A program made the position numbers and the translations under genes. Below are positions 1 through 64,000 of a stretch of DNA of 64,000 nt, in pieces. Each line of letters opens with the position of its first letter. The first letter of the stretch is position 1. Source of the DNA: Amphiura filiformis (Eukaryota; Echinodermata; Ophiuroidea; Amphilepidida; Amphiuridae); contig NC_092629.1 of NCBI RefSeq assembly GCF_039555335.1, positions 3,987,912-4,051,911 of the forward strand, in the 5' to 3' direction. The notes under the pieces were generated by a model that was given only the letters and a program-made list of their open reading frames with translations, had not been told where the DNA came from and did no database searches.

Positions 1-485
1 TGGGTCTTTTGATTGACTATCAATACTGGGTCAATCCTTATTATATATGAAATTAATGGACTATTGTTAATTGTGATAACATATGAATCTTTGCATGCTG
101 ACCAATACAAATTTACCATGAATTCTGAGTAATTAATTGATAGTTAATTAATAACAAGCTGCATCCATGGTTGATCCAAAGATCAAACAAATTTGCTTGT
201 GGTGCCTAAATATGATGCAAGGCAGCTATTGTGCACTATTCATACACTTCAAAATAATACAGAACTATTTTTGTGGAATTAAAAGATATTATCTTGTTTT
301 GCCAAATAAAACATAGCTAAATCCTAAACCTTTCGTTAGTTCTAACTGGCAACAAAAGTCATATTTTAATATTTGGCTGAGAGAGGTTGTAACCCAGATA
401 GAAAAAAGTACAAATGCTTAATTTTGTAATCAGTTAACTTCTAAAATATTACCAGTTTGTGTTTTCTTTTTCAAATAATGTTTAG
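1..485. other. ANAPC1 intron (partial)
   Basis: AT-rich intron ending in a TTTAG acceptor at 481-485. No coding signal seen. A stretch at about 172-208 resembles 17797-17833 (both read through GATCCAAAGATC), a minor dispersed repeat. Confidence 0.6.
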
Positions 486-577
486 GTCGTCCTCCGGGTC
501 CAGAACTGGAGAATTGTACGGATAGGGAGTCTTATTCTCTAACAGCAGGGTTAGCTCTTGGCATGGTCATGTTAGGG
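486..577 (+). CDS. ANAPC1: ANAPC1 exon E1 (local numbering)
   Basis: 92 nt between TTTAG and GTGAGT. It encodes the GRPPGPELENC block and a PC repeat (SLTAGLALGMVMLG). The first Gly codon is split with the previous exon; the 3' end is phase 0. Confidence 0.95.
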
Positions 578-3500
578 GTGAGTACTTTAACGTTAAAGAA
601 AATATGAAAAAGGGAAGAGTTAAAAAAGCATTTGATTTTTTGGTATTTTATGACACAAGCTCAACATAATTGAGCTAGGTTTGCTACCCATGGCATATCA
701 GTCCAGACATATTGCTAGAGCTAGAGCTGTGTTTTGACATTTTGTTATTGCTTGTTATAAATATTTTACAAACAGATGTTACAAGAAGTTGCCCATATCA
801 ACTTGTTAGCACCTTAAGACAGCAGAGCTGCCTTTGACTTTTTTAATTACATCTTATATTTACCAAAACAATTATATGAAAGTATGATTTACATCTGTAG
901 GAAGAAGATTACAAAATGCATGGCAGTACACCTATAGGTGCACTGATATCAAAATAGGAAAAAAGCTCTTTCTTTCCTGATATTCACAAGAACTGGTTTG
1001 AGTGAAGTCAAAAGAATTCCCATGCAAGAAATAGTTTAGTTTATATGTAGGATTTCAGAAATGATAAGCTAGACCACAGCTCCCAGGGTAAATTGATGAT
1101 GATCATTATTCAATCATCAAAATTCATCTGGTCTGATTGGATCAGATTGTGTTATTTATTTTTGTACATATTTCCTGCACACACAGCGTGGCAGTGATGC
1201 AGTAGGCTTATCTGATCTCAACATGGCTGATCAATTGTACCATTACATGGCTGGAGGACACAAGAAACAACCTGTAAGTACTACAAATCTAGAATCTGCA
1301 TCTAACGTCATTGTTAATCAAACTATCCACAACCATTGATTGGTTAGTAGTGCTTTAAAAGGAAGACTGATTCATCTGGTGTCTTCATGGGAGAAAAGGA
1401 ATGGCAGAAAATGGTGATAAATTATGGAAGTTTTACAAAGCAACAAAAGTATCCCATTACAAAGACCAAACTTTTGAGATGGTTTGTATGGTTAAAGATG
1501 CAAAATTAACCATAAGGCATTCTGTTTTCAGCAACATTCAGAAACTCAATCATCATTTAATTTGGTTGTTAGGTGACGTCAGACAATACACGCACAAACT
1601 AGTCTAATTGTAGTTTGAAACTAGTCTAATTGTAGTTTAATTCTGTCTCCGATTAGAGTCTTGTAAATGGCAGGGCATAAGAGCATAGGGAAGGAGGTGT
1701 AGATCTTGGGGGCTCATAGTAACAGATCATTGCGGATCAAAGGAAGCCTGTGTGTTCATTATACCCCAGGCCTGTAGTGGCTCTCAGGGGCCCTGGGCAC
1801 ATGTATACTAGGCTCCCTTCTGGTATGTACCTGAACCCTTCTCTTGTCTGAATCCTTTAAATTATATGTAAATATTAATGTTCTCTTCCAGGCCGGTGCT
1901 CACAGAGAGATGTTCAAGTCACCTTGTTATCAGATTAAAGAAGGTGATCAAGTCAACATAGACGTTACATCACCAGGAGCTACACTGGCATTGGGTCTCA
2001 TGTTCTTCAAAACTGGCAACAGGTAAGTAATCATCTAAGAATTGTTTTGATTGGTTATAAAGAGGGCTATACCATGTATTGAGCCAATCAGAGATATGGT
2101 AAGAATAGTTAGTAGGGCTGAAGGAGATTTTAATCCCCTTCAGTTTGTAGTTATAGCTGGATTGACACGTTTCTGGTATAGTAAATAATTATCGCTTTAT
2201 GTGTTAAGATTTAGTTTTGTAAGTTGTTTTACATTGTTTATTTGCAGGGCTGTTGCTCAGTGGTTGACAGCACCGGACACACAATTCTTGCTAGACTTTG
2301 TCAAGCCAGACTTTCTACTTTTACGGGTAAGACATTACATGCAATCACTTGCCATAATTGTGCTACAAAGTTGTATTTGCACTATTCAAGTACTTCCCCC
2401 ACCCTCCTAGTGTGGGGAAATGAAGGAGACCACTGTGTGTATTACATGACCACTGTCCTGTTAATAAGGAAACAGATTTTTATTCCGAAGGATCGTTATT
2501 CCAAAGCATGCGCGTATTTTGCGGGGGGGCTTTGGGGGCGCCAGCCCCCCGGGGTCAAAGTAGGGGGCGGCAAAAACAAAGGGGCGGCAAAGCGAATTAA
2601 CAAAGAAAAAGGCGCAAAAAATTGAAAAAGCATAACAATTTTTGAAAGAAGGTTGCCTTTTTTTTTTTTGCTCTTCACTTTTTTCAAACGACCGTGAAAA
2701 AATTGGGTCAACCTTTAAGGGCTGGGGTATGAGCGTTTGGACAGTATTTATTTTGGGACATTAGAGCACATCAGACATATCGAATTGCATTCTGAATACG
2801 AAGAATGTCATTCTGATATCAAATAATTTTGATTTTTTGAAATTTGCAATTTAATACACATTTTATGGCAAATCATTAAAATTGATATTTTTGATATTTA
2901 ACAGTACTTGAAGTAAACTTTATAAATCTGATGATTTATACTTAAAGTGTATGTAGGTGGGATGAAAAGCCGACGATCATTGAAAATTTTGACCTTTCAG
3001 TATTGAAAATATGGATTTTTTTCCCAAAACACCAAAAAAATTAGGTCTTTTTGGGAAAAAATCCATATCTTCAATATGAAAGGTCAAAATTTTCAATTGA
3101 CCGTCGGCTTTTCCTCCCTGCTACATACACTTTAAGAATATGTCATTAGATTTATATAATTTACTTCGAGGACTGTTATATATCAAAATTTGAAAAATAT
3201 CAAATTTTTATAATTTGTCATAAAATTTGTATTATATTGTGATTTTCAAAAATGAAAATTATTTGATATCAAAAAGACATGCTTCGTATTCAGAATGCAA
3301 TTCGATAGGTCTGAGGTGCTCTCATGGCCCACAAAAAAATACTGTCGAAACGCAATAAACGCTAATTTTAGATCCCTTAAGGAAGGGGCGGCAAAATTGT
3401 TTCTTAGTTCAGCCCCCCGGGGTTGGGGCGGCCACGGTACGCCACTGCAAAGGGTCATTATTCATGAGGGTTCATTACTCTGAAGTGTCATTACCCCAAA

Positions 3501-6500
3501 TTTACAAGGTCTCTCATGCCAAAGGGTCAATACATCGAAGGTTACTCCGAAGGGTCATTGGGAGTAATGACCCTTAGGATTAACAAGCCTTAGTGTTAAT
3601 TTGGAGTAATGACTCTTCGGAATAACAAACCTTTATAATAGCGAACTTACGGAATAAAGGTTCTTCAGAATTACAAGGTGTAATCATTGCATATACTATT
3701 GCAAAACCTCCGGTTTGCAAGGTTGGGAAATTGCCATGATAAAATGTTGATAAAGTTGGGCCGATCAGATCACGCCCGATTGCCAGCTATGTTTGGCTGT
3801 CCTGAAAAAATGCCCTGACCTGCTATCTTCAGCCTTACCCTCACCAAGTCTTGGTCTGATTGAAGTTTCGTCTGCATTATCTCCCAGATTTCGGCAGTTC
3901 ATCGAATTTGTTAAAACTTGCGAATAATATAAAATGATGTCCCTTTCAAGCTTTCATGCAAAAAAAACATGTAAATGTTTCTTGTAAATGTGACTAATTC
4001 GTTATGGATTTACTGACATTTATACAGCATAATACTAGTAGTTTACAATGTTTTTATTTATGATAATCATCATGATCATATATATAATATATTGATTTCA
4101 AATGAAAGATGCTGTTTTTCTCATTAACATATTAAAATTAAGAGTTCTAAATTGGTGTATTTCGGAAGATATCATCCCAAAAATGGTCAAATTAGTCTCA
4201 AACGTTGTATACCACAGTCAAGACTAATACAACAGTTTTTTTATGATTTCTTCGAAAATATACCAATTTGGAATGCCTTATTTCAATATTGAAATTTTGA
4301 TAAGGTTAAGTGGGGGACAAGGCTGTCAATCGGGTCTCCCAGCTTTAAATGGAGGAATAAGTTGGAATAAGATTATAATTTATTATTTGTCTGTTTCTTT
4401 TCTGCAGACTATCAGTCGAGGACTAGTGTTATGGGAGGATGTCAGACCTACAAGTGATTGGATACAAAGCAATGTGCCAGAGGTAGGGTCATTGTTGTTA
4501 TATAGGTGACCCCGGAATGACGTGACAAGCCGTTGACCTCCGTTGACAACAAATCCGATTCAGAAGTCAAATTTGTAGTTTTCTGTGGTTTGTCCCTTTT
4601 CAAATCGGCCAAAATACTACCATTTCTATAACTTCTTGACATGGGGCCTCCAGCCAACAACAAAAATAAAGACTCTCCTCTACATGTTCATGTGTTCAGC
4701 TTCACATAAAATGCAATTTTCGCCAAGTATTTAACCTTTATTTTTCCGAAATCGGCCCAGAAATTTGCTCGATTTGAGGTCAAAACAGAATGTAAACAAA
4801 CTGAGTCAGCTCTGCTACAAGTCTTCAACTAGTCGGTCTGCTCCACGATCTATTGTGGGTTGAAAAGCGTAAGTGTAGCATCATGTAAAATAAGTACCCG
4901 GATGGCTGGGTCACCTATAGGGTCCACAACTTAGAAGTTCCCCCCTGAATACTTTTTAAAATAAATCAAAATTTTTTAAAATATTTGACAAAATGCACAT
5001 CTGTAAAAGGTATGGGTAGCCCTATTTGTTTTACACATATGGACCAAATGATGTTACTATAAGCGCATTTGTGATGCAAAGTATATGAGACATAATCCCT
5101 AAAGATGACGGTGAAAATATAAGACCCCTAGCTTGCTGGAAAAAGTCATGCTATGTTCAGGAGCACTTGAATCAATATTTAATTTAAACGCCATTAAATA
5201 CAAATTAAAATATTATCTTTTTTGAAGTTTGCATTTTTTGATTTAGCGCAATTTAGGATGAATGATATTGTTTTGGCTTTGTACTGTCAAAAAATTCTGA
5301 TCAATACAAAGATTGAAAAAAGCGATATGAATTAAATATGTAGACCCTAATATCATAAGAATAGATTAGACTGAATTTTTTTTTAGACTGAATATATATT
5401 AGCCAGGATAAATAAGACGGGAAATGTTGATTCTCTTTTCTTCTTGCTAAACCTTGTTGCCCCGTGTTTGTATGTATCTGTCTATTTCAGATTGTCAAGA
5501 GGTATGCCTTTGTAAGAAGTTCAGCTCAAGATGAATTGGATGGGGAGATAGACTTCTAAGTAACCCTCATAGGTCTTGAGCTTCCCATGTATAATTGGTG
5601 GTTCTCAACCATGTTTGTATGTATCTGTCTATTTCAGATTGTCAAGAGGTATGCCTTTGTAAGAAGTTCAGCTCAGGATGAATTGGATGGGGAGATAGAC
5701 TTCTAAGTAACCCTCATAGGTCTTGAGCTTCCCATGTATAATTGGTGGTTCTCAACCATGTTTGTATGTATATGTCTATTTCAGATTGTCAAGAGGTATG
5801 CCTTTGTAAGAAGTTCAGCTCAAGATGAATTGGATGGGGAGATAGACTTCCAAATAACCCTAATAGGTCTTGAGCTTCCCATGTATAATTGGTGGTTCTC
5901 AACCATGTTTGTATGTATCTGTCTATTTCAGATTGTCAAGAGGTATGCCTTTGTAAGAAGTTCAGCTCAAGATGAATTGGATGGGAGATAGACTTCCAAA
6001 TAACCCTAATAGGTCTTGAGCTTCCCATGTATAATTGGTGGTTCTCAACCATGTTTGTATGTATATGTCCATTTCAGATTGTCAAGAGGTATGCCTTTGT
6101 AAGAAGTTCAGCTCAAGATGAATTGGATGGGGAGATAGACTTCTAAGTAACCCTCATAGGTCTTGAGCTTCCCATGTATAATTGGTGGTTCTCAACCATG
6201 TTTGTATGTATATGTCTATTTCAGATTGTCAAGAGGTATGCCTTTGTAAGAAGTTCAGCTCAGGATGAATTGGATGGGGAGATAGACTTCTAAGTAACCC
6301 TCATAGGTCTTGAGCTTCCCATGTATAATTGGTGGTTCTCAACCATGTTTGTATGTATATGTCTATTTCAGATTGTCAAGAGGTATGCCTTTGTAAGAAG
6401 TTCAGCTCAAGATGAATTGGATGGGGAGATAGACTTCTAAGTAACCCTCATAGGTCTTGAGCTTCCCATGTATAATTGGTGGTTCTCAACCATGTTTGTA

Positions 6501-9500
6501 TGTATATGTCTATTTCAGATTGTCAAGAGGTATGCCTTTGTAAGAAGTTCAGCTCAAGATGAATTGGATGGGGAGATAGACTTCCAACTAACCCTCATAG
6601 GTCTTGAGCTTCCCATGTATAATTGGTGGTTCTCAACCATGTTTGTATGTATATGTCTATTTCAGATTGTCAAGAGGTATGCCTTTGTAAGAAGTTCAGC
6701 TCAGGATGAATTGGATGGGGAGATAGACTTACAAATAACCCTAATAGGTCTTGAGCTTCCCATGTATAATTGGTGGTTCTCAACCATGTTTGTATGTATA
6801 TGTCTATTTCAGATTGTCAAGAGGTATGCCTTTGTAAGAAGTTCAGCTCAAGATGAATTGGATGGGGAGATAGACTTCTAAGTAACCCTCATAGGTCTTG
6901 AGCTTCCCATGTATAATTGGTGGTTCTCAACCATGTTTGTATGTATCTGTCTATTTCAGATTGTCAAGAGGTATGCCTTTGTAAGAAGTTCAGCTCAGGA
7001 TGAATTGGATGGGGAGATAGACTTCTAAGTAACCCTCATAGGTCTTGAGCTTCCCATGTATAATTGGTGGTTCTCAACCATGTTTGTATGTATATGTCTA
7101 TTTCAGATTGTCAAGAGGTATGCCTTTGTAAGAAGTTCAGCTCAAGATGAATTGGATGGGAGATAGACTTCCAAATAACCCTAATAGGTCTTGAGCTTCC
7201 CATGTATAATTGGTGGTTCTCAACCATGTTTGTATGTATCTGTCTATTTCAGATTGTCAAGAGGTATGCCTTTGTAAGAAGTTCAGCTCAAGATGAATTG
7301 GATGGGGAGATAGACTTCCAAATAACCCTAATAGGTCTTGAGCTTCCCATGTATAATTGGTGGTTCTCAACCATGTTTGTATGTATATGTCTATTTCAGA
7401 TTGTCAAGAGGTATGCCTTTGTAAGAAGTTCAGCTCAAGATGAATTGTATGGGGAGATAGACTTCTAAGTAACCCTCATAGGTCTTGAGCTTCCCATGTA
7501 TAATTGGTGGTTCTCAACCATGTTTGTATGTATATGTCTATTTCAGATTGTCAAGAGGTATGCCTTTGTAAGAAGTTCAGCTCAGGATGAATTGGATGGG
7601 GAGATAGACTTCTAAGTAACCCTCATAGGTCTTGAGCTTCCCATGTATAATTGGTGGTTCTCAACCATGTTTGTATGTATATGTCTATTTCAGATTGTCA
7701 AGAGGTATGCCTTTGTAAGAAGTTCAGCTCAAGATGAATTGGATGGGGAGATAGACTTCCAACTAACCCTCATAGGTCTTGAGCTTCCCATGTATAATTG
7801 GTGGTTCTCAACCATGTTTGTATGTATATGTCTATTTCAGATTGTCAAGAGGTATGCCTTTGTAAGAAGTTCAGCTCAAGATGAATTGGATGGGGAGATA
7901 GACTTCTAAGTAACCCTCATAGGTCTTGAGCTTCCCATGTATAATTGGTGGTTCTCAATGTTTGTATGTATCTGTCTATTTCAGATTGTCAAGAGGTATG
8001 CCTTTGTTAGAAGTTCAGCTCAAGATGAATTGGATGGGGAGATAGACTTCCAAGTAACCCTCATAGGTCTTGAGCTTCCCATGTATAATTGGTGGTTCTC
8101 AACCATGTTTGTATGTATTTGTCTATTTCAGATTGTCAAGAGGTATGCCTTTGTTAGAAGTTCAGCTCAAGATGAATTGGATGGGGAGATAGACTTCTAA
8201 GTAACCCTCATAGGTCTTGAGCTTCCCATGTATAATTGGTGGTTCTCAACCATGTTTGTATGTATTTGTCTATTTCAGATTGTCAAGAGGTATGCCTTTG
8301 TTAGAAGTTCAGCTCAAGATGAATTGGATGGGGAGATAGACTTCCAAGTAACCCTCATAGGTCTTGAGCTTTCCATGTATAATTGGTGGTTCTCAACCAT
8401 GTTTGTATGTATCTGTCTATTTCAGATTGTCAAGAGGTATGCCTTTGTAAGAAGTTCAGCTCAGGATGAATTGGATGGGGAGATAGACTTCTAAGTAACC
8501 CTCATAGGTCTCGAGCTTCCCATGTATAATTGGTGGTTCTCAACCATGTTTGTATGTATCTGTCTATTTCAGATTGTCAAGAGGTATGCCTTTGTAAGAA
8601 GTTCAGCTCAAGATGAATTGGATGGGGAGATAGACTTCCAACTAACCCTCATAGGTCTTGAGCTTCCCATGTATAATTGGTGGTTCTCAACCATGTTTGT
8701 ATGTATCTGTCTATTTCAGATTGTCAAGAGGTATGCCTTTGTAAGAAGTTCAGCTCAAGATGAATTGGATGGGGAGATAGACTTCTAAGTAACCCTCATA
8801 GGTCTTGAGCTTCCCATGTATAATTGGTGGTTCTCAACCATGTTTGTATGTATTTGTCTATTTCAGATTGTCAAGAGGTATGCCTTTGTAAGAAGTTCAG
8901 CTCAAGATGAATTGGATGGGGAGATAGACTTCCAACTAACCCTCATAGGTCTTGAGCTTCCCATGTATAATTGGTGGTTCTCAACCATGTTTGTATGTAT
9001 CTGTCTATTTCAGATTGTCAAGAGGTATGCCTTTGTAAGAAGTTCAGCTCAGGATGAATTGGATGGGGAGATAGACTTCCAAGTAACCCTCATAGGTCTT
9101 GAGCTTCCCATGTATAATTGGTGGTTCTCAACCATGTTTGTATGTATCTGTCTATTTCAGATTGTCAAGAGGTATGCCTTTGTTAGAAGTTCAGCTCAAG
9201 ATGAATTGGATGGGGAGATAGACTTCTAAGTAACCCTCATAGGTCTCGAGCTTCCCATGTATAATTGGTGGTTCTCAACCATGTTTGTATGTATATGTCT
9301 ATTTCAGATTGTCAAGAGGTATGCCTTTGTAAGAAGTTCAGCTCAAGATGAATTGGATGGGGAGATAGACTTCTAAGTAACCCTCATAGGTCTTGAGCTT
9401 CCCATGTATAATTGGTGGTTCTCAACCATGTTTGTATGTATTTGTCTATTTCAGATTGTCAAGAGGTATGCCTTTGTTAGAAGTTCAGCTCAAGATGAAT

Positions 9501-12500
9501 TGGATGGGGAGATAGACTTCTAAGTAACCCTCGTAGGTCTTGAGCTTCCCATGTATAATTGGTGGTTCTCAACCATGTTTGTATGTATCTGTCTATTTCA
9601 GATTGTCAAGAGGTATGCCTTTGTAAGAAGTTCAGCTCAAGATGAATTGGATGGGGAGATAGACTTCTAAGTAACCCTCATAGGTCTTGAGCTTCCCATG
9701 TATAATTGGTGGTTCTCAACCATGTTTGTATGTATCTGTCTATTTCAGATTGTCAAGAGGTATGCCTTTGTAAGAAGTTCAGCTCAAGATGAATTGGATG
9801 GGGAGATAGACTTCTAAGTAACCCTCATAGGTCTTGAGCTTTCCATGTATAATTGGTGGTTCTCAACCATGTTTGTATGTATCTGTCTATTTCAGATTGT
9901 CAAGAGGTATGCCTTTGTAAGAAGTTCAGCTCAGGATGAATTGGATGGGGAGATAGACTTCTAAGTAACCCTCATAGGTCTTGAGCTTCCCATGTATAAT
10001 TGGTGGTTCTCAACCATGTTTGTATGTATTTGTCTATTTCAGATTGTCAAGAGGTATGCCTTTGTTAGAAGTTCAGCTCAAGATGAATTGGATGGGGAGA
10101 TAGACTTCCAAGTAACCCTCATAGGTCTTGAGCTTTCCATGTATAATTGGTGGTTCTCAACCATGTTTGTATGTATCTGTCTATTTCAGATTGTCAAGAG
10201 GTATGCCTTTGTAAGAAGTTCAGCTCAGGATGAATTGGATGGGGAGATAGACTTCTAAGTAACCCTCATAGGTCTTGAGCTTCCCATGTATAATTGGTGG
10301 TTCTCAACCATGTTTGTATGTATTTGTCTATTTCAGATTGTCAAGAGGTATGCCTTTGTAAGAAGTTCAGCTCAGGATGAATTGGATGGGGAGATAGACT
10401 TCTAAGTAACCCTCATAGGTCTTGAGCTTCCCATGTATAATTGGTGGTTCTCAACCATGTTTGTATGTATCTGTCTATTTCAGATTGTCAAGAGGTATGC
10501 CTTTGTTAGAAGTTCAGCTCAGGATGAATTGGATGGGGAGATAGACTTCTAAGTAACCCTCATAGGTCTTGAGCTTCCCATGTATGATTGGTGGTTCTCA
10601 ACCATGTTTGTATGTATCTGTCTATTTCAGATTGTGAAGAGGTATGCCTTTGTAAGAAGTTCAGCTCAGGATGAATTGGATGGGGAGATAGACTTCTAAG
10701 TAACCCTCATAGGTCTTGAGCTTCCCATGTATAATTGGTGGTTCTCAACCATGTTTGTATGTATATGTCTATTTCAGATTGTCAAGAGGTATGCCTTTGT
10801 AAGAAGTTCAGCTCAAGATGAATTGGATGGGGAGATAGACTTCTAAGTAACCCTCATAGGTCTTGAGCTTCCCATGTATAATTGGTGGTTCTCAACCATG
10901 TTTGTATGTATCTGTCTATTTCAGATTGTCAAGAGGTATGCCTTTGTTAGAAGTTCAGCTCAAGATGAATTGGATGGGGAGATAGACTTCTAAGTAACCC
11001 TCGTAGGTCTTGAGCTTCACATGTATAATTGGTGGTTCTCAACCATGTTTGTATGTATCTGTTTCTTTCAGATTGTCAAGAGGTATGCCTTTGTAAGAAG
11101 TTCAGCTCAAGATGAATTGGATGGGGAGATAGACTTCCAAATAACCCTCAGGTCTTGAGCTTCACATATATAATTGGTGGTTCTCAACCATGTTTGTATG
11201 TATCTGTTTCTTTCAGATTGTCAAGAGGTATGCCTTTGTAAGAAGTTCAGCTCAAGATGAATTGGATGGGGAGATAGACTTCCAAACAATGAGGTGAGAA
11301 TAAGGGAAAGAGAAAAAAAACCCTTAAGAGCTATAGTGTGCTAGGCATGGGTTACAACAAGACAATTAGCAGTAAGTTCCTTGTCCAGGGGAATTTCAAG
11401 TTAACTCAATTTTTTCCATGAGAGCATACTAAACCACCACCAGAATTTGAACCTGCAACCTCTTGCACCATAATAATAATAATAATAATAATATTAAATG
11501 AAACAGCATTTATCCAGGCTTTGTGGATGGTGGCATCCCTCAAAGCGTGCCATGGGTTGATATGCTGCCAAGCCCCTAAAGGTATTGCAAGTTGACCTTA
11601 ATGCTGAGTATGACAGACAACAGGCCCGGCCTGATCACCTGCTCTTTATGAAAAGTCCAACAACTTTTACATGTCCAGATATGGCTCATCTGGTACACAG
11701 TACCACCATTTTATGCGACTCTCTGAACCACAGCACGCCATGTACCCACTATGGTGTCAAATGCCTTAAGGTCGGATCGTCGGCTATCGTGTCATGCACC
11801 GAATCCCCTCAAAATGTCCTTAATTGTGCCCTATCCTGTAATAAATATCTTCCCCAAATTAGAGATCGGGGCATCATTTAAATCATTCTGAATCAAAAAA
11901 CGAAATGTTAATTTTCACTAACTTAGCCGTCTCATTGATATTGCGCAATCACAATAGTATCGTGTATGCATGAATAGAATAATAACATTGCGTAACGTAG
12001 CTGTAGTTTCATTGAACATTTTTGTCAAATTTTTCTGGGAATTGTTTTTAATGCTATGAGTTGTACAGTAAGAATATATGAAATTATCAGTGCTTTCTAG
12101 TGAGCGACACAATGTACAGCGACTCTTGTCTTGTCATGTCACGCAGCTCAGCTGTGAGCATTCCCTATACTCACACACACACACACTGCTTGTATAAAAT
12201 ATGGAGCTATTTGGCTCCCAATTTCACTAGTTTACGTGCGCACAATTAACTTACCAGTCAATTTGGTAAACATCCAATACCTCAAAGTCATAAATGAAGT
12301 GGAGATATGCATGTTTCTATAACTGAACCATTATTATTTGGTTTTACATGTCTGGTAATTTCATGATTTCGCCAGACCTGTCCCATTGAACGCTGTACAA
12401 ACTACAACTAAAGGAGCCCATGCAGCGCCGGGCATCGCCTAAAATTTTTTTTCCAATTGCGATAACACGCATCATGAGAGTTCACGAAAGAAAGGCGGCA

Positions 12501-15500
12501 GCGAGCAAAATTACGGCAATCTTAAAAGACTCCCTGAAGACTCCCTGTTTTAGCGGAAAAAAGTTTTACAGAACTTTGAGGGCGTTATCTGAATAATGTT
12601 TTCCCACCTAGTGAAAGAATTAGACTTTGGTCAGAGACTTTTAAAGTAGCAGAGATTATTTGTTATAAATAGATCTTTCTTTATGAATGAAATTTGCCAC
12701 CTGCTACATAATATTTGGACACTTATATACATAAAAGTGTTTTCTGTGAAAAAGCCTAAAATAGGGAATTTCAGAATTATTGTCACAAAAATTGACTTAA
12801 TGTAGCCTTTTTTTTTAATTGAAAGTTAAACATAACAATATTACCTAAATTCTCTCGCCAGCTTTTGTTACTTTTCAGCTTCTTTAAGCAGAAATAAATT
12901 TTTAATGACATCAATATTTTCACAGACTAGAAACATGTGCTATTACGTAATTAATGGACTTAGGCGAAAAAGCTGGCGAGAGATTTTAGATAATATTTAT
13001 TTACAATTTTTCCAATAGTGAAAGTTGGAATCAGAGTTGAAGTTTTTGCTAGCAATAATTATTAGTCGTAAAATTAAGGTTAAACTAATTAATTGATATT
13101 CATTAATTGATGCAAATTAGCAGCTCAAATATTTTGTGGTTTTAAGCATTGGGACGTGTAGTTTACTCATAAAAATTAAGAGGTGTGCACCAGGAGGCAG
13201 AATATTTTTTATAATTTTTTCCTTGCCAACGTGTGGGAACCGAGTTTCCTACCTTAATGATTAAGCTAACTTGACTGCATAAAAGGAAGAGAAGAGGATA
13301 GGTAGACATACAAATAGAAAGATGGTGGGTGAGTAGGAGAGAAGAAGGACAGAGAGACATGGACAGTGTGAGAGAGTGAGAGACAGAAATGGGATGGGAG
13401 GGAGTGAGACGGAGAGAGACGTATGAGAGAGTGAAAGACAGACAGAGAGAGGCCATAAGAAAGGGATGGGGACAGGTATGAGGGGAGGAGACAGACATAC
13501 ATAGAGAGACATAGGGAAGGACACAGGGAGAGAAATGTGAGAGACGGTGACAGCCAGCGAGAGAGCTGCGAGAAAAGGACGGGAGAAGTGAGACAAAAAA
13601 CATGAGATCATCACATGGTCTACTGTCATTTATTTTCATGATATTGTTGTTATATTGTTTCAGTCAAGCTGAGTGCAATATCCTTGCTGGTGCATGTCTG
13701 GTGCTGGGATTACGATTTGCAGGGTCTGCAAATAACAGCGCATTTGAAACTTTGGTAAGAATCATAGGAGAAATAGGCGAGATAAGATTTCTTGTAATGC
13801 ATGGAAGTAATGTAGTCTGACTTCCATCCAAATTTGGTCCATGTCTATCTGACAGTGGCACTTTCTATCAGTTATAGAGGCCTTGCATGTGACGTATCAT
13901 CCCGTAAATATGGCGGACTACTCAAATGCATTCAACAAAAGCATGATTGTAATCTACCGTGACAGTTTGTCTCACACACATAACCCTGCACTACGATCAA
14001 ATAGGTTGATGACAACATTTGATTGAATGGACTGCACTCCGCCATACGGTGAAGGACACCGGCTCAAATCCTTTGTTTGGAGCCAATCGTTCATGCAGGG
14101 CCTCTATTGCTTTAAATGTGTTATTGTAAAATTGTGAATACTGATTATGATGAATATTGATTATTGATCAGGTATATTGATAGATATTGATTATTGGTCA
14201 TTTATTTTTTTTTTACATTATAGCTTCACTATGCGAATAGGTGTTATAGTCTATCAACTCAACCAGCAGCTGACCTTGTGGGCAAGTCAACCATAGAAAC
14301 CTGTCTGAATGCTGTCATGCTGTCTCTAGCACTGGTAAGTGTGTGTGTGTGCTGGGGTGGGGGTTATATGTGGGTGGGTGTGTGTACTCAACCAGCGGCA
14401 GACCTTGTGGGCAAGTCAACCATAGAAACCTGTCTGAATGCTGTCATGCTGTCTCTAGCACTCGTAAGTGGGTATGTGTGCATGGGGTGGGGGTTATATG
14501 TGGGTGGGTGTGTGTACTCAACTTGCAGCTGATCTTGTGGGCAAGTCAACCATAGAAACCTGTCTGAATGCTGTCATGCTGTCTCTAGCACTCGTAAGTG
14601 GGTATGTGTGCATGGGGTGGGGGTTATATGTGGGTGGGTGTGTGTACTCAACTTGCAGCTGATCTTGTGGGCAAGTCAACCATAGAAACCTGTAAATATG
14701 ATATTAGACCATATAAAAAAAGGTCCTCGGTTATGGGTGTAATACCTGTCCTCGGTTTCTTGTGAAATATTAAACCGGTGTGAAAAAAGTCCACAGAATG
14801 TCAGGATTTAAAACCCTTTCAATTTATAATTCTGTAAAATTTGTCATTAATTCATGATAAGGCAGAAAAAGACTGCCCGTAAATTGAGCACCACAATAGG
14901 CTATTATTGCAAGTTTCACATTATTTAGTCAACTTCATATTTAACCAATAGAGATTTTACTTTATAGTTTAAAAAAAAAATTTTAAACAGTTTTTCTGAC
15001 CAACAAACCATATGAGGACAAATAAAGACTTTTTTTCTTGGCCTAATGTTTGCGTGCAATCACCGCCTATAACAAGTTACTATTTATTTGTACATAGGTG
15101 ATGGCAGGAACTGGCAACCTCAAGGTGCTGCGCCTCACCAGACAACTGCACTGCCGTATCTCAGTTGATGTTCCATATGGCAGCCATATGGCTATTCACA
15201 TGGCCATTGGGCTGCTATTCCTGGGAGGAGGGCGCTATACATTGAGTACATCGGGACCAGCGATTGCAGCGTTGTTGTGTAGTATCTATCCAAGATTTCC
15301 AGAGAACAGCAGTGATAACAGGTGAGATGAAGAGAGGTGGACAGAGAGGTAGAGTGAACAGTGTGTAATATCAAATAGATTAAAGCCAGATTGTAACATT
15401 TGCTGAGATGGATGCCCTCAATATTTCTCAAAATTTTGTTTTTACCTGATTGTTATGTACTTTAGTAAACTTATAACTTACCCTCCAAAATTAAAAACTG

Positions 15501-18500
15501 TAGTTTTATCAAAATCAGAGATTTTTAATAAAACATCTGAACAAGACTTTTAATTAATACGATGCAAATATTAGTCGAATGCACACACGATGTTCATAAC
15601 ACAGTACGTACATGTCGTGCAAGACAATCATAACATCAAAAGAACCAACCCGAGTCATGTTGGAAGGAGTGGCTGGCATGTGCTCTAGCAATTTTCTTTG
15701 TATTGCCTCATCTGTCTGGGTCAAAGTTAAAATGGGACATATCTGACAGTGAAAACTAACATTTTATGATAGAAAAACATTTCTATTTCTTACGGAAATG
15801 TTACAATATGGTTTTAATTGAATGAAACAATTCGTCGATTGATCATGGGTGCTGCCAGTAGACATGTTAGAAGACTACCAAGATTGTTGGTTGTCAGTGT
15901 TGTATTGTTTGGTTGGTTAATTTAACTAACTTTCTTTAATTCTGTTCTTTAAACCACTAGGTACCATTTGCAAGCTCTTCGTCATCTTTATGTGCTTGCA
16001 GCTGAACCACGTCTCATATTACCAAAAGATGTAGACTCTTGCAAGCCATGCTATGCACCTATTGAAATTGTCTTCAAGGTAGGTATAATCATCTTTTGGC
16101 ATGTGAAATGTTTGAATTTCTGTCGATTTCTATGGTTTTATTGGCATTGTCTGCCTTTTAAAATTCCATGTGATAGGGACATATTTTTAATGTATATTTA
16201 TGCTTATATATAAGCCGAGTTATATTCTTATATGTTTGTTTCTCATTTCATCATTTCAGGGATCCAGTTTTTATGATGAAAAGACAGTACAGATGCTTGC
16301 TCCATGCATTATACCAGAGTTGAAACATTTGAAAAAGGTAAGTGAAGGGATTAATCAATTGGGATATGACAGCTAAGAAAATAATTGTGTAAAGATATGT
16401 AGGCTGCCATTGACCCTGCCACTGCGTATCCTGAACACTACTGTGATTTTTACCGGGTTTATCGCATACAATGCTTTGTGTTCAAGCAATATAATTGCAT
16501 GTAAAGTTGTTGCGTGCAGCGTGCTGCATCCGCAGTTTGACATTTACAAGCCCACTATGAGTGTATTTTTTTCAAATACTGGGCAGCTATTTTTTCTAAT
16601 TTTTTAGCGTATCTGTGAACTTAAATTTATTGAATACATCAAATCAACCATACATTCCTGCGATCCAGGACAAGAATACAAGAAAATACTCTTTCAGTCC
16701 CAAGAATTGCTCTAAATTTACACATATTGATACGTAATATAACAAGACTTGGCGATAGTCTATTCAGATATCAATAGATTAATGACACATAGATTGAAAT
16801 GTTCCATGCCTGTGCTCTGCATGCCTGTGAGCGTACTTTAATTCAGCTTATGCCGGTACAGCATTCACACCTGGCGACATTGCTCATCTGACCGTACACA
16901 GGAGCGCCCGACTTGTCAGTGTTTACGCGCAAACTTTATTTTGTGTACGCTAACGCTATTTGCTTTATTTGTGAGTTCACTAACACACCCCCTTATCATT
17001 GACCCCCATAAGCAACATGCTTACCTTAAGCTCAAGGTGATTGACCCCGGAATGGTTTTAGGACAAAGGTAAAGATTTATAATTGGGGTGGAAATTGATG
17101 AAATGATTTGATTTGAATCACCAGCCTTTCATCTCTTGATCAATGCGTCTGCTAGTATTATGCTGGTGTAATGATATTATTTATTTCACATCTCACACTT
17201 TCTAGATCACAGTGATGGGTCCTCGTTATCTACAAATCATCTTGGATGTAGAGAAGGATGCGGAGACACTGAAGTCCATCTTTGAGGCAGGAGGCATGGT
17301 ATATGTGAAACAGAGAGCTGGCCACTTGTCGTATGAAGAAGACCCTAAGGTATGAGTTTTATTCATCCGGTGGTGCCGCAATGTAGAGGTAATCATTACC
17401 ACTGCATATTGTTGATTTTGCTGCATGACCATTTGTACATGATGCAGTCTGTGTGAAGAGCATATTTGCCCGCTTGGCAACAAATAAGGTGGTAACATGA
17501 CGACGATCAAGTGCGATCTCAATATGCTGAATTTTGACAGTATAAATATTGTGTTAAAATATGTGCATCAGGATGATGTGCACTTGATAGCATTTTGTGT
17601 GTAAAATATGCACTTCAATACCACAATGCACATTTCATTACCACAGCATAGTTTTTACAATATTTTGTCGTTGGGCAGGAAAAACCTCCTATGTGTCATT
17701 GGCACGTGAACATGTTTTAAACATGTTCAGGGGCCACAAACACACAGGAGGATCTGGTTTGACCTGCTGTAATTGCAGTGAAAGCAGCATCGACGGTCGA
17801 TCCAAAGATCGAACAAAATTAATTCTGGTGCCTTATTTATATTACTTTGTATCTTCCCTAGGGTTACCACAGTCATTTGGCCCATAGCTTCACTCAAGAT
17901 GGGTTTGGTTACCATGCTAATGGCATCAACTCAAAAGCCATCAGGTCGTTCACCTCTGACCCCAAAATATTGACCTTTGCGGAGTATTTTTGTCGCGAGC
18001 AGCCTGGAATTGCAGAGGAGGTAAGAGAGATTTTATTTAAAAAAAATGTGATGTAAAAAAAAAATGAAATTCCTGCAAGGTGCTTGAAATTTAGGAAAAT
18101 AAGAAATAAATAAAATAAGAAAATAAATTAAGAAAGAAGGCAGCCTATACTTCACCGTGGCAGGCTGGTAAGACAATGATAGACACAATTAATATATGCA
18201 AGGATCGGAAATAAGTGATTCAAGCCCATGAAATTATGATTGAATGAATTTATGAAACTTGGGTAAAACCGACATATATAATAAATTGAGAGAGCAGATA
18301 AAAATCGGGACTCAGCGGGGTTTGATCCCCAGACCTCACGATTATGAGTTATACCATTGCACAGTTCACAGTTGATAAAATTTAAGACACATTTTTTTCC
18401 TCAACATCCCTCTATTTTGTATCATTTGTTTGTTTGCTTAAATTTCCAGGATGGTTTCAATGTCAACTTAGCATCTTATCTTCATGAGTGTGTGACCAAA

Positions 18501-21500
18501 GAGAAGCCTCATCTTTTGCCAATGCTAGCAGAGATACATCAGGTAGGTGTACATGTCAACTTAGCATCTTATCTTCATGAGTGTGTGACCAAAGAGAAGC
18601 CTCATCTTTTGCCAATGCTAGCAGAGATACATCAGGTAGGTGTACATGTCAACTTAGCATCTTATCTTCATGAGTGTGTGACCAAAGAGAAGCCTCATCT
18701 TTTGCCAATGCTAGCAGAGATACATCAGGTAGGTGTACATGTCAACTTAGCATCTTATCTTCATGAGTGTGTGACCAAAGAGAAGCCTCATCTTTTGCCA
18801 ATGCTAGCAGAGATACATCAGGTAGGTGTACATGTCAAGGGATCTGTGGCTTCGTGTGATACGACCTCAAACCACTGATATTTTTGGATTGCATGAACAA
18901 ACAGGGGATAACTAATAATATGTGATCCATCAAAGCTATTCTTGAAGTCTATTCTTGAACAGTGCTTGTCTTATATCCAGTGACGCATTAAATTTCTGAT
19001 CCACCTCTTTTTGTAATCTGTATTCTTGTACAGTGTGTGTAGTTTAGAATGCAAGTGCTAAATTGGTTTCTGGAAGCTCAGGGTGATCTTGTATGACAAA
19101 ATTGAAGATAGTGTGTTACAAAACACAGCAACACCACACTTATTGGTGAATGATTGTGCGATACGTCATTTTGCATCATGTATGTATACTGCACATGAGT
19201 GCATGTAAAATGGGAACAAGTTCTGTTCTGTGTTTACCTGTTATGTCAGATCAAGCTACTGCTTGTTCGGCTTATATAAGGCAGAAAAAATAAGACTCAT
19301 AACGCTGTGTATTGATATAGAATGGCATACACGCATTTGGGCGTGATGCTAATGCTAGTTGTGTGTTGCGTAATGCATGACTGGTGCACGCTTATGTGAA
19401 TTTACGTGAGCGTGAGTTGGGACTTTATTGATGCGCGCAGTAACAAAAACCGAATAATTTCAGCCTTATATAAACCGAACAAACTTTGGCCTACTATGAC
19501 TTCACACATGCCTGGGGTGCCAGTGTTGATTAAGACATAAAGCTTTAAAATTACATGATTGGTTATTTGGTTTTACTTTTAGGCGATGAAATCTGTGTGT
19601 AGCAATCCAAGTCCGTACCTATTATGGCAAATCAAGCTACTGCTAGCCTACTATGACTTCACACATGCAAGGGTTGCCAGTGGTGACTACAGTAAAGCAT
19701 CACTAGTGAATGCAGAGATGTGTGCTACTGTATCAAGCCAACTAGAATTAACTCTGGAAACATGGCTACAAGGTGAGAGACACTTCTTTTCATATTTTGA
19801 CTTTAATCATTGCACAGTGATAAATTTATTTGTATAGGTGGTTCAGGTTTAGCTCTACCAGAAGAGGATGCACGGTTGATTTTTCATTGCACAGTGTGAT
19901 ACTGGAGTCTTCTCATGTTTAATGCCTGCAAGAGACTTGGTGTGTCAGCACATCCGAGACGGGCTACTTCGTTATTGATAAGATTGGCAGTGTCCGAAAT
20001 AAGCCCTATCGCAGTGCAATTTGAACCCCAAAATTCACCTGTTGTGATACAACTTTAAAAGTGTGGTGCAAAATTGTGATACCACATTATACTGACTTTA
20101 CGTATTGATTGTGTGAGACTGCACTTCAAATTGCTCAACATCAGATGAAATTGCACCACAGCTTTCAAAATGGGGTGCAAAAGTTCACCCCAAGGTAAAA
20201 AAATTAATTTGAAGACTGGCCATCGGAGGTGCTATTTTCCTAACCAGCCCATCCAACAGATACCCTGATATGTTGCCACTATAACTAGTAGTGGCGGACC
20301 GACCGCTGAAATACTAGGATAAGATTGACAAAATGTGTGAAGCTGAATCATCACCCCAGCATTATTGATTGCTATGTAAGATGGAAAAACATAATGTGAA
20401 TAAACTAATTCAAATTCAATTGAATTACTGTAAAACCACTGACTTTTGCTAGCGATTAAATTTCTCCAGAAGCCTTAATTCGGTAAAATATGCGCGAATT
20501 TGACAGTTATACATTGAATTGTAAACATGAATTGCTTGATAAGCGAAATTAAATACCCACGAAAATGGTGGTCATTGGTAATTAGCGAAATTAAGTACTG
20601 GGGAAATTAAATAGCTTTACAGTATATGATATTAATAATAATTTAATGTTAACATAATTTCTTGTGTATCCATTACCATAATCATGTATCTGTGAACATA
20701 TCATCCCTGTCTATGTTTTATCCTTTCTCTTTTCAGACAATGAAGACAAGTTTGTGAGGTATTTAATACATGGCCAGTTGCCAGATTCTAGTTCCAGGTG
20801 TTTACTTTTCTGTTTCCTGTTATTCCATGACATACCATCACATATGGAAATCAACCAAATCCCTCTGATGGGTAAGTCATAGGATTCCTGATTAGTATTG
20901 GGTGATATTATTCAATATGAGGATAGTTCAGTTTCATCAAATGAAGACATTTCAACTTCATATGTGACCAGATGTGGTCCATTCAGCCTAAAGTTGGCAA
21001 TAATGAAACTGAGATATAAGCCTGATTGGGTCACATATGACCATGAGCCCCCACTCAGGCATGAGAATTTTCTCTGTTTAAACAGCGGAATTCATGTTTT
21101 TCTTTTTTGTTGTTTTCTGAGAATTTTGGCAGATTTTACATGGAAAATAAAAAAAGGAATTTGAGTGGCTGAAGAAGACAATTATTTTTCTCATCTATTG
21201 CACCAGAGCTCTGCAATGATTCACCTTACAATATCAGATGTTGTGACTTGATTCAATCATTTAAAACCATGTTAGGGACTTGTTATATATAACATTGTGT
21301 ACACATATAATGGTTATATTTGCATTTATTGTAATCCTTGTAGCCTGATTTGGCAGCATTGTCTTTAATCATTTGGTGTTTATATTGTGATAATGGGGGA
21401 CAGTGGTGCAGAGATCTAAGACTGCATTTTATAGCCGAAGGTAGCCGAAGGTCGTGGGTTCAAATCGTTGCAGCATCCACATTTTGTGCACTTAGGTTCT

Positions 21501-22019
21501 TCACCCCATTGCCTCTCCCCCACCCAGGTGTACAAATGGGTACCGGCTTTATTCAATTGCTATGAAGGAAAATAACGTACCGTGGAGGAGGAAGAGGTGT
21601 TGAGCCCAATCACTTTGAGAGATGGGCAGGCCCAGCCTGTGATTCTCCCCCTTAACCTTATTGTGATTAAAGACGGTGATGTTGGGTCTTTGTTGCCAGA
21701 ATTGGACATAATAATTCTTGAACTATGTATTGCTTGTGGATAAATTATATTTTATGTTTGGTTCTTGTCAAATACCTCAGAATAGTTTTTACCACATTCA
21801 CATATTCAATACCCTGTGAATGTGCTCAATTAACAAAGACCCATTTTCTAGAAACAGTTGCAGTAAATGCTAGTTTGTTGACTTGACATGAAATTATCTA
21901 TTTTATTTTTCCCCACAGGCTGTAGCTCTCTTCCGGAAGTGTGCGATGCCTTACAGAACTTTAATATGCCAGTATCTGGTTTGATGCACATACTCAGTGC
22001 ACTACAGGCAGCAAGGTAG
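486..22019 (+). CDS. ANAPC1: ANAPC1 (APC1), C-terminal third, 17 exons, 5' truncated by window edge
   Basis: Anaphase-promoting complex subunit 1 is the largest scaffold subunit of the APC/C ubiquitin ligase, which marks mitotic cyclins and securin for destruction. The 17 exons have GT-AG boundaries and compatible phases. They total about 1985 nt (about 661 codons), roughly the last third of the vertebrate protein (about 1944 residues). Recognisable blocks, in order, are GRPPGPELENC, SYSLTAGLALGMVMLG, YQIKEGDQVNIDV, LLDFVKPDFLLLR, ILAGACLVLGLRFAGS, LLFLGGGRYTLSTS, LQALRHLYVLAAEPR, MGPRYLQI, FTSDPKILTFAEYFC and LLWQIKLLLAYYD. Several are proteasome/cyclosome (PC) repeats, the Leu/Gly-rich helical hairpins that form the APC1 toroid. 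Human APC1 has clear counterparts in the same order. The protein ends ILSALQAAR-stop. Several exons lie in tandem duplications, annotated separately. The 5' exons lie outside the window. Confidence 0.96.
578..1186. other. ANAPC1 intron
   Basis: Ordinary AT-rich intron from GTGAGT to CACACAG. Nothing else recognised. Confidence 0.7.
1187..1273 (+). CDS. ANAPC1: ANAPC1 exon E2
   Basis: 87 nt, phase 0 to 0, 29 codons. It encodes RGSDAVGLSDLNMADQLYHY and onward, matching the GLSDLN...QLYxYMxGGH block of APC1. Acceptor CACACAG, donor GTAAGT. Confidence 0.95.
1274..1891. other. ANAPC1 intron
   Basis: Intron. It holds one small direct duplication (GTCTAATTGTAGTTT twice, near 1604-1640) and no supported gene. 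Confidence 0.6.
1892..2022 (+). CDS. ANAPC1: ANAPC1 exon E3
   Basis: 131 nt, acceptor TCTTCCAG, donor GTAAGTAA. It encodes KSPCYQIKEGDQVNIDV and the PC repeat GATLALGLMFF. The final Arg codon is split (AG|G). Confidence 0.95.
2248..2326 (+). CDS. ANAPC1: ANAPC1 exon E4
   Basis: 79 nt after TTTGCAG. It encodes AVAQWLTAPDTQFLLDFVKP and onward, matching the APDT-LLDFVKP-FLLLR block. The donor is GTAAGA. Confidence 0.95.
2515..2600. repeat. GC-rich dispersed repeat
   Basis: G/C-rich stretch with GGGGGCGGCAAA motifs. A related GGGGCGGCAAA stretch recurs at about 3385-3445, on the other side of the foldback at 2715-3381, so the foldback may have inserted into one such element. Confidence 0.45.
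2715..3381. mobile_element. Palindromic foldback element, family F1 copy 1
   Basis: The two halves are imperfect inverted copies: GCGTTTGGACAGTAT at 2733 pairs with its inverse near 3339-3353, and TTAAGGG at about 2716 with CCCTTAA at 3374-3380. The centre is about 3035. There is no coding potential, so this is a non-autonomous DNA transposon or foldback. Related copies lie at 55930-56371 and 62229-62600. Confidence 0.75.
3450..3690. repeat. Degenerate GGTCATTACTCCGAA-type short repeats
   Basis: Loose tandem and inverted repeats built on phrases such as TCCGAAGGGTCATT and GGAGTAATGACC. They resemble in style the TTCCGAA-based arrays at 32857-33560. Confidence 0.5.
3691..4407. other. ANAPC1 intron, remainder
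   Basis: AT-rich intron up to the TCTGCAG acceptor. Nothing else recognised. Confidence 0.6.
4408..4482 (+). CDS. ANAPC1: ANAPC1 exon E5
   Basis: 75 nt, phase 0 to 0. It encodes TISRGLVLWEDVRPTSDW and onward to SNVPE, matching the LWDD-x-P-x-SxWVxSNVP region of APC1. Acceptor TTTCTGCAG, donor GTAGGG. Confidence 0.95.
4483..5490. other. ANAPC1 intron upstream of the 147-bp array
   Basis: AT-rich. It includes a dispersed repeat at about 4915-5100 (GTCCACAACTTAGAAGTTCC and onward), which has a diverged direct copy at about 25219-25400 just before the mariner. Confidence 0.6.
5491..11293 (+). repeat. 40-copy tandem array of a 147-bp unit containing an ANAPC1 exon
   Basis: Counting each exon start (ATTGTCAAGAGG after TCTATTTCAG) gives 40 copies from 5491 to 11217. 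Spacing is 147 bp except four intervals of 146, 146, 144 and 145. Each unit holds a pyrimidine-rich acceptor, about 69 nt of exon (IVKRYAFVRSSAQDELDGEI) and about 78 nt of intron-like spacer. Only the last copy continues into ACAATGAG and a strong GTGAGA donor. At the exon/spacer junction, 25 copies read TTCTAAGTAACC (an in-frame TAA), four read TTCCAAGTAACC (copies 18, 20, 25, 32), six are CAAATAACC type and four CAACTAACC. Copies 4 and 12 share the same 1-nt deletion (GATGGGAGATAG), which implies multi-unit block duplication. Confidence 0.97.
11217..11293 (+). CDS. ANAPC1: ANAPC1 exon E6 (40th and only complete copy)
   Basis: 77 nt: 25 codons plus AG. Acceptor GTTTCTTTCAG, donor GTGAGA. It follows SNVPE and precedes the SQAECNILAGAC exon, as in APC1. 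It is chosen as the functional copy because it alone has the full 3' end in the phase (2) needed by E7. The 39 upstream copies stop eight nucleotides earlier. Confidence 0.85.
11345..11640 (-). mobile_element. SINE/retroposon remnants, minus strand
   Basis: On the minus strand, GGTTGCAGGTTCAAATTC resembles a tRNA B box and is followed by a CTGGACAAGGAACTT phrase typical of SINE bodies. An (ATT)n tract at about 11470-11494 marks a tail. The AAGCGCTTT-like sequence beyond it resembles LINE/SINE 3' ends. Family not identified. Confidence 0.4.
11641..13267. other. ANAPC1 intron, with a small hairpin element
   Basis: AT-rich. It has a short (CA)n run near 12172-12185. An inverted pair around CTCTCGCCAGCTTTT (12838-12870) and AAAAGCTGGCGAGAG (12967-12999) marks a small hairpin or MITE of about 160 bp. 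No gene seen. Confidence 0.55.
13268..13590. repeat. Purine-rich (GA/GACA) low-complexity tract
   Basis: About 320 bp almost entirely purine on the plus strand (GAGAGAGAC, GACAGACAGAGAG). It lies just upstream of the E7 acceptor. Open frames on the minus strand here are Ser/Leu-rich artefacts of the tract. Confidence 0.85.
13664..13754 (+). CDS. ANAPC1: ANAPC1 exon E7
   Basis: 91 nt after TTGTTTCAG. It encodes SQAECNILAGACLVLGLRFA and onward, the well-conserved AGACLxLGxRFAGS PC repeat. Donor GTAAGA. Confidence 0.95.
13755..14223. other. ANAPC1 intron
   Basis: Nothing recognised beyond the splice signals. Confidence 0.6.
14224..14334 (+). CDS. ANAPC1: ANAPC1 exon E8
   Basis: 111 nt, phase 0 to 0. 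It encodes LHYANRCYSL and onward through GKSTIETCLNAVMLSLAL, matching the LETCLSVVLLSLAM segment of APC1. Acceptor ACATTATAG, donor GTAAGT. It is the first member of a tandem duplication. Confidence 0.93.
14256..14692 (+). repeat. Four-copy tandem duplication of the E8 3' half plus donor (about 130 bp)
   Basis: The segment GACCTTGTGGGCAAGTCAAC starts at 14272, 14401, 14531 and 14661 (the last two begin GATCTTG), a period of 129-130 bp. Copies 2 and 3 keep the exon 3' part and a GTAAGTGGGT donor. Copy 4 is cut after AACCATAGAAACCTGT. The spacer is a GT-rich, GTGGGTGGGTG-type sequence. Confidence 0.95.
14693..15097. other. ANAPC1 intron
   Basis: AT-rich; nothing recognised. Confidence 0.6.
15098..15321 (+). 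CDS. ANAPC1: ANAPC1 exon E9
   Basis: 224 nt. It encodes VMAGTGNLKVLRL, then GLLFLGGGRYTLSTS and AALLCSIYPRFP, among the most conserved PC-repeat segments of APC1. The terminal Arg codon is split AG|G before GTGAGA. Confidence 0.97.
15322..15960. other. ANAPC1 intron
   Basis: No gene or repeat recognised. Confidence 0.6.
15961..16078 (+). CDS. ANAPC1: ANAPC1 exon E10
   Basis: 118 nt. It encodes YHLQALRHLYVLAAEPRLIL and onward to IEIVFK. Near-identical to the vertebrate APC1 block. Acceptor CCACTAG, donor GTAGGT. Confidence 0.97.
16260..16337 (+). CDS. ANAPC1: ANAPC1 exon E11
   Basis: 78 nt, phase 0 to 0. It encodes GSSFYDEKTVQMLAPCIIPE and onward, aligning with the APTLLPEL region. Acceptor TCATTTCAG, donor GTAAGT. 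Confidence 0.93.
16338..17205. other. ANAPC1 intron
   Basis: No supported gene. Possible remnant repeats between 16800 and 17000 but no clear ends. Confidence 0.5.
17206..17349 (+). CDS. ANAPC1: ANAPC1 exon E12
   Basis: 144 nt, phase 0 to 0. It encodes ITVMGPRYLQIILDVEKDAE, then GGMVYVKQRAGHLSYEEDPK (the KxRAGxLSYxEDP motif). Donor GTATGA. Confidence 0.96.
17350..17861. other. ANAPC1 intron
   Basis: Nothing recognised. A short stretch at 17797-17833 resembles 172-208. Confidence 0.5.
17862..18020 (+). CDS. ANAPC1: ANAPC1 exon E13
   Basis: 159 nt, phase 0 to 0. It encodes GYHSHLAHSF and onward, then FTSDPKILTFAEYFC, the conserved FTSDP-LLSFAEYFC motif. Acceptor CTTCCCTAG, donor GTAAGA. Confidence 0.96.
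18021..18449. other. ANAPC1 intron
   Basis: A-rich (AAATAAG) low-complexity stretch near 18040-18140, otherwise nothing recognised. Confidence 0.5.
18450..18542 (+). CDS. ANAPC1: ANAPC1 exon E14 (shortest form)
   Basis: 93 nt, phase 0 to 0. It encodes DGFNVNLASYLHECVTKEKP and onward to AEIHQ, matching LFSSVLYECVTQETPEMLP of APC1. Acceptor AATTTCCAG at 18441-18449. The donor GTAGGT at 18543 is the first of four equivalent donors. Confidence 0.9.
18459..18837 (+). repeat. Four-copy 93-bp tandem duplication of E14 with its donor
   Basis: GTCAACTTAGC begins at 18462, 18555, 18648 and 18741, an exact 93-bp period. Copies are virtually identical. Each contains the exon body and CATCAG|GTAGGTGT, but only the first has the upstream acceptor. 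Because 93 is a multiple of three and there are no stops, donors at 18543, 18636, 18729 and 18822 would lengthen the exon by 0, 31, 62 or 93 codons in frame. Confidence 0.97.
19235..19530 (+). repeat. Duplicated fragment of E15 in the upstream intron, split by a MITE
   Basis: 19235-19263 resembles E15 around ATCAAGCTACTGCT, and 19489-19530 resembles the directly following exon segment (CCTACTATGACTTCACACATG). Together they form a diverged copy of the centre of E15, about 350 bp upstream. The two parts are separated by the insertion at 19264-19488. Confidence 0.8.
19264..19488. mobile_element. MITE of about 225 bp inside the duplicated exon fragment
   Basis: Terminal inverted repeats: TGTTCGGCTTATATAAGGC at the left, inverse of GCCTTATATAAACCGAACA at the right. 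There is no coding capacity. It cleanly interrupts the pseudo-exon copy. Confidence 0.75.
19583..19772 (+). CDS. ANAPC1: ANAPC1 exon E15
   Basis: 190 nt. It encodes AMKSVCSNPSPYLLWQIKLL and onward to LELTLETWLQ, matching ELWQIKLVLEFF and LDQWLQ of APC1. Acceptor TACTTTTAG, donor GTGAGA, 3' phase 1. Confidence 0.95.
19773..20736. other. ANAPC1 intron with one MITE
   Basis: Holds the MITE at 20426-20624. The rest shows no gene or clear repeat. Confidence 0.6.
20426..20624. mobile_element. MITE, about 199 bp
   Basis: Ends TACTGTAAAACC and AGCTTTACAGTA are inverted, with inner GATTAAATTTC and GAAATTAAAT also inverted. Typical of small non-autonomous DNA elements. Confidence 0.6.
20737..20871 (+). 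CDS. ANAPC1: ANAPC1 exon E16
   Basis: 135 nt. It encodes DNEDKFVRYLIHGQLPDSSS and onward, LFCFLLFHDIPSHMEI, matching the YLSGQPLEESQ and CFLVYHSVP segments of APC1. Acceptor CTTTTCAG, donor GTAAGTC. Confidence 0.95.
20872..21397. other. Last ANAPC1 intron, 5' part
   Basis: No gene. At about 21055-21075 it has CTCAGGCATGAGAATTTTC, shared with the MITE end at 28062. Confidence 0.5.
21398..21670 (+). mobile_element. tRNA-derived SINE
   Basis: The head has an A-box-like ACAGTGGTGCAGAGATC and a B-box-like GTGGGTTCAAATC, spaced as in a tRNA. The body has CACCCAGGTGTACAAATGGG and GAGATGGGCAGGCCCAGCC, typical of invertebrate SINEs. Family not named. Confidence 0.65.
21919..22019 (+). CDS. ANAPC1: ANAPC1 exon E17, terminal coding exon
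   Basis: 101 nt after CCCCACAG. It encodes GCSSLPEVCDALQNFNMPVS and ends LSALQAAR with TAG at 22017-22019. The FKxLxMPVxxLLRL-type C-terminus of APC1 aligns. The exon end and stop codon lie in a downstream tandem duplication. Poly(A) signal uncertain: ATTAAA near 22854 and AATAAA near 23432 are candidates. Confidence 0.93.
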
Positions 22020-22334
22020 CACAAGGGATGTAGCTGGTCTAGAGGGGTGTGCTGATTTACAGAACTTTAATATGCATCTGGTTTGATGCACATACTCAGT
22101 GCACTGCAAGGTAGCACAAGGGATGTAGCCGGTCTAGAGGGGTGTGCTGAATTACAGAACTTTAATATGACGTCTCTTGTTTGATGCACATACTCAGTGC
22201 ATTACAAGCAGCAAGGTAGCACAAGGGATGTAGCCGGTCTAGAGGGGTGTGCTGAATTACAGAACTTTAATATGACGTCTCTTGTTTGATGCACATATTC
22301 AGTTCTCTTCAAGCAGCAAGGTATCACACAGACT
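21954..22334 (+). repeat. About 3.5-copy tandem duplication of the ANAPC1 stop-codon region (95-106 bp)
   Basis: CAGAACTTTAATATG occurs at 21954, 22060, 22155 and 22260, each followed by TTTGATGCACATA and, in the first three, GCAAGGTAGCACAAGGGATG. The unit spans the last coding part of E17, the TAG and the start of the 3' UTR. Only the first copy is translated; the others lie in the 3' UTR. The last is partial and diverged. Confidence 0.92.
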
Positions 22335-23499
22335 ATATAGCGCTCGCCCAAAGGTGTGTGATGCCTTATTTTTTACACATAAGTGCTCTATAAGCAGCAA
22401 GTTGACATATAAACTAGAATTCAGCTATTTTTTCACAACTGTGAGTGAGGACATAAGCACCATTTTGTTGCAGAGGAATGAAGAATATGAGATATTGTTA
22501 TACATTATCTAGAGTGAGGATTGGCACATATTTGTCTGTTGTTTAGGCTCTGAAGAAAAATTTTCAATACTTCCATGGTCCGGGTACGCGATGATGATGA
22601 TGACCAATTTTTCTCCTCCCCCCTGTGTCGATAACCAATTGGTCAACAGTCTTGTTGTCATGACCGTTGATCAGCCAATCAGCAAGCATGATTGTTTATC
22701 ACTTGTGTATTTACACTTGTGTATGTTAAACGCACAGAACAGACCAATGAAGTTTGAAAAAATTTACTTTATTATGGATAATTTAACTTTATTATGGATA
22801 ATTTATTATGGATAATTTAACTGAGGGAGTTAGGATTGACTGATCGCTTAAATATTAAATTGACATTCGACTTAATCATGAAGCTCCTTTGGCAAAGTTC
22901 ATAAGGCGCAGGTCTAGCAAGCCTGAATTCGATTCCCATGTAGGATTGCTTTTTCCATCTCATGTTTGTAAAACGATTATGACTGTGAAACTGTAAATGA
23001 ATGAGTGTTAAAATGTCATCAGTACTGGCCCAGGACTAATGTATGAGGACCAAAATTAGCTGCACCTGTTCCGAATTATGATATGCCATAGGCTTTGTGT
23101 TGTGATCATTTCGATCAGTGGTTTATAACAAAGAAAGCATGAGCCAGTTGACCTAGCAACGATCATATTCTAACATGCACTACGCCAGCAAATATCGCAA
23201 ATGAGACAATGTGTCTTACTAATTTGATCTTCATCAGGGCAAAGATTGAACAGACTATCTTTGTTGAAATTTGATGAAAATTTTGACTTCTCACCGTTTA
23301 GAGCAGTGTACTGAATCAATCCATTTATGTATGGCCTTACAAAAATTAGTAAATCCAGTAAGCATGTCTGAACGGTCAGTATCTCCATACAAAAACTTGC
23401 ATGTTAAACATCCATTTTGTTTTCTTTACAAAATAAAATGTTCACATGTTTTCAAACATAACAGATTATGTAATGCAATAGTTCACCTATAAAATAGAC
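22335..23499. other. ANAPC1 3' flank
   Basis: A small 22-bp direct repeat (TTTATTATGGATAATTTAAC) lies at about 22767-22820, and a B-box-like GAATTCGATTCC near 22926. No convincing gene. Confidence 0.5.
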
Positions 23500-23693
23500 T
23501 GTCCATTGCATTGAACTATTCCAGTTGAAATCCATACACCCCCTATGGAAGATATGACTTTAATCTTCCACACAGGGAGTGTGAATTTCAAGTGGGGTTA
23601 CCCAAATAGGGGTTTCCATTTGAAATTTTCACCCCCTGTGGATCATGTCTTCCATAAGGGGTGTATAATGGATTTTAAATGCAATAGACATTA
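23500..23693. mobile_element. Palindromic foldback element, family F2 copy 1
   Basis: The left arm (GAAATCCATACACCCCCTAT, then GGAAGATATGA) inverts to the right arm (TCATGTCTTCC, then GGGGTGTATAATGGATTT). The centre is at about 23600. A related partial copy lies at 58433-58510. Confidence 0.7.
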
Positions 23694-25218
23694 TTCTCTT
23701 AGTAACAAAGATAGTTTTGAATTTATCATGTTTGCAGACTCTGAAATCTGAAATTGTAGTAATTTCCAGGTATGATTTAATTTACTTTGAGTTAAATTAT
23801 GTGAACTATTTGTGGAAATTATGGTTGCAATTATTTGAAAATAAAACTCAGTTTTGATACAGAACAGCCAAATATATATTTTTTTATACTTTATTTTCAA
23901 ACTTGAATTATTTATATATATACAGTATTAATTAATAATTGAATACCTGAATACAAAACCCATCCAAGTGCATGGAAAGTGATTTTGAGAAAACTAATAA
24001 ACAATGAGTATCATTTTAATTCCGTCAGTTAGATTTACCTGATCAAAAGTGATCAACAAGTTTTACATGTAAATGATTGGGTTAATTAAACTGTATTAGG
24101 TATGACATTTAGCTTTTCAGTGAATCACATACAAAAAAAGCAAAGTTGGAATGAGAGTATCACTAGTAAGATAATACAAAATAAAGCACACAGGTATGTA
24201 TGTTGATGAGCACACTGCCATGCAATATAAACAAAACACTTGATTAAACCCCTTTTTTTCAAAGGTCACTCTCCAGCAATGAACGTAATGAATGTGCTAT
24301 ACAAGTCATGGACTGTTCTTTCATACATGCTGGATTTTAAATGCCCATTAGATGCACATAGAGGGTGGATTTGAGCTGTTCCTTTCTACATTATGATAGG
24401 CCTTTGTATAAGCAACAATTTCCCACACTTAACTCAATTTGACCAAAGTATGGACATGGATGGTTTGTATTCATGTATTCAATACATTTATTGACGGTGA
24501 GAATAATTTTAAAGTTTTGATACTAACAATAATGTCACAATTCTGGAATTTTGACAGAACTAGCAGCAAAAAAGGTGTGAAAGAAAAAGAATGTGTAATC
24601 AAGTAAATGAAATAGGAATGCACAATCTAGGATGTTTAGTTACCTAGGTTACTCAGCAAAATAGGTCAAGTACCATTGACATTTTTACATCTTTCGGAGC
24701 GCTTTGATATTTTTAACCCACATATAGCCAAAAATGTGGCTTTTTACATTTTCGGTTCAACTCAAGAATGGTATGTCATATATAAGCCATATTAAACGTT
24801 TTCTGAATCCTAGAGGAATACATTGCTATGGTTTTCAACATAATTTGAGTAAGTAACTTGATTCTGTGTTGAAGTTTGGTGACCTTTTTGTGCCAAAAGC
24901 TACTCCTATTCAATTGCTATCATGCATTTGTGTGTACCCATTGATGTCAACTATCTCTGGTAGCAGCGCAGCTTCCTCCAACCACCCGGACTCCCCTCCC
25001 CCATCTGAGGGGGTCGTACAGTGAGAATATTGTCAGAATTACGGAATTTTGACAGAACTAAATAAAGAAGAAGCACAAAATGTGTGAATAATAGGGTAAT
25101 CAAATAAATTCATTGAAATGGATGAATAAAATAATGATAAATAATTATATGAATAAAATATAATTGATAATAATAACAATGTTTCCTATTTATTCTATGA
25201 AAAAAATGAAGTATTTTT
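23694..25218. other. Intergenic, no feature recognised
   Basis: AT-rich. Short open frames show no family resemblance. Confidence 0.5.
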
Positions 25219-25400
25219 AAGTATTTATATACAGGGTGCACAACTTATAAGTTCCCCCTAATACTTTTTAAAATAAGTCGAAAAATATTTTACGAAATGT
25301 AAAAATGTAAAAAGATATGTATAGCCGTATTTTTTTTACCCCTGTGGACCAATTTATAGCCTCACACATCATTGCGTTCATTCACAAAGTATGTAAGTTG
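25219..25400. repeat. Dispersed repeat, second copy of 4915-5100
   Basis: Shares ACAACTTATAAGTTCCCCCT-type sequence, TACTTTTTAAAATAA and TATGTATAGCC with the ANAPC1 intron copy. It begins ACAGGGTGCACAAC. Confidence 0.6.
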
Positions 25401-25535
25401 CACGTAAGCCCATAGCAGTCGGGTTTTCTTCAACAAACACATGAATAGGCCTGGCCTGCTGTATTGTTTGAGAGTTGACTCCTATAGACTCAACTTTTAA
25501 CACAGTTTAAACGGTCTCTTTTTTACATATTAAAA

Positions 25536-25560
25536 GGGGTTGTGCAATAATTATGTCAAA
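25536..25560. mobile_element. Solo end of a MITE (family of 31654-32060)
   Basis: GGGGTTGTGCAATAATTATG closely matches the terminal GGGGCTGTGCAATAATTATG of the element at 31654. No opposite end was found here. Confidence 0.4.
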
Positions 25561-25607
25561 CTCTACGATTTATGCATAACTTATAAAAATTCAAACTTGT
25601 CTTTATA

Positions 25608-26796
25608 CGAGGGAGTATCAAAAAGTTCTAAGCCTCAACAAGAAGGCTTGTTATTTGACTCATGGTTTTTTTTTAAACGTAGTCCCCCTTGACCTCAATG
25701 CACTTTGTCCTACAGTGTTCCAGCATTCGGAAGCCCTCATGGAAGAAAGCTTCATTATGGGCCTCCAACTTGAGGCTCCAAGTAGGACTCCGAGGCCTCA
25801 ATGACATCATTATCTGGCTCATAATGGTGTCCAAGAATTTCGGATGTGAGTTTTGGAAACAGGTAGAAGTCAGATGGTGCCAGATATGGTGAATAAGGCA
25901 ACAATTCAAAGCCAAGCTTGGCAGCTTCGGCCACTGCAACTTGCACTCTATGGACAGGGGCATTGTCCTGCAGCAGAAGGACCCCAGCCCGCAACGTTCC
26001 TCTGCATTTTTCTTTAATGGCTTCTTTTAGCTGCTAGAGTTTGAAGGTAGTCAATCATAATGACACCCTTGCTATCCCAAAAAACAGAGGCCAAGACATT
26101 TCCAGCAGAAGCCACTTGCTTGAACTTGATGCTTCCACTGCTTGCTTTGATATTTTGATTCTGGTTCAAAGTGACAATTCTGGAGTAAACTTATCTGGAT
26201 CAGTCTGAAAATGCACCGGAAGTTCCTTCGAAATGTCATGCCTGGCAAGTTTCTGATCTGGAGTCGGCATTCTCGGCACCCATCTTGCGGACAGCTTGCT
26301 CATGCCTAAGGTGTCAGTCAAAACACTTTGCACTGAACCATAACTAAGACCCATCTTGTCAGCTATTTGTTGAATAGTCAAGCGTCAGTCCTCCAGCACC
26401 ATCTGGTGAATGGTGTCCACTTGATCTGCTGTTGTTGAAGATCTTGGGCTTCGGACCTTGAATCATCTTCCAAACTCTCCCTCCATCGCTTGAATTCAGC
26501 AGCCCATTTCTTTATGGTGGAATAGCTTGGAGAGGTATCACTAAGTGTGCTGACCATGTCTTCATGGATGGCCTTGGGTATCATGCCCTTGTTATGAGGA
26601 TATTTAATTACTGTATGAGCTTCTTGTATATCAATTTTTGGATCTTTGCTGAATCTGAAGACTTTCAAAGGACCTCACATGAAAATAATAAATGACAGAT
26701 ATATGAATATCTGTGCATAACCTTTTAAGGCAACGTACTTTTTAATTACAAAGTAAATTTGGAGATGCTGCTATAGAACTTTTTGATACCCCCTCG
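25608..26796 (-). mobile_element. Decayed mariner-family transposon with intact terminal inverted repeats
   Basis: Ends CGAGGGAGTATCAAAAAG (25608) and its inverse ending 26796 are flanked by TA on both sides, the mariner target-site duplication. Length is 1189 bp. Minus-strand fragments of the transposase are spread over several frames: an N-terminal helix-turn-helix region (26378-26668), a second HTH with GLSYGSVQSVL (26166-26381), then LLLQDNAPVH and LAPSDFYLFPKL (25755-25994) and a C-terminal CIEVKGDYV (25673-25963). The spacing between the second and third catalytic Asp is 31 residues instead of 34, a small deletion. It is not coding-competent as read. Confidence 0.92.
25673..26668 (-). 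pseudogene. Mariner transposase pseudogene (DD34D type)
   Basis: Reading from 26668 down, homology passes through at least three frame changes between the HTH, catalytic and C-terminal parts. The QDNAPVH and APSDFYLF motifs are the second and third catalytic Asp contexts of mariner transposases. This assignment is from recognised motifs; no alignment was run. Confidence 0.88.
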
Positions 26797-28061
26797 TAGT
26801 ATGTCAGAAGCTCCATTAGATCCTAATTCTGACATAGGCATAGATCGGGGGGTAAATCTCCCCCAATATTTTGATGGGGGATCCATGCAATCGCCCCCCC
26901 CCCCAATATTAACGCCTGTAAGCCTACACGCGTGGATTTCAGACCAAATTAATTTCATTTTTGTACCACATTTCATTAGTTTAGCTTCAATATGGCAAAC
27001 ACTTTTTGCGTGCTTCTCGCACATTTGTACCATAAACTTACTTAGTTGCGAAAAGGTGCTGTCTTCACTATACATGTACTTCAAGAAAACATTTGCACCC
27101 CCACTTGTCAGAAAGAAATCTACGCCACTGAATTCTTATCTTTTTTACAAATAAAAGCACGGGTTAAGCATTCTTCATCGTACCAGAGGCCGTTACTATT
27201 TTGCATGATCATTATGCACACACAGTTGCCGTTCCCGCTTGGTTCGCCCGCATCGGTATTGAAGTTTGAGTAGTTACCCTGAATTGTTAAACATAAGCAA
27301 AATTATAGCCATGTTATAACATTTATATTAAAATATATTAGTATTTATTTTCATAAAATGTTAGCTTTTACTGTCAGATATGTCCCCTTTTGAGCCGAAC
27401 AAGTGAGGTAAAGCAAAGAAAATGGTTGGTATTTACTACTAGCCCCAATGCATGTTACTCCAGCGGTTGTAATTCGGTATCTTTGTTTACTAAAGTACAT
27501 TACAATCGTGTAAAAACCAGAATTTAAAATAGTTTTGAGGACGTTCTCCTCAGCAAATGTTATAATATTGCTTTAAATATTTAAATAGTAATGTTTAACA
27601 TGAAATAATATGTTAATCATAAATAATGATATGATGATTTTATATCAGTTAAATATAGACATAAAGACGACGTTTCCGTGTGCACCAATCTATTTCAATT
27701 ATTACATTATTTAGAGAGCTAGTTCAGGGTCTGAGCTAGTTAGCGGCGCCACGGGCGGGGGGGGGCAAATGCCCCAGTTTTGTCTTGTCTCCCAATTGCC
27801 CTCCAGTAAAATCTCAAAATTACAACAAAAAATTATTGTGGCAAATTTGTGCCCCCCCCCCTCCCCCGAAATTCACTTTACCCCTCCCCCAATGTTCTCC
27901 CGAAAAACATTCCTGGCGCTGCCACTCCCTTTACCAGATCTTAGAAAAGCACCCAAAACCCAAATGTTCTCAAAACCGAGGCTAAATTTAGACAAAATTT
28001 TAGAGGAAGGCCCCCACCCCGACGGCAGATCCGCCCTACATATACGTCTACACACAATACT
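26797..28061. other. Intergenic with C/G-homopolymer repeats
   Basis: Contains C runs (26896-26909, 27852-27880) and a G run (27757-27767) in low-complexity repeat sequence. Open frames there are Pro-rich artefacts. No gene supported. Confidence 0.5.
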
Positions 28062-28236
28062 TTCAGGCATGAGAATTTTCAGGCTTAAGCCTGAATTCAG
28101 GCTTATTTTTCGGGTCCAAAATCCCGCACTTTCTTTTAATTTCAGCGCAGCCCGTTTGGACTTTTAAGCCTAATTTCACGCGCTTTTTCAAACTTCAGGT
28201 TTTTTCATAGATCATCATTCTCATGCCTGATACTTT
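28062..28236. mobile_element. MITE, about 175 bp
   Basis: Starts CAGGCATGAGAATTTTC and ends CATTCTCATGCCTGA, inverted copies of each other. The same end occurs near 21056. Confidence 0.55.
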
Positions 28237-28398
28237 GCCCTGTCCTAGAAATCAGTTTCATCCTTTCTTCCTTTAGAGGACAATTTTAATGTTTTAGCCC
28301 GACCATGAACACTATATTGTTTGGTTTTAGGACTATGCACTTGCAAGTTATTGTTTTCTTTGGGCGGTACAAAAGGTTGATTTAAATCATTCGAGAAG

Positions 28399-29033
28399 TT
28401 TAAGGTTGGTCTGAACCCTGGGATTATGAAAACTTTCGGGCCTCATAACTGCTAAATTATTAGTCTAAAGAATATACAAGTATACATTTTTAGAATGGAA
28501 ATGACTTGATGAATTCATCTGTGAGGTCCAATTTGGGTCAAAATGCTCATTTTGGAGAAAATCACAAAAACGGGTTTTTGGCCCAATTTTTCGTGCAACG
28601 TAACAAAAAAAATAGTTTGGCCAAAAAAAATGTTTTTATTAATTTTTAAAAACTAGATAAAAATATCTAAGGACCGTTTTTTCATTTTTTGACCATTTTT
28701 GGTGCAAATTTCTCAAAGTTTGTCAAAATTCAAAAAAATAAAAAAAACGGTCCCTAGATATTTTTATCTAGTTTTTAAAAATTAATAAAAAATTTTTTGG
28801 GCCAAACAGTTTTTTTGTTAGGCCGTTGCAAGAAAAAATTTGGGCCAAAAAAACCCGTTTTGGGGGATTTTCTCCAAAAATGAGCATTTTGGCCCAAATT
28901 GGACCTCACAGATGAATTCAGCAAGTCATTTCCAGTCTAAAAATGTATACTTTTATATTCTTTAGACTAATAATTTAGCAGTTATGAAGCCCTTAAGTGT
29001 CCATAATTCCAGGGTTAAGACCACCCTTAAGGT
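28399..29033. mobile_element. Large palindromic foldback element, about 635 bp
   Basis: Two arms of about 300 bp: TTAAGGTTGGTCTGAACCC at the left against GGGTTAAGACCACCCTTAA at the right. Inner pairs include ACCTCACAGATGAATTC on both sides. The centre is near 28715, with CGGTCCCTAGATATTTTTAT against its inverse. No coding potential. Confidence 0.85.
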
Positions 29034-29174
29034 GAGAGGTTTTTGGAAAAAAAATGCTTGAAAATGAAAAAAAGAAAATTCCCATAGATTTATATTGAGT
29101 TGAACTGGTAAAAAGTGACTTGCAAAAAGTTACCATGCACATCAAAGTTATCCCACTTTTTTTTTTAATACGGT

Positions 29175-29345
29175 AGTGAGCACAGCGAGCAGGAAAATGT
29201 GCACATTTAAGCGTTTCCGTACTGTTTTCCTAAGCCTTTTTAGAGCGTTTTGTTAAAAAGGCGCCCCATGAATGTGTGCCAAAAATTGCTTGTCCCCCCC
29301 TCTCGGCTTGCCAAAAGTTGCTTGCCCCCCTCCCTTTTCGGACGG
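29175..29345 (-). repeat. Inverted partial copy of the 31654-32060 element
   Basis: CGTTTCCGTACTGTTTTCCT, GAGCGTTTTGTTAAAAAGGC and GCCAAAAATTGCTTG are the reverse complement of sequence at about 31740-31870. Confidence 0.75.
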
Positions 29346-29739
29346 AAACTGTTTATTTTAATAATCAGTGGGTTACATCCTACCACCACCAGGAACAAAT
29401 AAAATAGCATTATTAGGCCAAGTAAAATAAATAACATGTATATCCTCTCTGCCCTCACCGATGTTTGGAGATTTTTTGTTATTTGCTTCCTTGGTTTCAA
29501 AATTGTTGTGATGAAAAAAAACCATGTTAAGATGTTCTTGGTTATCATTTATAAACACATTGCAAACACTTTCTTCAAGCTAGGGGTAGTGCTTTTGGGA
29601 AATAACAAAATATTAGGGCCCTCCCCGTTTTTTGTGTTGACAAAGCCTCTGCAATTGCAATTTTACACAGAAATGAATAGTAATTTTATAAGAACAAAAT
29701 AATGAGAGCCTTAGTTTAGAATAACCAAAGAGCAATTAC

Positions 29740-29831
29740 CACTGTGCCGTCTGTCCACACCCATGTACCCTCTTCAGCTATGTCGTTGTACCCGATATAA
29801 TATCCAAATACACTATCATGATTGACATTCA
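29740..29831 (-). CDS. C-type lectin domain, second exon
   Basis: 92 nt, acceptor TATTTTCAG, donor GTAATT. It encodes [19 protein letters not shown], the WIGLxDxxxEGxWxWxDG core of C-type lectin domains. Phase 1 in, phase 0 out. Confidence 0.85.
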
Positions 29832-32800
29832 CTGAAAATATCAAAATGTAGTTCATTTTCACTGTGAACATGGTGAAGTGGGCAGAATAAGAACTAGACT
29901 TAGCTGTGGTCTAAGACCACGAACACAGCCGTGTTGTTACCCCTTAATGACATTTGACCACAAAATATATGAAACCCCCATAGACATTGGCTAATGTCAA
30001 TGTATGTGTGTACGTGGCATCACTTTGCCATGTTATTTGTGGCAGAAGGGCATTTTGAAAGTTTTTGTCTCAAACCGGAAATGACCCCTTAATGACCTAT
30101 GACCCCAAATAAAAAAAAACATATACATTGGGAAAACACAATTCATGTGTGAACATACCATCACTCTCCTATGTTTTTCTTAGCTAATAAAATTTTTTGA
30201 AAATATTTCAATTTATACCGGAAGTGACCCCTTAATGACCTTTGACCCCAAATCTGTGTACACCACATTGACACTGGGTAATAACAATGCATGTGTGCAA
30301 GTGGTGTCACTGTCCTACGTAATTTGTGGGAGAAGATGCATTTTAAAGGTATTTCGTTTTATACCGGAAATGACCCCTTAATGACCTTTGACCCCAAATA
30401 AAAAAAAAAATACCACATATACATTGGATAACTGCAACTCATATGTGAACATACCATTATTGTCCTATGTTTTCCTTAGATAATAAAAAATTTTGAAGGT
30501 ATTCCGTTTTATACCGGAAGTGACCCCTTAATGACCTTTGACCCCAAATCTGTGTACACCTTATAGACACTTGGTAATTACAATGCATGTGTGCAAGTGG
30601 CGTCACTGTTCTACGTACTTTGTAGGAGAAGATGCATTTTGAGTCGAAATCACGTTTTTGACCCCTATGACCCCTGTGTGACCTTTGACCCCACAAGTTT
30701 CATGTGACATGTAGGGGCACGGTCAATGATCATTGTGACCAAGTTAGGTCAAAATCTATGTAAGCATGTGAGTGCTAGAGCAAATGTAATGGTTGACAGA
30801 AAGAAGAAAGAAGAAAGAAGAAAGAAGAAAGAAAGAAAGAAGAACCTGTAAGAAAAAAGACACAGCCGTGACTAACGTCACGGCTGTGTAAAGAAGCAAG
30901 GATAACGACTGGTAAATAATCCACCGATTGCAAGCCCCGCGTACGCTGCGTTTTCTTCAGCATTGCACTTAAAGTCATAATGTACGATCTTATAATATGA
31001 ATTTGGTTTATTTTTTTTTTTTTTTTTTTTTGGTATATTTGTAATGTTTACACATGTCACAACTTGCACCTAAATGGAATCAGCCAAATTTGTTGTGTTT
31101 GTAGGTAAACAGAGCAAGAAATTATGACTTTATGTCCGCCCATAGAACTTTGTGTTAAACGGCCAAAATAACAAGCAGTGTTTCTTTCACGTTACCTCGT
31201 TATTTCAGCTCAAAATGGACAGAAACCATTCCCGATCATTATTACTAGTATTATTTCAGCATTTTGAGTATATAATGACAAATTAAAAATTTGAAGGAAA
31301 TCGTACATTAAGCCTTTATTTAATACTATGACTTAGCATTGAGGGCAAGATCAATTGTTAATTCCCGAGGAAGAACCGTTCATAAATACCATAGTATTTG
31401 GTGATTTATTTTCATCAAGATTAACAGCAAATATGAATCATGATGTATCTTCCTACCTTTTTGCTATCCCACTTTGAGCAGCCGTGCATTCATGATTAAC
31501 GTTGTTTATGTCCGGCTCTTGAACAATCTTGTTTGTAAGCGCAATAAGCGCGTATAGTATACAACGTAATAAGAATACAGGCGTTCAAGCCATCTTAAGA
31601 AATGCGAAAACAAATAGGCCTACACTCTAGCTCAGCAATTGCCTGGGTACGAAGGGGCTGTGCAATAATTATGAGCCCTGGGGAGGGTAAAATTGGGGGG
31701 GCAAGACATTTTGGTGAGCCGAAGGGGGGGGGCAAGCAATTTTGGCAAGCCGAGGGGGGGCAAACGATTTTTGGCACGCGTTCATGGGGCGCCTTTTTAA
31801 TAAAACGCTCTAAAAAGGCTTAGGAAAACAGTACGGAAACGCGTAAATATGCAAATTTTCCAGCTCGCTGCGCTCGTAACATACATCTAGACCATTTTAG
31901 GTTTGCAATTTGGGATCCCAAAATTTTGGCAGGTTCAAGGGGGGGGGGCCAAGAATTTTTGGCGGGCCGAGAGGGGGGGGGCAAGCGATTTTTGGCATTT
32001 TGCCGTTTGGAAATTTTACACCCGGGGGGGGGGGGCGGCTCATAGTTATTGCACAGCCCCTAAGCCAGCTATAGCAGTGTTAAGCTGCCATGAGCACATA
32101 ACATAAACATGAGCTAATTCTCTGGATACTTACGTAGCCCTAATAGTTTAACGTCACATATTTTAATAATCACATAGGCCTAATTTGGCAAATTAAACTC
32201 ACATGTAATGAAATTGTGTTCCTCCTGGCTGTGGATGCTTACTAGATCACCGCCCATATTTTGGCACGCAGTTCCAGAATCGCCGTAATTTTTAAGCAAT
32301 GACAAATCATTGGTAAGGAGAAAGAAGTAGCAGTGTTCTCCAAATATTTTCCAATCTTGGTCGCAGGCTACTGTAATTGAAAATAAGCTATTTACAGTTC
32401 ATGAATTCATTGGTCTTGCCCAATGAAATTAATTAAAATTGATATAACAGGTTTGGCCATCTCTCGGGCCCATCTAGGATGAGTATACCCATTATCGGGA
32501 TGATGGTGGTTAGGTGTGTTAAGGGAGCGATCGTTATTTATGGCAGGGGGGGGGAATGGGTAAATTTAGGGGGGAACACGGAATTTTTTGTGGTCTTGAG
32601 GGGGAACCTGAAATTTTAGTTGAACCATGAGGGGGATTGTTAAATTTTAAATGGAGAAAGTTGGGAAAACAAGGGGGAACGCGAAAATTTTGAGCGGACG
32701 CGAGGGGGGAACGCGAAATTTTTGTCGATATTTTTGCCAAAACACCCATTCCCCCCTGCCGTAAATAACGATCGGTCCCTAACAGGTCACTAGCAGAGTG

Positions 32801-35800
32801 CGCACTAGCGCCAAAGAAGGAGACTGTATGATGACTAAGCCGAAATGTGTGAGGGGCGAACTTCGCTATTCCGAAGGTTCGCTATTACGAAGGTTCTCTA
32901 TTCCGAAAACAGAAAAGGTTCTCTATTCTGAATATGAAAAAGGGTTCTCTATTCCGAATATGAAAAAATGGGTTCTCTATTCCGAAAACGAAAGAAGGTT
33001 CTTTATTCCGATATAAGCCACCGTGTTCTCTACTCCGAAAATGAAAAAAAGGTTCCCTATTCCGAATATGAAAAAAAAAGGGTTCTCCATTCCGAAATCT
33101 GGGGCCCGTGACCTTTGACCTCTGGGGCCAAGATGGGCAAAGGATAAATCTACGGGGTAGGGCCCATTAGTGTACCACATATGGGCCCTGGGGCCTTTGT
33201 AGTTTTAGCGCTAGCCTTGACAGAATGATGCGTTTGATGACGGAGGAAAAGGCCCTAAAAGAAACCAAGTAAAGTTTTTCGGTTAGCCATGTTTTTCATA
33301 TTCGGAGTAGAGAACACGGTGGCTTGTTTTGGAATAAAGAACCTTTATTCGTTTTCGGAATAGAGAACCCATATTTGAATATTCGGAATAGAGAACCTTT
33401 TGTGTTTTGGGAATTTTCGGAATAGAGAACCTTTTTGTGTTTTGGGAATTTTCGGAATAGAGAACCTTCGGAATAGAGAACCGTTTTTTGTTGGAAAAGC
33501 GAACATTCGGAATAGCGAACCATCGGAATGGCGGACCTTCGGAATAGCGAGAGGACCCATGTGTGAGGAGTTCTCCTCCTTATTGCTCCATCCATTGCGA
33601 GGTGGCATTTGGTAACATAGCTCTAATTCAAAAACTACATGAACGGCAAGGGCTAAGTAGTTTATCAATCGCTAACCGAAATCTCTAGTTTAACCTCCCA
33701 GCAAACACAAAACATTTTACAGAAAACGTTTAAATGTCGGGTTACTAATGGGTATAAAAACGTTTTATTAACATTCAAAAACATTTTTGAAAACTTTCTG
33801 CAAAACATTTTAAACAAAATGTTTAAGTGTTGACAAAATATTTTTCAAAAATATTTCCCAAAAAAGTTTTACAATAACGTTTTAAAAACATTTTCATGAC
33901 CTTTATATAACCCGACATTTAAATGTTATTAAAACGTCTTGAATAAACATTTTAAGAACATTTTTGTGTTTGCTAGGTTATCCACTGGACAATTCTTTCC
34001 TACGGTCATTCAGTCTGGTTTATAAACGACGCCTTGTTTCTACTACATTGGACATCTTGGATCACAACCAGCGCAAGGGTTTTCATAGATGCAGCCTGCA
34101 GATGTAAACTAATCATCATCAACATTATTATAATGATTATTATCATTAAATTCCCCCCAAATGACCTATTATCCCTCATAATGTTGCAATAGAAAACAGA
34201 CAGACAGACAGACAAAGAAACAAACAAACGCATTTGCGACTTACATTGATCACAACTTTCACCAATATAACCATCTGCGCATGTGCAAGTGTAGTTACCA
34301 AGTCCATCCTGACAGGTTCCTCCGTTAAAACAAGGGTTCGAATCACACTCGTTTGCTTCTAGAAATGTAATTCAATCATGGAATAACTACGAGAACAAAT
34401 TAGTAATAGGCTACTAAATTTTTTTTATCGTAGGTAAATAATTAATTGTAATTTTTGAGTTGTAGATTAATTTTAGTGTTTTAGAGTTGTATTTTGTTTA
34501 TCTTGTAAAGCGCCTTGTGGTTCCGTGCAATATAAGGCGCTTAATAAATTGCATGTATTATTATGTATTATTACTCCGTGGCTCTCTTTCGTCCTTTGGG
34601 TGAACAAGGGTTTACCACCGATGGTTACATAAAGGCTATATATTAGTGTTTTATATTAGAAAAATGCGAGTGGCTATCTCCGTCAGTTTTTCAACATACG
34701 TTCAAATCCTTGCTCTTAAAATCATCACCATGATCACCATTATTTTAATAATTATTATCATTAAATTAAAAGAAATAAAGAAATAAAGAAAGACAAAGGA
34801 ACTTACCTTGCTCACACCTGTCACCAATATAACCATCTACGCATGTGCAGATGTAGTTACCAAGTCCATCTTGACAGGTTCCTCCGTTATGACAAGGGTT
34901 CGAATCACACTCGTTTGCTGCAAATCAATCATGAATAAATGAGAACAAATTAACCAATACATTATGTGCTACAGTTTACACAACCACAGTGAAATTGCTG
35001 TTGATAAAAATTAATATTGCACTTATTCAAATGTTTTAGTTATCATTATATTTTTTATAATGATTGTATTTGACCTGTACTGGGGCACATAAGGTGATCT
35101 TCGAGCCATCAAAATGTAAGGCAATGACAATATCAAGAAAAAGGAATCCAACCAAGCTAGATCTTCTGGCTGAGAAGGAGGAACTGGAGATCCTGGGAGT
35201 CACAAACCTTACCGCAATCACTAATAATCAGCTCCGGCAGCAGCTCGATCCAGCAAGATCGCTGCGATGCTATAAAAATTGTAATCTGAGCCAGGTTTTT
35301 ACGAGGTCAGCGTTGAAAATTCTCATCGCGCGGTGGAAATTTCGGTCTGCGATGGAATTGAACAATGTTTGCGATATCGCAGCCGTACACGCTTGTGATT
35401 GGCTGCTGGAAAATCAAGGTCAGTAGAATGACCTTAAAAGGAGATGCAGACTTCACATGCTTTTCAAACATCGCAACATCGCGCGATGAAATTAAAAATG
35501 TACATTTTAATTTCATTGCTCGATGCTGCGATGTTTGAAAAGCATCGCAGCATCGCATCGCGCCGCGAATTGGAGCTAGCATGATGCCATCTATAGGGAC
35601 TGTCCTTATTGATGCGATGCTGCGATGCTTTAAAAACCTCGCAGCATCGTGCGATGAAATTAAAATGTACAGCGCGATGCTGCGAGGTTTTAAAAGCATG
35701 TGGGGTCTGCATCTCCTTTTATGGTCATTCTGCCGACCTCGATTTTCCAGCAGCCAATCACAAGCGTGCACGGCTGCAATAATGCTATAAAGTTGAACAA

Positions 35801-38800
35801 AATCCAACTCCATCGCGGACCGAAATTTCCACCGCGCGATGAGAATTTTTACCGCGGAGCTCGTAAAAACCTGGCTCAGATTTCAGTTTTTATAGCATCG
35901 CAGCATACGATATCATGATGCATCTATCTAGGGACTGTCATTACCGCATTCGTTCGATCCAACACCAATCTGTCAAACTCATAACGATATCATGATTACA
36001 TCTATAGGGATTGTCCTTACCGCAATAATTAGCTCGATCCAACAGCACATCAAGTGTTTCTTTGTCCCATTGTATACGCTTGTTAAAGGGTTTTGGGTCG
36101 TCCACATACCAAAATGTCTTTTTACCAACACATTTCTTAGAATCACATGGTTCGGTATCTATATGGCTACCACTCGAAGACAAAGGCATCTCTCATCATA
36201 GGGCAATGACCATCTTAATGTTCCTCCTTGGTTTGGGTCTGGTCGCCTTTTCAGCACACACATGTGACAGTTGACAATAACTGTACTCACTGGAAAACAC
36301 AAAAAATGTTTTTAACAAAAACAAAACAATTCCATTTACAATGAGCAATATTTGAATGTGACCCCTGCGGAAACATTTATGACCTCTCACCACCATCTTG
36401 GAAAGAAATTATTTTTTTACCCTTACTCCAACTTTGTTAAGCATTCCAAGTACTAGGAATAGATTCATCAGGATTGTATAAAGTCATACATTTCATAATT
36501 TATGTAGACAAATCCAATTTCTACTCACTGTTTAGACAGTTTCGTCACCCAGGTCGGGCGACTTCTTCAGTAATGCGATGATCTACCTACCCAGCAAACA
36601 CAAAAACGTTTTTAAGAAGTTCTATTTTGGCTTTTGGTTTACATAAAAACGTTTTAATAACATTAAAATGTCGGGTTATATAAAGGTCATGAAAACGTTT
36701 TAAAACATTTTGTATGAAAACGCACTGCAACAATATTTTAAAATTGTTTTCAAAAATGTTATTGTAAACTATTTTTGCAAACATTTTTTGCCAAATATTT
36801 TGTCAACACTTAAATAACATTATGTTAAAATATTTGCATCTAGCAAACACAGAAATGTTCTTAAAATGTTTTTTTTCTAAACGTTTTAATAACATTTAAA
36901 TGTCGGGTTATATAAACGTCATGAAAACATTTTCAAAACGTTATTGCAAATATTTTGGGCAAACATTTTTCGCAAAATATTTTTTCAACCCCAAAATAAC
37001 ATTCTGTTTAGAATGTTTTGTATCAAGTTTTCAAAAATGTGTTTGAAATGTTATTAAACGTTTTTATACCCTTTATATAACCCGACATTTAAACGTTTTC
37101 TGTAAAACATTTTTTTTTTTTTTTCAGTAGATTATCAAAAATTGTTTTTTAATGTTATGAAAACGTTTTATACCCTTAATATACCCTTTATATAACCCGA
37201 CACTTAAACGTTTTCTCACAACCTTTTATAACCTTTTGCGAATGATGTCGAAAACGTTTTGTGTTTGCTGGGTATTCTCTCGCGAAATTTCTCATTCCTC
37301 GAGTCACAGGTATGTGATTCAGAGAGTAAATGCCCTCGTCATGGTTGATAGTTTCAGTGCCCCTCGAGGGCACCTACTCTCTAAACCACGTATACTGTTA
37401 AGAACTGTGCACCCGAGGAATGAGAAATTTCGCGGGAGAGTAGGCGGATCATTACTGGGCCTCATGGAAGAACAGATCGAGGATACCTTAAAACATCCAC
37501 TGAATGAGTAACCCAGGCAATGAGGTAAAAGAAGAAATAAAACAAAACAAACTGGAGGAGTCGCCCGACCTGGGTGACGAAACTGTCTAAACTGTGAGTA
37601 GAAATTGGATTTGTCTACATAAATTATGAACTGTGTCAATTATTATGGCGGATTTGTTTTGTTCTGTTAGAGATTCTAGTTTCGCTGGACTCTGGTGTAA
37701 TTTCTGCTAGAGCAGACCATATCGCGCAAGAAAACCATGTTATCAACTGGTAGGGGGCAAAGATAATAGACAAAGACTCTAATCAATTTACCAGAAAAAT
37801 CCGTGAAGCCATGTGGATCAGAAGGATCGGAGTGGCGACAAAACCATGAATCGAGACATATGGATATATTATCTGGATCACGTCTATGACTAGCTGCTAA
37901 ACCAATCACGAACATGTGGGAAAGAGACTACCAAGTCCCACGGCGGAAAGTGCAGTGAGCCTGGACATTTATGATCAAAATGACATAACCGGTCATCGAA
38001 AGTTCAGAAAATGAGTACAAAACATTGGATTTTGTCAAAAAATCACTTTTAGATATACATATCTAAGACCAGTTTTTAATTTTAAAAAAAATTTGATCAA
38101 CTTCACCAAAAATATTTGACATTTTGGCATAAATCGGTTTTTTATGATTATTAAGCAACATTTAGCTATTTTTTAAAACCATGTTTGGTTTTGGGGGGAA
38201 ATCTCCCAAAGTAGGTCAAAATAGGTCAATTTTTGTTGTTGTTTCAGCCCTCTTTACAACATAAATCAAGAATCACAGGACCTACAAATTATGTGATATT
38301 TGAATTCTTCTACACACTCGCTATGAAATGATCAATGCAATTTTTGCCAAAGCTCACTACCATTCGCAAGATGCTGTGAACTACCAAATCGCAACAGTTT
38401 AAAATAGTTGCTAACCTTAAACACCACACATTCAGCTTCTTATCGGATACGCCCCACGATTTTCCGAAGTTAATTGGCATGAACATAATGTCTGTAGACG
38501 ATCGATCTCGACATTAAAATGTCGGGTTGTAAGGTCATTGAAACATTAAAAAAATATTTTATATGAAAAACAATACAATTTTACAAATTTTGACAAAATT
38601 TTATTGCAAAATATTTTTGTCAAACATTTCTGAAAAAATATTTTGTCAACAACCATCATAGCTGCCGCTAAGTAAGAACTGAGTCGCTCCTGTAAAGAAA
38701 AAAAAGGCAAATTTAGCACACATCTCTATGGGACTATAATTTGGTGGTGTGAGATCTGAAACGTTTTCTGTAAAACGTTTTGTGTTTGCTGGATATGCTT

Positions 38801-38845
38801 ACCTGCAAGGAATGCCAGTGATAGAATGATCGATTTCGTCAACAT
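29740..38845 (-). CDS. Secreted EGF and C-type lectin domain protein, 7 exons seen, 3' end missing
   Basis: Minus-strand gene assembled from exons with GT-AG borders, all internal junctions phase 1 except the last (phase 0). Order: signal peptide, a 35-codon segment with two Cys, a Cys-containing exon with a frame break, two EGF domains, and the first two exons of a C-type lectin domain. The layout fits a secreted or surface carbohydrate-binding protein. Ligand is unknown. The exon that should carry the WND and final Cys residues of the lectin fold was not found down to ANAPC1, so the gene is either truncated or its last exon is too diverged for me to see. Not matched to a named gene. Confidence 0.75.
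29915..30893. mobile_element. Repeat element with about six 145-bp units and CACAGCCGTG ends
   Basis: ACCCCTTAATGAC or similar occurs at about 29938, 30083, 30227, 30373, 30523 and (variant) 30661. Each unit also has CATGTGTGAAC/GCAAG phrases. ACACAGCCGTG occurs at both ends, and the right end forms a hairpin (GACACAGCCGTGACTAACG and its inverse). A GAAA-rich microsatellite lies at 30799-30845. Probably non-autonomous; it sits in the 3'-most intron seen of the lectin gene or its flank. Confidence 0.65.
30799..30845. repeat. (GAAAGAA)n microsatellite
   Basis: Simple A/G tract of AGAAAGA units. Confidence 0.9.
31654..32060. mobile_element. MITE of 407 bp with 25-bp terminal inverted repeats
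   Basis: Left end GGGGCTGTGCAATAATTATG, right end the inverse (ATAGTTATTGCACAGCCCC). The interior is G-run-rich (GGGGGGGGCAAGC followed by ATTTTTGGC, repeated). Open frames across it are artefacts. Confidence 0.8.
32203..32370 (-). CDS. C-type lectin domain, first exon
   Basis: 168 nt, acceptor TCAATTACAG, donor GTGAGT, phase 1 to 1. It begins [16 protein letters not shown] (the CPxxWxxFxxxCY start) and ends [20 protein letters not shown], the classical AxxxCxxxGGxLxSIHSxxExxF helix region. Confidence 0.93.
32522..32780. mobile_element. MITE of 259 bp
   Basis: Ends AGGGAGCGATCGTTATTTAT and its near-inverse (ATAACGATCGGTCCCT at 32765-32780). The interior repeats GGGGGAACxxGAAATTTT. Target duplication not clear. 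Confidence 0.75.
32857..33560. repeat. Inverted pair of arrays of TTCTCTATTCCGAA repeats
   Basis: About 32857-33095 carries many GGTTCTCTATTCCGAA units separated by AATATGAAAAA-type spacers. About 33295-33555 carries the reverse complement (TTCGGAATAGAGAACC). The two arms flank about 200 bp of different sequence. Confidence 0.85.
33698..33977. mobile_element. MITE, AAACGTTTT family copy 1 (280 bp)
   Basis: Starts CCAGCAAACACAAAACATTT and ends TTTTTGTGTTTGCTAGG, inverted. The interior holds AAAACGTTTT-type repeats and TTTAAATGTCGGGTTA. Confidence 0.75.
34245..34358 (-). CDS. EGF-like domain exon 2
   Basis: 114 nt, acceptor CATTTCTAG, donor GTAAGT, phase 1 to 1. It reads [16 protein letters not shown] and onward to YIGESCDQ, with the C-x4-C-x5-C-x8-C-x1-C-x8-C spacing of EGF domains. 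Confidence 0.93.
34496..34575 (+). repeat. Retroposon 3' tail
   Basis: GTAAAGCGCCTTGTGGTTC and TATAAGGCGCTTAATAAATT followed by TATTATTATG repeats resemble LINE/SINE 3' ends. Confidence 0.5.
34807..34917 (-). CDS. EGF-like domain exon 1
   Basis: 111 nt, acceptor GATTTGCAG, donor GTAAGT, phase 1 to 1. It reads [18 protein letters not shown] and onward to YIGDRCEQ, a complete EGF domain almost identical to exon 2, so the pair arose by exon duplication. Confidence 0.94.
35085..35215 (+). pseudogene. LINE reverse-transcriptase fragment
   Basis: The frame encodes [15 protein letters not shown], then EELEILGVT. This matches the post-catalytic segment (NPSKCKxMxISRKxxP ... LEILGVTxDSKLTW) of non-LTR retrotransposon reverse transcriptases, with the middle missing. 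Only this fragment is seen. Confidence 0.65.
35261..35904. mobile_element. Palindromic foldback element, 644 bp
   Basis: GCTGCGATGCTATAAAAA at the left end is inverse of TTTTTATAGCATCGCAGC at the right. Inner pairs include GAGCCAGGTTTTTACGAG and AGGAGATGCAGAC. The centre has clustered GCATCGCAGCATCGC inverted motifs. It lies in a lectin gene intron. Confidence 0.88.
35908..36061 (-). repeat. 77-bp tandem duplication of an exon 3' edge with its splice donor
   Basis: Two units starting CGATATCATGAT (35908 and 35985). The second contains the real end of lectin-gene exon 3 (minus strand TTGCG|GTAAGG). The first contains a diverged copy (ATGCG|GTAATG). The left edge abuts the foldback ending at 35904. 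Confidence 0.8.
36021..36289 (-). CDS. Lectin gene exon 3, Cys-containing, with a frame break
   Basis: Acceptor GTTTTCCAG at about 36290, donor GTAAGG after 36021. In the phase expected from exon 2 it reads [20 protein letters not shown] and then [12 protein letters not shown] before a stop near 36170. The 3' part is open in another frame ([20 protein letters not shown] and onward to RANYC) and joins the EGF exon in correct phase. So there is a one-base frameshift, an assembly error, or an unrecognised splice acceptor (for example at CATATAG near 36167). No domain recognised. Confidence 0.55.
36490..37632. mobile_element. Inverted-repeat element of about 1.14 kb with nested MITEs
   Basis: About 74 bp at 36490-36564 (through GTTTAGACAGTTTCGTCACC) reappear inverted at 37559-37632 with almost no change. 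Inside are AAACGTTTT-family MITEs (36591-37272) and another inverted pair (CTCGCGAAATTTCTCATTCC near 37277 against its inverse near 37413). Confidence 0.8.
36591..37272. mobile_element. MITE, AAACGTTTT family, composite of two units
   Basis: Starts CCAGCAAACACAAAAACG and ends CGTTTTGTGTTTGCTGGG. An internal CTAGCAAACACAGAAATG at about 36839 suggests two adjacent or nested copies. Same family as 33698-33977 and 38515-38792. Confidence 0.75.
37792..37896 (-). CDS. Lectin gene exon 2
   Basis: 105 nt, phase 1 to 1, acceptor ATTGGTTTAG, donor GTAAAT. It encodes [20 protein letters not shown] and onward to FTDFS. The start follows a signal peptide in frame. No known domain recognised; two Cys present. 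Confidence 0.6.
38515..38792. mobile_element. MITE, AAACGTTTT family, partial copy
   Basis: Ends AAAACGTTTTGTGTTTGCTG, the family right end. The left part has AAATGTCGGGTT and ATATTTTGTCAAC as in the other copies but no clean left end. Confidence 0.6.
38803..38845 (-). CDS. Lectin gene exon 1, signal peptide
   Basis: ATG at 38845. It encodes [14 protein letters not shown], one positive residue then a hydrophobic core, ending in a split codon before GTAAGC. It joins exon 2 in frame. Promoter not identified. Confidence 0.75.
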
Positions 38846-40740
38846 CACCTTGTCTTTGGTATTGAATATGGTGTCAGTTTTAAGAAATAACCTTTCTCTA
38901 GACGCACCGTTTCTATTATGACAGTTAACGACAAACCCGTCGCTATATTACTGTTTTTAATAATATACTTAATGGATCACAAACATGGGGGAATTACTTA
39001 TTCAAAAAGTACGATTTCAATGCCCTTATACGCGTCGCAAAAGGAAGATTTTTTATTTTAATTTTACAGTGTTGCCAAAAGCTGGGCGAATAAGAGCTCA
39101 TATCATTAATATTATAATAAGGTCCATAGGGCGACGAAAGGAAAGGTTTTTTTCCATTAAATGCTAGAGTGAACAATAGCCCATGAGGAGTGACACAGGC
39201 AAGACAACCATATGGGTCAATCAGTGGTTCACAGCAGCTTACGAATAACAAGAGACAACGGGTACAGCATGCACAGGAAAGCATCAGACACTCAAAATAA
39301 CATGTTTATGCACTCTGCAGCTCTTGAAGGACGGTGCGCCGTTATTAGACATGTCTCCGACTACTCCATCTGCTATTCCAAACGTGAACTGCAGCGTGGA
39401 TGAAGGTCCTGCCAATATGGTTCTAGAAACTCAGGGCCTACTGTGAGAGCATGACAAGCTGGAACGGTATTGACGACAAATGGCTTTGGCCTTCAGATCT
39501 GGTGGGCACAATCTGGACTGTCGCTGCAGCCACTTGACGTCTTTGATGGAGAGATGTGATGTTCAGCTCTGTGCTTGCTTCTTCTCCCCGGGGCACATCG
39601 AACATTTTTGGTGGGTATTCTCCCCCGGAACTTTGAGGTGGTGGGCCTTTGGGAGCTGACGGCGTACCGATAAAAGGGGGTATTTTGGAGCTGCGAACAA
39701 GTAAAATGGGGACTTTTGGAGCTGCGAACAGTCCAAATCAAGGGTCTGTCTTGGCTTTCTGGTTGAAAATCGGTCAAATTTTGGTCAAATATAAGGGGTC
39801 TTTCGGAGCTGGGTTCTTTCCAGGGAGCATACCCGTATGATCATTTGTGTTGAGTCCCCAGGTCCTCTTCGTTTACGCCTATGATTTGCCTATGGTTCTA
39901 CGGGCGGCCATACCTTTAGCTACTTTTCAAGTAGGGTCGGTCAGTTGTTTTCCTGGAGGTTAAAATTACCCCTAAATTTCATCTGACAAATCTGGAAATT
40001 TTTGGAAAAATTTTCTATACATTTGCAGCCAAAATTAATGAATTTTGGTTTGTATACAATTTCAGCCAAAATTGATAAATTTTGGCCCCACACCAGCTGA
40101 TTAAATAGCAAAATGAAAATATGAATATCTTTTGGGTTGGTTCAAGTGTTGGTTTTGCCTTAAACACAAAACGCACCATAATATGTTTAGGTGATTATTA
40201 GGTGCGTGCATGACTTGTTTTTAAACACATTAGTCAACCTCGGGTACATAGTATGCTTAGTGTACATTAGCTGATTAGTACATTTAGAAATTAAAATTGT
40301 CTATTTTGTAAATAATGTGCCTATAAGCGTACATCAAGGTCGCTAAAAGCTGGCTACCAAATTATTTTTGTTAATTCCGGTATGCTGAATTCAAATATTT
40401 TGTCTCCTCTGGAGTGACCCTAAAGGACCCCAACATGACATATAGTTATCAAGTTATGAGGCTCAACAGGTCCAAGGTCAATTTCCATGTTGTACAGGGG
40501 GCGGCTCCGATTTTCGTAGAGGCAAATTGTCCCTGAAGTTCACGGGATTGAGGAAAATAATATTTTTGTTCACGAATGTGACTTGCATCCACATCTCATA
40601 TGCCCGGTTTATCCCTTACATACCCTGTGTCTTGAACCCGGGGTCTTGAATTAGCTATTGTAGCCTACCAAACATGTGGTTAAGAGGCTAGGGAATAATT
40701 CCTAATATCTCATACCCTCGTTTGCATGCCTTTATAATCT
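38846..40740. other. Intergenic, no gene recognised
   Basis: Includes short repeats of TTTTGGAGCTGCGAAC near 39690-39725. Open frames show no family signal. Confidence 0.45.
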
Positions 40741-41656
40741 CGTTATGAATTCGGCAGAGTGACGAATCGAGAATTTTGAGCAAATTGAGTTATTGTATGC
40801 TTATGATTATGTTTCAGGTTATCTTTTATTTCCACTAAAAAATAATGGTAAATCTTTCTCCCCGGCGTAGATATTGAAATTTTGATTTGGACGAATCGCG
40901 CCTAATTGCAATAGCCTAAATGAATTCGGCAAAGAGACGAATCGTATACTTTGCTGTACAAATGAGGTTGATCTATAGTATTGTATAGCTGGAAACCCTG
41001 AATTTTATATATTAGGCTAAATGTTCTATACTGATATATTTGATATCAACATATAGCTGTAGGTATCTTCTATCCAGTGATACCAAAATAAGTACAAACA
41101 TTCCCTACATTATATCGCTATATATGGCTTAATAATGTGAGTGTGCCCCCATGAAATTGGAAAATCACTGAAAATCATACGCAAAATGTAGGCCAATATT
41201 GTTATTTCTGCTTTAAAATCCTCGAGTTTCTTTTGCTAAATATTACAGGAATGATTATTTATAACTTATATACCAAGTTAAGTCTACATAACCTAAAGAC
41301 AACCAGTAATTTCTACACAAAAGCCCCAAGTCAAGAATGCGTGCTATGGTTTACACGTAGTTGAATGCATATTCGATCCCGAATACGACTCTCTGCGCAG
41401 TGGTAGAGACATTTTGGATACAGCATAAAGCCGAATAGCTGTTAAAACGCGTTTTGAGGGATATATCGATTGTTTCAGAACATGCAAGTATTGTAAATCA
41501 TTAGTGTACACTCACTTCTATAATATACATTTTAAATGAGTGCTCACGAATCTTCAAAAATTTTTTAAGGACCAATGAAATGGTACCAAGATTTTCAAAC
41601 GCCGTTTACTTAGAACAGCAATTTTGCGTATTCGGCACTCTGCCGTGTTCATAACG
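40741..41656. mobile_element. Inverted-repeat element, about 916 bp
   Basis: Left CGTTATGAATTCGGCAGAGT is inverted at the right (ACTCTGCCGTGTTCATAACG), with similarity extending to about 40 bp. A third GAATTCGGCAAAGAGACGAA lies at about 40921. No transposase seen. Confidence 0.65.
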
Positions 41657-42190
41657 ATATATACAAAGTTATTAACAAACTGCTCATCTTATTTCCACGT
41701 CAAGATGCATCCATTGCTTAAAATAGGACGTACGACGTAATTACGAATTAGCCTCAAACGTGGTCTAGTCGAAATTTGGCTAATTTCACTAACATTTGTG
41801 TGTCTGTTGAACCCTTCGATGTTTTCTTCTCATATAAAACATGTTTTATTTTGTATTGACGTCCAAATGCTTTTCAGGCCCGCTCAAATAGGAACAAAAT
41901 ATTTATCCTGAGTAAACAGTTGGACAAAATATTTTTATGGAGATTATCCAAAGCAACAATAATGATGCTTACTAAACTTATGGCTTCAGTTTTTAACCGT
42001 TTCCGATGAAACCAAATCTTGTATAAGCAATCGATATTATGTGGAAATAAAGTTTTAAAAATCAAATCTGATGTCTTTTATTTCCAAATAATTACAGTCA
42101 TAACTTTGTCAAAAAGCAGTTCAAAGTAAAGGACAAATTAATCCCTGGAAATAACACCAAAAATGTCAGATTTCAAATCCTTATTTGTGG
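41657..42190. other. Left flank of the satellite
   Basis: AT-rich; nothing recognised. Confidence 0.5.
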
Positions 42191-45100
42191 TAGCATATCA
42201 CTCAATATCGGTATCATATCACTCAATATCGGTATCATATCACTCAATATCGGTATCATATCACTCAATACCGGTATATCACTCAATATCGGTATCATAT
42301 CACTCAATACCGGTATATCACTCAATATCGGTATCATATCACTCAATACCGGTATATCACTCAATATCGGTATCATATCACTCAATATTGGTATCATATC
42401 ACTCAATATCGGTATCATATCACTCAATATCGGTATCATATCACTCAATATCGGTATCATATCACTCAATATCGGTATCATATCACTCAATACCGGTATA
42501 TCACTCAATACCGGTATATCACTCAATATCGGTATCATATCACTCAATATCGGTATCAAATCACTCAATATCGGTATCATATCACTCAATATTGGTATCA
42601 TATCACTCAATATCGGTATCTCAATATCGGTATCATATCACTCAATATCGGTATCATATCACTCAATATCGGTATCATATCACTCAATATCGGTATCATA
42701 TCACTCAATATCGGTATCATATCACTCAATACCGGTATATCACTCAATACCGGTATATCACTCAATATCGGTATCATATCACTCAATATTGGTATCATAT
42801 CACTCAATATCGGTATCATATCACTCAATATCGGTATCATACCACTCAATATCGGTATCATATCACTCAATATCGGTATCAAATCACTCAATATCGGTAT
42901 CATATCACTCAATATTGGTATCATATCACTCAATATCGGTATCATATCACTCAATATCGGTATCAAATCACTCAATATCGGTATCATATCACCAATATCG
43001 GTATCATATCACTCAATATCGGTATCATATCACTCAATACCGGTATATCACTCAATATCGGTATCTTATCACTCAATATTGGTATCATATCACTCAATAT
43101 CGGTATCATATCACTCAATATCGGTATCATACCACTCAATATCGGTATCATATCACTCAATATCGGTATCATACCACTCAATATCGGTATCATATCACTC
43201 AATATCGGTATCAAATCACTCAATATCGGTATCATATCACTCAATATCGGTATATCACTCAATATCGGTATCATATCACTCAATACCGGTATATCACTCA
43301 ATATCGGTATCATATCACTCAATATTGGTATCATATCACTCAATATCGGTATCATATCACTCAATATCGGTATCATATCACTCAATATCGGTATCATATC
43401 ACTCAATATCGGTATCATATCACTCAATACCGGTATATCACTCAATACCGGTATATCACTCAATATCGGTATCATATCACTCAATATTGGTATCATATCA
43501 CTCAATATCGGTATCATATCACTCAATATCGGTATCGTACCACTCAATATCGGTATCATATCACTCAATATCGGTATCAAATCACTCAATATCGGTATCA
43601 TATCACTCAATATTAGTATCATATCATATCACTCAATATCGGTATCATATCACTCAATATCGATATCATATCACTCAATATCGGTATATCACTCAATATC
43701 GGTATCATATCACTCAATACCGGTATATCACTCAATATCGGTATCATATCACTCAATATTGGTATCATATCACTCAATATCGGTATCATATCACTCAATA
43801 TCGGTATCATATCACTCAATATCGGTATATCACTCAATATCGGTATCATATCACTCAACATCGGTATCATATCACTCAATATCGGTATCATATCACTCAA
43901 TATCGGTATCATATCACTCAATACCGGTATATCACTCAATATCGGTATCATATCACTCAATACCGGTATATCACTCAATATCGGTATCATATCACTCAAT
44001 ACCGGTATATCACTCAATATCGGTATCATATCACTCAATATTGGTATCATATCACTCAATATCGGTATCATATCACTCAATATCGGTATCTCACTCAATA
44101 TCGGTATCATATCACTCAATATCGGTATCATATCACTCAATACCGGTATATCACTCAATACCGGTATATCACTCAATATCGGTATCATATCACTCAATAT
44201 TGGTATCATATCACTCAATATCGGTATCATATCACTCAATATCGGTATCGTACCACTCAATATCGGTATCATATCACTCAATATCGGTATCAAATCACTC
44301 AATATCGGTATCATATCACTCAATATCGGTATCATATCACTCAATACCGGTATATCACTCAATACCGGTATATCACTCAATATCGGTATCATATCACTCA
44401 ATATTGGTATCATATCACTCAATATCGGTATCATATCACTCAATATCGGTATCATACCACTCAATATCGGTATCATATCACTCAATATCGGTATCAAATC
44501 ACTCAATATCGGTATCATATCACTCAATATTGGTATCATATCACTCAATATCGGTATCATATCACTCAATATCGGTATCAAATCACTCAATATCGGTATC
44601 ATATCACTCAATATCGGTATCATATCACTCAATATCGGTATCATATCACTCAATACCGGTATATCACTCAATATCGGTATCTTATCACTCAATATTGGTA
44701 TCATATCACTCAATATCGGTATCATATCACTCAATATCGGTATCATACCACTCAATATCGGTATCATATCACTCAATATCGGTATCATACCACTCAATAT
44801 CGGTATCATATCACTCAATATCGGTATCAAATCACTCAATATCGGTATCATATCACTCAATATCGGTATATCACTCAATATCGGTATCATATCACTCAAT
44901 ACCGGTATATCACTCAATATCGGTATCATATCACTCAATATTGGTATCATATCACTCAATATCGGTATCATATCACTCAATATCGGTATCATATCACCAA
45001 TATCGGTATCATATCACTCAATATCGGTATCATATCACTCAATACCGGTATATCACTCAATACCGGTATATCACTCAATATCGGTATCATATCACTCAAT

Positions 45101-48100
45101 ATTGGTATCATATCAATATCGGTATCATATCACTCAATATCGGTATCGTACCACTCAATATCGGTATCATATCACTCAATATCGGTATCAAATCACTCAA
45201 TATCGGTATCATATCACTCAATATTAGTATCATATCATATCACTCAATATCGGTATCATATCACTCAATATCGATATCATATCACTCAATATCGGTATAT
45301 CACTCAATATCGGTATCATATCACTCAATACCGGTATATCACTCAATATCGGTATCATATCACTCAATATTGGTATCATATCACTCAATATCGGTATCAT
45401 ATCACTCAATATCGGTATCATATCACTCAATATCGGTATAATATCACTCAATATCGGTATCATATCACTCAATATCGGTATCATATCACTCAATATCGGT
45501 ATCATATCACTCAATACCGGTATATCACTCAATACCGGTATATCACTCAATATCGGTATCATATCACTCAATATTGGTATCATATCACTCAATATCGGTA
45601 TCATATCACTCAATATCGGTATCATACCACTCAATATCGGTATCATATCACTCAATATCGGTATCAAATCACTCAATATCGGTATCATATCACTCAATAT
45701 TGGTATCATATCACTCAATATCGGTATCATATCACTCAATATCGGTATCAAATCACTCAATATCGGTATCATATCACTCAATATCGGTATCATATCACTC
45801 AATATCGGTATCATATCACTCAATACCGGTATATCACTCAATACCGGTATATCACTCAATATCGGTATCTTATCACTCAATATTGGTATCATATCACTCA
45901 ATATCGGTATCATATCACTCAATATCGGTATCATACCACTCAATATCGGTATCATATCACTCAATATCGGTATCATACCACTCAATATCGGTATCATATC
46001 ACTCAATATCGGTATCAAATCACTCAATATCGGTATCATATCACTCAATATCGGTATCATATCACTCAATATCGGTATATCACTCAATATCGGTATCATA
46101 TCACTCAACATCGGTATCATATCACTCAATATCGGTATCATATCACTCAATATCGGTATCATATCACTCAATATCGGTATCATATCACTCAATATCGGTA
46201 TCATATCACTCAATATCGGTATCAAATCACTCAATATCGGTATCATATCACTCAATATCGGTATCATATCACTCAATATCGGTATCATATCACTCAATAC
46301 CGGTATATCACTCAATACCGGTATATCACTCAATATCGGTATCATATCACTCAATACCGGTATATCACTCAATATCGGTATCATATCACTCAATATCGAT
46401 ATATCACTCAATATCGGTATCATATCACTCAATATCGGTATCATATCACTCAATATCGGTATCATATCACTCAATACCGGTATATCACTCAATATCGGTA
46501 TCATATCACTCAATATCGGTATCATATCACTCAATATCGGTATCATATCACTCAATACCGGTATCATATCACTCAATATTGGTATCATATCACTCAATAT
46601 CGGTATCATATCACTCAATATCGGTATCGTACCACTCAATATCGGTATCATATCACTCAATATCGGTATCAAATCACTCAATATCGGTATCATATCACTC
46701 AATATTGGTATCATATCACTCAATATCGGTATCATATCACTCAATATCGGTATCATATCACCAATATCGGTATCATATCACTCAATATCGGTATCATATC
46801 ACCAATATCGGTATCATATCACTCAATATCGGTATCATATCACTCAATACCGGTATATCACTCAATACCGGTATATCACTCAATATCGGTATCATATCAC
46901 TCAATATTGGTATCATATCACTCAATATCGGTATCATATCACTCAATATCGGTATCATACCACTCAATATCGGTATCATATCACCAATATCGGTATCAAA
47001 TCACTCAATATCGGTATCATATCACTCAATATTGGTATCATATCACTCAATATCGGTATCATATCACTCAATATCGGTATCAAATCACTCAATATCGGTA
47101 TCATATCACTCAATATCGGTATCATATCACTCAATATCGGTATCATATCACTCAATACCGGTATATCACTCAATATCGGTATCTTATCACTCAATATTGG
47201 TATCATATCACTCAATATCGGTATCATATCACTCAATATCGGTATCATACCACTCAATATCGGTATCATATCACTCAATATCGGTATCATACCACTCAAT
47301 ATCGGTATCATATCACTCAATATCGGTATCAAATCACTCAATATCGGTATCATATCACTCAATATCGGTATATCACTCAATATCGGTATCATATCACTCA
47401 ATACCGGTATATCACTCAATATCGGTATCATATCACTCAATATTGGTATCATATCACTCAATATCGGTATCATATCTCTCAATATCGGTATCATATCACT
47501 CAATATCGGTATCATATCACTCAATACCGGTATATCACTCAATACCGGTATATCACTCAATATCGGTATCATATCACTCAATATTGGTATCATATCACTC
47601 AATATCGGTATCATATCACTCAATATCGGTATCGTACCACTCAATATCGGTATCATATCACCAATATCGGTATCAAATCACCAATATCGGTATCATATCA
47701 CCAATATTAGTATCATATCATATCACTCAATATCGGTATCATATCACTCAATATCGATATCATATAACTCAATACCAGTATATCACTCAATATCGGTATC
47801 ATATCACTCAATACCGGTATATCACTCAATATCGGTATCATATCACTCAATATTGGTATCATATCACTCAATATCGGTATCAAATCACTCAATATCGGTA
47901 TAATATCACTCAATATCGGTATCATATCACTCAATATCGGTATCATATCACTCAATATCGGTATCATATCACTCAATACCGGTATATCACTCAATACCGG
48001 TATATCACTCAATATCGGTATCATATCACTCAATATTGGTATCATATCACTCAATATCGGTATCATATCACTCAATATCGGTATCATACCACTCAATATC

Positions 48101-51100
48101 GGTATCATATCACCAATATCGGTATCAAATCACTCAATATCGGTATCATATCACTCAATATTGGTATCATATCACTCAATATCGGTATCATATCACTCAA
48201 TATCGGTATCATACTCAATATCGGTATCATATCACCAATATCGGTATCATATCACTCAATATCGGTATCATATCACCAATACCGGTATATCACCAATACC
48301 GGTATATCACTCAATATCGGTATCTTATCACCAATATTGGTATCATATCACCAATATCGGTATCATATCACTCAATATCGGTATCATACCACTCAATATC
48401 GGTATCATATCACTCAATATCGGTATCATACCACTCAATATCGGTATCATATCACTCAATATCGGTATCAAATCACTCAATATCGGTATCATATCACTCA
48501 ATATCGGTATCATATCACTCAATATCGGTATCATACCACTCAATATCGGTATCATATCACTCAATATCGGTATCAAATCACTCAATATCGGTATCATATC
48601 ACTCAATATTGGTATCATATCACTCAATATCGGTATCATATCACTCAATATCGGTATCAAATCACTCAATATCGGTATCATATCACTCAATATCGGTATC
48701 ATATCACTCAATATTGGTATCATATCACTCAATATCGGTATCATATCACTCAATATCGGTATCATATCACTCAATATCGGTATCATATCACTCAATATTG
48801 GTATCATATCACTCAATATCGGTATCATATCACTCAATATCGGTATCAAATCACTCAATATCGGTATCATATCACTCAATATCGGTATCATATCACTCAA
48901 TATTGGTATCATATCACTCAATATCGGTATCATATCACTCAATATCGGTATCATATCACTCAATATCGGTATCATATCACTCAATATCGGTATCATATCA
49001 CTCATATCGGTATATCACTCAATATCGGTATCATATCACTCTCAATATATCGGTATCATATCACTCAATATCGGTATCGTACCACTCAATATCGGTATCA
49101 TCTCACCAATATCGGTATCAAATCACTCAATATCGGTATCATATCACTCAATATTAGTATCATATCATATCACTCAATATCGGTATCATATCACTCAATA
49201 TCGATATCATATCACTCAATATCGGTATATCACTCAATATCGGTATCATATCACTCCAATACCGGTATATCACCAATATCGGTATCATATCACCAATATT
49301 GGTATCATATCACTCAATATCGGTATCATATCACTCAATATCGGTATCATATCACTCAATATCGGTATAATATCACTCAATATCGGTATCATATCACTCA
49401 ATATCGGTATCATATCACTCAATATCGGTATCATATCACTAGTAGCATATCACTCAATACCGGTATATCACTCAATATCGGTATCATATCACTCAATATT
49501 GGTATCATATCACCAATATCGGTATCATATCACCAATATCGGTATCATACCACTCAATATCGGTATCATATCACTCAATATCGGTATCAAATCACTCAAT
49601 ATCGGTATCATATCACTCAATATTGGTATCATATCACTCAATATCGGTATCATATCACTCAATATCGGTATCAAATCACTCAATATCGGTATCATATCAC
49701 TCAATATCGGTATCATATCACTCAATATCGGTATCATATCACTCAATACCGGTATATCACTCAATACCGGTATATCACTCAATATCGGTATCTTATCACT
49801 CAATATTGGTATCATATCACTCAATATCGGTATCATATCACTCAATATCGGTATCATACCACTCAATATCGGTATCATATCACCAATATCGGTATCATAC
49901 CACTCAATATCGGTATCATATCACTCAATATCGGTATCAAATCACTCAATATCGGTATCATATCACTCAATATCGGTATCATATCACTCAATATCGGTAT
50001 ATCACCAATATCGGTATCATATCACTCAACATCGGTATCATATCACTCAATATCGGTATCATATCACTCAATATCGGTATCATATCACTCAATATCGGTA
50101 TCATATCACTCAATATCGGTATCTTATCACTCAATATCGGTATCAAATCACTCAATATCGGTATCATATCACTCAATATCGGTATCATATCACTCAATAT
50201 CGGTATCATATCACTCAATACCGGTATATCACTCAATACCGGTATATCACTCAATATCGGTATCATATCACTCAATACCGGTATATCACTCAATATCGGT
50301 ATCATATCACTCAATATCGATATATCACTCAATCGGTATCATATCACTCAATATCGGTATCATATCACTCAATATCGGTATCATATCACTCAATATCGGT
50401 ATCATATCACTCAATATCGGTATCATATCACTCAATATCGGTATCATATCACTCAATATCGGTATCATATCACTCAATACCGGTATATCACTCAATATCG
50501 GTATCATATCACTCAATATTGGTATCATATCACTCAATATCGGTATCATATCACTCAATATCGGTATCATACCACTCAATATCGGTATCATATCACTCAA
50601 TATCGGTATCATATCACTCAATACCGGTATATCACTCAATATCGGTATCATATCACTCAATACCGGTATATCACTCAATATCGGTATCATATCACTCAAT
50701 ACCGGTATATCACTCAATATCGGTATCATATCACTCAATATCGGTATATCACTCAATATCGGTATCATATCACTCAATATCGGTATCATATCACTCAATA
50801 TCGGTATCATATCAATCAATATCAGTATCATATCACTCAATATCGGTATCATATCACTCAATATCGATATCATATCACTCAATATCGGTATCAAATCACT
50901 CAATATCGGTATCATATCACTCAATATCGGTATCATATCACTCAATATCGGTATATCACTCAATATCGGTATCATATCACTCAATATCGGTATCATATCA
51001 CTCAATATCGGTATCATATCACTCAATATCGGTATCATATCACTCAATACCGGTATATCACTCAATATCGGTATCATATCACTCAATACCGGTATATCAC

Positions 51101-51868
51101 TCAATAATATCGGTATCATATCACTCAATATCGGTATCATATCACTCAATATCGGTATCATATCACCAATATCGGTATCATATCACCAATATCGGTATCA
51201 TATCACTCAATACCGGTATATCACTCAATATCGGTATCATATCACCCAATATCGTTATCATATCACTCAATATCAGTATCATATCACTCAATACCGGTAT
51301 ATCACTCAATATCGGTATCATATCACTCAATACCGGTATATCACTCAATATCGGTATCATATCACTCAATATCGGTATATCACTCAATATCGGTATCATA
51401 TCACTCAACATCGGTATCATATCACTCAATATCGGTATCATATCACTCAATATCGGTATCATATCACTCAATATCGGTATCATATCACTCAATGTCGATA
51501 TCATATCACTCAATATCGGTATCAAATCACTCAATATCGGTATCATATCACTCAATATCGGTATCATATCACTCAATATCGGTATATCACTCAATATCGG
51601 TATCATATCACTCAATATCGGTATCATATCACTCAATACCGGTATATCACTCAATATCGGTATCATATCACTTAATACCGGTATATCACTCAATATCGGT
51701 ATCATATCACTCAATATTGGTATCATATCACTCAATATCGGTATCATATCACTCAATATCGGTATCATATCACTCAATATCGGTATCATATCACTCATAA
51801 TCGGTATTATACCACTCAATATCGGTATCATATCACTCAATATCGGTATCATATCACTCAATGCTACG
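42191..51868. repeat. Satellite array, 21-bp and 18-bp monomers, about 9.7 kb
   Basis: Monomer TCAATATCGGTATCATATCAC (21 bp, written here once only as the unit), with a shorter 18-bp form containing ATACCGGTAT. From the length there are roughly 470 monomers, an estimate rather than a count. Recurrent variants are ATTGG for ATCGG, AAATCAC for ATATCAC, ACCACTC for ATCACTC, and TTATCAC. Blocks with two adjacent 18-mers followed by the same variant order recur, often about 700 bp apart, so a higher-order repeat exists. Markers such as ATTAGTATCATATCATATC recur near 43612, 45224, 47705 and 49155. Both monomer lengths are multiples of three, so long stop-free frames on both strands are by-products. 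Confidence 0.97.
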
Positions 51869-51892
51869 TAATTACCAATTAAACTATCCAAT

Positions 51893-52018
51893 TAATTAGT
51901 AGATAATTAAATCTGGTCAACCAGAAAAACTCACTTTTGGTCAGATGGAATAACCGACGTTTGGGCCAAAATCTTTTGAGTTTTTCTGGTTGACCAGATT
52001 TAATTATCTACTAATTGA
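51893..52018. repeat. Hairpin with about 38-bp arms at the satellite edge
   Basis: TTAGTAGATAATTAAATCTG at the left, continuing to AACCAGAAAAACTCA, is matched essentially perfectly by its inverse ending 52018. The loop is about 45 bp. Confidence 0.9.
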
Positions 52019-55000
52019 TCAAATCCCAGATGACTTAAAGTATACACAGTGTTATCCAATTAATTCTCATGAAAGGTGAATAACTGTATACGACAGGCAG
52101 TTCAGCGCCAATCATGGTTGAAAATAGATCATAAATGGGCGCCATTTTGAGATTCCAGATGGCTGTTAATTATTCCCCTAACAATCTGACACACTGTTTT
52201 TGCAGCAGTGCTGCATTAATTCTGAATTGGCTGGGTGTTACTATACTGAAATTTTCGAATGTGAAAGGCATTTTGTACCACTGAAGTTTTTCGTACACAT
52301 CGATAGCTTTATTAATATAAAGATTGACTTTTGTAGAATTTTGGTTGTGTATCCATTGATTTTATATGCGATTTCATTGAAAGAAGTGTTTTTAATGCAA
52401 TGATTTTCAACAACACACTCAACCTGGGCTCCTTGCATGAGGAATATTAGCTACAAGCATTAGCTGAGCATGCGTCCTGTCAATTTCTACTCTCACACCC
52501 CTGATTTAGCATAGGGATTGGGCTCGTTTGCATATGCATGAGTTCGTTGAGTTGGTCGTAGCGTCCTTGGAGATAGTACATTTCTAGTAAAATGGTATAG
52601 ATGAGTTTATAGTCAAAATGCGTGATGTATTTTAGCAGTTTAAACGTAGGCCTATGTTTTTGTAAATGTGCATAATTTCCAATCACGTCGCAGATGGCAA
52701 CTATCACAGCACAAGTAATAATTTATCCTAGTGTATTGTCCCGGTAGAATACCTTGCATATGCCATAGACAAATTTTGATAACTTGGTTGGTAGACAGAG
52801 ATGACGTCAGTGGTACTGATTTTGGTTTAGATCTGAAACCATATTATACCTCAGGTTTAGATTGAGAAAGTATAGGCCTACATATCAAGTAATTATCTGG
52901 TGGGAATTGTTTTATTGTTGTATTAATTGTGGTATACTGAACCCGACAACCACATTTGAAGAAAATAATTATAACTATGATTAATTTTATCATGGGCTAT
53001 ATTTTTGCCGGCGGAGGAATATGGATTTAGCCTGGGGAGTTAGCTTTCAAAAACTGTATCACGTGTCATTACATGTGGACGGGATGGGTGAAGTTTCGTG
53101 TTACCAAAGTATGGTGTGTTACCATTACAACAACAACTTACTTATTTACATAGTACATCCAGGGGGATGACACTCACCTCATTTGCATGGCAAAATTACC
53201 CGTCTCCTCTGCAGCCAATTTGTTTTCGCTCCATCGAAATCAAGCTGGTCACGGAGGAGACTACCTTCCTTTGTGTTTGTTCATTTGTGTATGGAGAGCC
53301 TTTCTTGGAGTCCATGACTTAGGCTACTACGCTCTCAGCTAGAGTCCGACGCTGCATTGTACTAGAAATACCTTTTCTGTGAAATCGCTATAGAGCCAAT
53401 CGGGAACACGTATTCAATTTATAAATATAGCATTAAATTAGTATCACATAGTGGCCTCCGTGCAGTGGAAAACCTTAATTCTTTCATCAAAAAGAAATGA
53501 AAATGACCAAAAACCGGATCCACCTGTACGCCTATAAAATGGGCACAGAAATTTGTCTCAAATATGAATGAATTTTAAGAAACATACGGGATATGATGAA
53601 CCAATGACCTGACGCCATGATAGCAGGATCTATTAGTTGTTTTATATACAATGCATATACCGTGTTGTCATAATACCAATATTTGGCATAATATATAACG
53701 ACTAATATTTAGTATTGTAAATATGCAGTTCATATGCACAAACGAACACTGATCTTTATGATATTCAGGTTGTTGTACATCTCATATAACATGTCATATA
53801 GGAGGTCATATGTGTTGACCTTCTCCTATTGTATTTGTTCATCTGTGTATGGAGAGGATTAGCGCCATTAAACGCCATTAAAACTCCATCAGTATTAGGG
53901 CGTAGTTCAGTGAACTCACCAGATTGCTATTCCAAGTACTTTGATAAATACAGATAATATGTATTGATGGGTCGAGGCGATTGCATTGAAAACCTAATAC
54001 ATTATTCATAACAGTTACGTAATCAATCGATAGTGCGGACACTTTTCATTTGCAAACCACCAAAATTCATGATCTTTTAGCGTTGGAAAAGAAACCACGT
54101 GAATAGAGTGCCCTCTCAAGAATATCAACTCTCTGGTACATCCAATCACAGCGTGCTGATCTGTCTAAAGTAATAAACAAAGGTTGTTCAGTCGCACAGT
54201 AACAGTGCATGCACGTCATTAGAGGCGCTGTAGTTTAATATGGATATGCAAACGAGATGGCCGGTGACCGTGACTCAACTGTAAATGATTATTCTTCGGG
54301 ACACCTTGACGGATTTTCCCGCAATTGACACACCGTGCTGTAAGCATGGTAAAGTGAACCTGTAAAATGTACCAAATGCAGTTTTTGATATTGCGGTACA
54401 TGTCAGTTACTTTTATGCAATTTTCGGCCGTTGTTTCGGCCTACAGTTTGTTTAGGACTTCTTTGTTGTGGACCATACTATTTTGTTTTTACGAAAGTGA
54501 TAATTTCTCCATCATTTTGTTTCAAGTTGCTTTATTTATTACTAAATAGCCTATTCGGTCTGGGTATTAAATTGATAGGCCTAATGGCGCAGTGTAAAGG
54601 ACCATGCGGTTATCATAAGTTGAGACTCCCAAAAGACTGACGGCGTGACATTTTTCTTGAACAAATGAAATGATAATGATATTTTCAAAATGAATACTTA
54701 CACCCCTCATAGGGGTCTATGTAAAACAGTCAATTATCAGAATTGCAAGTGTAGTCTAAAAGTGACAAAGAGATATTGTATTCTCTGGTTTGGAATGAGT
54801 ATTTATGACTGAAAGCAGTTTAAGCAGCTAATTAGCACTAATTAAACCTTTTGAATAAATAATTAGGTCTGTTAATGAAGTAAATTTTGATCACCCTGTA
54901 TACATAGAAGCAAACATCGCACCCAAAATAAAGTATATTTCTGGTTGGCTTTTTCAATTCAAGCTCTGTTTGATTTTGTGGTCCTCAGATTGAGAAAATA

Positions 55001-55929
55001 TTCCTGAAAAGAAAAAAATATACCACATGTTCCTTAAAAAGTTCATTTTTACACACTGTATATCGTCTAGTACACCCTGAATATTGATTTCGAATTTTGG
55101 TCAGTTTAATCTCTGTTCTTAATGCTTTCCAGAAATAGGCCTACCTGTAATTGGTTCATAAAATGATATAACTATTCATCGCAAAATTGAAAACAATGGC
55201 CATACCCGATGTCAGTCAATGGTATATCCAAACCACAATATGAACCTGAAGACTCGTCATCAGACTTAGACACTATCCATGCTATCAATGAGGAATTGCT
55301 ATTACCCCATACCACAGTATTATGTTTATAATCATTCCTAGGCCTTATTAAAGGCTCAAATGCATACAACTTTTTAACTCATTTATGTTAAGTACAAACT
55401 TGAGAATAATTATGTTCTTCATTTTAAGTAAATGTCATCATATGTTATTAAGTATACCAAGAAATGAACTAAGTACTCAGCATATAAATTAATTTGTGCC
55501 CTCATTGTTGGTTTTTAACACAAAATAAAATAAAGGAAACAAACATCATTCTCCTTTTTACAGTGTCGTTTCTAAAAGCTCATTTTTAAGCCAAAGGTCC
55601 TCTCAGTGAATGTGAAATCCAACATTTTTTCTTCATTCACTGCGCCGTCTTTTTTAAAGACATTTCTTGTTTGGACTTGTTGGTATTGACAATGTGGGTA
55701 TTGCCACTAAAATTAGACTCACAACTCATGTTATAGTAAAATATAAACATCGAAACAGCGGCAATTTTTAAAATCAGGATGGCGGCCCTTTGCCACACCT
55801 CAGATTTGTCCACCAAGATTTTTCTTGTTCTTTGGGATCTATATAAGGTATCTAAATAGGTGAGATGTTTTATCATTAAAAATGCACGGGACAATATATC
55901 ATACCACAGTCCCCTGGACTATTATTAAA
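52019..55929. other. Intergenic, no gene recognised
   Basis: AT-rich sequence. Open frames up to about 75 codons without family features or splice-supported continuity. I see no tRNA or conserved gene. Confidence 0.45.
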
Positions 55930-56371
55930 AATTATATTATTATTGACATAACAGTCCTCGAAGTTAACTTTATAAATAATGTATAATGATAAATACTTAA
56001 AATGTATGTAGGTGGAATGAAGCCGTCCATTATATGAAATTGTTGAAGATGATACAGTTTCCCCCAAAAGACATAACAATTTGTTTTAGGTGTCATGGAA
56101 AAAAAATAGAAGCTTCAACACCAATGGTCGAAATTTTCATATGATGGACGGTTTTTCATTCAAGCTACATACACTTTAGTACAAATCATTAGATTTATAA
56201 AGTTTGCTTCGAGGACTGTTAAATATCAAAGATATAAAAAAATCTAATAATTTGTCTTAAAATTTGTATCATCATCAAATTTAAAAAAAAATGATATCAG
56301 AAAGACATTCCTCGTATTCAGGATACAATTTGGTGTGTCTGATGTGCCAGGCCCACAGAAATTACTATGCA
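55930..56371. mobile_element. Foldback family F1, copy 2
   Basis: Has GTCCTCGAAGTTAACTTTAT and TAAAATGTATGTAGGTGG, with the inverse arm through GCTACATACACTTTA and CATTCCTCGTATTCAGGATA, as in copy 1. The left end is truncated. Confidence 0.75.
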
Positions 56372-56817
56372 AAGGTAGGTGACCAAGCCCTTAATGTTCC
56401 GTCTTTGTTGTATAATACTAAATGTGAAAGATGAGTTATCTCTCCGATTTCCGGATTTCCGAAATTGTCCTTTTTTTTGGTTAGGCCGAGTCAAATTCGA
56501 TCAAAATCAGTTTATGATGCTCGGAACTTTCAAACATTCATACTTTAGGAATTATTTTCACAAATTTAAAGTGAATATAAAGTTTGGCAAATATTTTGCC
56601 AATATTTGCTTAAGAATTTTGTTGTTGACGCGACAGCTTTTATTTTATTTTGATGACCTTAGCAGCGAACTTGATCAGACTCATTTTGATACAGCCTGAA
56701 GATTTTTTGAAATAATTTCTTTTATCTAAATAATATGATATGAAATGACTCAGAAATCGCGTCACACATCGTCTGACTCTGCTGATGTTTGACAAGTGGA
56801 AGGCTTCATTTTAATCA

Positions 56818-58432
<1,615 letters not shown>

Positions 58433-58510
58433 AAAACAATACACCCCCTTTAGAAGACATGACCTTAATCTTCTTCTACAGAGGGAGTGAGAATTTCAAA
58501 TGGGGTTACC
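58433..58510. mobile_element. Foldback family F2, partial copy
   Basis: ATACACCCCCTTTAGAAGAC, then TGACCTTAATCTTC and GGGAGTGAGAATTTCAAATG, match the left half of 23500-23693. Confidence 0.65.
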
Positions 58511-58670
58511 TGCCAATTTACAACTCGGCGTTTCCTATAAGATCAAAGTGTATTAGTATTAAGAAATATACAATGCATTGCTTAGTTAAATGGTTACAAC
58601 TGGAATAAAAATTCCTTTAAAACGAATAGGGCGGGCAAATGAAAAATTGTCAAGAAAAATTAAAGAATGA

Positions 58671-58935
58671 GTAACCCTTCACAAATAAAAACAGGGAAAA
58701 TATGACACAACATCGATTTCCAATGGGGGAATAGCACAAAACGTATAAACAAAGTTAAAAGAGTTTTTAACTTTACACGTTTATGTTATTCCCCCATTGG
58801 ATGTTGTGTCATATTTTCCCTGATTTTAATCTTATCCATTGCTAATTTGACACTGTTGTATCAGTTTGGATCCATAAGTTCCCTGCTGGTCAGTTGGAAC
58901 AGATTTTCCCTGTTTTTATATTAACCCTTCAGTTA
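58671..58935. mobile_element. Hairpin element with nested inverted repeats
   Basis: Inner arms 58692-58755 and 58760-58822 (ACAGGGAAAATATGACACAA against its inverse) are nearly perfect. Outer TAACCCTTCACAAATAAAAA at 58672 is inverted at about 58905-58935. Confidence 0.75.
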
Positions 58936-60279
58936 CATGTATTTAAAACATTTTCGTAATCATACCTAGAGTTTTTTTTATCATCAGATAGGAAGACTTC
59001 TGCTCATCTTCTCTGGTGAGACAACATGTCTCGGCTATCTTTCCATATCAAAATTTCAAAATCTGTCATATCTATTTCCTCAATATATTGTTTTGATACA
59101 ACTTATGAGGGGAAAAGTTTGATTTTACAAGATTTCGATATTATTTTTTAACTTTCTAACTAATACCATGATTAACATAACTGTATTTCAAAGCGTCAAG
59201 CTATATCATTATTTTGTCCCGACAAATATAATCCAGGTAATAAAATATTCATTCATAGGTTTATTTATTCTATTCAACCAGGGCCATTTGTGGGGCTACA
59301 TACATGCAGGACATCTAAGCTGCACATGCATTCTAATAATTTGTCTAATACATTATACAAGCATCAGCAAGCACAATTTGTCACAAGCTTTGAAAAGTAA
59401 ATAGCCTATGTACACACTGAGCACAATGCACATACAAGCTGTAAGTACATAGCGAAGCTGTCAGTGTAAAATTATGACCTTTATCATGCTATTAATTTAG
59501 CCCAAAGATTAGGAAAACTAGCAAAACTGAAGAACTGGCACTGTTCAAATAAAGACATCTGCAAATCTTGCTGCAATTTCTGAATAGTATTTCTATTACT
59601 TAAATGATTATTTTTGTTATTTCTTTTAAAACCAACACATTACAGTCTATGATGACTTTATCGTATTACTTAAATATCAAAATCAAGTAATAATTACAAA
59701 ACTCGCTGTAAACTATCACCTCTGTGGGTTTTTGGGTATAACCAGCACGAATATTTTCTGCAAACACTGCATGTGTAAAAAGTAGGTCAATAGTCAGGCT
59801 AATATAGGGCGGGTGCTGCTGCCAGCCGCTCGCCTTAAATATAATCTGAAATAGTGTAAATGAGCTTTAAAGTATAACATGAGTAACACATTTAACATTA
59901 GAATCGGAACGTGTTACACACGTGCAAAATTGCAAATATCTGCAATAAGGGGCCGTTCACGGTCCCTAGGTTAGGGTCTACGTGTTAAAAATATGTTTCT
60001 CAAAATAGTGTTAACACGAGTCTTTAGATTAAAAATTGCTCGAAATGAAGAATTGGTTACAAGTAAAAAAATGTAGTGTAGTGTAAGCAAAACATATCCG
60101 TTGCTAATTATCATGATTAGCCTATAGACTCAATAATATTGACCTGAAATTACCCTAGGCCTAGCATTCTAGCGATTTGGAGTTTTATTTTTCATATTCA
60201 ATAAAAATGACTGTACGTTGCTTGTTTCAACGTAGCACGCACTAATGATCAAAATGTAATTAAAATAATTATAATAATA
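58936..60279. other. Intergenic, no gene recognised
   Basis: AT-rich; no supported gene or clear element. Confidence 0.45.
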
Positions 60280-61097
60280 GGGTACCTGCAGGTAATATGG
60301 GACCATTAAGGACGTTTAGCTTATTTGCATAAAAACTAAAGAAGATATGCCTACAAGAGATTGTTATGATGAACAACCTGTCCTTTAAGATTAATAAAAC
60401 AGGCAATGTTACCTTGTTTTTATGTTTGTTTGGACGCTATGACGTCAAAATGACGTCATCGTCAAGTGTCCCATATTACCTGCATGTGCAGGTAATATGG
60501 GACACTGTGTTATCTCTATGGTGAAAATCAAAAAGATCAGAAAATCACTCTTTTGTTCTAAAAACATTTTTGTTACATGATTTTGAATGTTAAATGCAAA
60601 TTTCTACAAGAAAATTCAATTTTCTAAATAGTTTTGCTTTTCGCATTGACAATGCACACAATTTCCTATGTGTCCCATATTACCTGCACCCATTCAGTTG
60701 AAAATCAGAGAAAATAATCATTTATAAAAGGAAAGTGCCACTTGTCAGTGGAATTTTACCTGCTGATAAGCTTAACCCATCACCTAAAGATCATAAAAAA
60801 TGACAAATGCTCCCTCAGTACCAGAGTTTTTGGATACACAATCATAAAATGTGACGTCATTGATTTTATATCAGGCCAAAAAAACGACATAATTTTATGG
60901 GCAATTTCACTCTTTTTGGCATTAATTTCCAAGAGTTTGATACACAGACTCCAAAACTGCATTTCTAGAAGCACAATTGATGTCTCTAAACACTTAACAA
61001 ATCAACTTAAAGTGTTTACCTTCTCTAAGCTACTTTTTGTTAAAATGAAAACAGGTGTCCCATATTACCTGCTGTCCCATATTACCTGCAGCTACCC
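60280..61097. mobile_element. Inverted-repeat element, 818 bp, with repeated CAGGTAATATGGGAC
   Basis: Left end GGGTACCTGCAGGTAATATG, right end the inverse of GGGTAGCTGCAGGTAATATG, flanked by TA on both sides. The core CAGGTAATATGGGAC or its inverse occurs six times: both ends, a head-to-head pair at about 60468-60505, near 60670 and near 61056. No transposase, so non-autonomous; the TA flank suggests Tc1/mariner-type mobilisation. Confidence 0.8.
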
Positions 61098-62228
61098 TAC
61101 ATCGTGTCCGCTAGCATGTCTGTTTGACTCCTCAAGAATTGATGACTTTTTTCGTTTTCCCTATGCACCATTTTGGGCCTATAGAAGAATAGGCCTAAAT
61201 GTTAATATTAGAGAGAGCCTCTGTGTTATGTAAAAATTCTTGTGTTATTATTTTATTTTAAGCACTAACTAACAAATTTGAACGCTCGAAAAACATTTAA
61301 CCCTATTCTATTAGCCTACCTCCATCAATCAAAGGCTTAATATAATTATATGCATGTAGAAACAATATTTACACAAAATATGGTCTATTCCTTTTGGTTC
61401 TGGTTTATCAGCCCATATGCATGTTATGTTTTCATTTGGTCAAGTATTTTATGTTTAATTGTGTTGGTGTGCGAGTTTTCTTTCCCCTATGCTCTAATTT
61501 TGATAATTTATCACTTCTCTATCAAAGAAACACCTTTTTGCCTAATATTACTACCAATTTAAACATCATAAAATAGTTTAAATTGTTGGAAACTTGGATA
61601 TTTTGACCAATTTTATTCCACATTTTGCCCTAAAATAGTCCAAGAATGTTATGCATATTTTTTAGATTGTCCAAATTAACTCGGATTTCTCTTTTTCATG
61701 TAGAAACACAGTAATGTATTTAAAACTGCATGAAAATGCCACATTGATGTAGCCATACACTCTTTTCTTCATATTTGGCTATGAGCTCATTAATTATTCA
61801 TGTGCTAATTTTCATAAAATTTACATAGTTAGGCTAATTATTAAACTTGTTATAAACGCTTAAACTATGTCCACGCTTGCCAATGGTATGCCACTTAGTG
61901 TTTTTTATCCAATAAATAACACTGCAACCCAGTAGTTAATTATGACGTCTCTACACCACTCAAATATACCACTTTTGTGGGGTAAAACAGAAAAATTGCA
62001 ACATCATCTATGCACAGGTTACAAAATGGCTTACAATCTTTTAACACTGTATCAACAAGTCTTTGGAGCTCTTTGGAATATTGCACTATAGTATTTAGGC
62101 CTAGATATTCAAAATAAACACGATATTAAAACACCTGTTTATGAACTAAATAATTATTATATTTGATTTTACCTCATACACTCAATAATATTTTTGGTAA
62201 AGAATAGCGAAATCGTACATTATGACTT
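61098..62228. other. Intergenic with a dispersed repeat
   Basis: ATGTTTAATTGTGTTGGTGT near 61449 recurs at about 62862, so 61370-61500 and 62800-62900 share a retroposon body. No gene supported. Confidence 0.5.
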
Positions 62229-62600
62229 TAAGGGATCGGTTAGCAACGTTTGGATGGTATATTTTTGTGGGACATAAGAGCACATGACATACATCAAATT
62301 GCATTCTGAATACGAAGAATGTCCTTCTGGTATCAAATAATTTTGATTTTTTTAAAATTCGCGATATAATACATTATTGTATGGCAAAATTTTAAAAATT
62401 GGTATTTTTTTACATTGAATAGTCCTCAAAGTAAATCTTTAAATATATTGATATGTCCTTAACGTGTATGCAGCCATAGTTGCTGGAAGGAAAAGTCGTC
62501 CATCATTTGAAAATTTAGACCTTCCGTCAGGGCCTTCCGTATTCTATGAAGAATTTCCCCAAAAATATACCTAACTTTAGGTATATTTTTATGATAATAT
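62229..62600. mobile_element. Foldback family F1, copy 3 (left half)
   Basis: TTTAAGGGATCGGTTAGC, AACGTTTGGATGG and AAATTGCATTCTGAATACGA, followed by AGAATGTCCTTCTG, match the left arm of copy 1. The right arm is missing. Confidence 0.75.
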
Positions 62601-62722
62601 AAGGCTGGCGGGTCAACATCATTAATTAATCTCGTACACTGGTATGTTATATGTTGTTTGTACTGTTTACCCTGCCTGCTCATAATATCCATAAGTACCA
62701 GAGTCCTGTTTATCAGCAATAG

Positions 62723-62900
62723 TCTATATAGCTCAGTGGTTAGAGCCGTCGCTCTGCAAGCGAGAGGTCTGGGGTTCAAGTTCCTGCATAGGCTGGTATG
62801 TCCGGAGTTTTTACTCTGGTTTATCTGCCTATGGATCTTATCTTTTCAAAATCTTATTTCATGTTTAATTGTGTTGGTGTGCGATACGTGATTCTTCTCT
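62723..62900 (+). mobile_element. tRNA-derived SINE (Ala-like head)
   Basis: TAGCTCAGTGG (A box, 62730-62740) and GGTTCAAGTTC (B-box-like, 62774-62784) are spaced as in a tRNA. The acceptor stem pairs at 6 of 7 positions. The anticodon position reads TGC, but base 33 is C and the T-stem is weak, so this is a SINE head or tRNA pseudogene rather than a working tRNA-Ala. The following body recurs near 61449. Confidence 0.6.
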
Positions 62901-63154
62901 GCACATGGTATATGAACACGATGAGAGAAGAATGTTGCAAAATGTCGATTTTGCTACTTTCTTATTTAATTGTATTTACGCTCTATCCCTTCGAGTCTTT
63001 CTTGGTTTTATCGGTTTCTTTTCATTTTGCTCTTCAGAAATGAGTTACATATCGTCGGTTTTCTTTTCTTTTTAACAGATAAAGTAATTCATCCTAAGGC
63101 ATCCAACCGCTTTCTTATACATCTATACGTGGGGGTCGTTTCAATACTTCAATT

Positions 63155-63316
63155 ATGGGGTGTGGTTCTTCCCAATCTCTCGAGGGAACTGTAGCCTCTT
63201 CCCCAACCGAATTCAGGAGCAAAGCGAACGATGTATGGAGTAAAGCAGAGAAGACTACCGTGGAGCCACAGCCATATGTCGAGGGAACTACCGTGGAGAC
63301 AGAGCCATTGTTAAAG
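63155..63316 (+). CDS. N-terminal exon of an MGCGSS-type acylated protein, 3' end outside window
   Basis: 54 codons from ATG 63155 to donor GTAAAC. The exon probably begins at 63079 after a strong acceptor (TTTCTTTTTAACAG), leaving 76 nt of 5' UTR. The protein starts MGCGSSQSLEG: Gly2 with Cys3 and Ser6 is the classical N-myristoylation plus palmitoylation signature for membrane anchoring. The rest is polar and contains a near-duplicate phrase (EGT...TVEPQP, EGTTVETEP). The last codon is complete, phase 0. Not recognised. The next exon must lie beyond 64000. Confidence 0.65.
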
Positions 63317-63453
63317 GTAAACTTGTTTAACTGTTAACATATTTTTTTTTGCAAATTCAATAAAAATGAAGATGTTAATCATACATGTTAGTACACTAGT
63401 GGTGTTATCAGACTGGCAACCCATCATCTGTGTCCTTTGTTCAGGGTGTCTTT

Positions 63454-63979
63454 CCAATAAGCCCTTTTGAAATATGGCGGGCACAAAAGGAGAGGGCGTA
63501 CTTTGAAGTGAGTAATCTTTTGTCAGCTGAGAAGCAAACAAAAGATTACTCACTTCAAAGTATAGAGGAGAGCGTCGCCTAGCGGTTAAGGCGTAGGACT
63601 GTGAATCCAAGGGTCAAGGGTTCGAATCCCGGGTCCGGCTCTTTGTGTCCTTGAGCAAGGCACTTTACTCTACTTGTTTAGTACTTCGGAGGGCACTTTA
63701 AGCTAGTCGGTCCCGTGTACATGCATATTTTCTCACATTAATGTAGTGTGCACGTTAAAGAACGTTACAGGCTATTCGAAAAGAGCAGGGGACCATCCCG
63801 GTACTGTTGACTGTACTTCAAAAATACAATCATCTCTAGATTCCAGAGTAAAAAAATAAGTACAGCTCGTCTGTACGCAGTGCGATAATACTCATACATA
63901 TGAGGGAGGCACTTACAAGGAAGAAGAAGAAGTACGCCCTCTCCTTTTGTGCCCACCATATTTCAAAAAGGCTTATTTC
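63454..63979. mobile_element. Foldback element interrupted by a SINE
   Basis: Terminal inverted repeats of about 48 bp: AATAAGCCCTTTTGAAATAT at 63454 against ATATTTCAAAAAGGCTTATT ending near 63978, continuing through GGGCACAAAAGGAGAGGGCG. A second inner palindrome (TTTGAAGTGAGTAATCTTTT and inverse) lies at 63501-63560. The SINE occupies about 63563-63925. Confidence 0.85.
63563..63925 (+). mobile_element. tRNA-derived SINE (His-like head) nested in a foldback
   Basis: A box TCGCCTAGCGG (63575-63585) and a perfect B box GGTTCGAATCC (63619-63629). The anticodon loop reads CTGTGAA (GTG, His-like), but the acceptor stem does not pair, so this is not a working tRNA gene. The body has GTCCTTGAGCAAGGCACTTT and the tail is (GAA)n at about 63918-63932. 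Confidence 0.75.
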
Positions 63980-64000
63980 GGTGTATCCAGATTCTAAACA

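Follow-up and report, generated by a model that had tools for sequence, protein, structure and literature searches.

The window analysed here, a stretch of 64,000 nucleotides, carries on its forward strand the C-terminal part of ANAPC1 (486-22019) in 17 exons. Exons 1-5 lie at 486-577, 1187-1273, 1892-2022, 2248-2326 and 4408-4482, exons 6-10 at 11217-11293, 13664-13754, 14224-14334, 15098-15321 and 15961-16078, exons 11-14 at 16260-16337, 17206-17349, 17862-18020 and 18450-18542, and exons 15-17 at 19583-19772, 20737-20871 and 21919-22019. Joined, they give a reading of 660 amino acids, residues 1-653 of which align with residues 1279-1932 of human APC1 (E = 1.4e-208), in agreement with the earlier note, which had named ANAPC1 as the host gene. 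For exon 17, a frame reading AVALFRKC... was dropped in favor of the one that carries on the reading of exon 16 (GCSSLPEVCDALQNF...), which matches human APC1 in the alignment. A Pfam scan of one frame of positions 1-14999, with stops written as X, did not find the APC1 family, and its sole match was Seipin at 18.3 bits, under the 25-bit cut-off; a scan of viral_contigs for relatives with a 114-amino-acid piece of APC1 returned 10 stretches that fitted the pattern, none of which was confirmed. G+C content ranges from 0.31 to 0.40 per 2 kb across the window, somewhat below that of lancelet genomes, and GC3 is 0.43.

Between exon 5 (4408-4482; donor CCAGAG/GTAGGG) and exon 6 lies array A1 (5465-11282, forward strand; TRF: period 147, 39.6 copies, 97% matches, score 10971). 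Its 147-bp unit consists of the end of intron 5, the 3' splice site and the first ~69 nt of exon 6, and all surplus copies stand 5' of the intact exon 6, which is itself copy 40 (11217-11293; IVKRYAFVRSSAQDELDGEIDFQTM; acceptor TGTTTCTTTCAG/ATT; donor ATGAG/GTGAGA). Forty acceptors of the form TTTCAG/ATTGT[C or G]AAGAGG run from 5491 to 11217, spaced at 147 nt in 35 of 39 intervals and at 146, 146, 144 and 145 nt in the rest, and the exon-like part of the copies matches exon 6 at 69-73 of 77 nt. An array of about 40 copies at 5491-11293, with a full 3' splice site and most of one exon in each unit, had been described in the earlier note; the description holds, with the array proper beginning at 5465 by TRF. 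The 39 full units comprise 27 distinct sequences and vary in 23 of their 147 columns, counting those with gaps, and the 1-nt deletion said to be common to two copies is present in copies 4 and 12. The 51-bp spacer of the unit has no second copy within the window at E 0.05, and a 23-base pattern of the array gave 0 matches in viral_contigs.

A1 is not the only such array in the gene. Array A2 (14257-14693; TRF: 130-bp x 3.4, 96%) repeats the 3' part of exon 8 with its donor and the start of intron 8, and is led by the intact exon (14224-14334). Array A3 (18460-18838; TRF: 93-bp x 4.1, 100% matches) repeats the 3' part of exon 14 (18450-18542), the donor CAG/GTAGGT and 10 nt, is flanked by a 7-bp direct repeat (ATGTCAA), and presents four identical donors (from 18542, 18635, 18728 and 18821; score 11.88; 11.06 for the first in leave-one-out), all in frame, which would give proteins of 660, 691, 722 or 753 amino acids, the extra 31-aa repeats meeting at VGVH. 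Array A4 (21951-22328; TRF: 105-bp x 3.7, 88%) repeats the 3' part of exon 17 (21919-22019, the final coding exon) with the stop codon and 3' flank, again behind an intact leading copy. Exon 15 (19583-19772) also has partial copies, now decayed, in intron 14 at 19464-19543 and, weaker, at 19235-19263, which score 37.2 and 23.0, respectively (200 mononucleotide shuffles: 95% at 19.5, maximum 26.2). All four arrays and both decayed copies lie on the forward strand.

To rank the splice sites of A1, we used matrices built on the 16 acceptors and 16 donors of ANAPC1 alone, so that all scores are rough. Copies 39 and 40 both score 6.46 as acceptors, and the decoy acceptors of copies 1-38 (5491-11071) score 2.81-5.65, only 0.8-3.7 bits under the real one; the pyrimidine tract is 13/17 in copy 39 (starting at 11072) as in copy 40, versus 11-12/17 in copies 1-38. 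Copy 40 thus has the joint best acceptor, and its donor is far ahead of all others in the array (10.69 in leave-one-out, or 11.53 if the matrix includes it), every GT across the 39 units scoring at most 5.98. Of the 16 real acceptors, the same matrices place 5, with leave-one-out scores from -2.82 to 2.95, under 25 of the 38 upstream copies, and they rate GAG/GTATGC (5.77), a site present in every A1 unit, above the real donor of exon 2 (3.45). The earlier note had left the spliceosome either to pick copy 40 or to tolerate others, and by these acceptor and donor scores the sequence favors copy 40.

The low GT scores within the units also weigh against a functional array of alternative exons, whose copies would be spliced in for APC1 variants or would set the APC1 level through unproductive splicing. 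That AG is intact at all 40 acceptors, that exon 14 offers four equally strong in-frame donors, and that changes in the exon part are weakly depleted would all suit such a function. Variable sites number 6 of 66 in the exon part versus 17 of 81 in the rest (p = 0.067), and of 5 changes in the exon part 3 are silent (p = 0.056), which hints, without reaching significance, that the copies are under constraint or are seeded anew by the real exon. However, all 39 alternative acceptors, followed by retention to the real donor, lead to a premature stop 57-360 nt downstream; an in-frame TAA stands at the exon end of 25 of the 39 units, 2 are frame-shifted, and a substitution changes an amino acid ahead of the stop in units 9 and 14 only. 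Mutually exclusive exons of the Dscam type are complete and divergent, and each has both splice sites. A1 resembles them in placing many exon copies within one intron and differs in that its units are near-identical and lack a good donor (the copies of A3 do have strong donors); nor would the A1 copies encode different peptides, since outside units 9 and 14 and the frame-shifted pair their exon parts are the same or differ silently. We therefore regard an alternative-exon function as improbable.

It is very improbable, too, that the arrays are intermediates of intron gain, with exon-edge copies on the way to becoming new exons or introns under a tandem duplication model. AG or GT signals have been duplicated along with the units, and the model has been put forward for the mirages of amphioxus and reported, in the excerpt of PMC4974935, for a potato RdRp gene in which an intron-exon structure was tandemly duplicated. 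The splice signals carried in tandem copies are common to that potato case and to ANAPC1, in which use of a copy as an exon has no support; against human APC1, the 17-exon model contains no additional exon-sized segment. Earthworm metallothionein, in the part of PMC12783039 available, offers another case of exon copies within a gene (duplications of exon 4), which like the surplus copies in ANAPC1 are extra to the gene and in the earthworm are absent from the transcript; unlike A1, they number two, one of them inverted, and do not form a minisatellite.

Units within A1 follow a structured order, unlike what assembly stutter would be expected to leave. Units 1-7 and 10-16 correspond at 0.86 differences per unit (the lowest of 200 order shuffles being 1.29), and units up to 10 places apart are more similar than in all of 5000 shuffles; among blocks of 4 units, however, the closest pair (0.75) stays within the shuffle range (lowest 0.25). 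Unit 39, with 8 differences from the consensus, is the most distant; units 4 and 9 (6 each) differ more than unit 38 (5), and unit 1, farthest from exon 6, is identical to the consensus; copies 39 and 40 have a tract in common that is unlike the rest. The interior of A1 is thus homogenised, with exclusion of the boundary copy at the exon end only. That assembly invented or inflated the copy number is the least probable reading, for although A3 copies are 100% identical and two versions of one lancelet gene differ in unit number (2 versus 7 and 3 versus 6 in the excerpt of PMC3902484), A1 has distinct units, blocks, left and right classes and a common deletion, and divergence varies among the arrays and decayed copies of this one gene. 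The earlier note's preference for an evolved minisatellite is borne out by the 27 distinct units and their ordered variants.

We consider it likely that A1 and A2-A4 are minisatellites of the type termed 'mirages', and that they are tolerated passively, the intact copy being the one that splicing would use. A passive minisatellite was the outcome that the earlier note had set against its own reading, and on sequence evidence it is now the most likely one. Tandem duplication across one exon edge would preserve one whole exon at an end of the array, as the last copy if the unit has a 3' splice site and as the first if it has a donor or the stop codon; the intact exon is terminal in all four arrays, last in A1 and first in A2, A3 and A4. 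As a complete exon remains, normal mRNA is possible and the duplication would be tolerated by selection. From two copies on, unequal exchange and conversion could enlarge the array and homogenise its interior, the copy adjoining the real exon staying distinct, and length polymorphism would be expected. Fidelity at exon 6 would follow because no acceptor but that of copy 40 is followed by a good donor (exon definition), because the best pyrimidine tracts are in copies 39-40, and because an upstream acceptor with retention gives a premature stop; nonsense-mediated decay would be expected to clear mRNAs of the latter kind.

Mirages were described in amphioxus as minisatellites spanning exon-intron boundaries, in the genes Adh3, the globins BflGb6 and BflGb9, PGBD5 and TnC, and in the excerpted accounts they combine normal splicing, a homogenised interior and distinct end units with germ-line and somatic length instability (PMC3087553, PMC3902484). 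As there, the units of A1-A3 cross an exon-intron edge, on either side of the exon, with an intact exon kept (here with a 660-aa reading that aligns); A4 crosses from exon and stop codon into 3' flank, and a homogenised interior with an excluded boundary copy is seen at the exon end of A1 only. The layout of BflGb6 in these excerpts is that of A1, an intron 3' end with an exon 5' part, in units of 150-160 bp, and its named boundary units (D6, D3) carry the last numbers. Where the excerpts give numbers (Adh3 and TnC have none), amphioxus mirages have 2-7 units versus ~40 in A1, and unlike them ANAPC1 has three further arrays, one at a stop-codon edge. A1, held by the earlier note to be unusual, is therefore not alone, given A2-A4, the decayed exon 15 copies and the published mirages; its size, the occurrence of several arrays in one essential gene, the array at a stop-codon edge and the four identical in-frame donors of exon 14 are new.

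Local partial copies are biased towards exons: 5 of 17 exons have them, whereas a single one of 107 tiles placed in introns does (p = 1.5e-4), and a conservative count gives 4 of 17 versus 2 of 108 (p = 0.003), in a post hoc test of a pattern noticed beforehand. The intron-tile control spanned 600-21900, excluded tiles overlapping exons or A1-A3 copies and took exon 17 as 21919-21984; tile 19170-19279, an exon 15 copy, was removed for the count of 107. Four random units of the sizes of A1-A4 would all cross one coding-exon edge with P = 0.0019 and all touch an exon with P = 0.0037. Because A4 crosses no splice site, tolerance by splicing alone is insufficient for this bias, which amounts to a testable claim on where tandem duplications arise or survive. 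It is possible, though we hold it unlikely, that duplication in this genome favors exon edges (whether acceptor, donor or stop codon), so that a conserved gene keeps acquiring arrays that reach tens of copies and then decay. If true, this would be, outside lancelets, a novel mutational habit on the scale of the genome, one that would keep supplying new introns as well as in-frame repeats in proteins. The four arrays (100%, 97%, 96% and 88%) and the decayed fifth exon form a natural divergence series, suited to asking how splicing selects one of 40 near-identical acceptors and whether exon-edge arrays feed intron gain. The other tile match, 13500-13609 against 13399-13470, is purine-rich sequence; counting it as a fifth array gives ~0.01 for four of five crossing an edge, as a rough bound.

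Translations of the window match human APC1 in PDB, and the ANAPC1 model comprises 17 exons (486-22019) with GT-AG edges that encode a 660-aa product, open until a final TAG; its residues 1-653 can be aligned to positions 1279-1932 of human APC1 (E = 1.4e-208). The exon 6 array (A1; 5465-11282, plus strand) has a period of 147 bp, 39.6 copies and 97% matches in Tandem Repeats Finder; splitting it at the acceptor gave 40 copies, from 5491 to 11217, of a junction between TTTCAG and ATTGT(C/G)AAGAGG, which bears out the earlier note's claim of a 40-copy array of part of an ANAPC1 exon. The first 69-73 nt downstream of the acceptor in A1 units match exon 6 (11217-11293, 77 nt), and the rest of the unit consists of a ~51-bp spacer, with no copy elsewhere within the window, and ~25 bp of intron end. 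Exon 6 read from copy 40 occupies its proper place in the human APC1 alignment, by eye among the less conserved parts, and judging from this alignment the other copies are not required.

Among the 39 full A1 units, 27 sequences are distinct and 23 of 147 columns vary, with a mean pairwise difference of 3.83 per unit; copies 4 and 12 have a 1-nt deletion in common, as had been reported of two copies. Units 1-7 and 10-16 differ by 0.86 per unit (200 shuffles of the unit order gave no value below 1.29), the best match of 4-unit blocks (0.75) lies within the shuffle range (minimum 0.25), and the likeness of units up to 10 places apart exceeds all 5000 shuffles. Eight units carry a GTT variant at column 24, and all of them lie between units 18 and 38. 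Departure from the consensus is greatest in unit 39, which adjoins the real exon (8 differences); units 4 and 9 have 6 each and unit 38 has 5, and the most distant unit, unit 1, matches the consensus exactly. Block duplication and exchange, with the exon-end copy left apart, appear to be recorded in the unit order. Assembly stutter as the origin of A1 is disfavoured by the structured unit order, judged on the assembled sequence alone; the block match, neighbour likeness and GTT distribution favour an evolving minisatellite, as the earlier note had held. Variable sites are 6/66 in the exon part and 17/81 in the rest (p = 0.067), and 3 of 5 non-stop changes in the exon part are silent versus 20% expected (p = 0.056); these statistics, which are not significant, hint at re-seeding of copies from the functional exon. 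An in-frame TAA is present in 25 of 39 units.

Splice matrices were built from ANAPC1's own 16 acceptors and 16 donors. Copies 39 and 40 have the best A1 acceptors (6.46; others 2.81-5.65) under a rough matrix, in which 25 of the 38 poorer copies outscore five of the 16 genuine acceptors. The exon 6 donor scores 11.53 (10.69 leave-one-out) versus at most 5.98 for any GT inside the 39 units, under a donor matrix that is also rough (genuine exon 2 donor, 3.45; site in every unit, 5.77). When exon 5 (4408-4482) was joined to acceptors 1-39 with retention up to the exon 6 donor, a stop followed within 57-360 nt in 39 of 39 cases, a count that covers transcripts retained up to the exon 6 donor. Given these scores and stops, copy 40 should be preferred through exon definition, and retention-type mis-spliced mRNA should be lost. 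The earlier note held that the spliceosome must choose the 40th copy or tolerate others; with the best acceptor (jointly with copy 39) and the best donor, use of copy 40 is what the sequence scores predict.

Three smaller plus-strand arrays lie at other exon edges: A2 (14257-14693; 130 bp x 3.4, 96%) and A3 (18460-18838; 93 bp x 4.1, 100%), with units of the 3' part of exon 8 or exon 14, donor and intron start, and A4 (21951-22328; 105 bp x 3.7, 88%), with the terminal part of the final coding exon and its stop codon. The intact exon position is the first copy in A2-A4 and the last in A1. The second A2 donor (5.72) would be in frame and the third out of frame; the four A3 donors are identical (11.88), and each would give an open frame, of 660, 691, 722 or 753 aa. 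From exon 14 through these donors (18450-18821) the frame stays open over four nearly identical repeats of 31 aa, which may enter the protein. A3 is flanked by two copies of ATGTCAA, one within the exon (at 18460) and one behind the final unit, an arrangement expected if the duplication arose between short direct repeats. Intron 14 contains decayed exon 15 pieces scoring 37.2 (better) and 23.0 (weaker), judged against 200 shuffles (95%, 19.5; highest, 26.2).

Partial plus-strand copies starting within 3 kb were found for 5 of 17 exons, and among 108 tiles of intron sequence, each 110 bp long, 2 had local copies, one of the two being an exon 15 copy (5/17 vs 1/107, Fisher p = 1.5e-4; conservatively 4/17 vs 2/108, p = 0.003); with arrays collapsed ANAPC1 is 13% coding, and the chance that four units of A1-A4 sizes each cross one exon edge is 0.0019, the pattern having been noticed before testing so that p values serve as guides. 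ANAPC1 seems prone to exon-edge arrays, and splicing alone does not explain this bias because A4 lies at a stop-codon edge.

A1 is probably a very large mirage, a minisatellite of units crossing an exon-intron edge as known from amphioxus, and one of four exon-edge arrays in ANAPC1. According to PMC3087553, either exon edge can be affected, BflGb9 duplicates a 3' exon edge, homogenisation affects interior units but spares those at the boundary, RT-PCR suggests normal splicing, and Adh3 somatic instability is cited from other authors; PMC3902484 gives PGBD5 arrays with 2 or 7 units of 60 bp and with 3 or 6 units of 108 bp, and names TnC as a further mirage gene. A1 has the same layout as BflGb6, with ~40 units. 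Among matches listed in open-licence literature, seen as excerpts and queried without the ANAPC1 name, none was a mirage-type array outside lancelets. A1 is most valuable as an extreme case with siblings of differing divergence.

Elsewhere in the window, a 9.7-kb array (42189-51862) of a 21-bp satellite (GGTATCATATCACTCAATATC, ~473 copies) has strong GC skew, and short-repeat clusters around TTCGGAATAGAGAACC occur in both orientations at 32862-33550. Broken frames at 25755-26674 (minus strand) are by eye a candidate mariner-type transposase. A coding exon, EGF-like by eye, occurs twice with some flanking intron on the minus strand (34214-34357 and 34777-34919; 86.8% identity over 144 bp), and a tRNA-Ala (TGC) gene or tRNA-derived element lies at 62721-62795.
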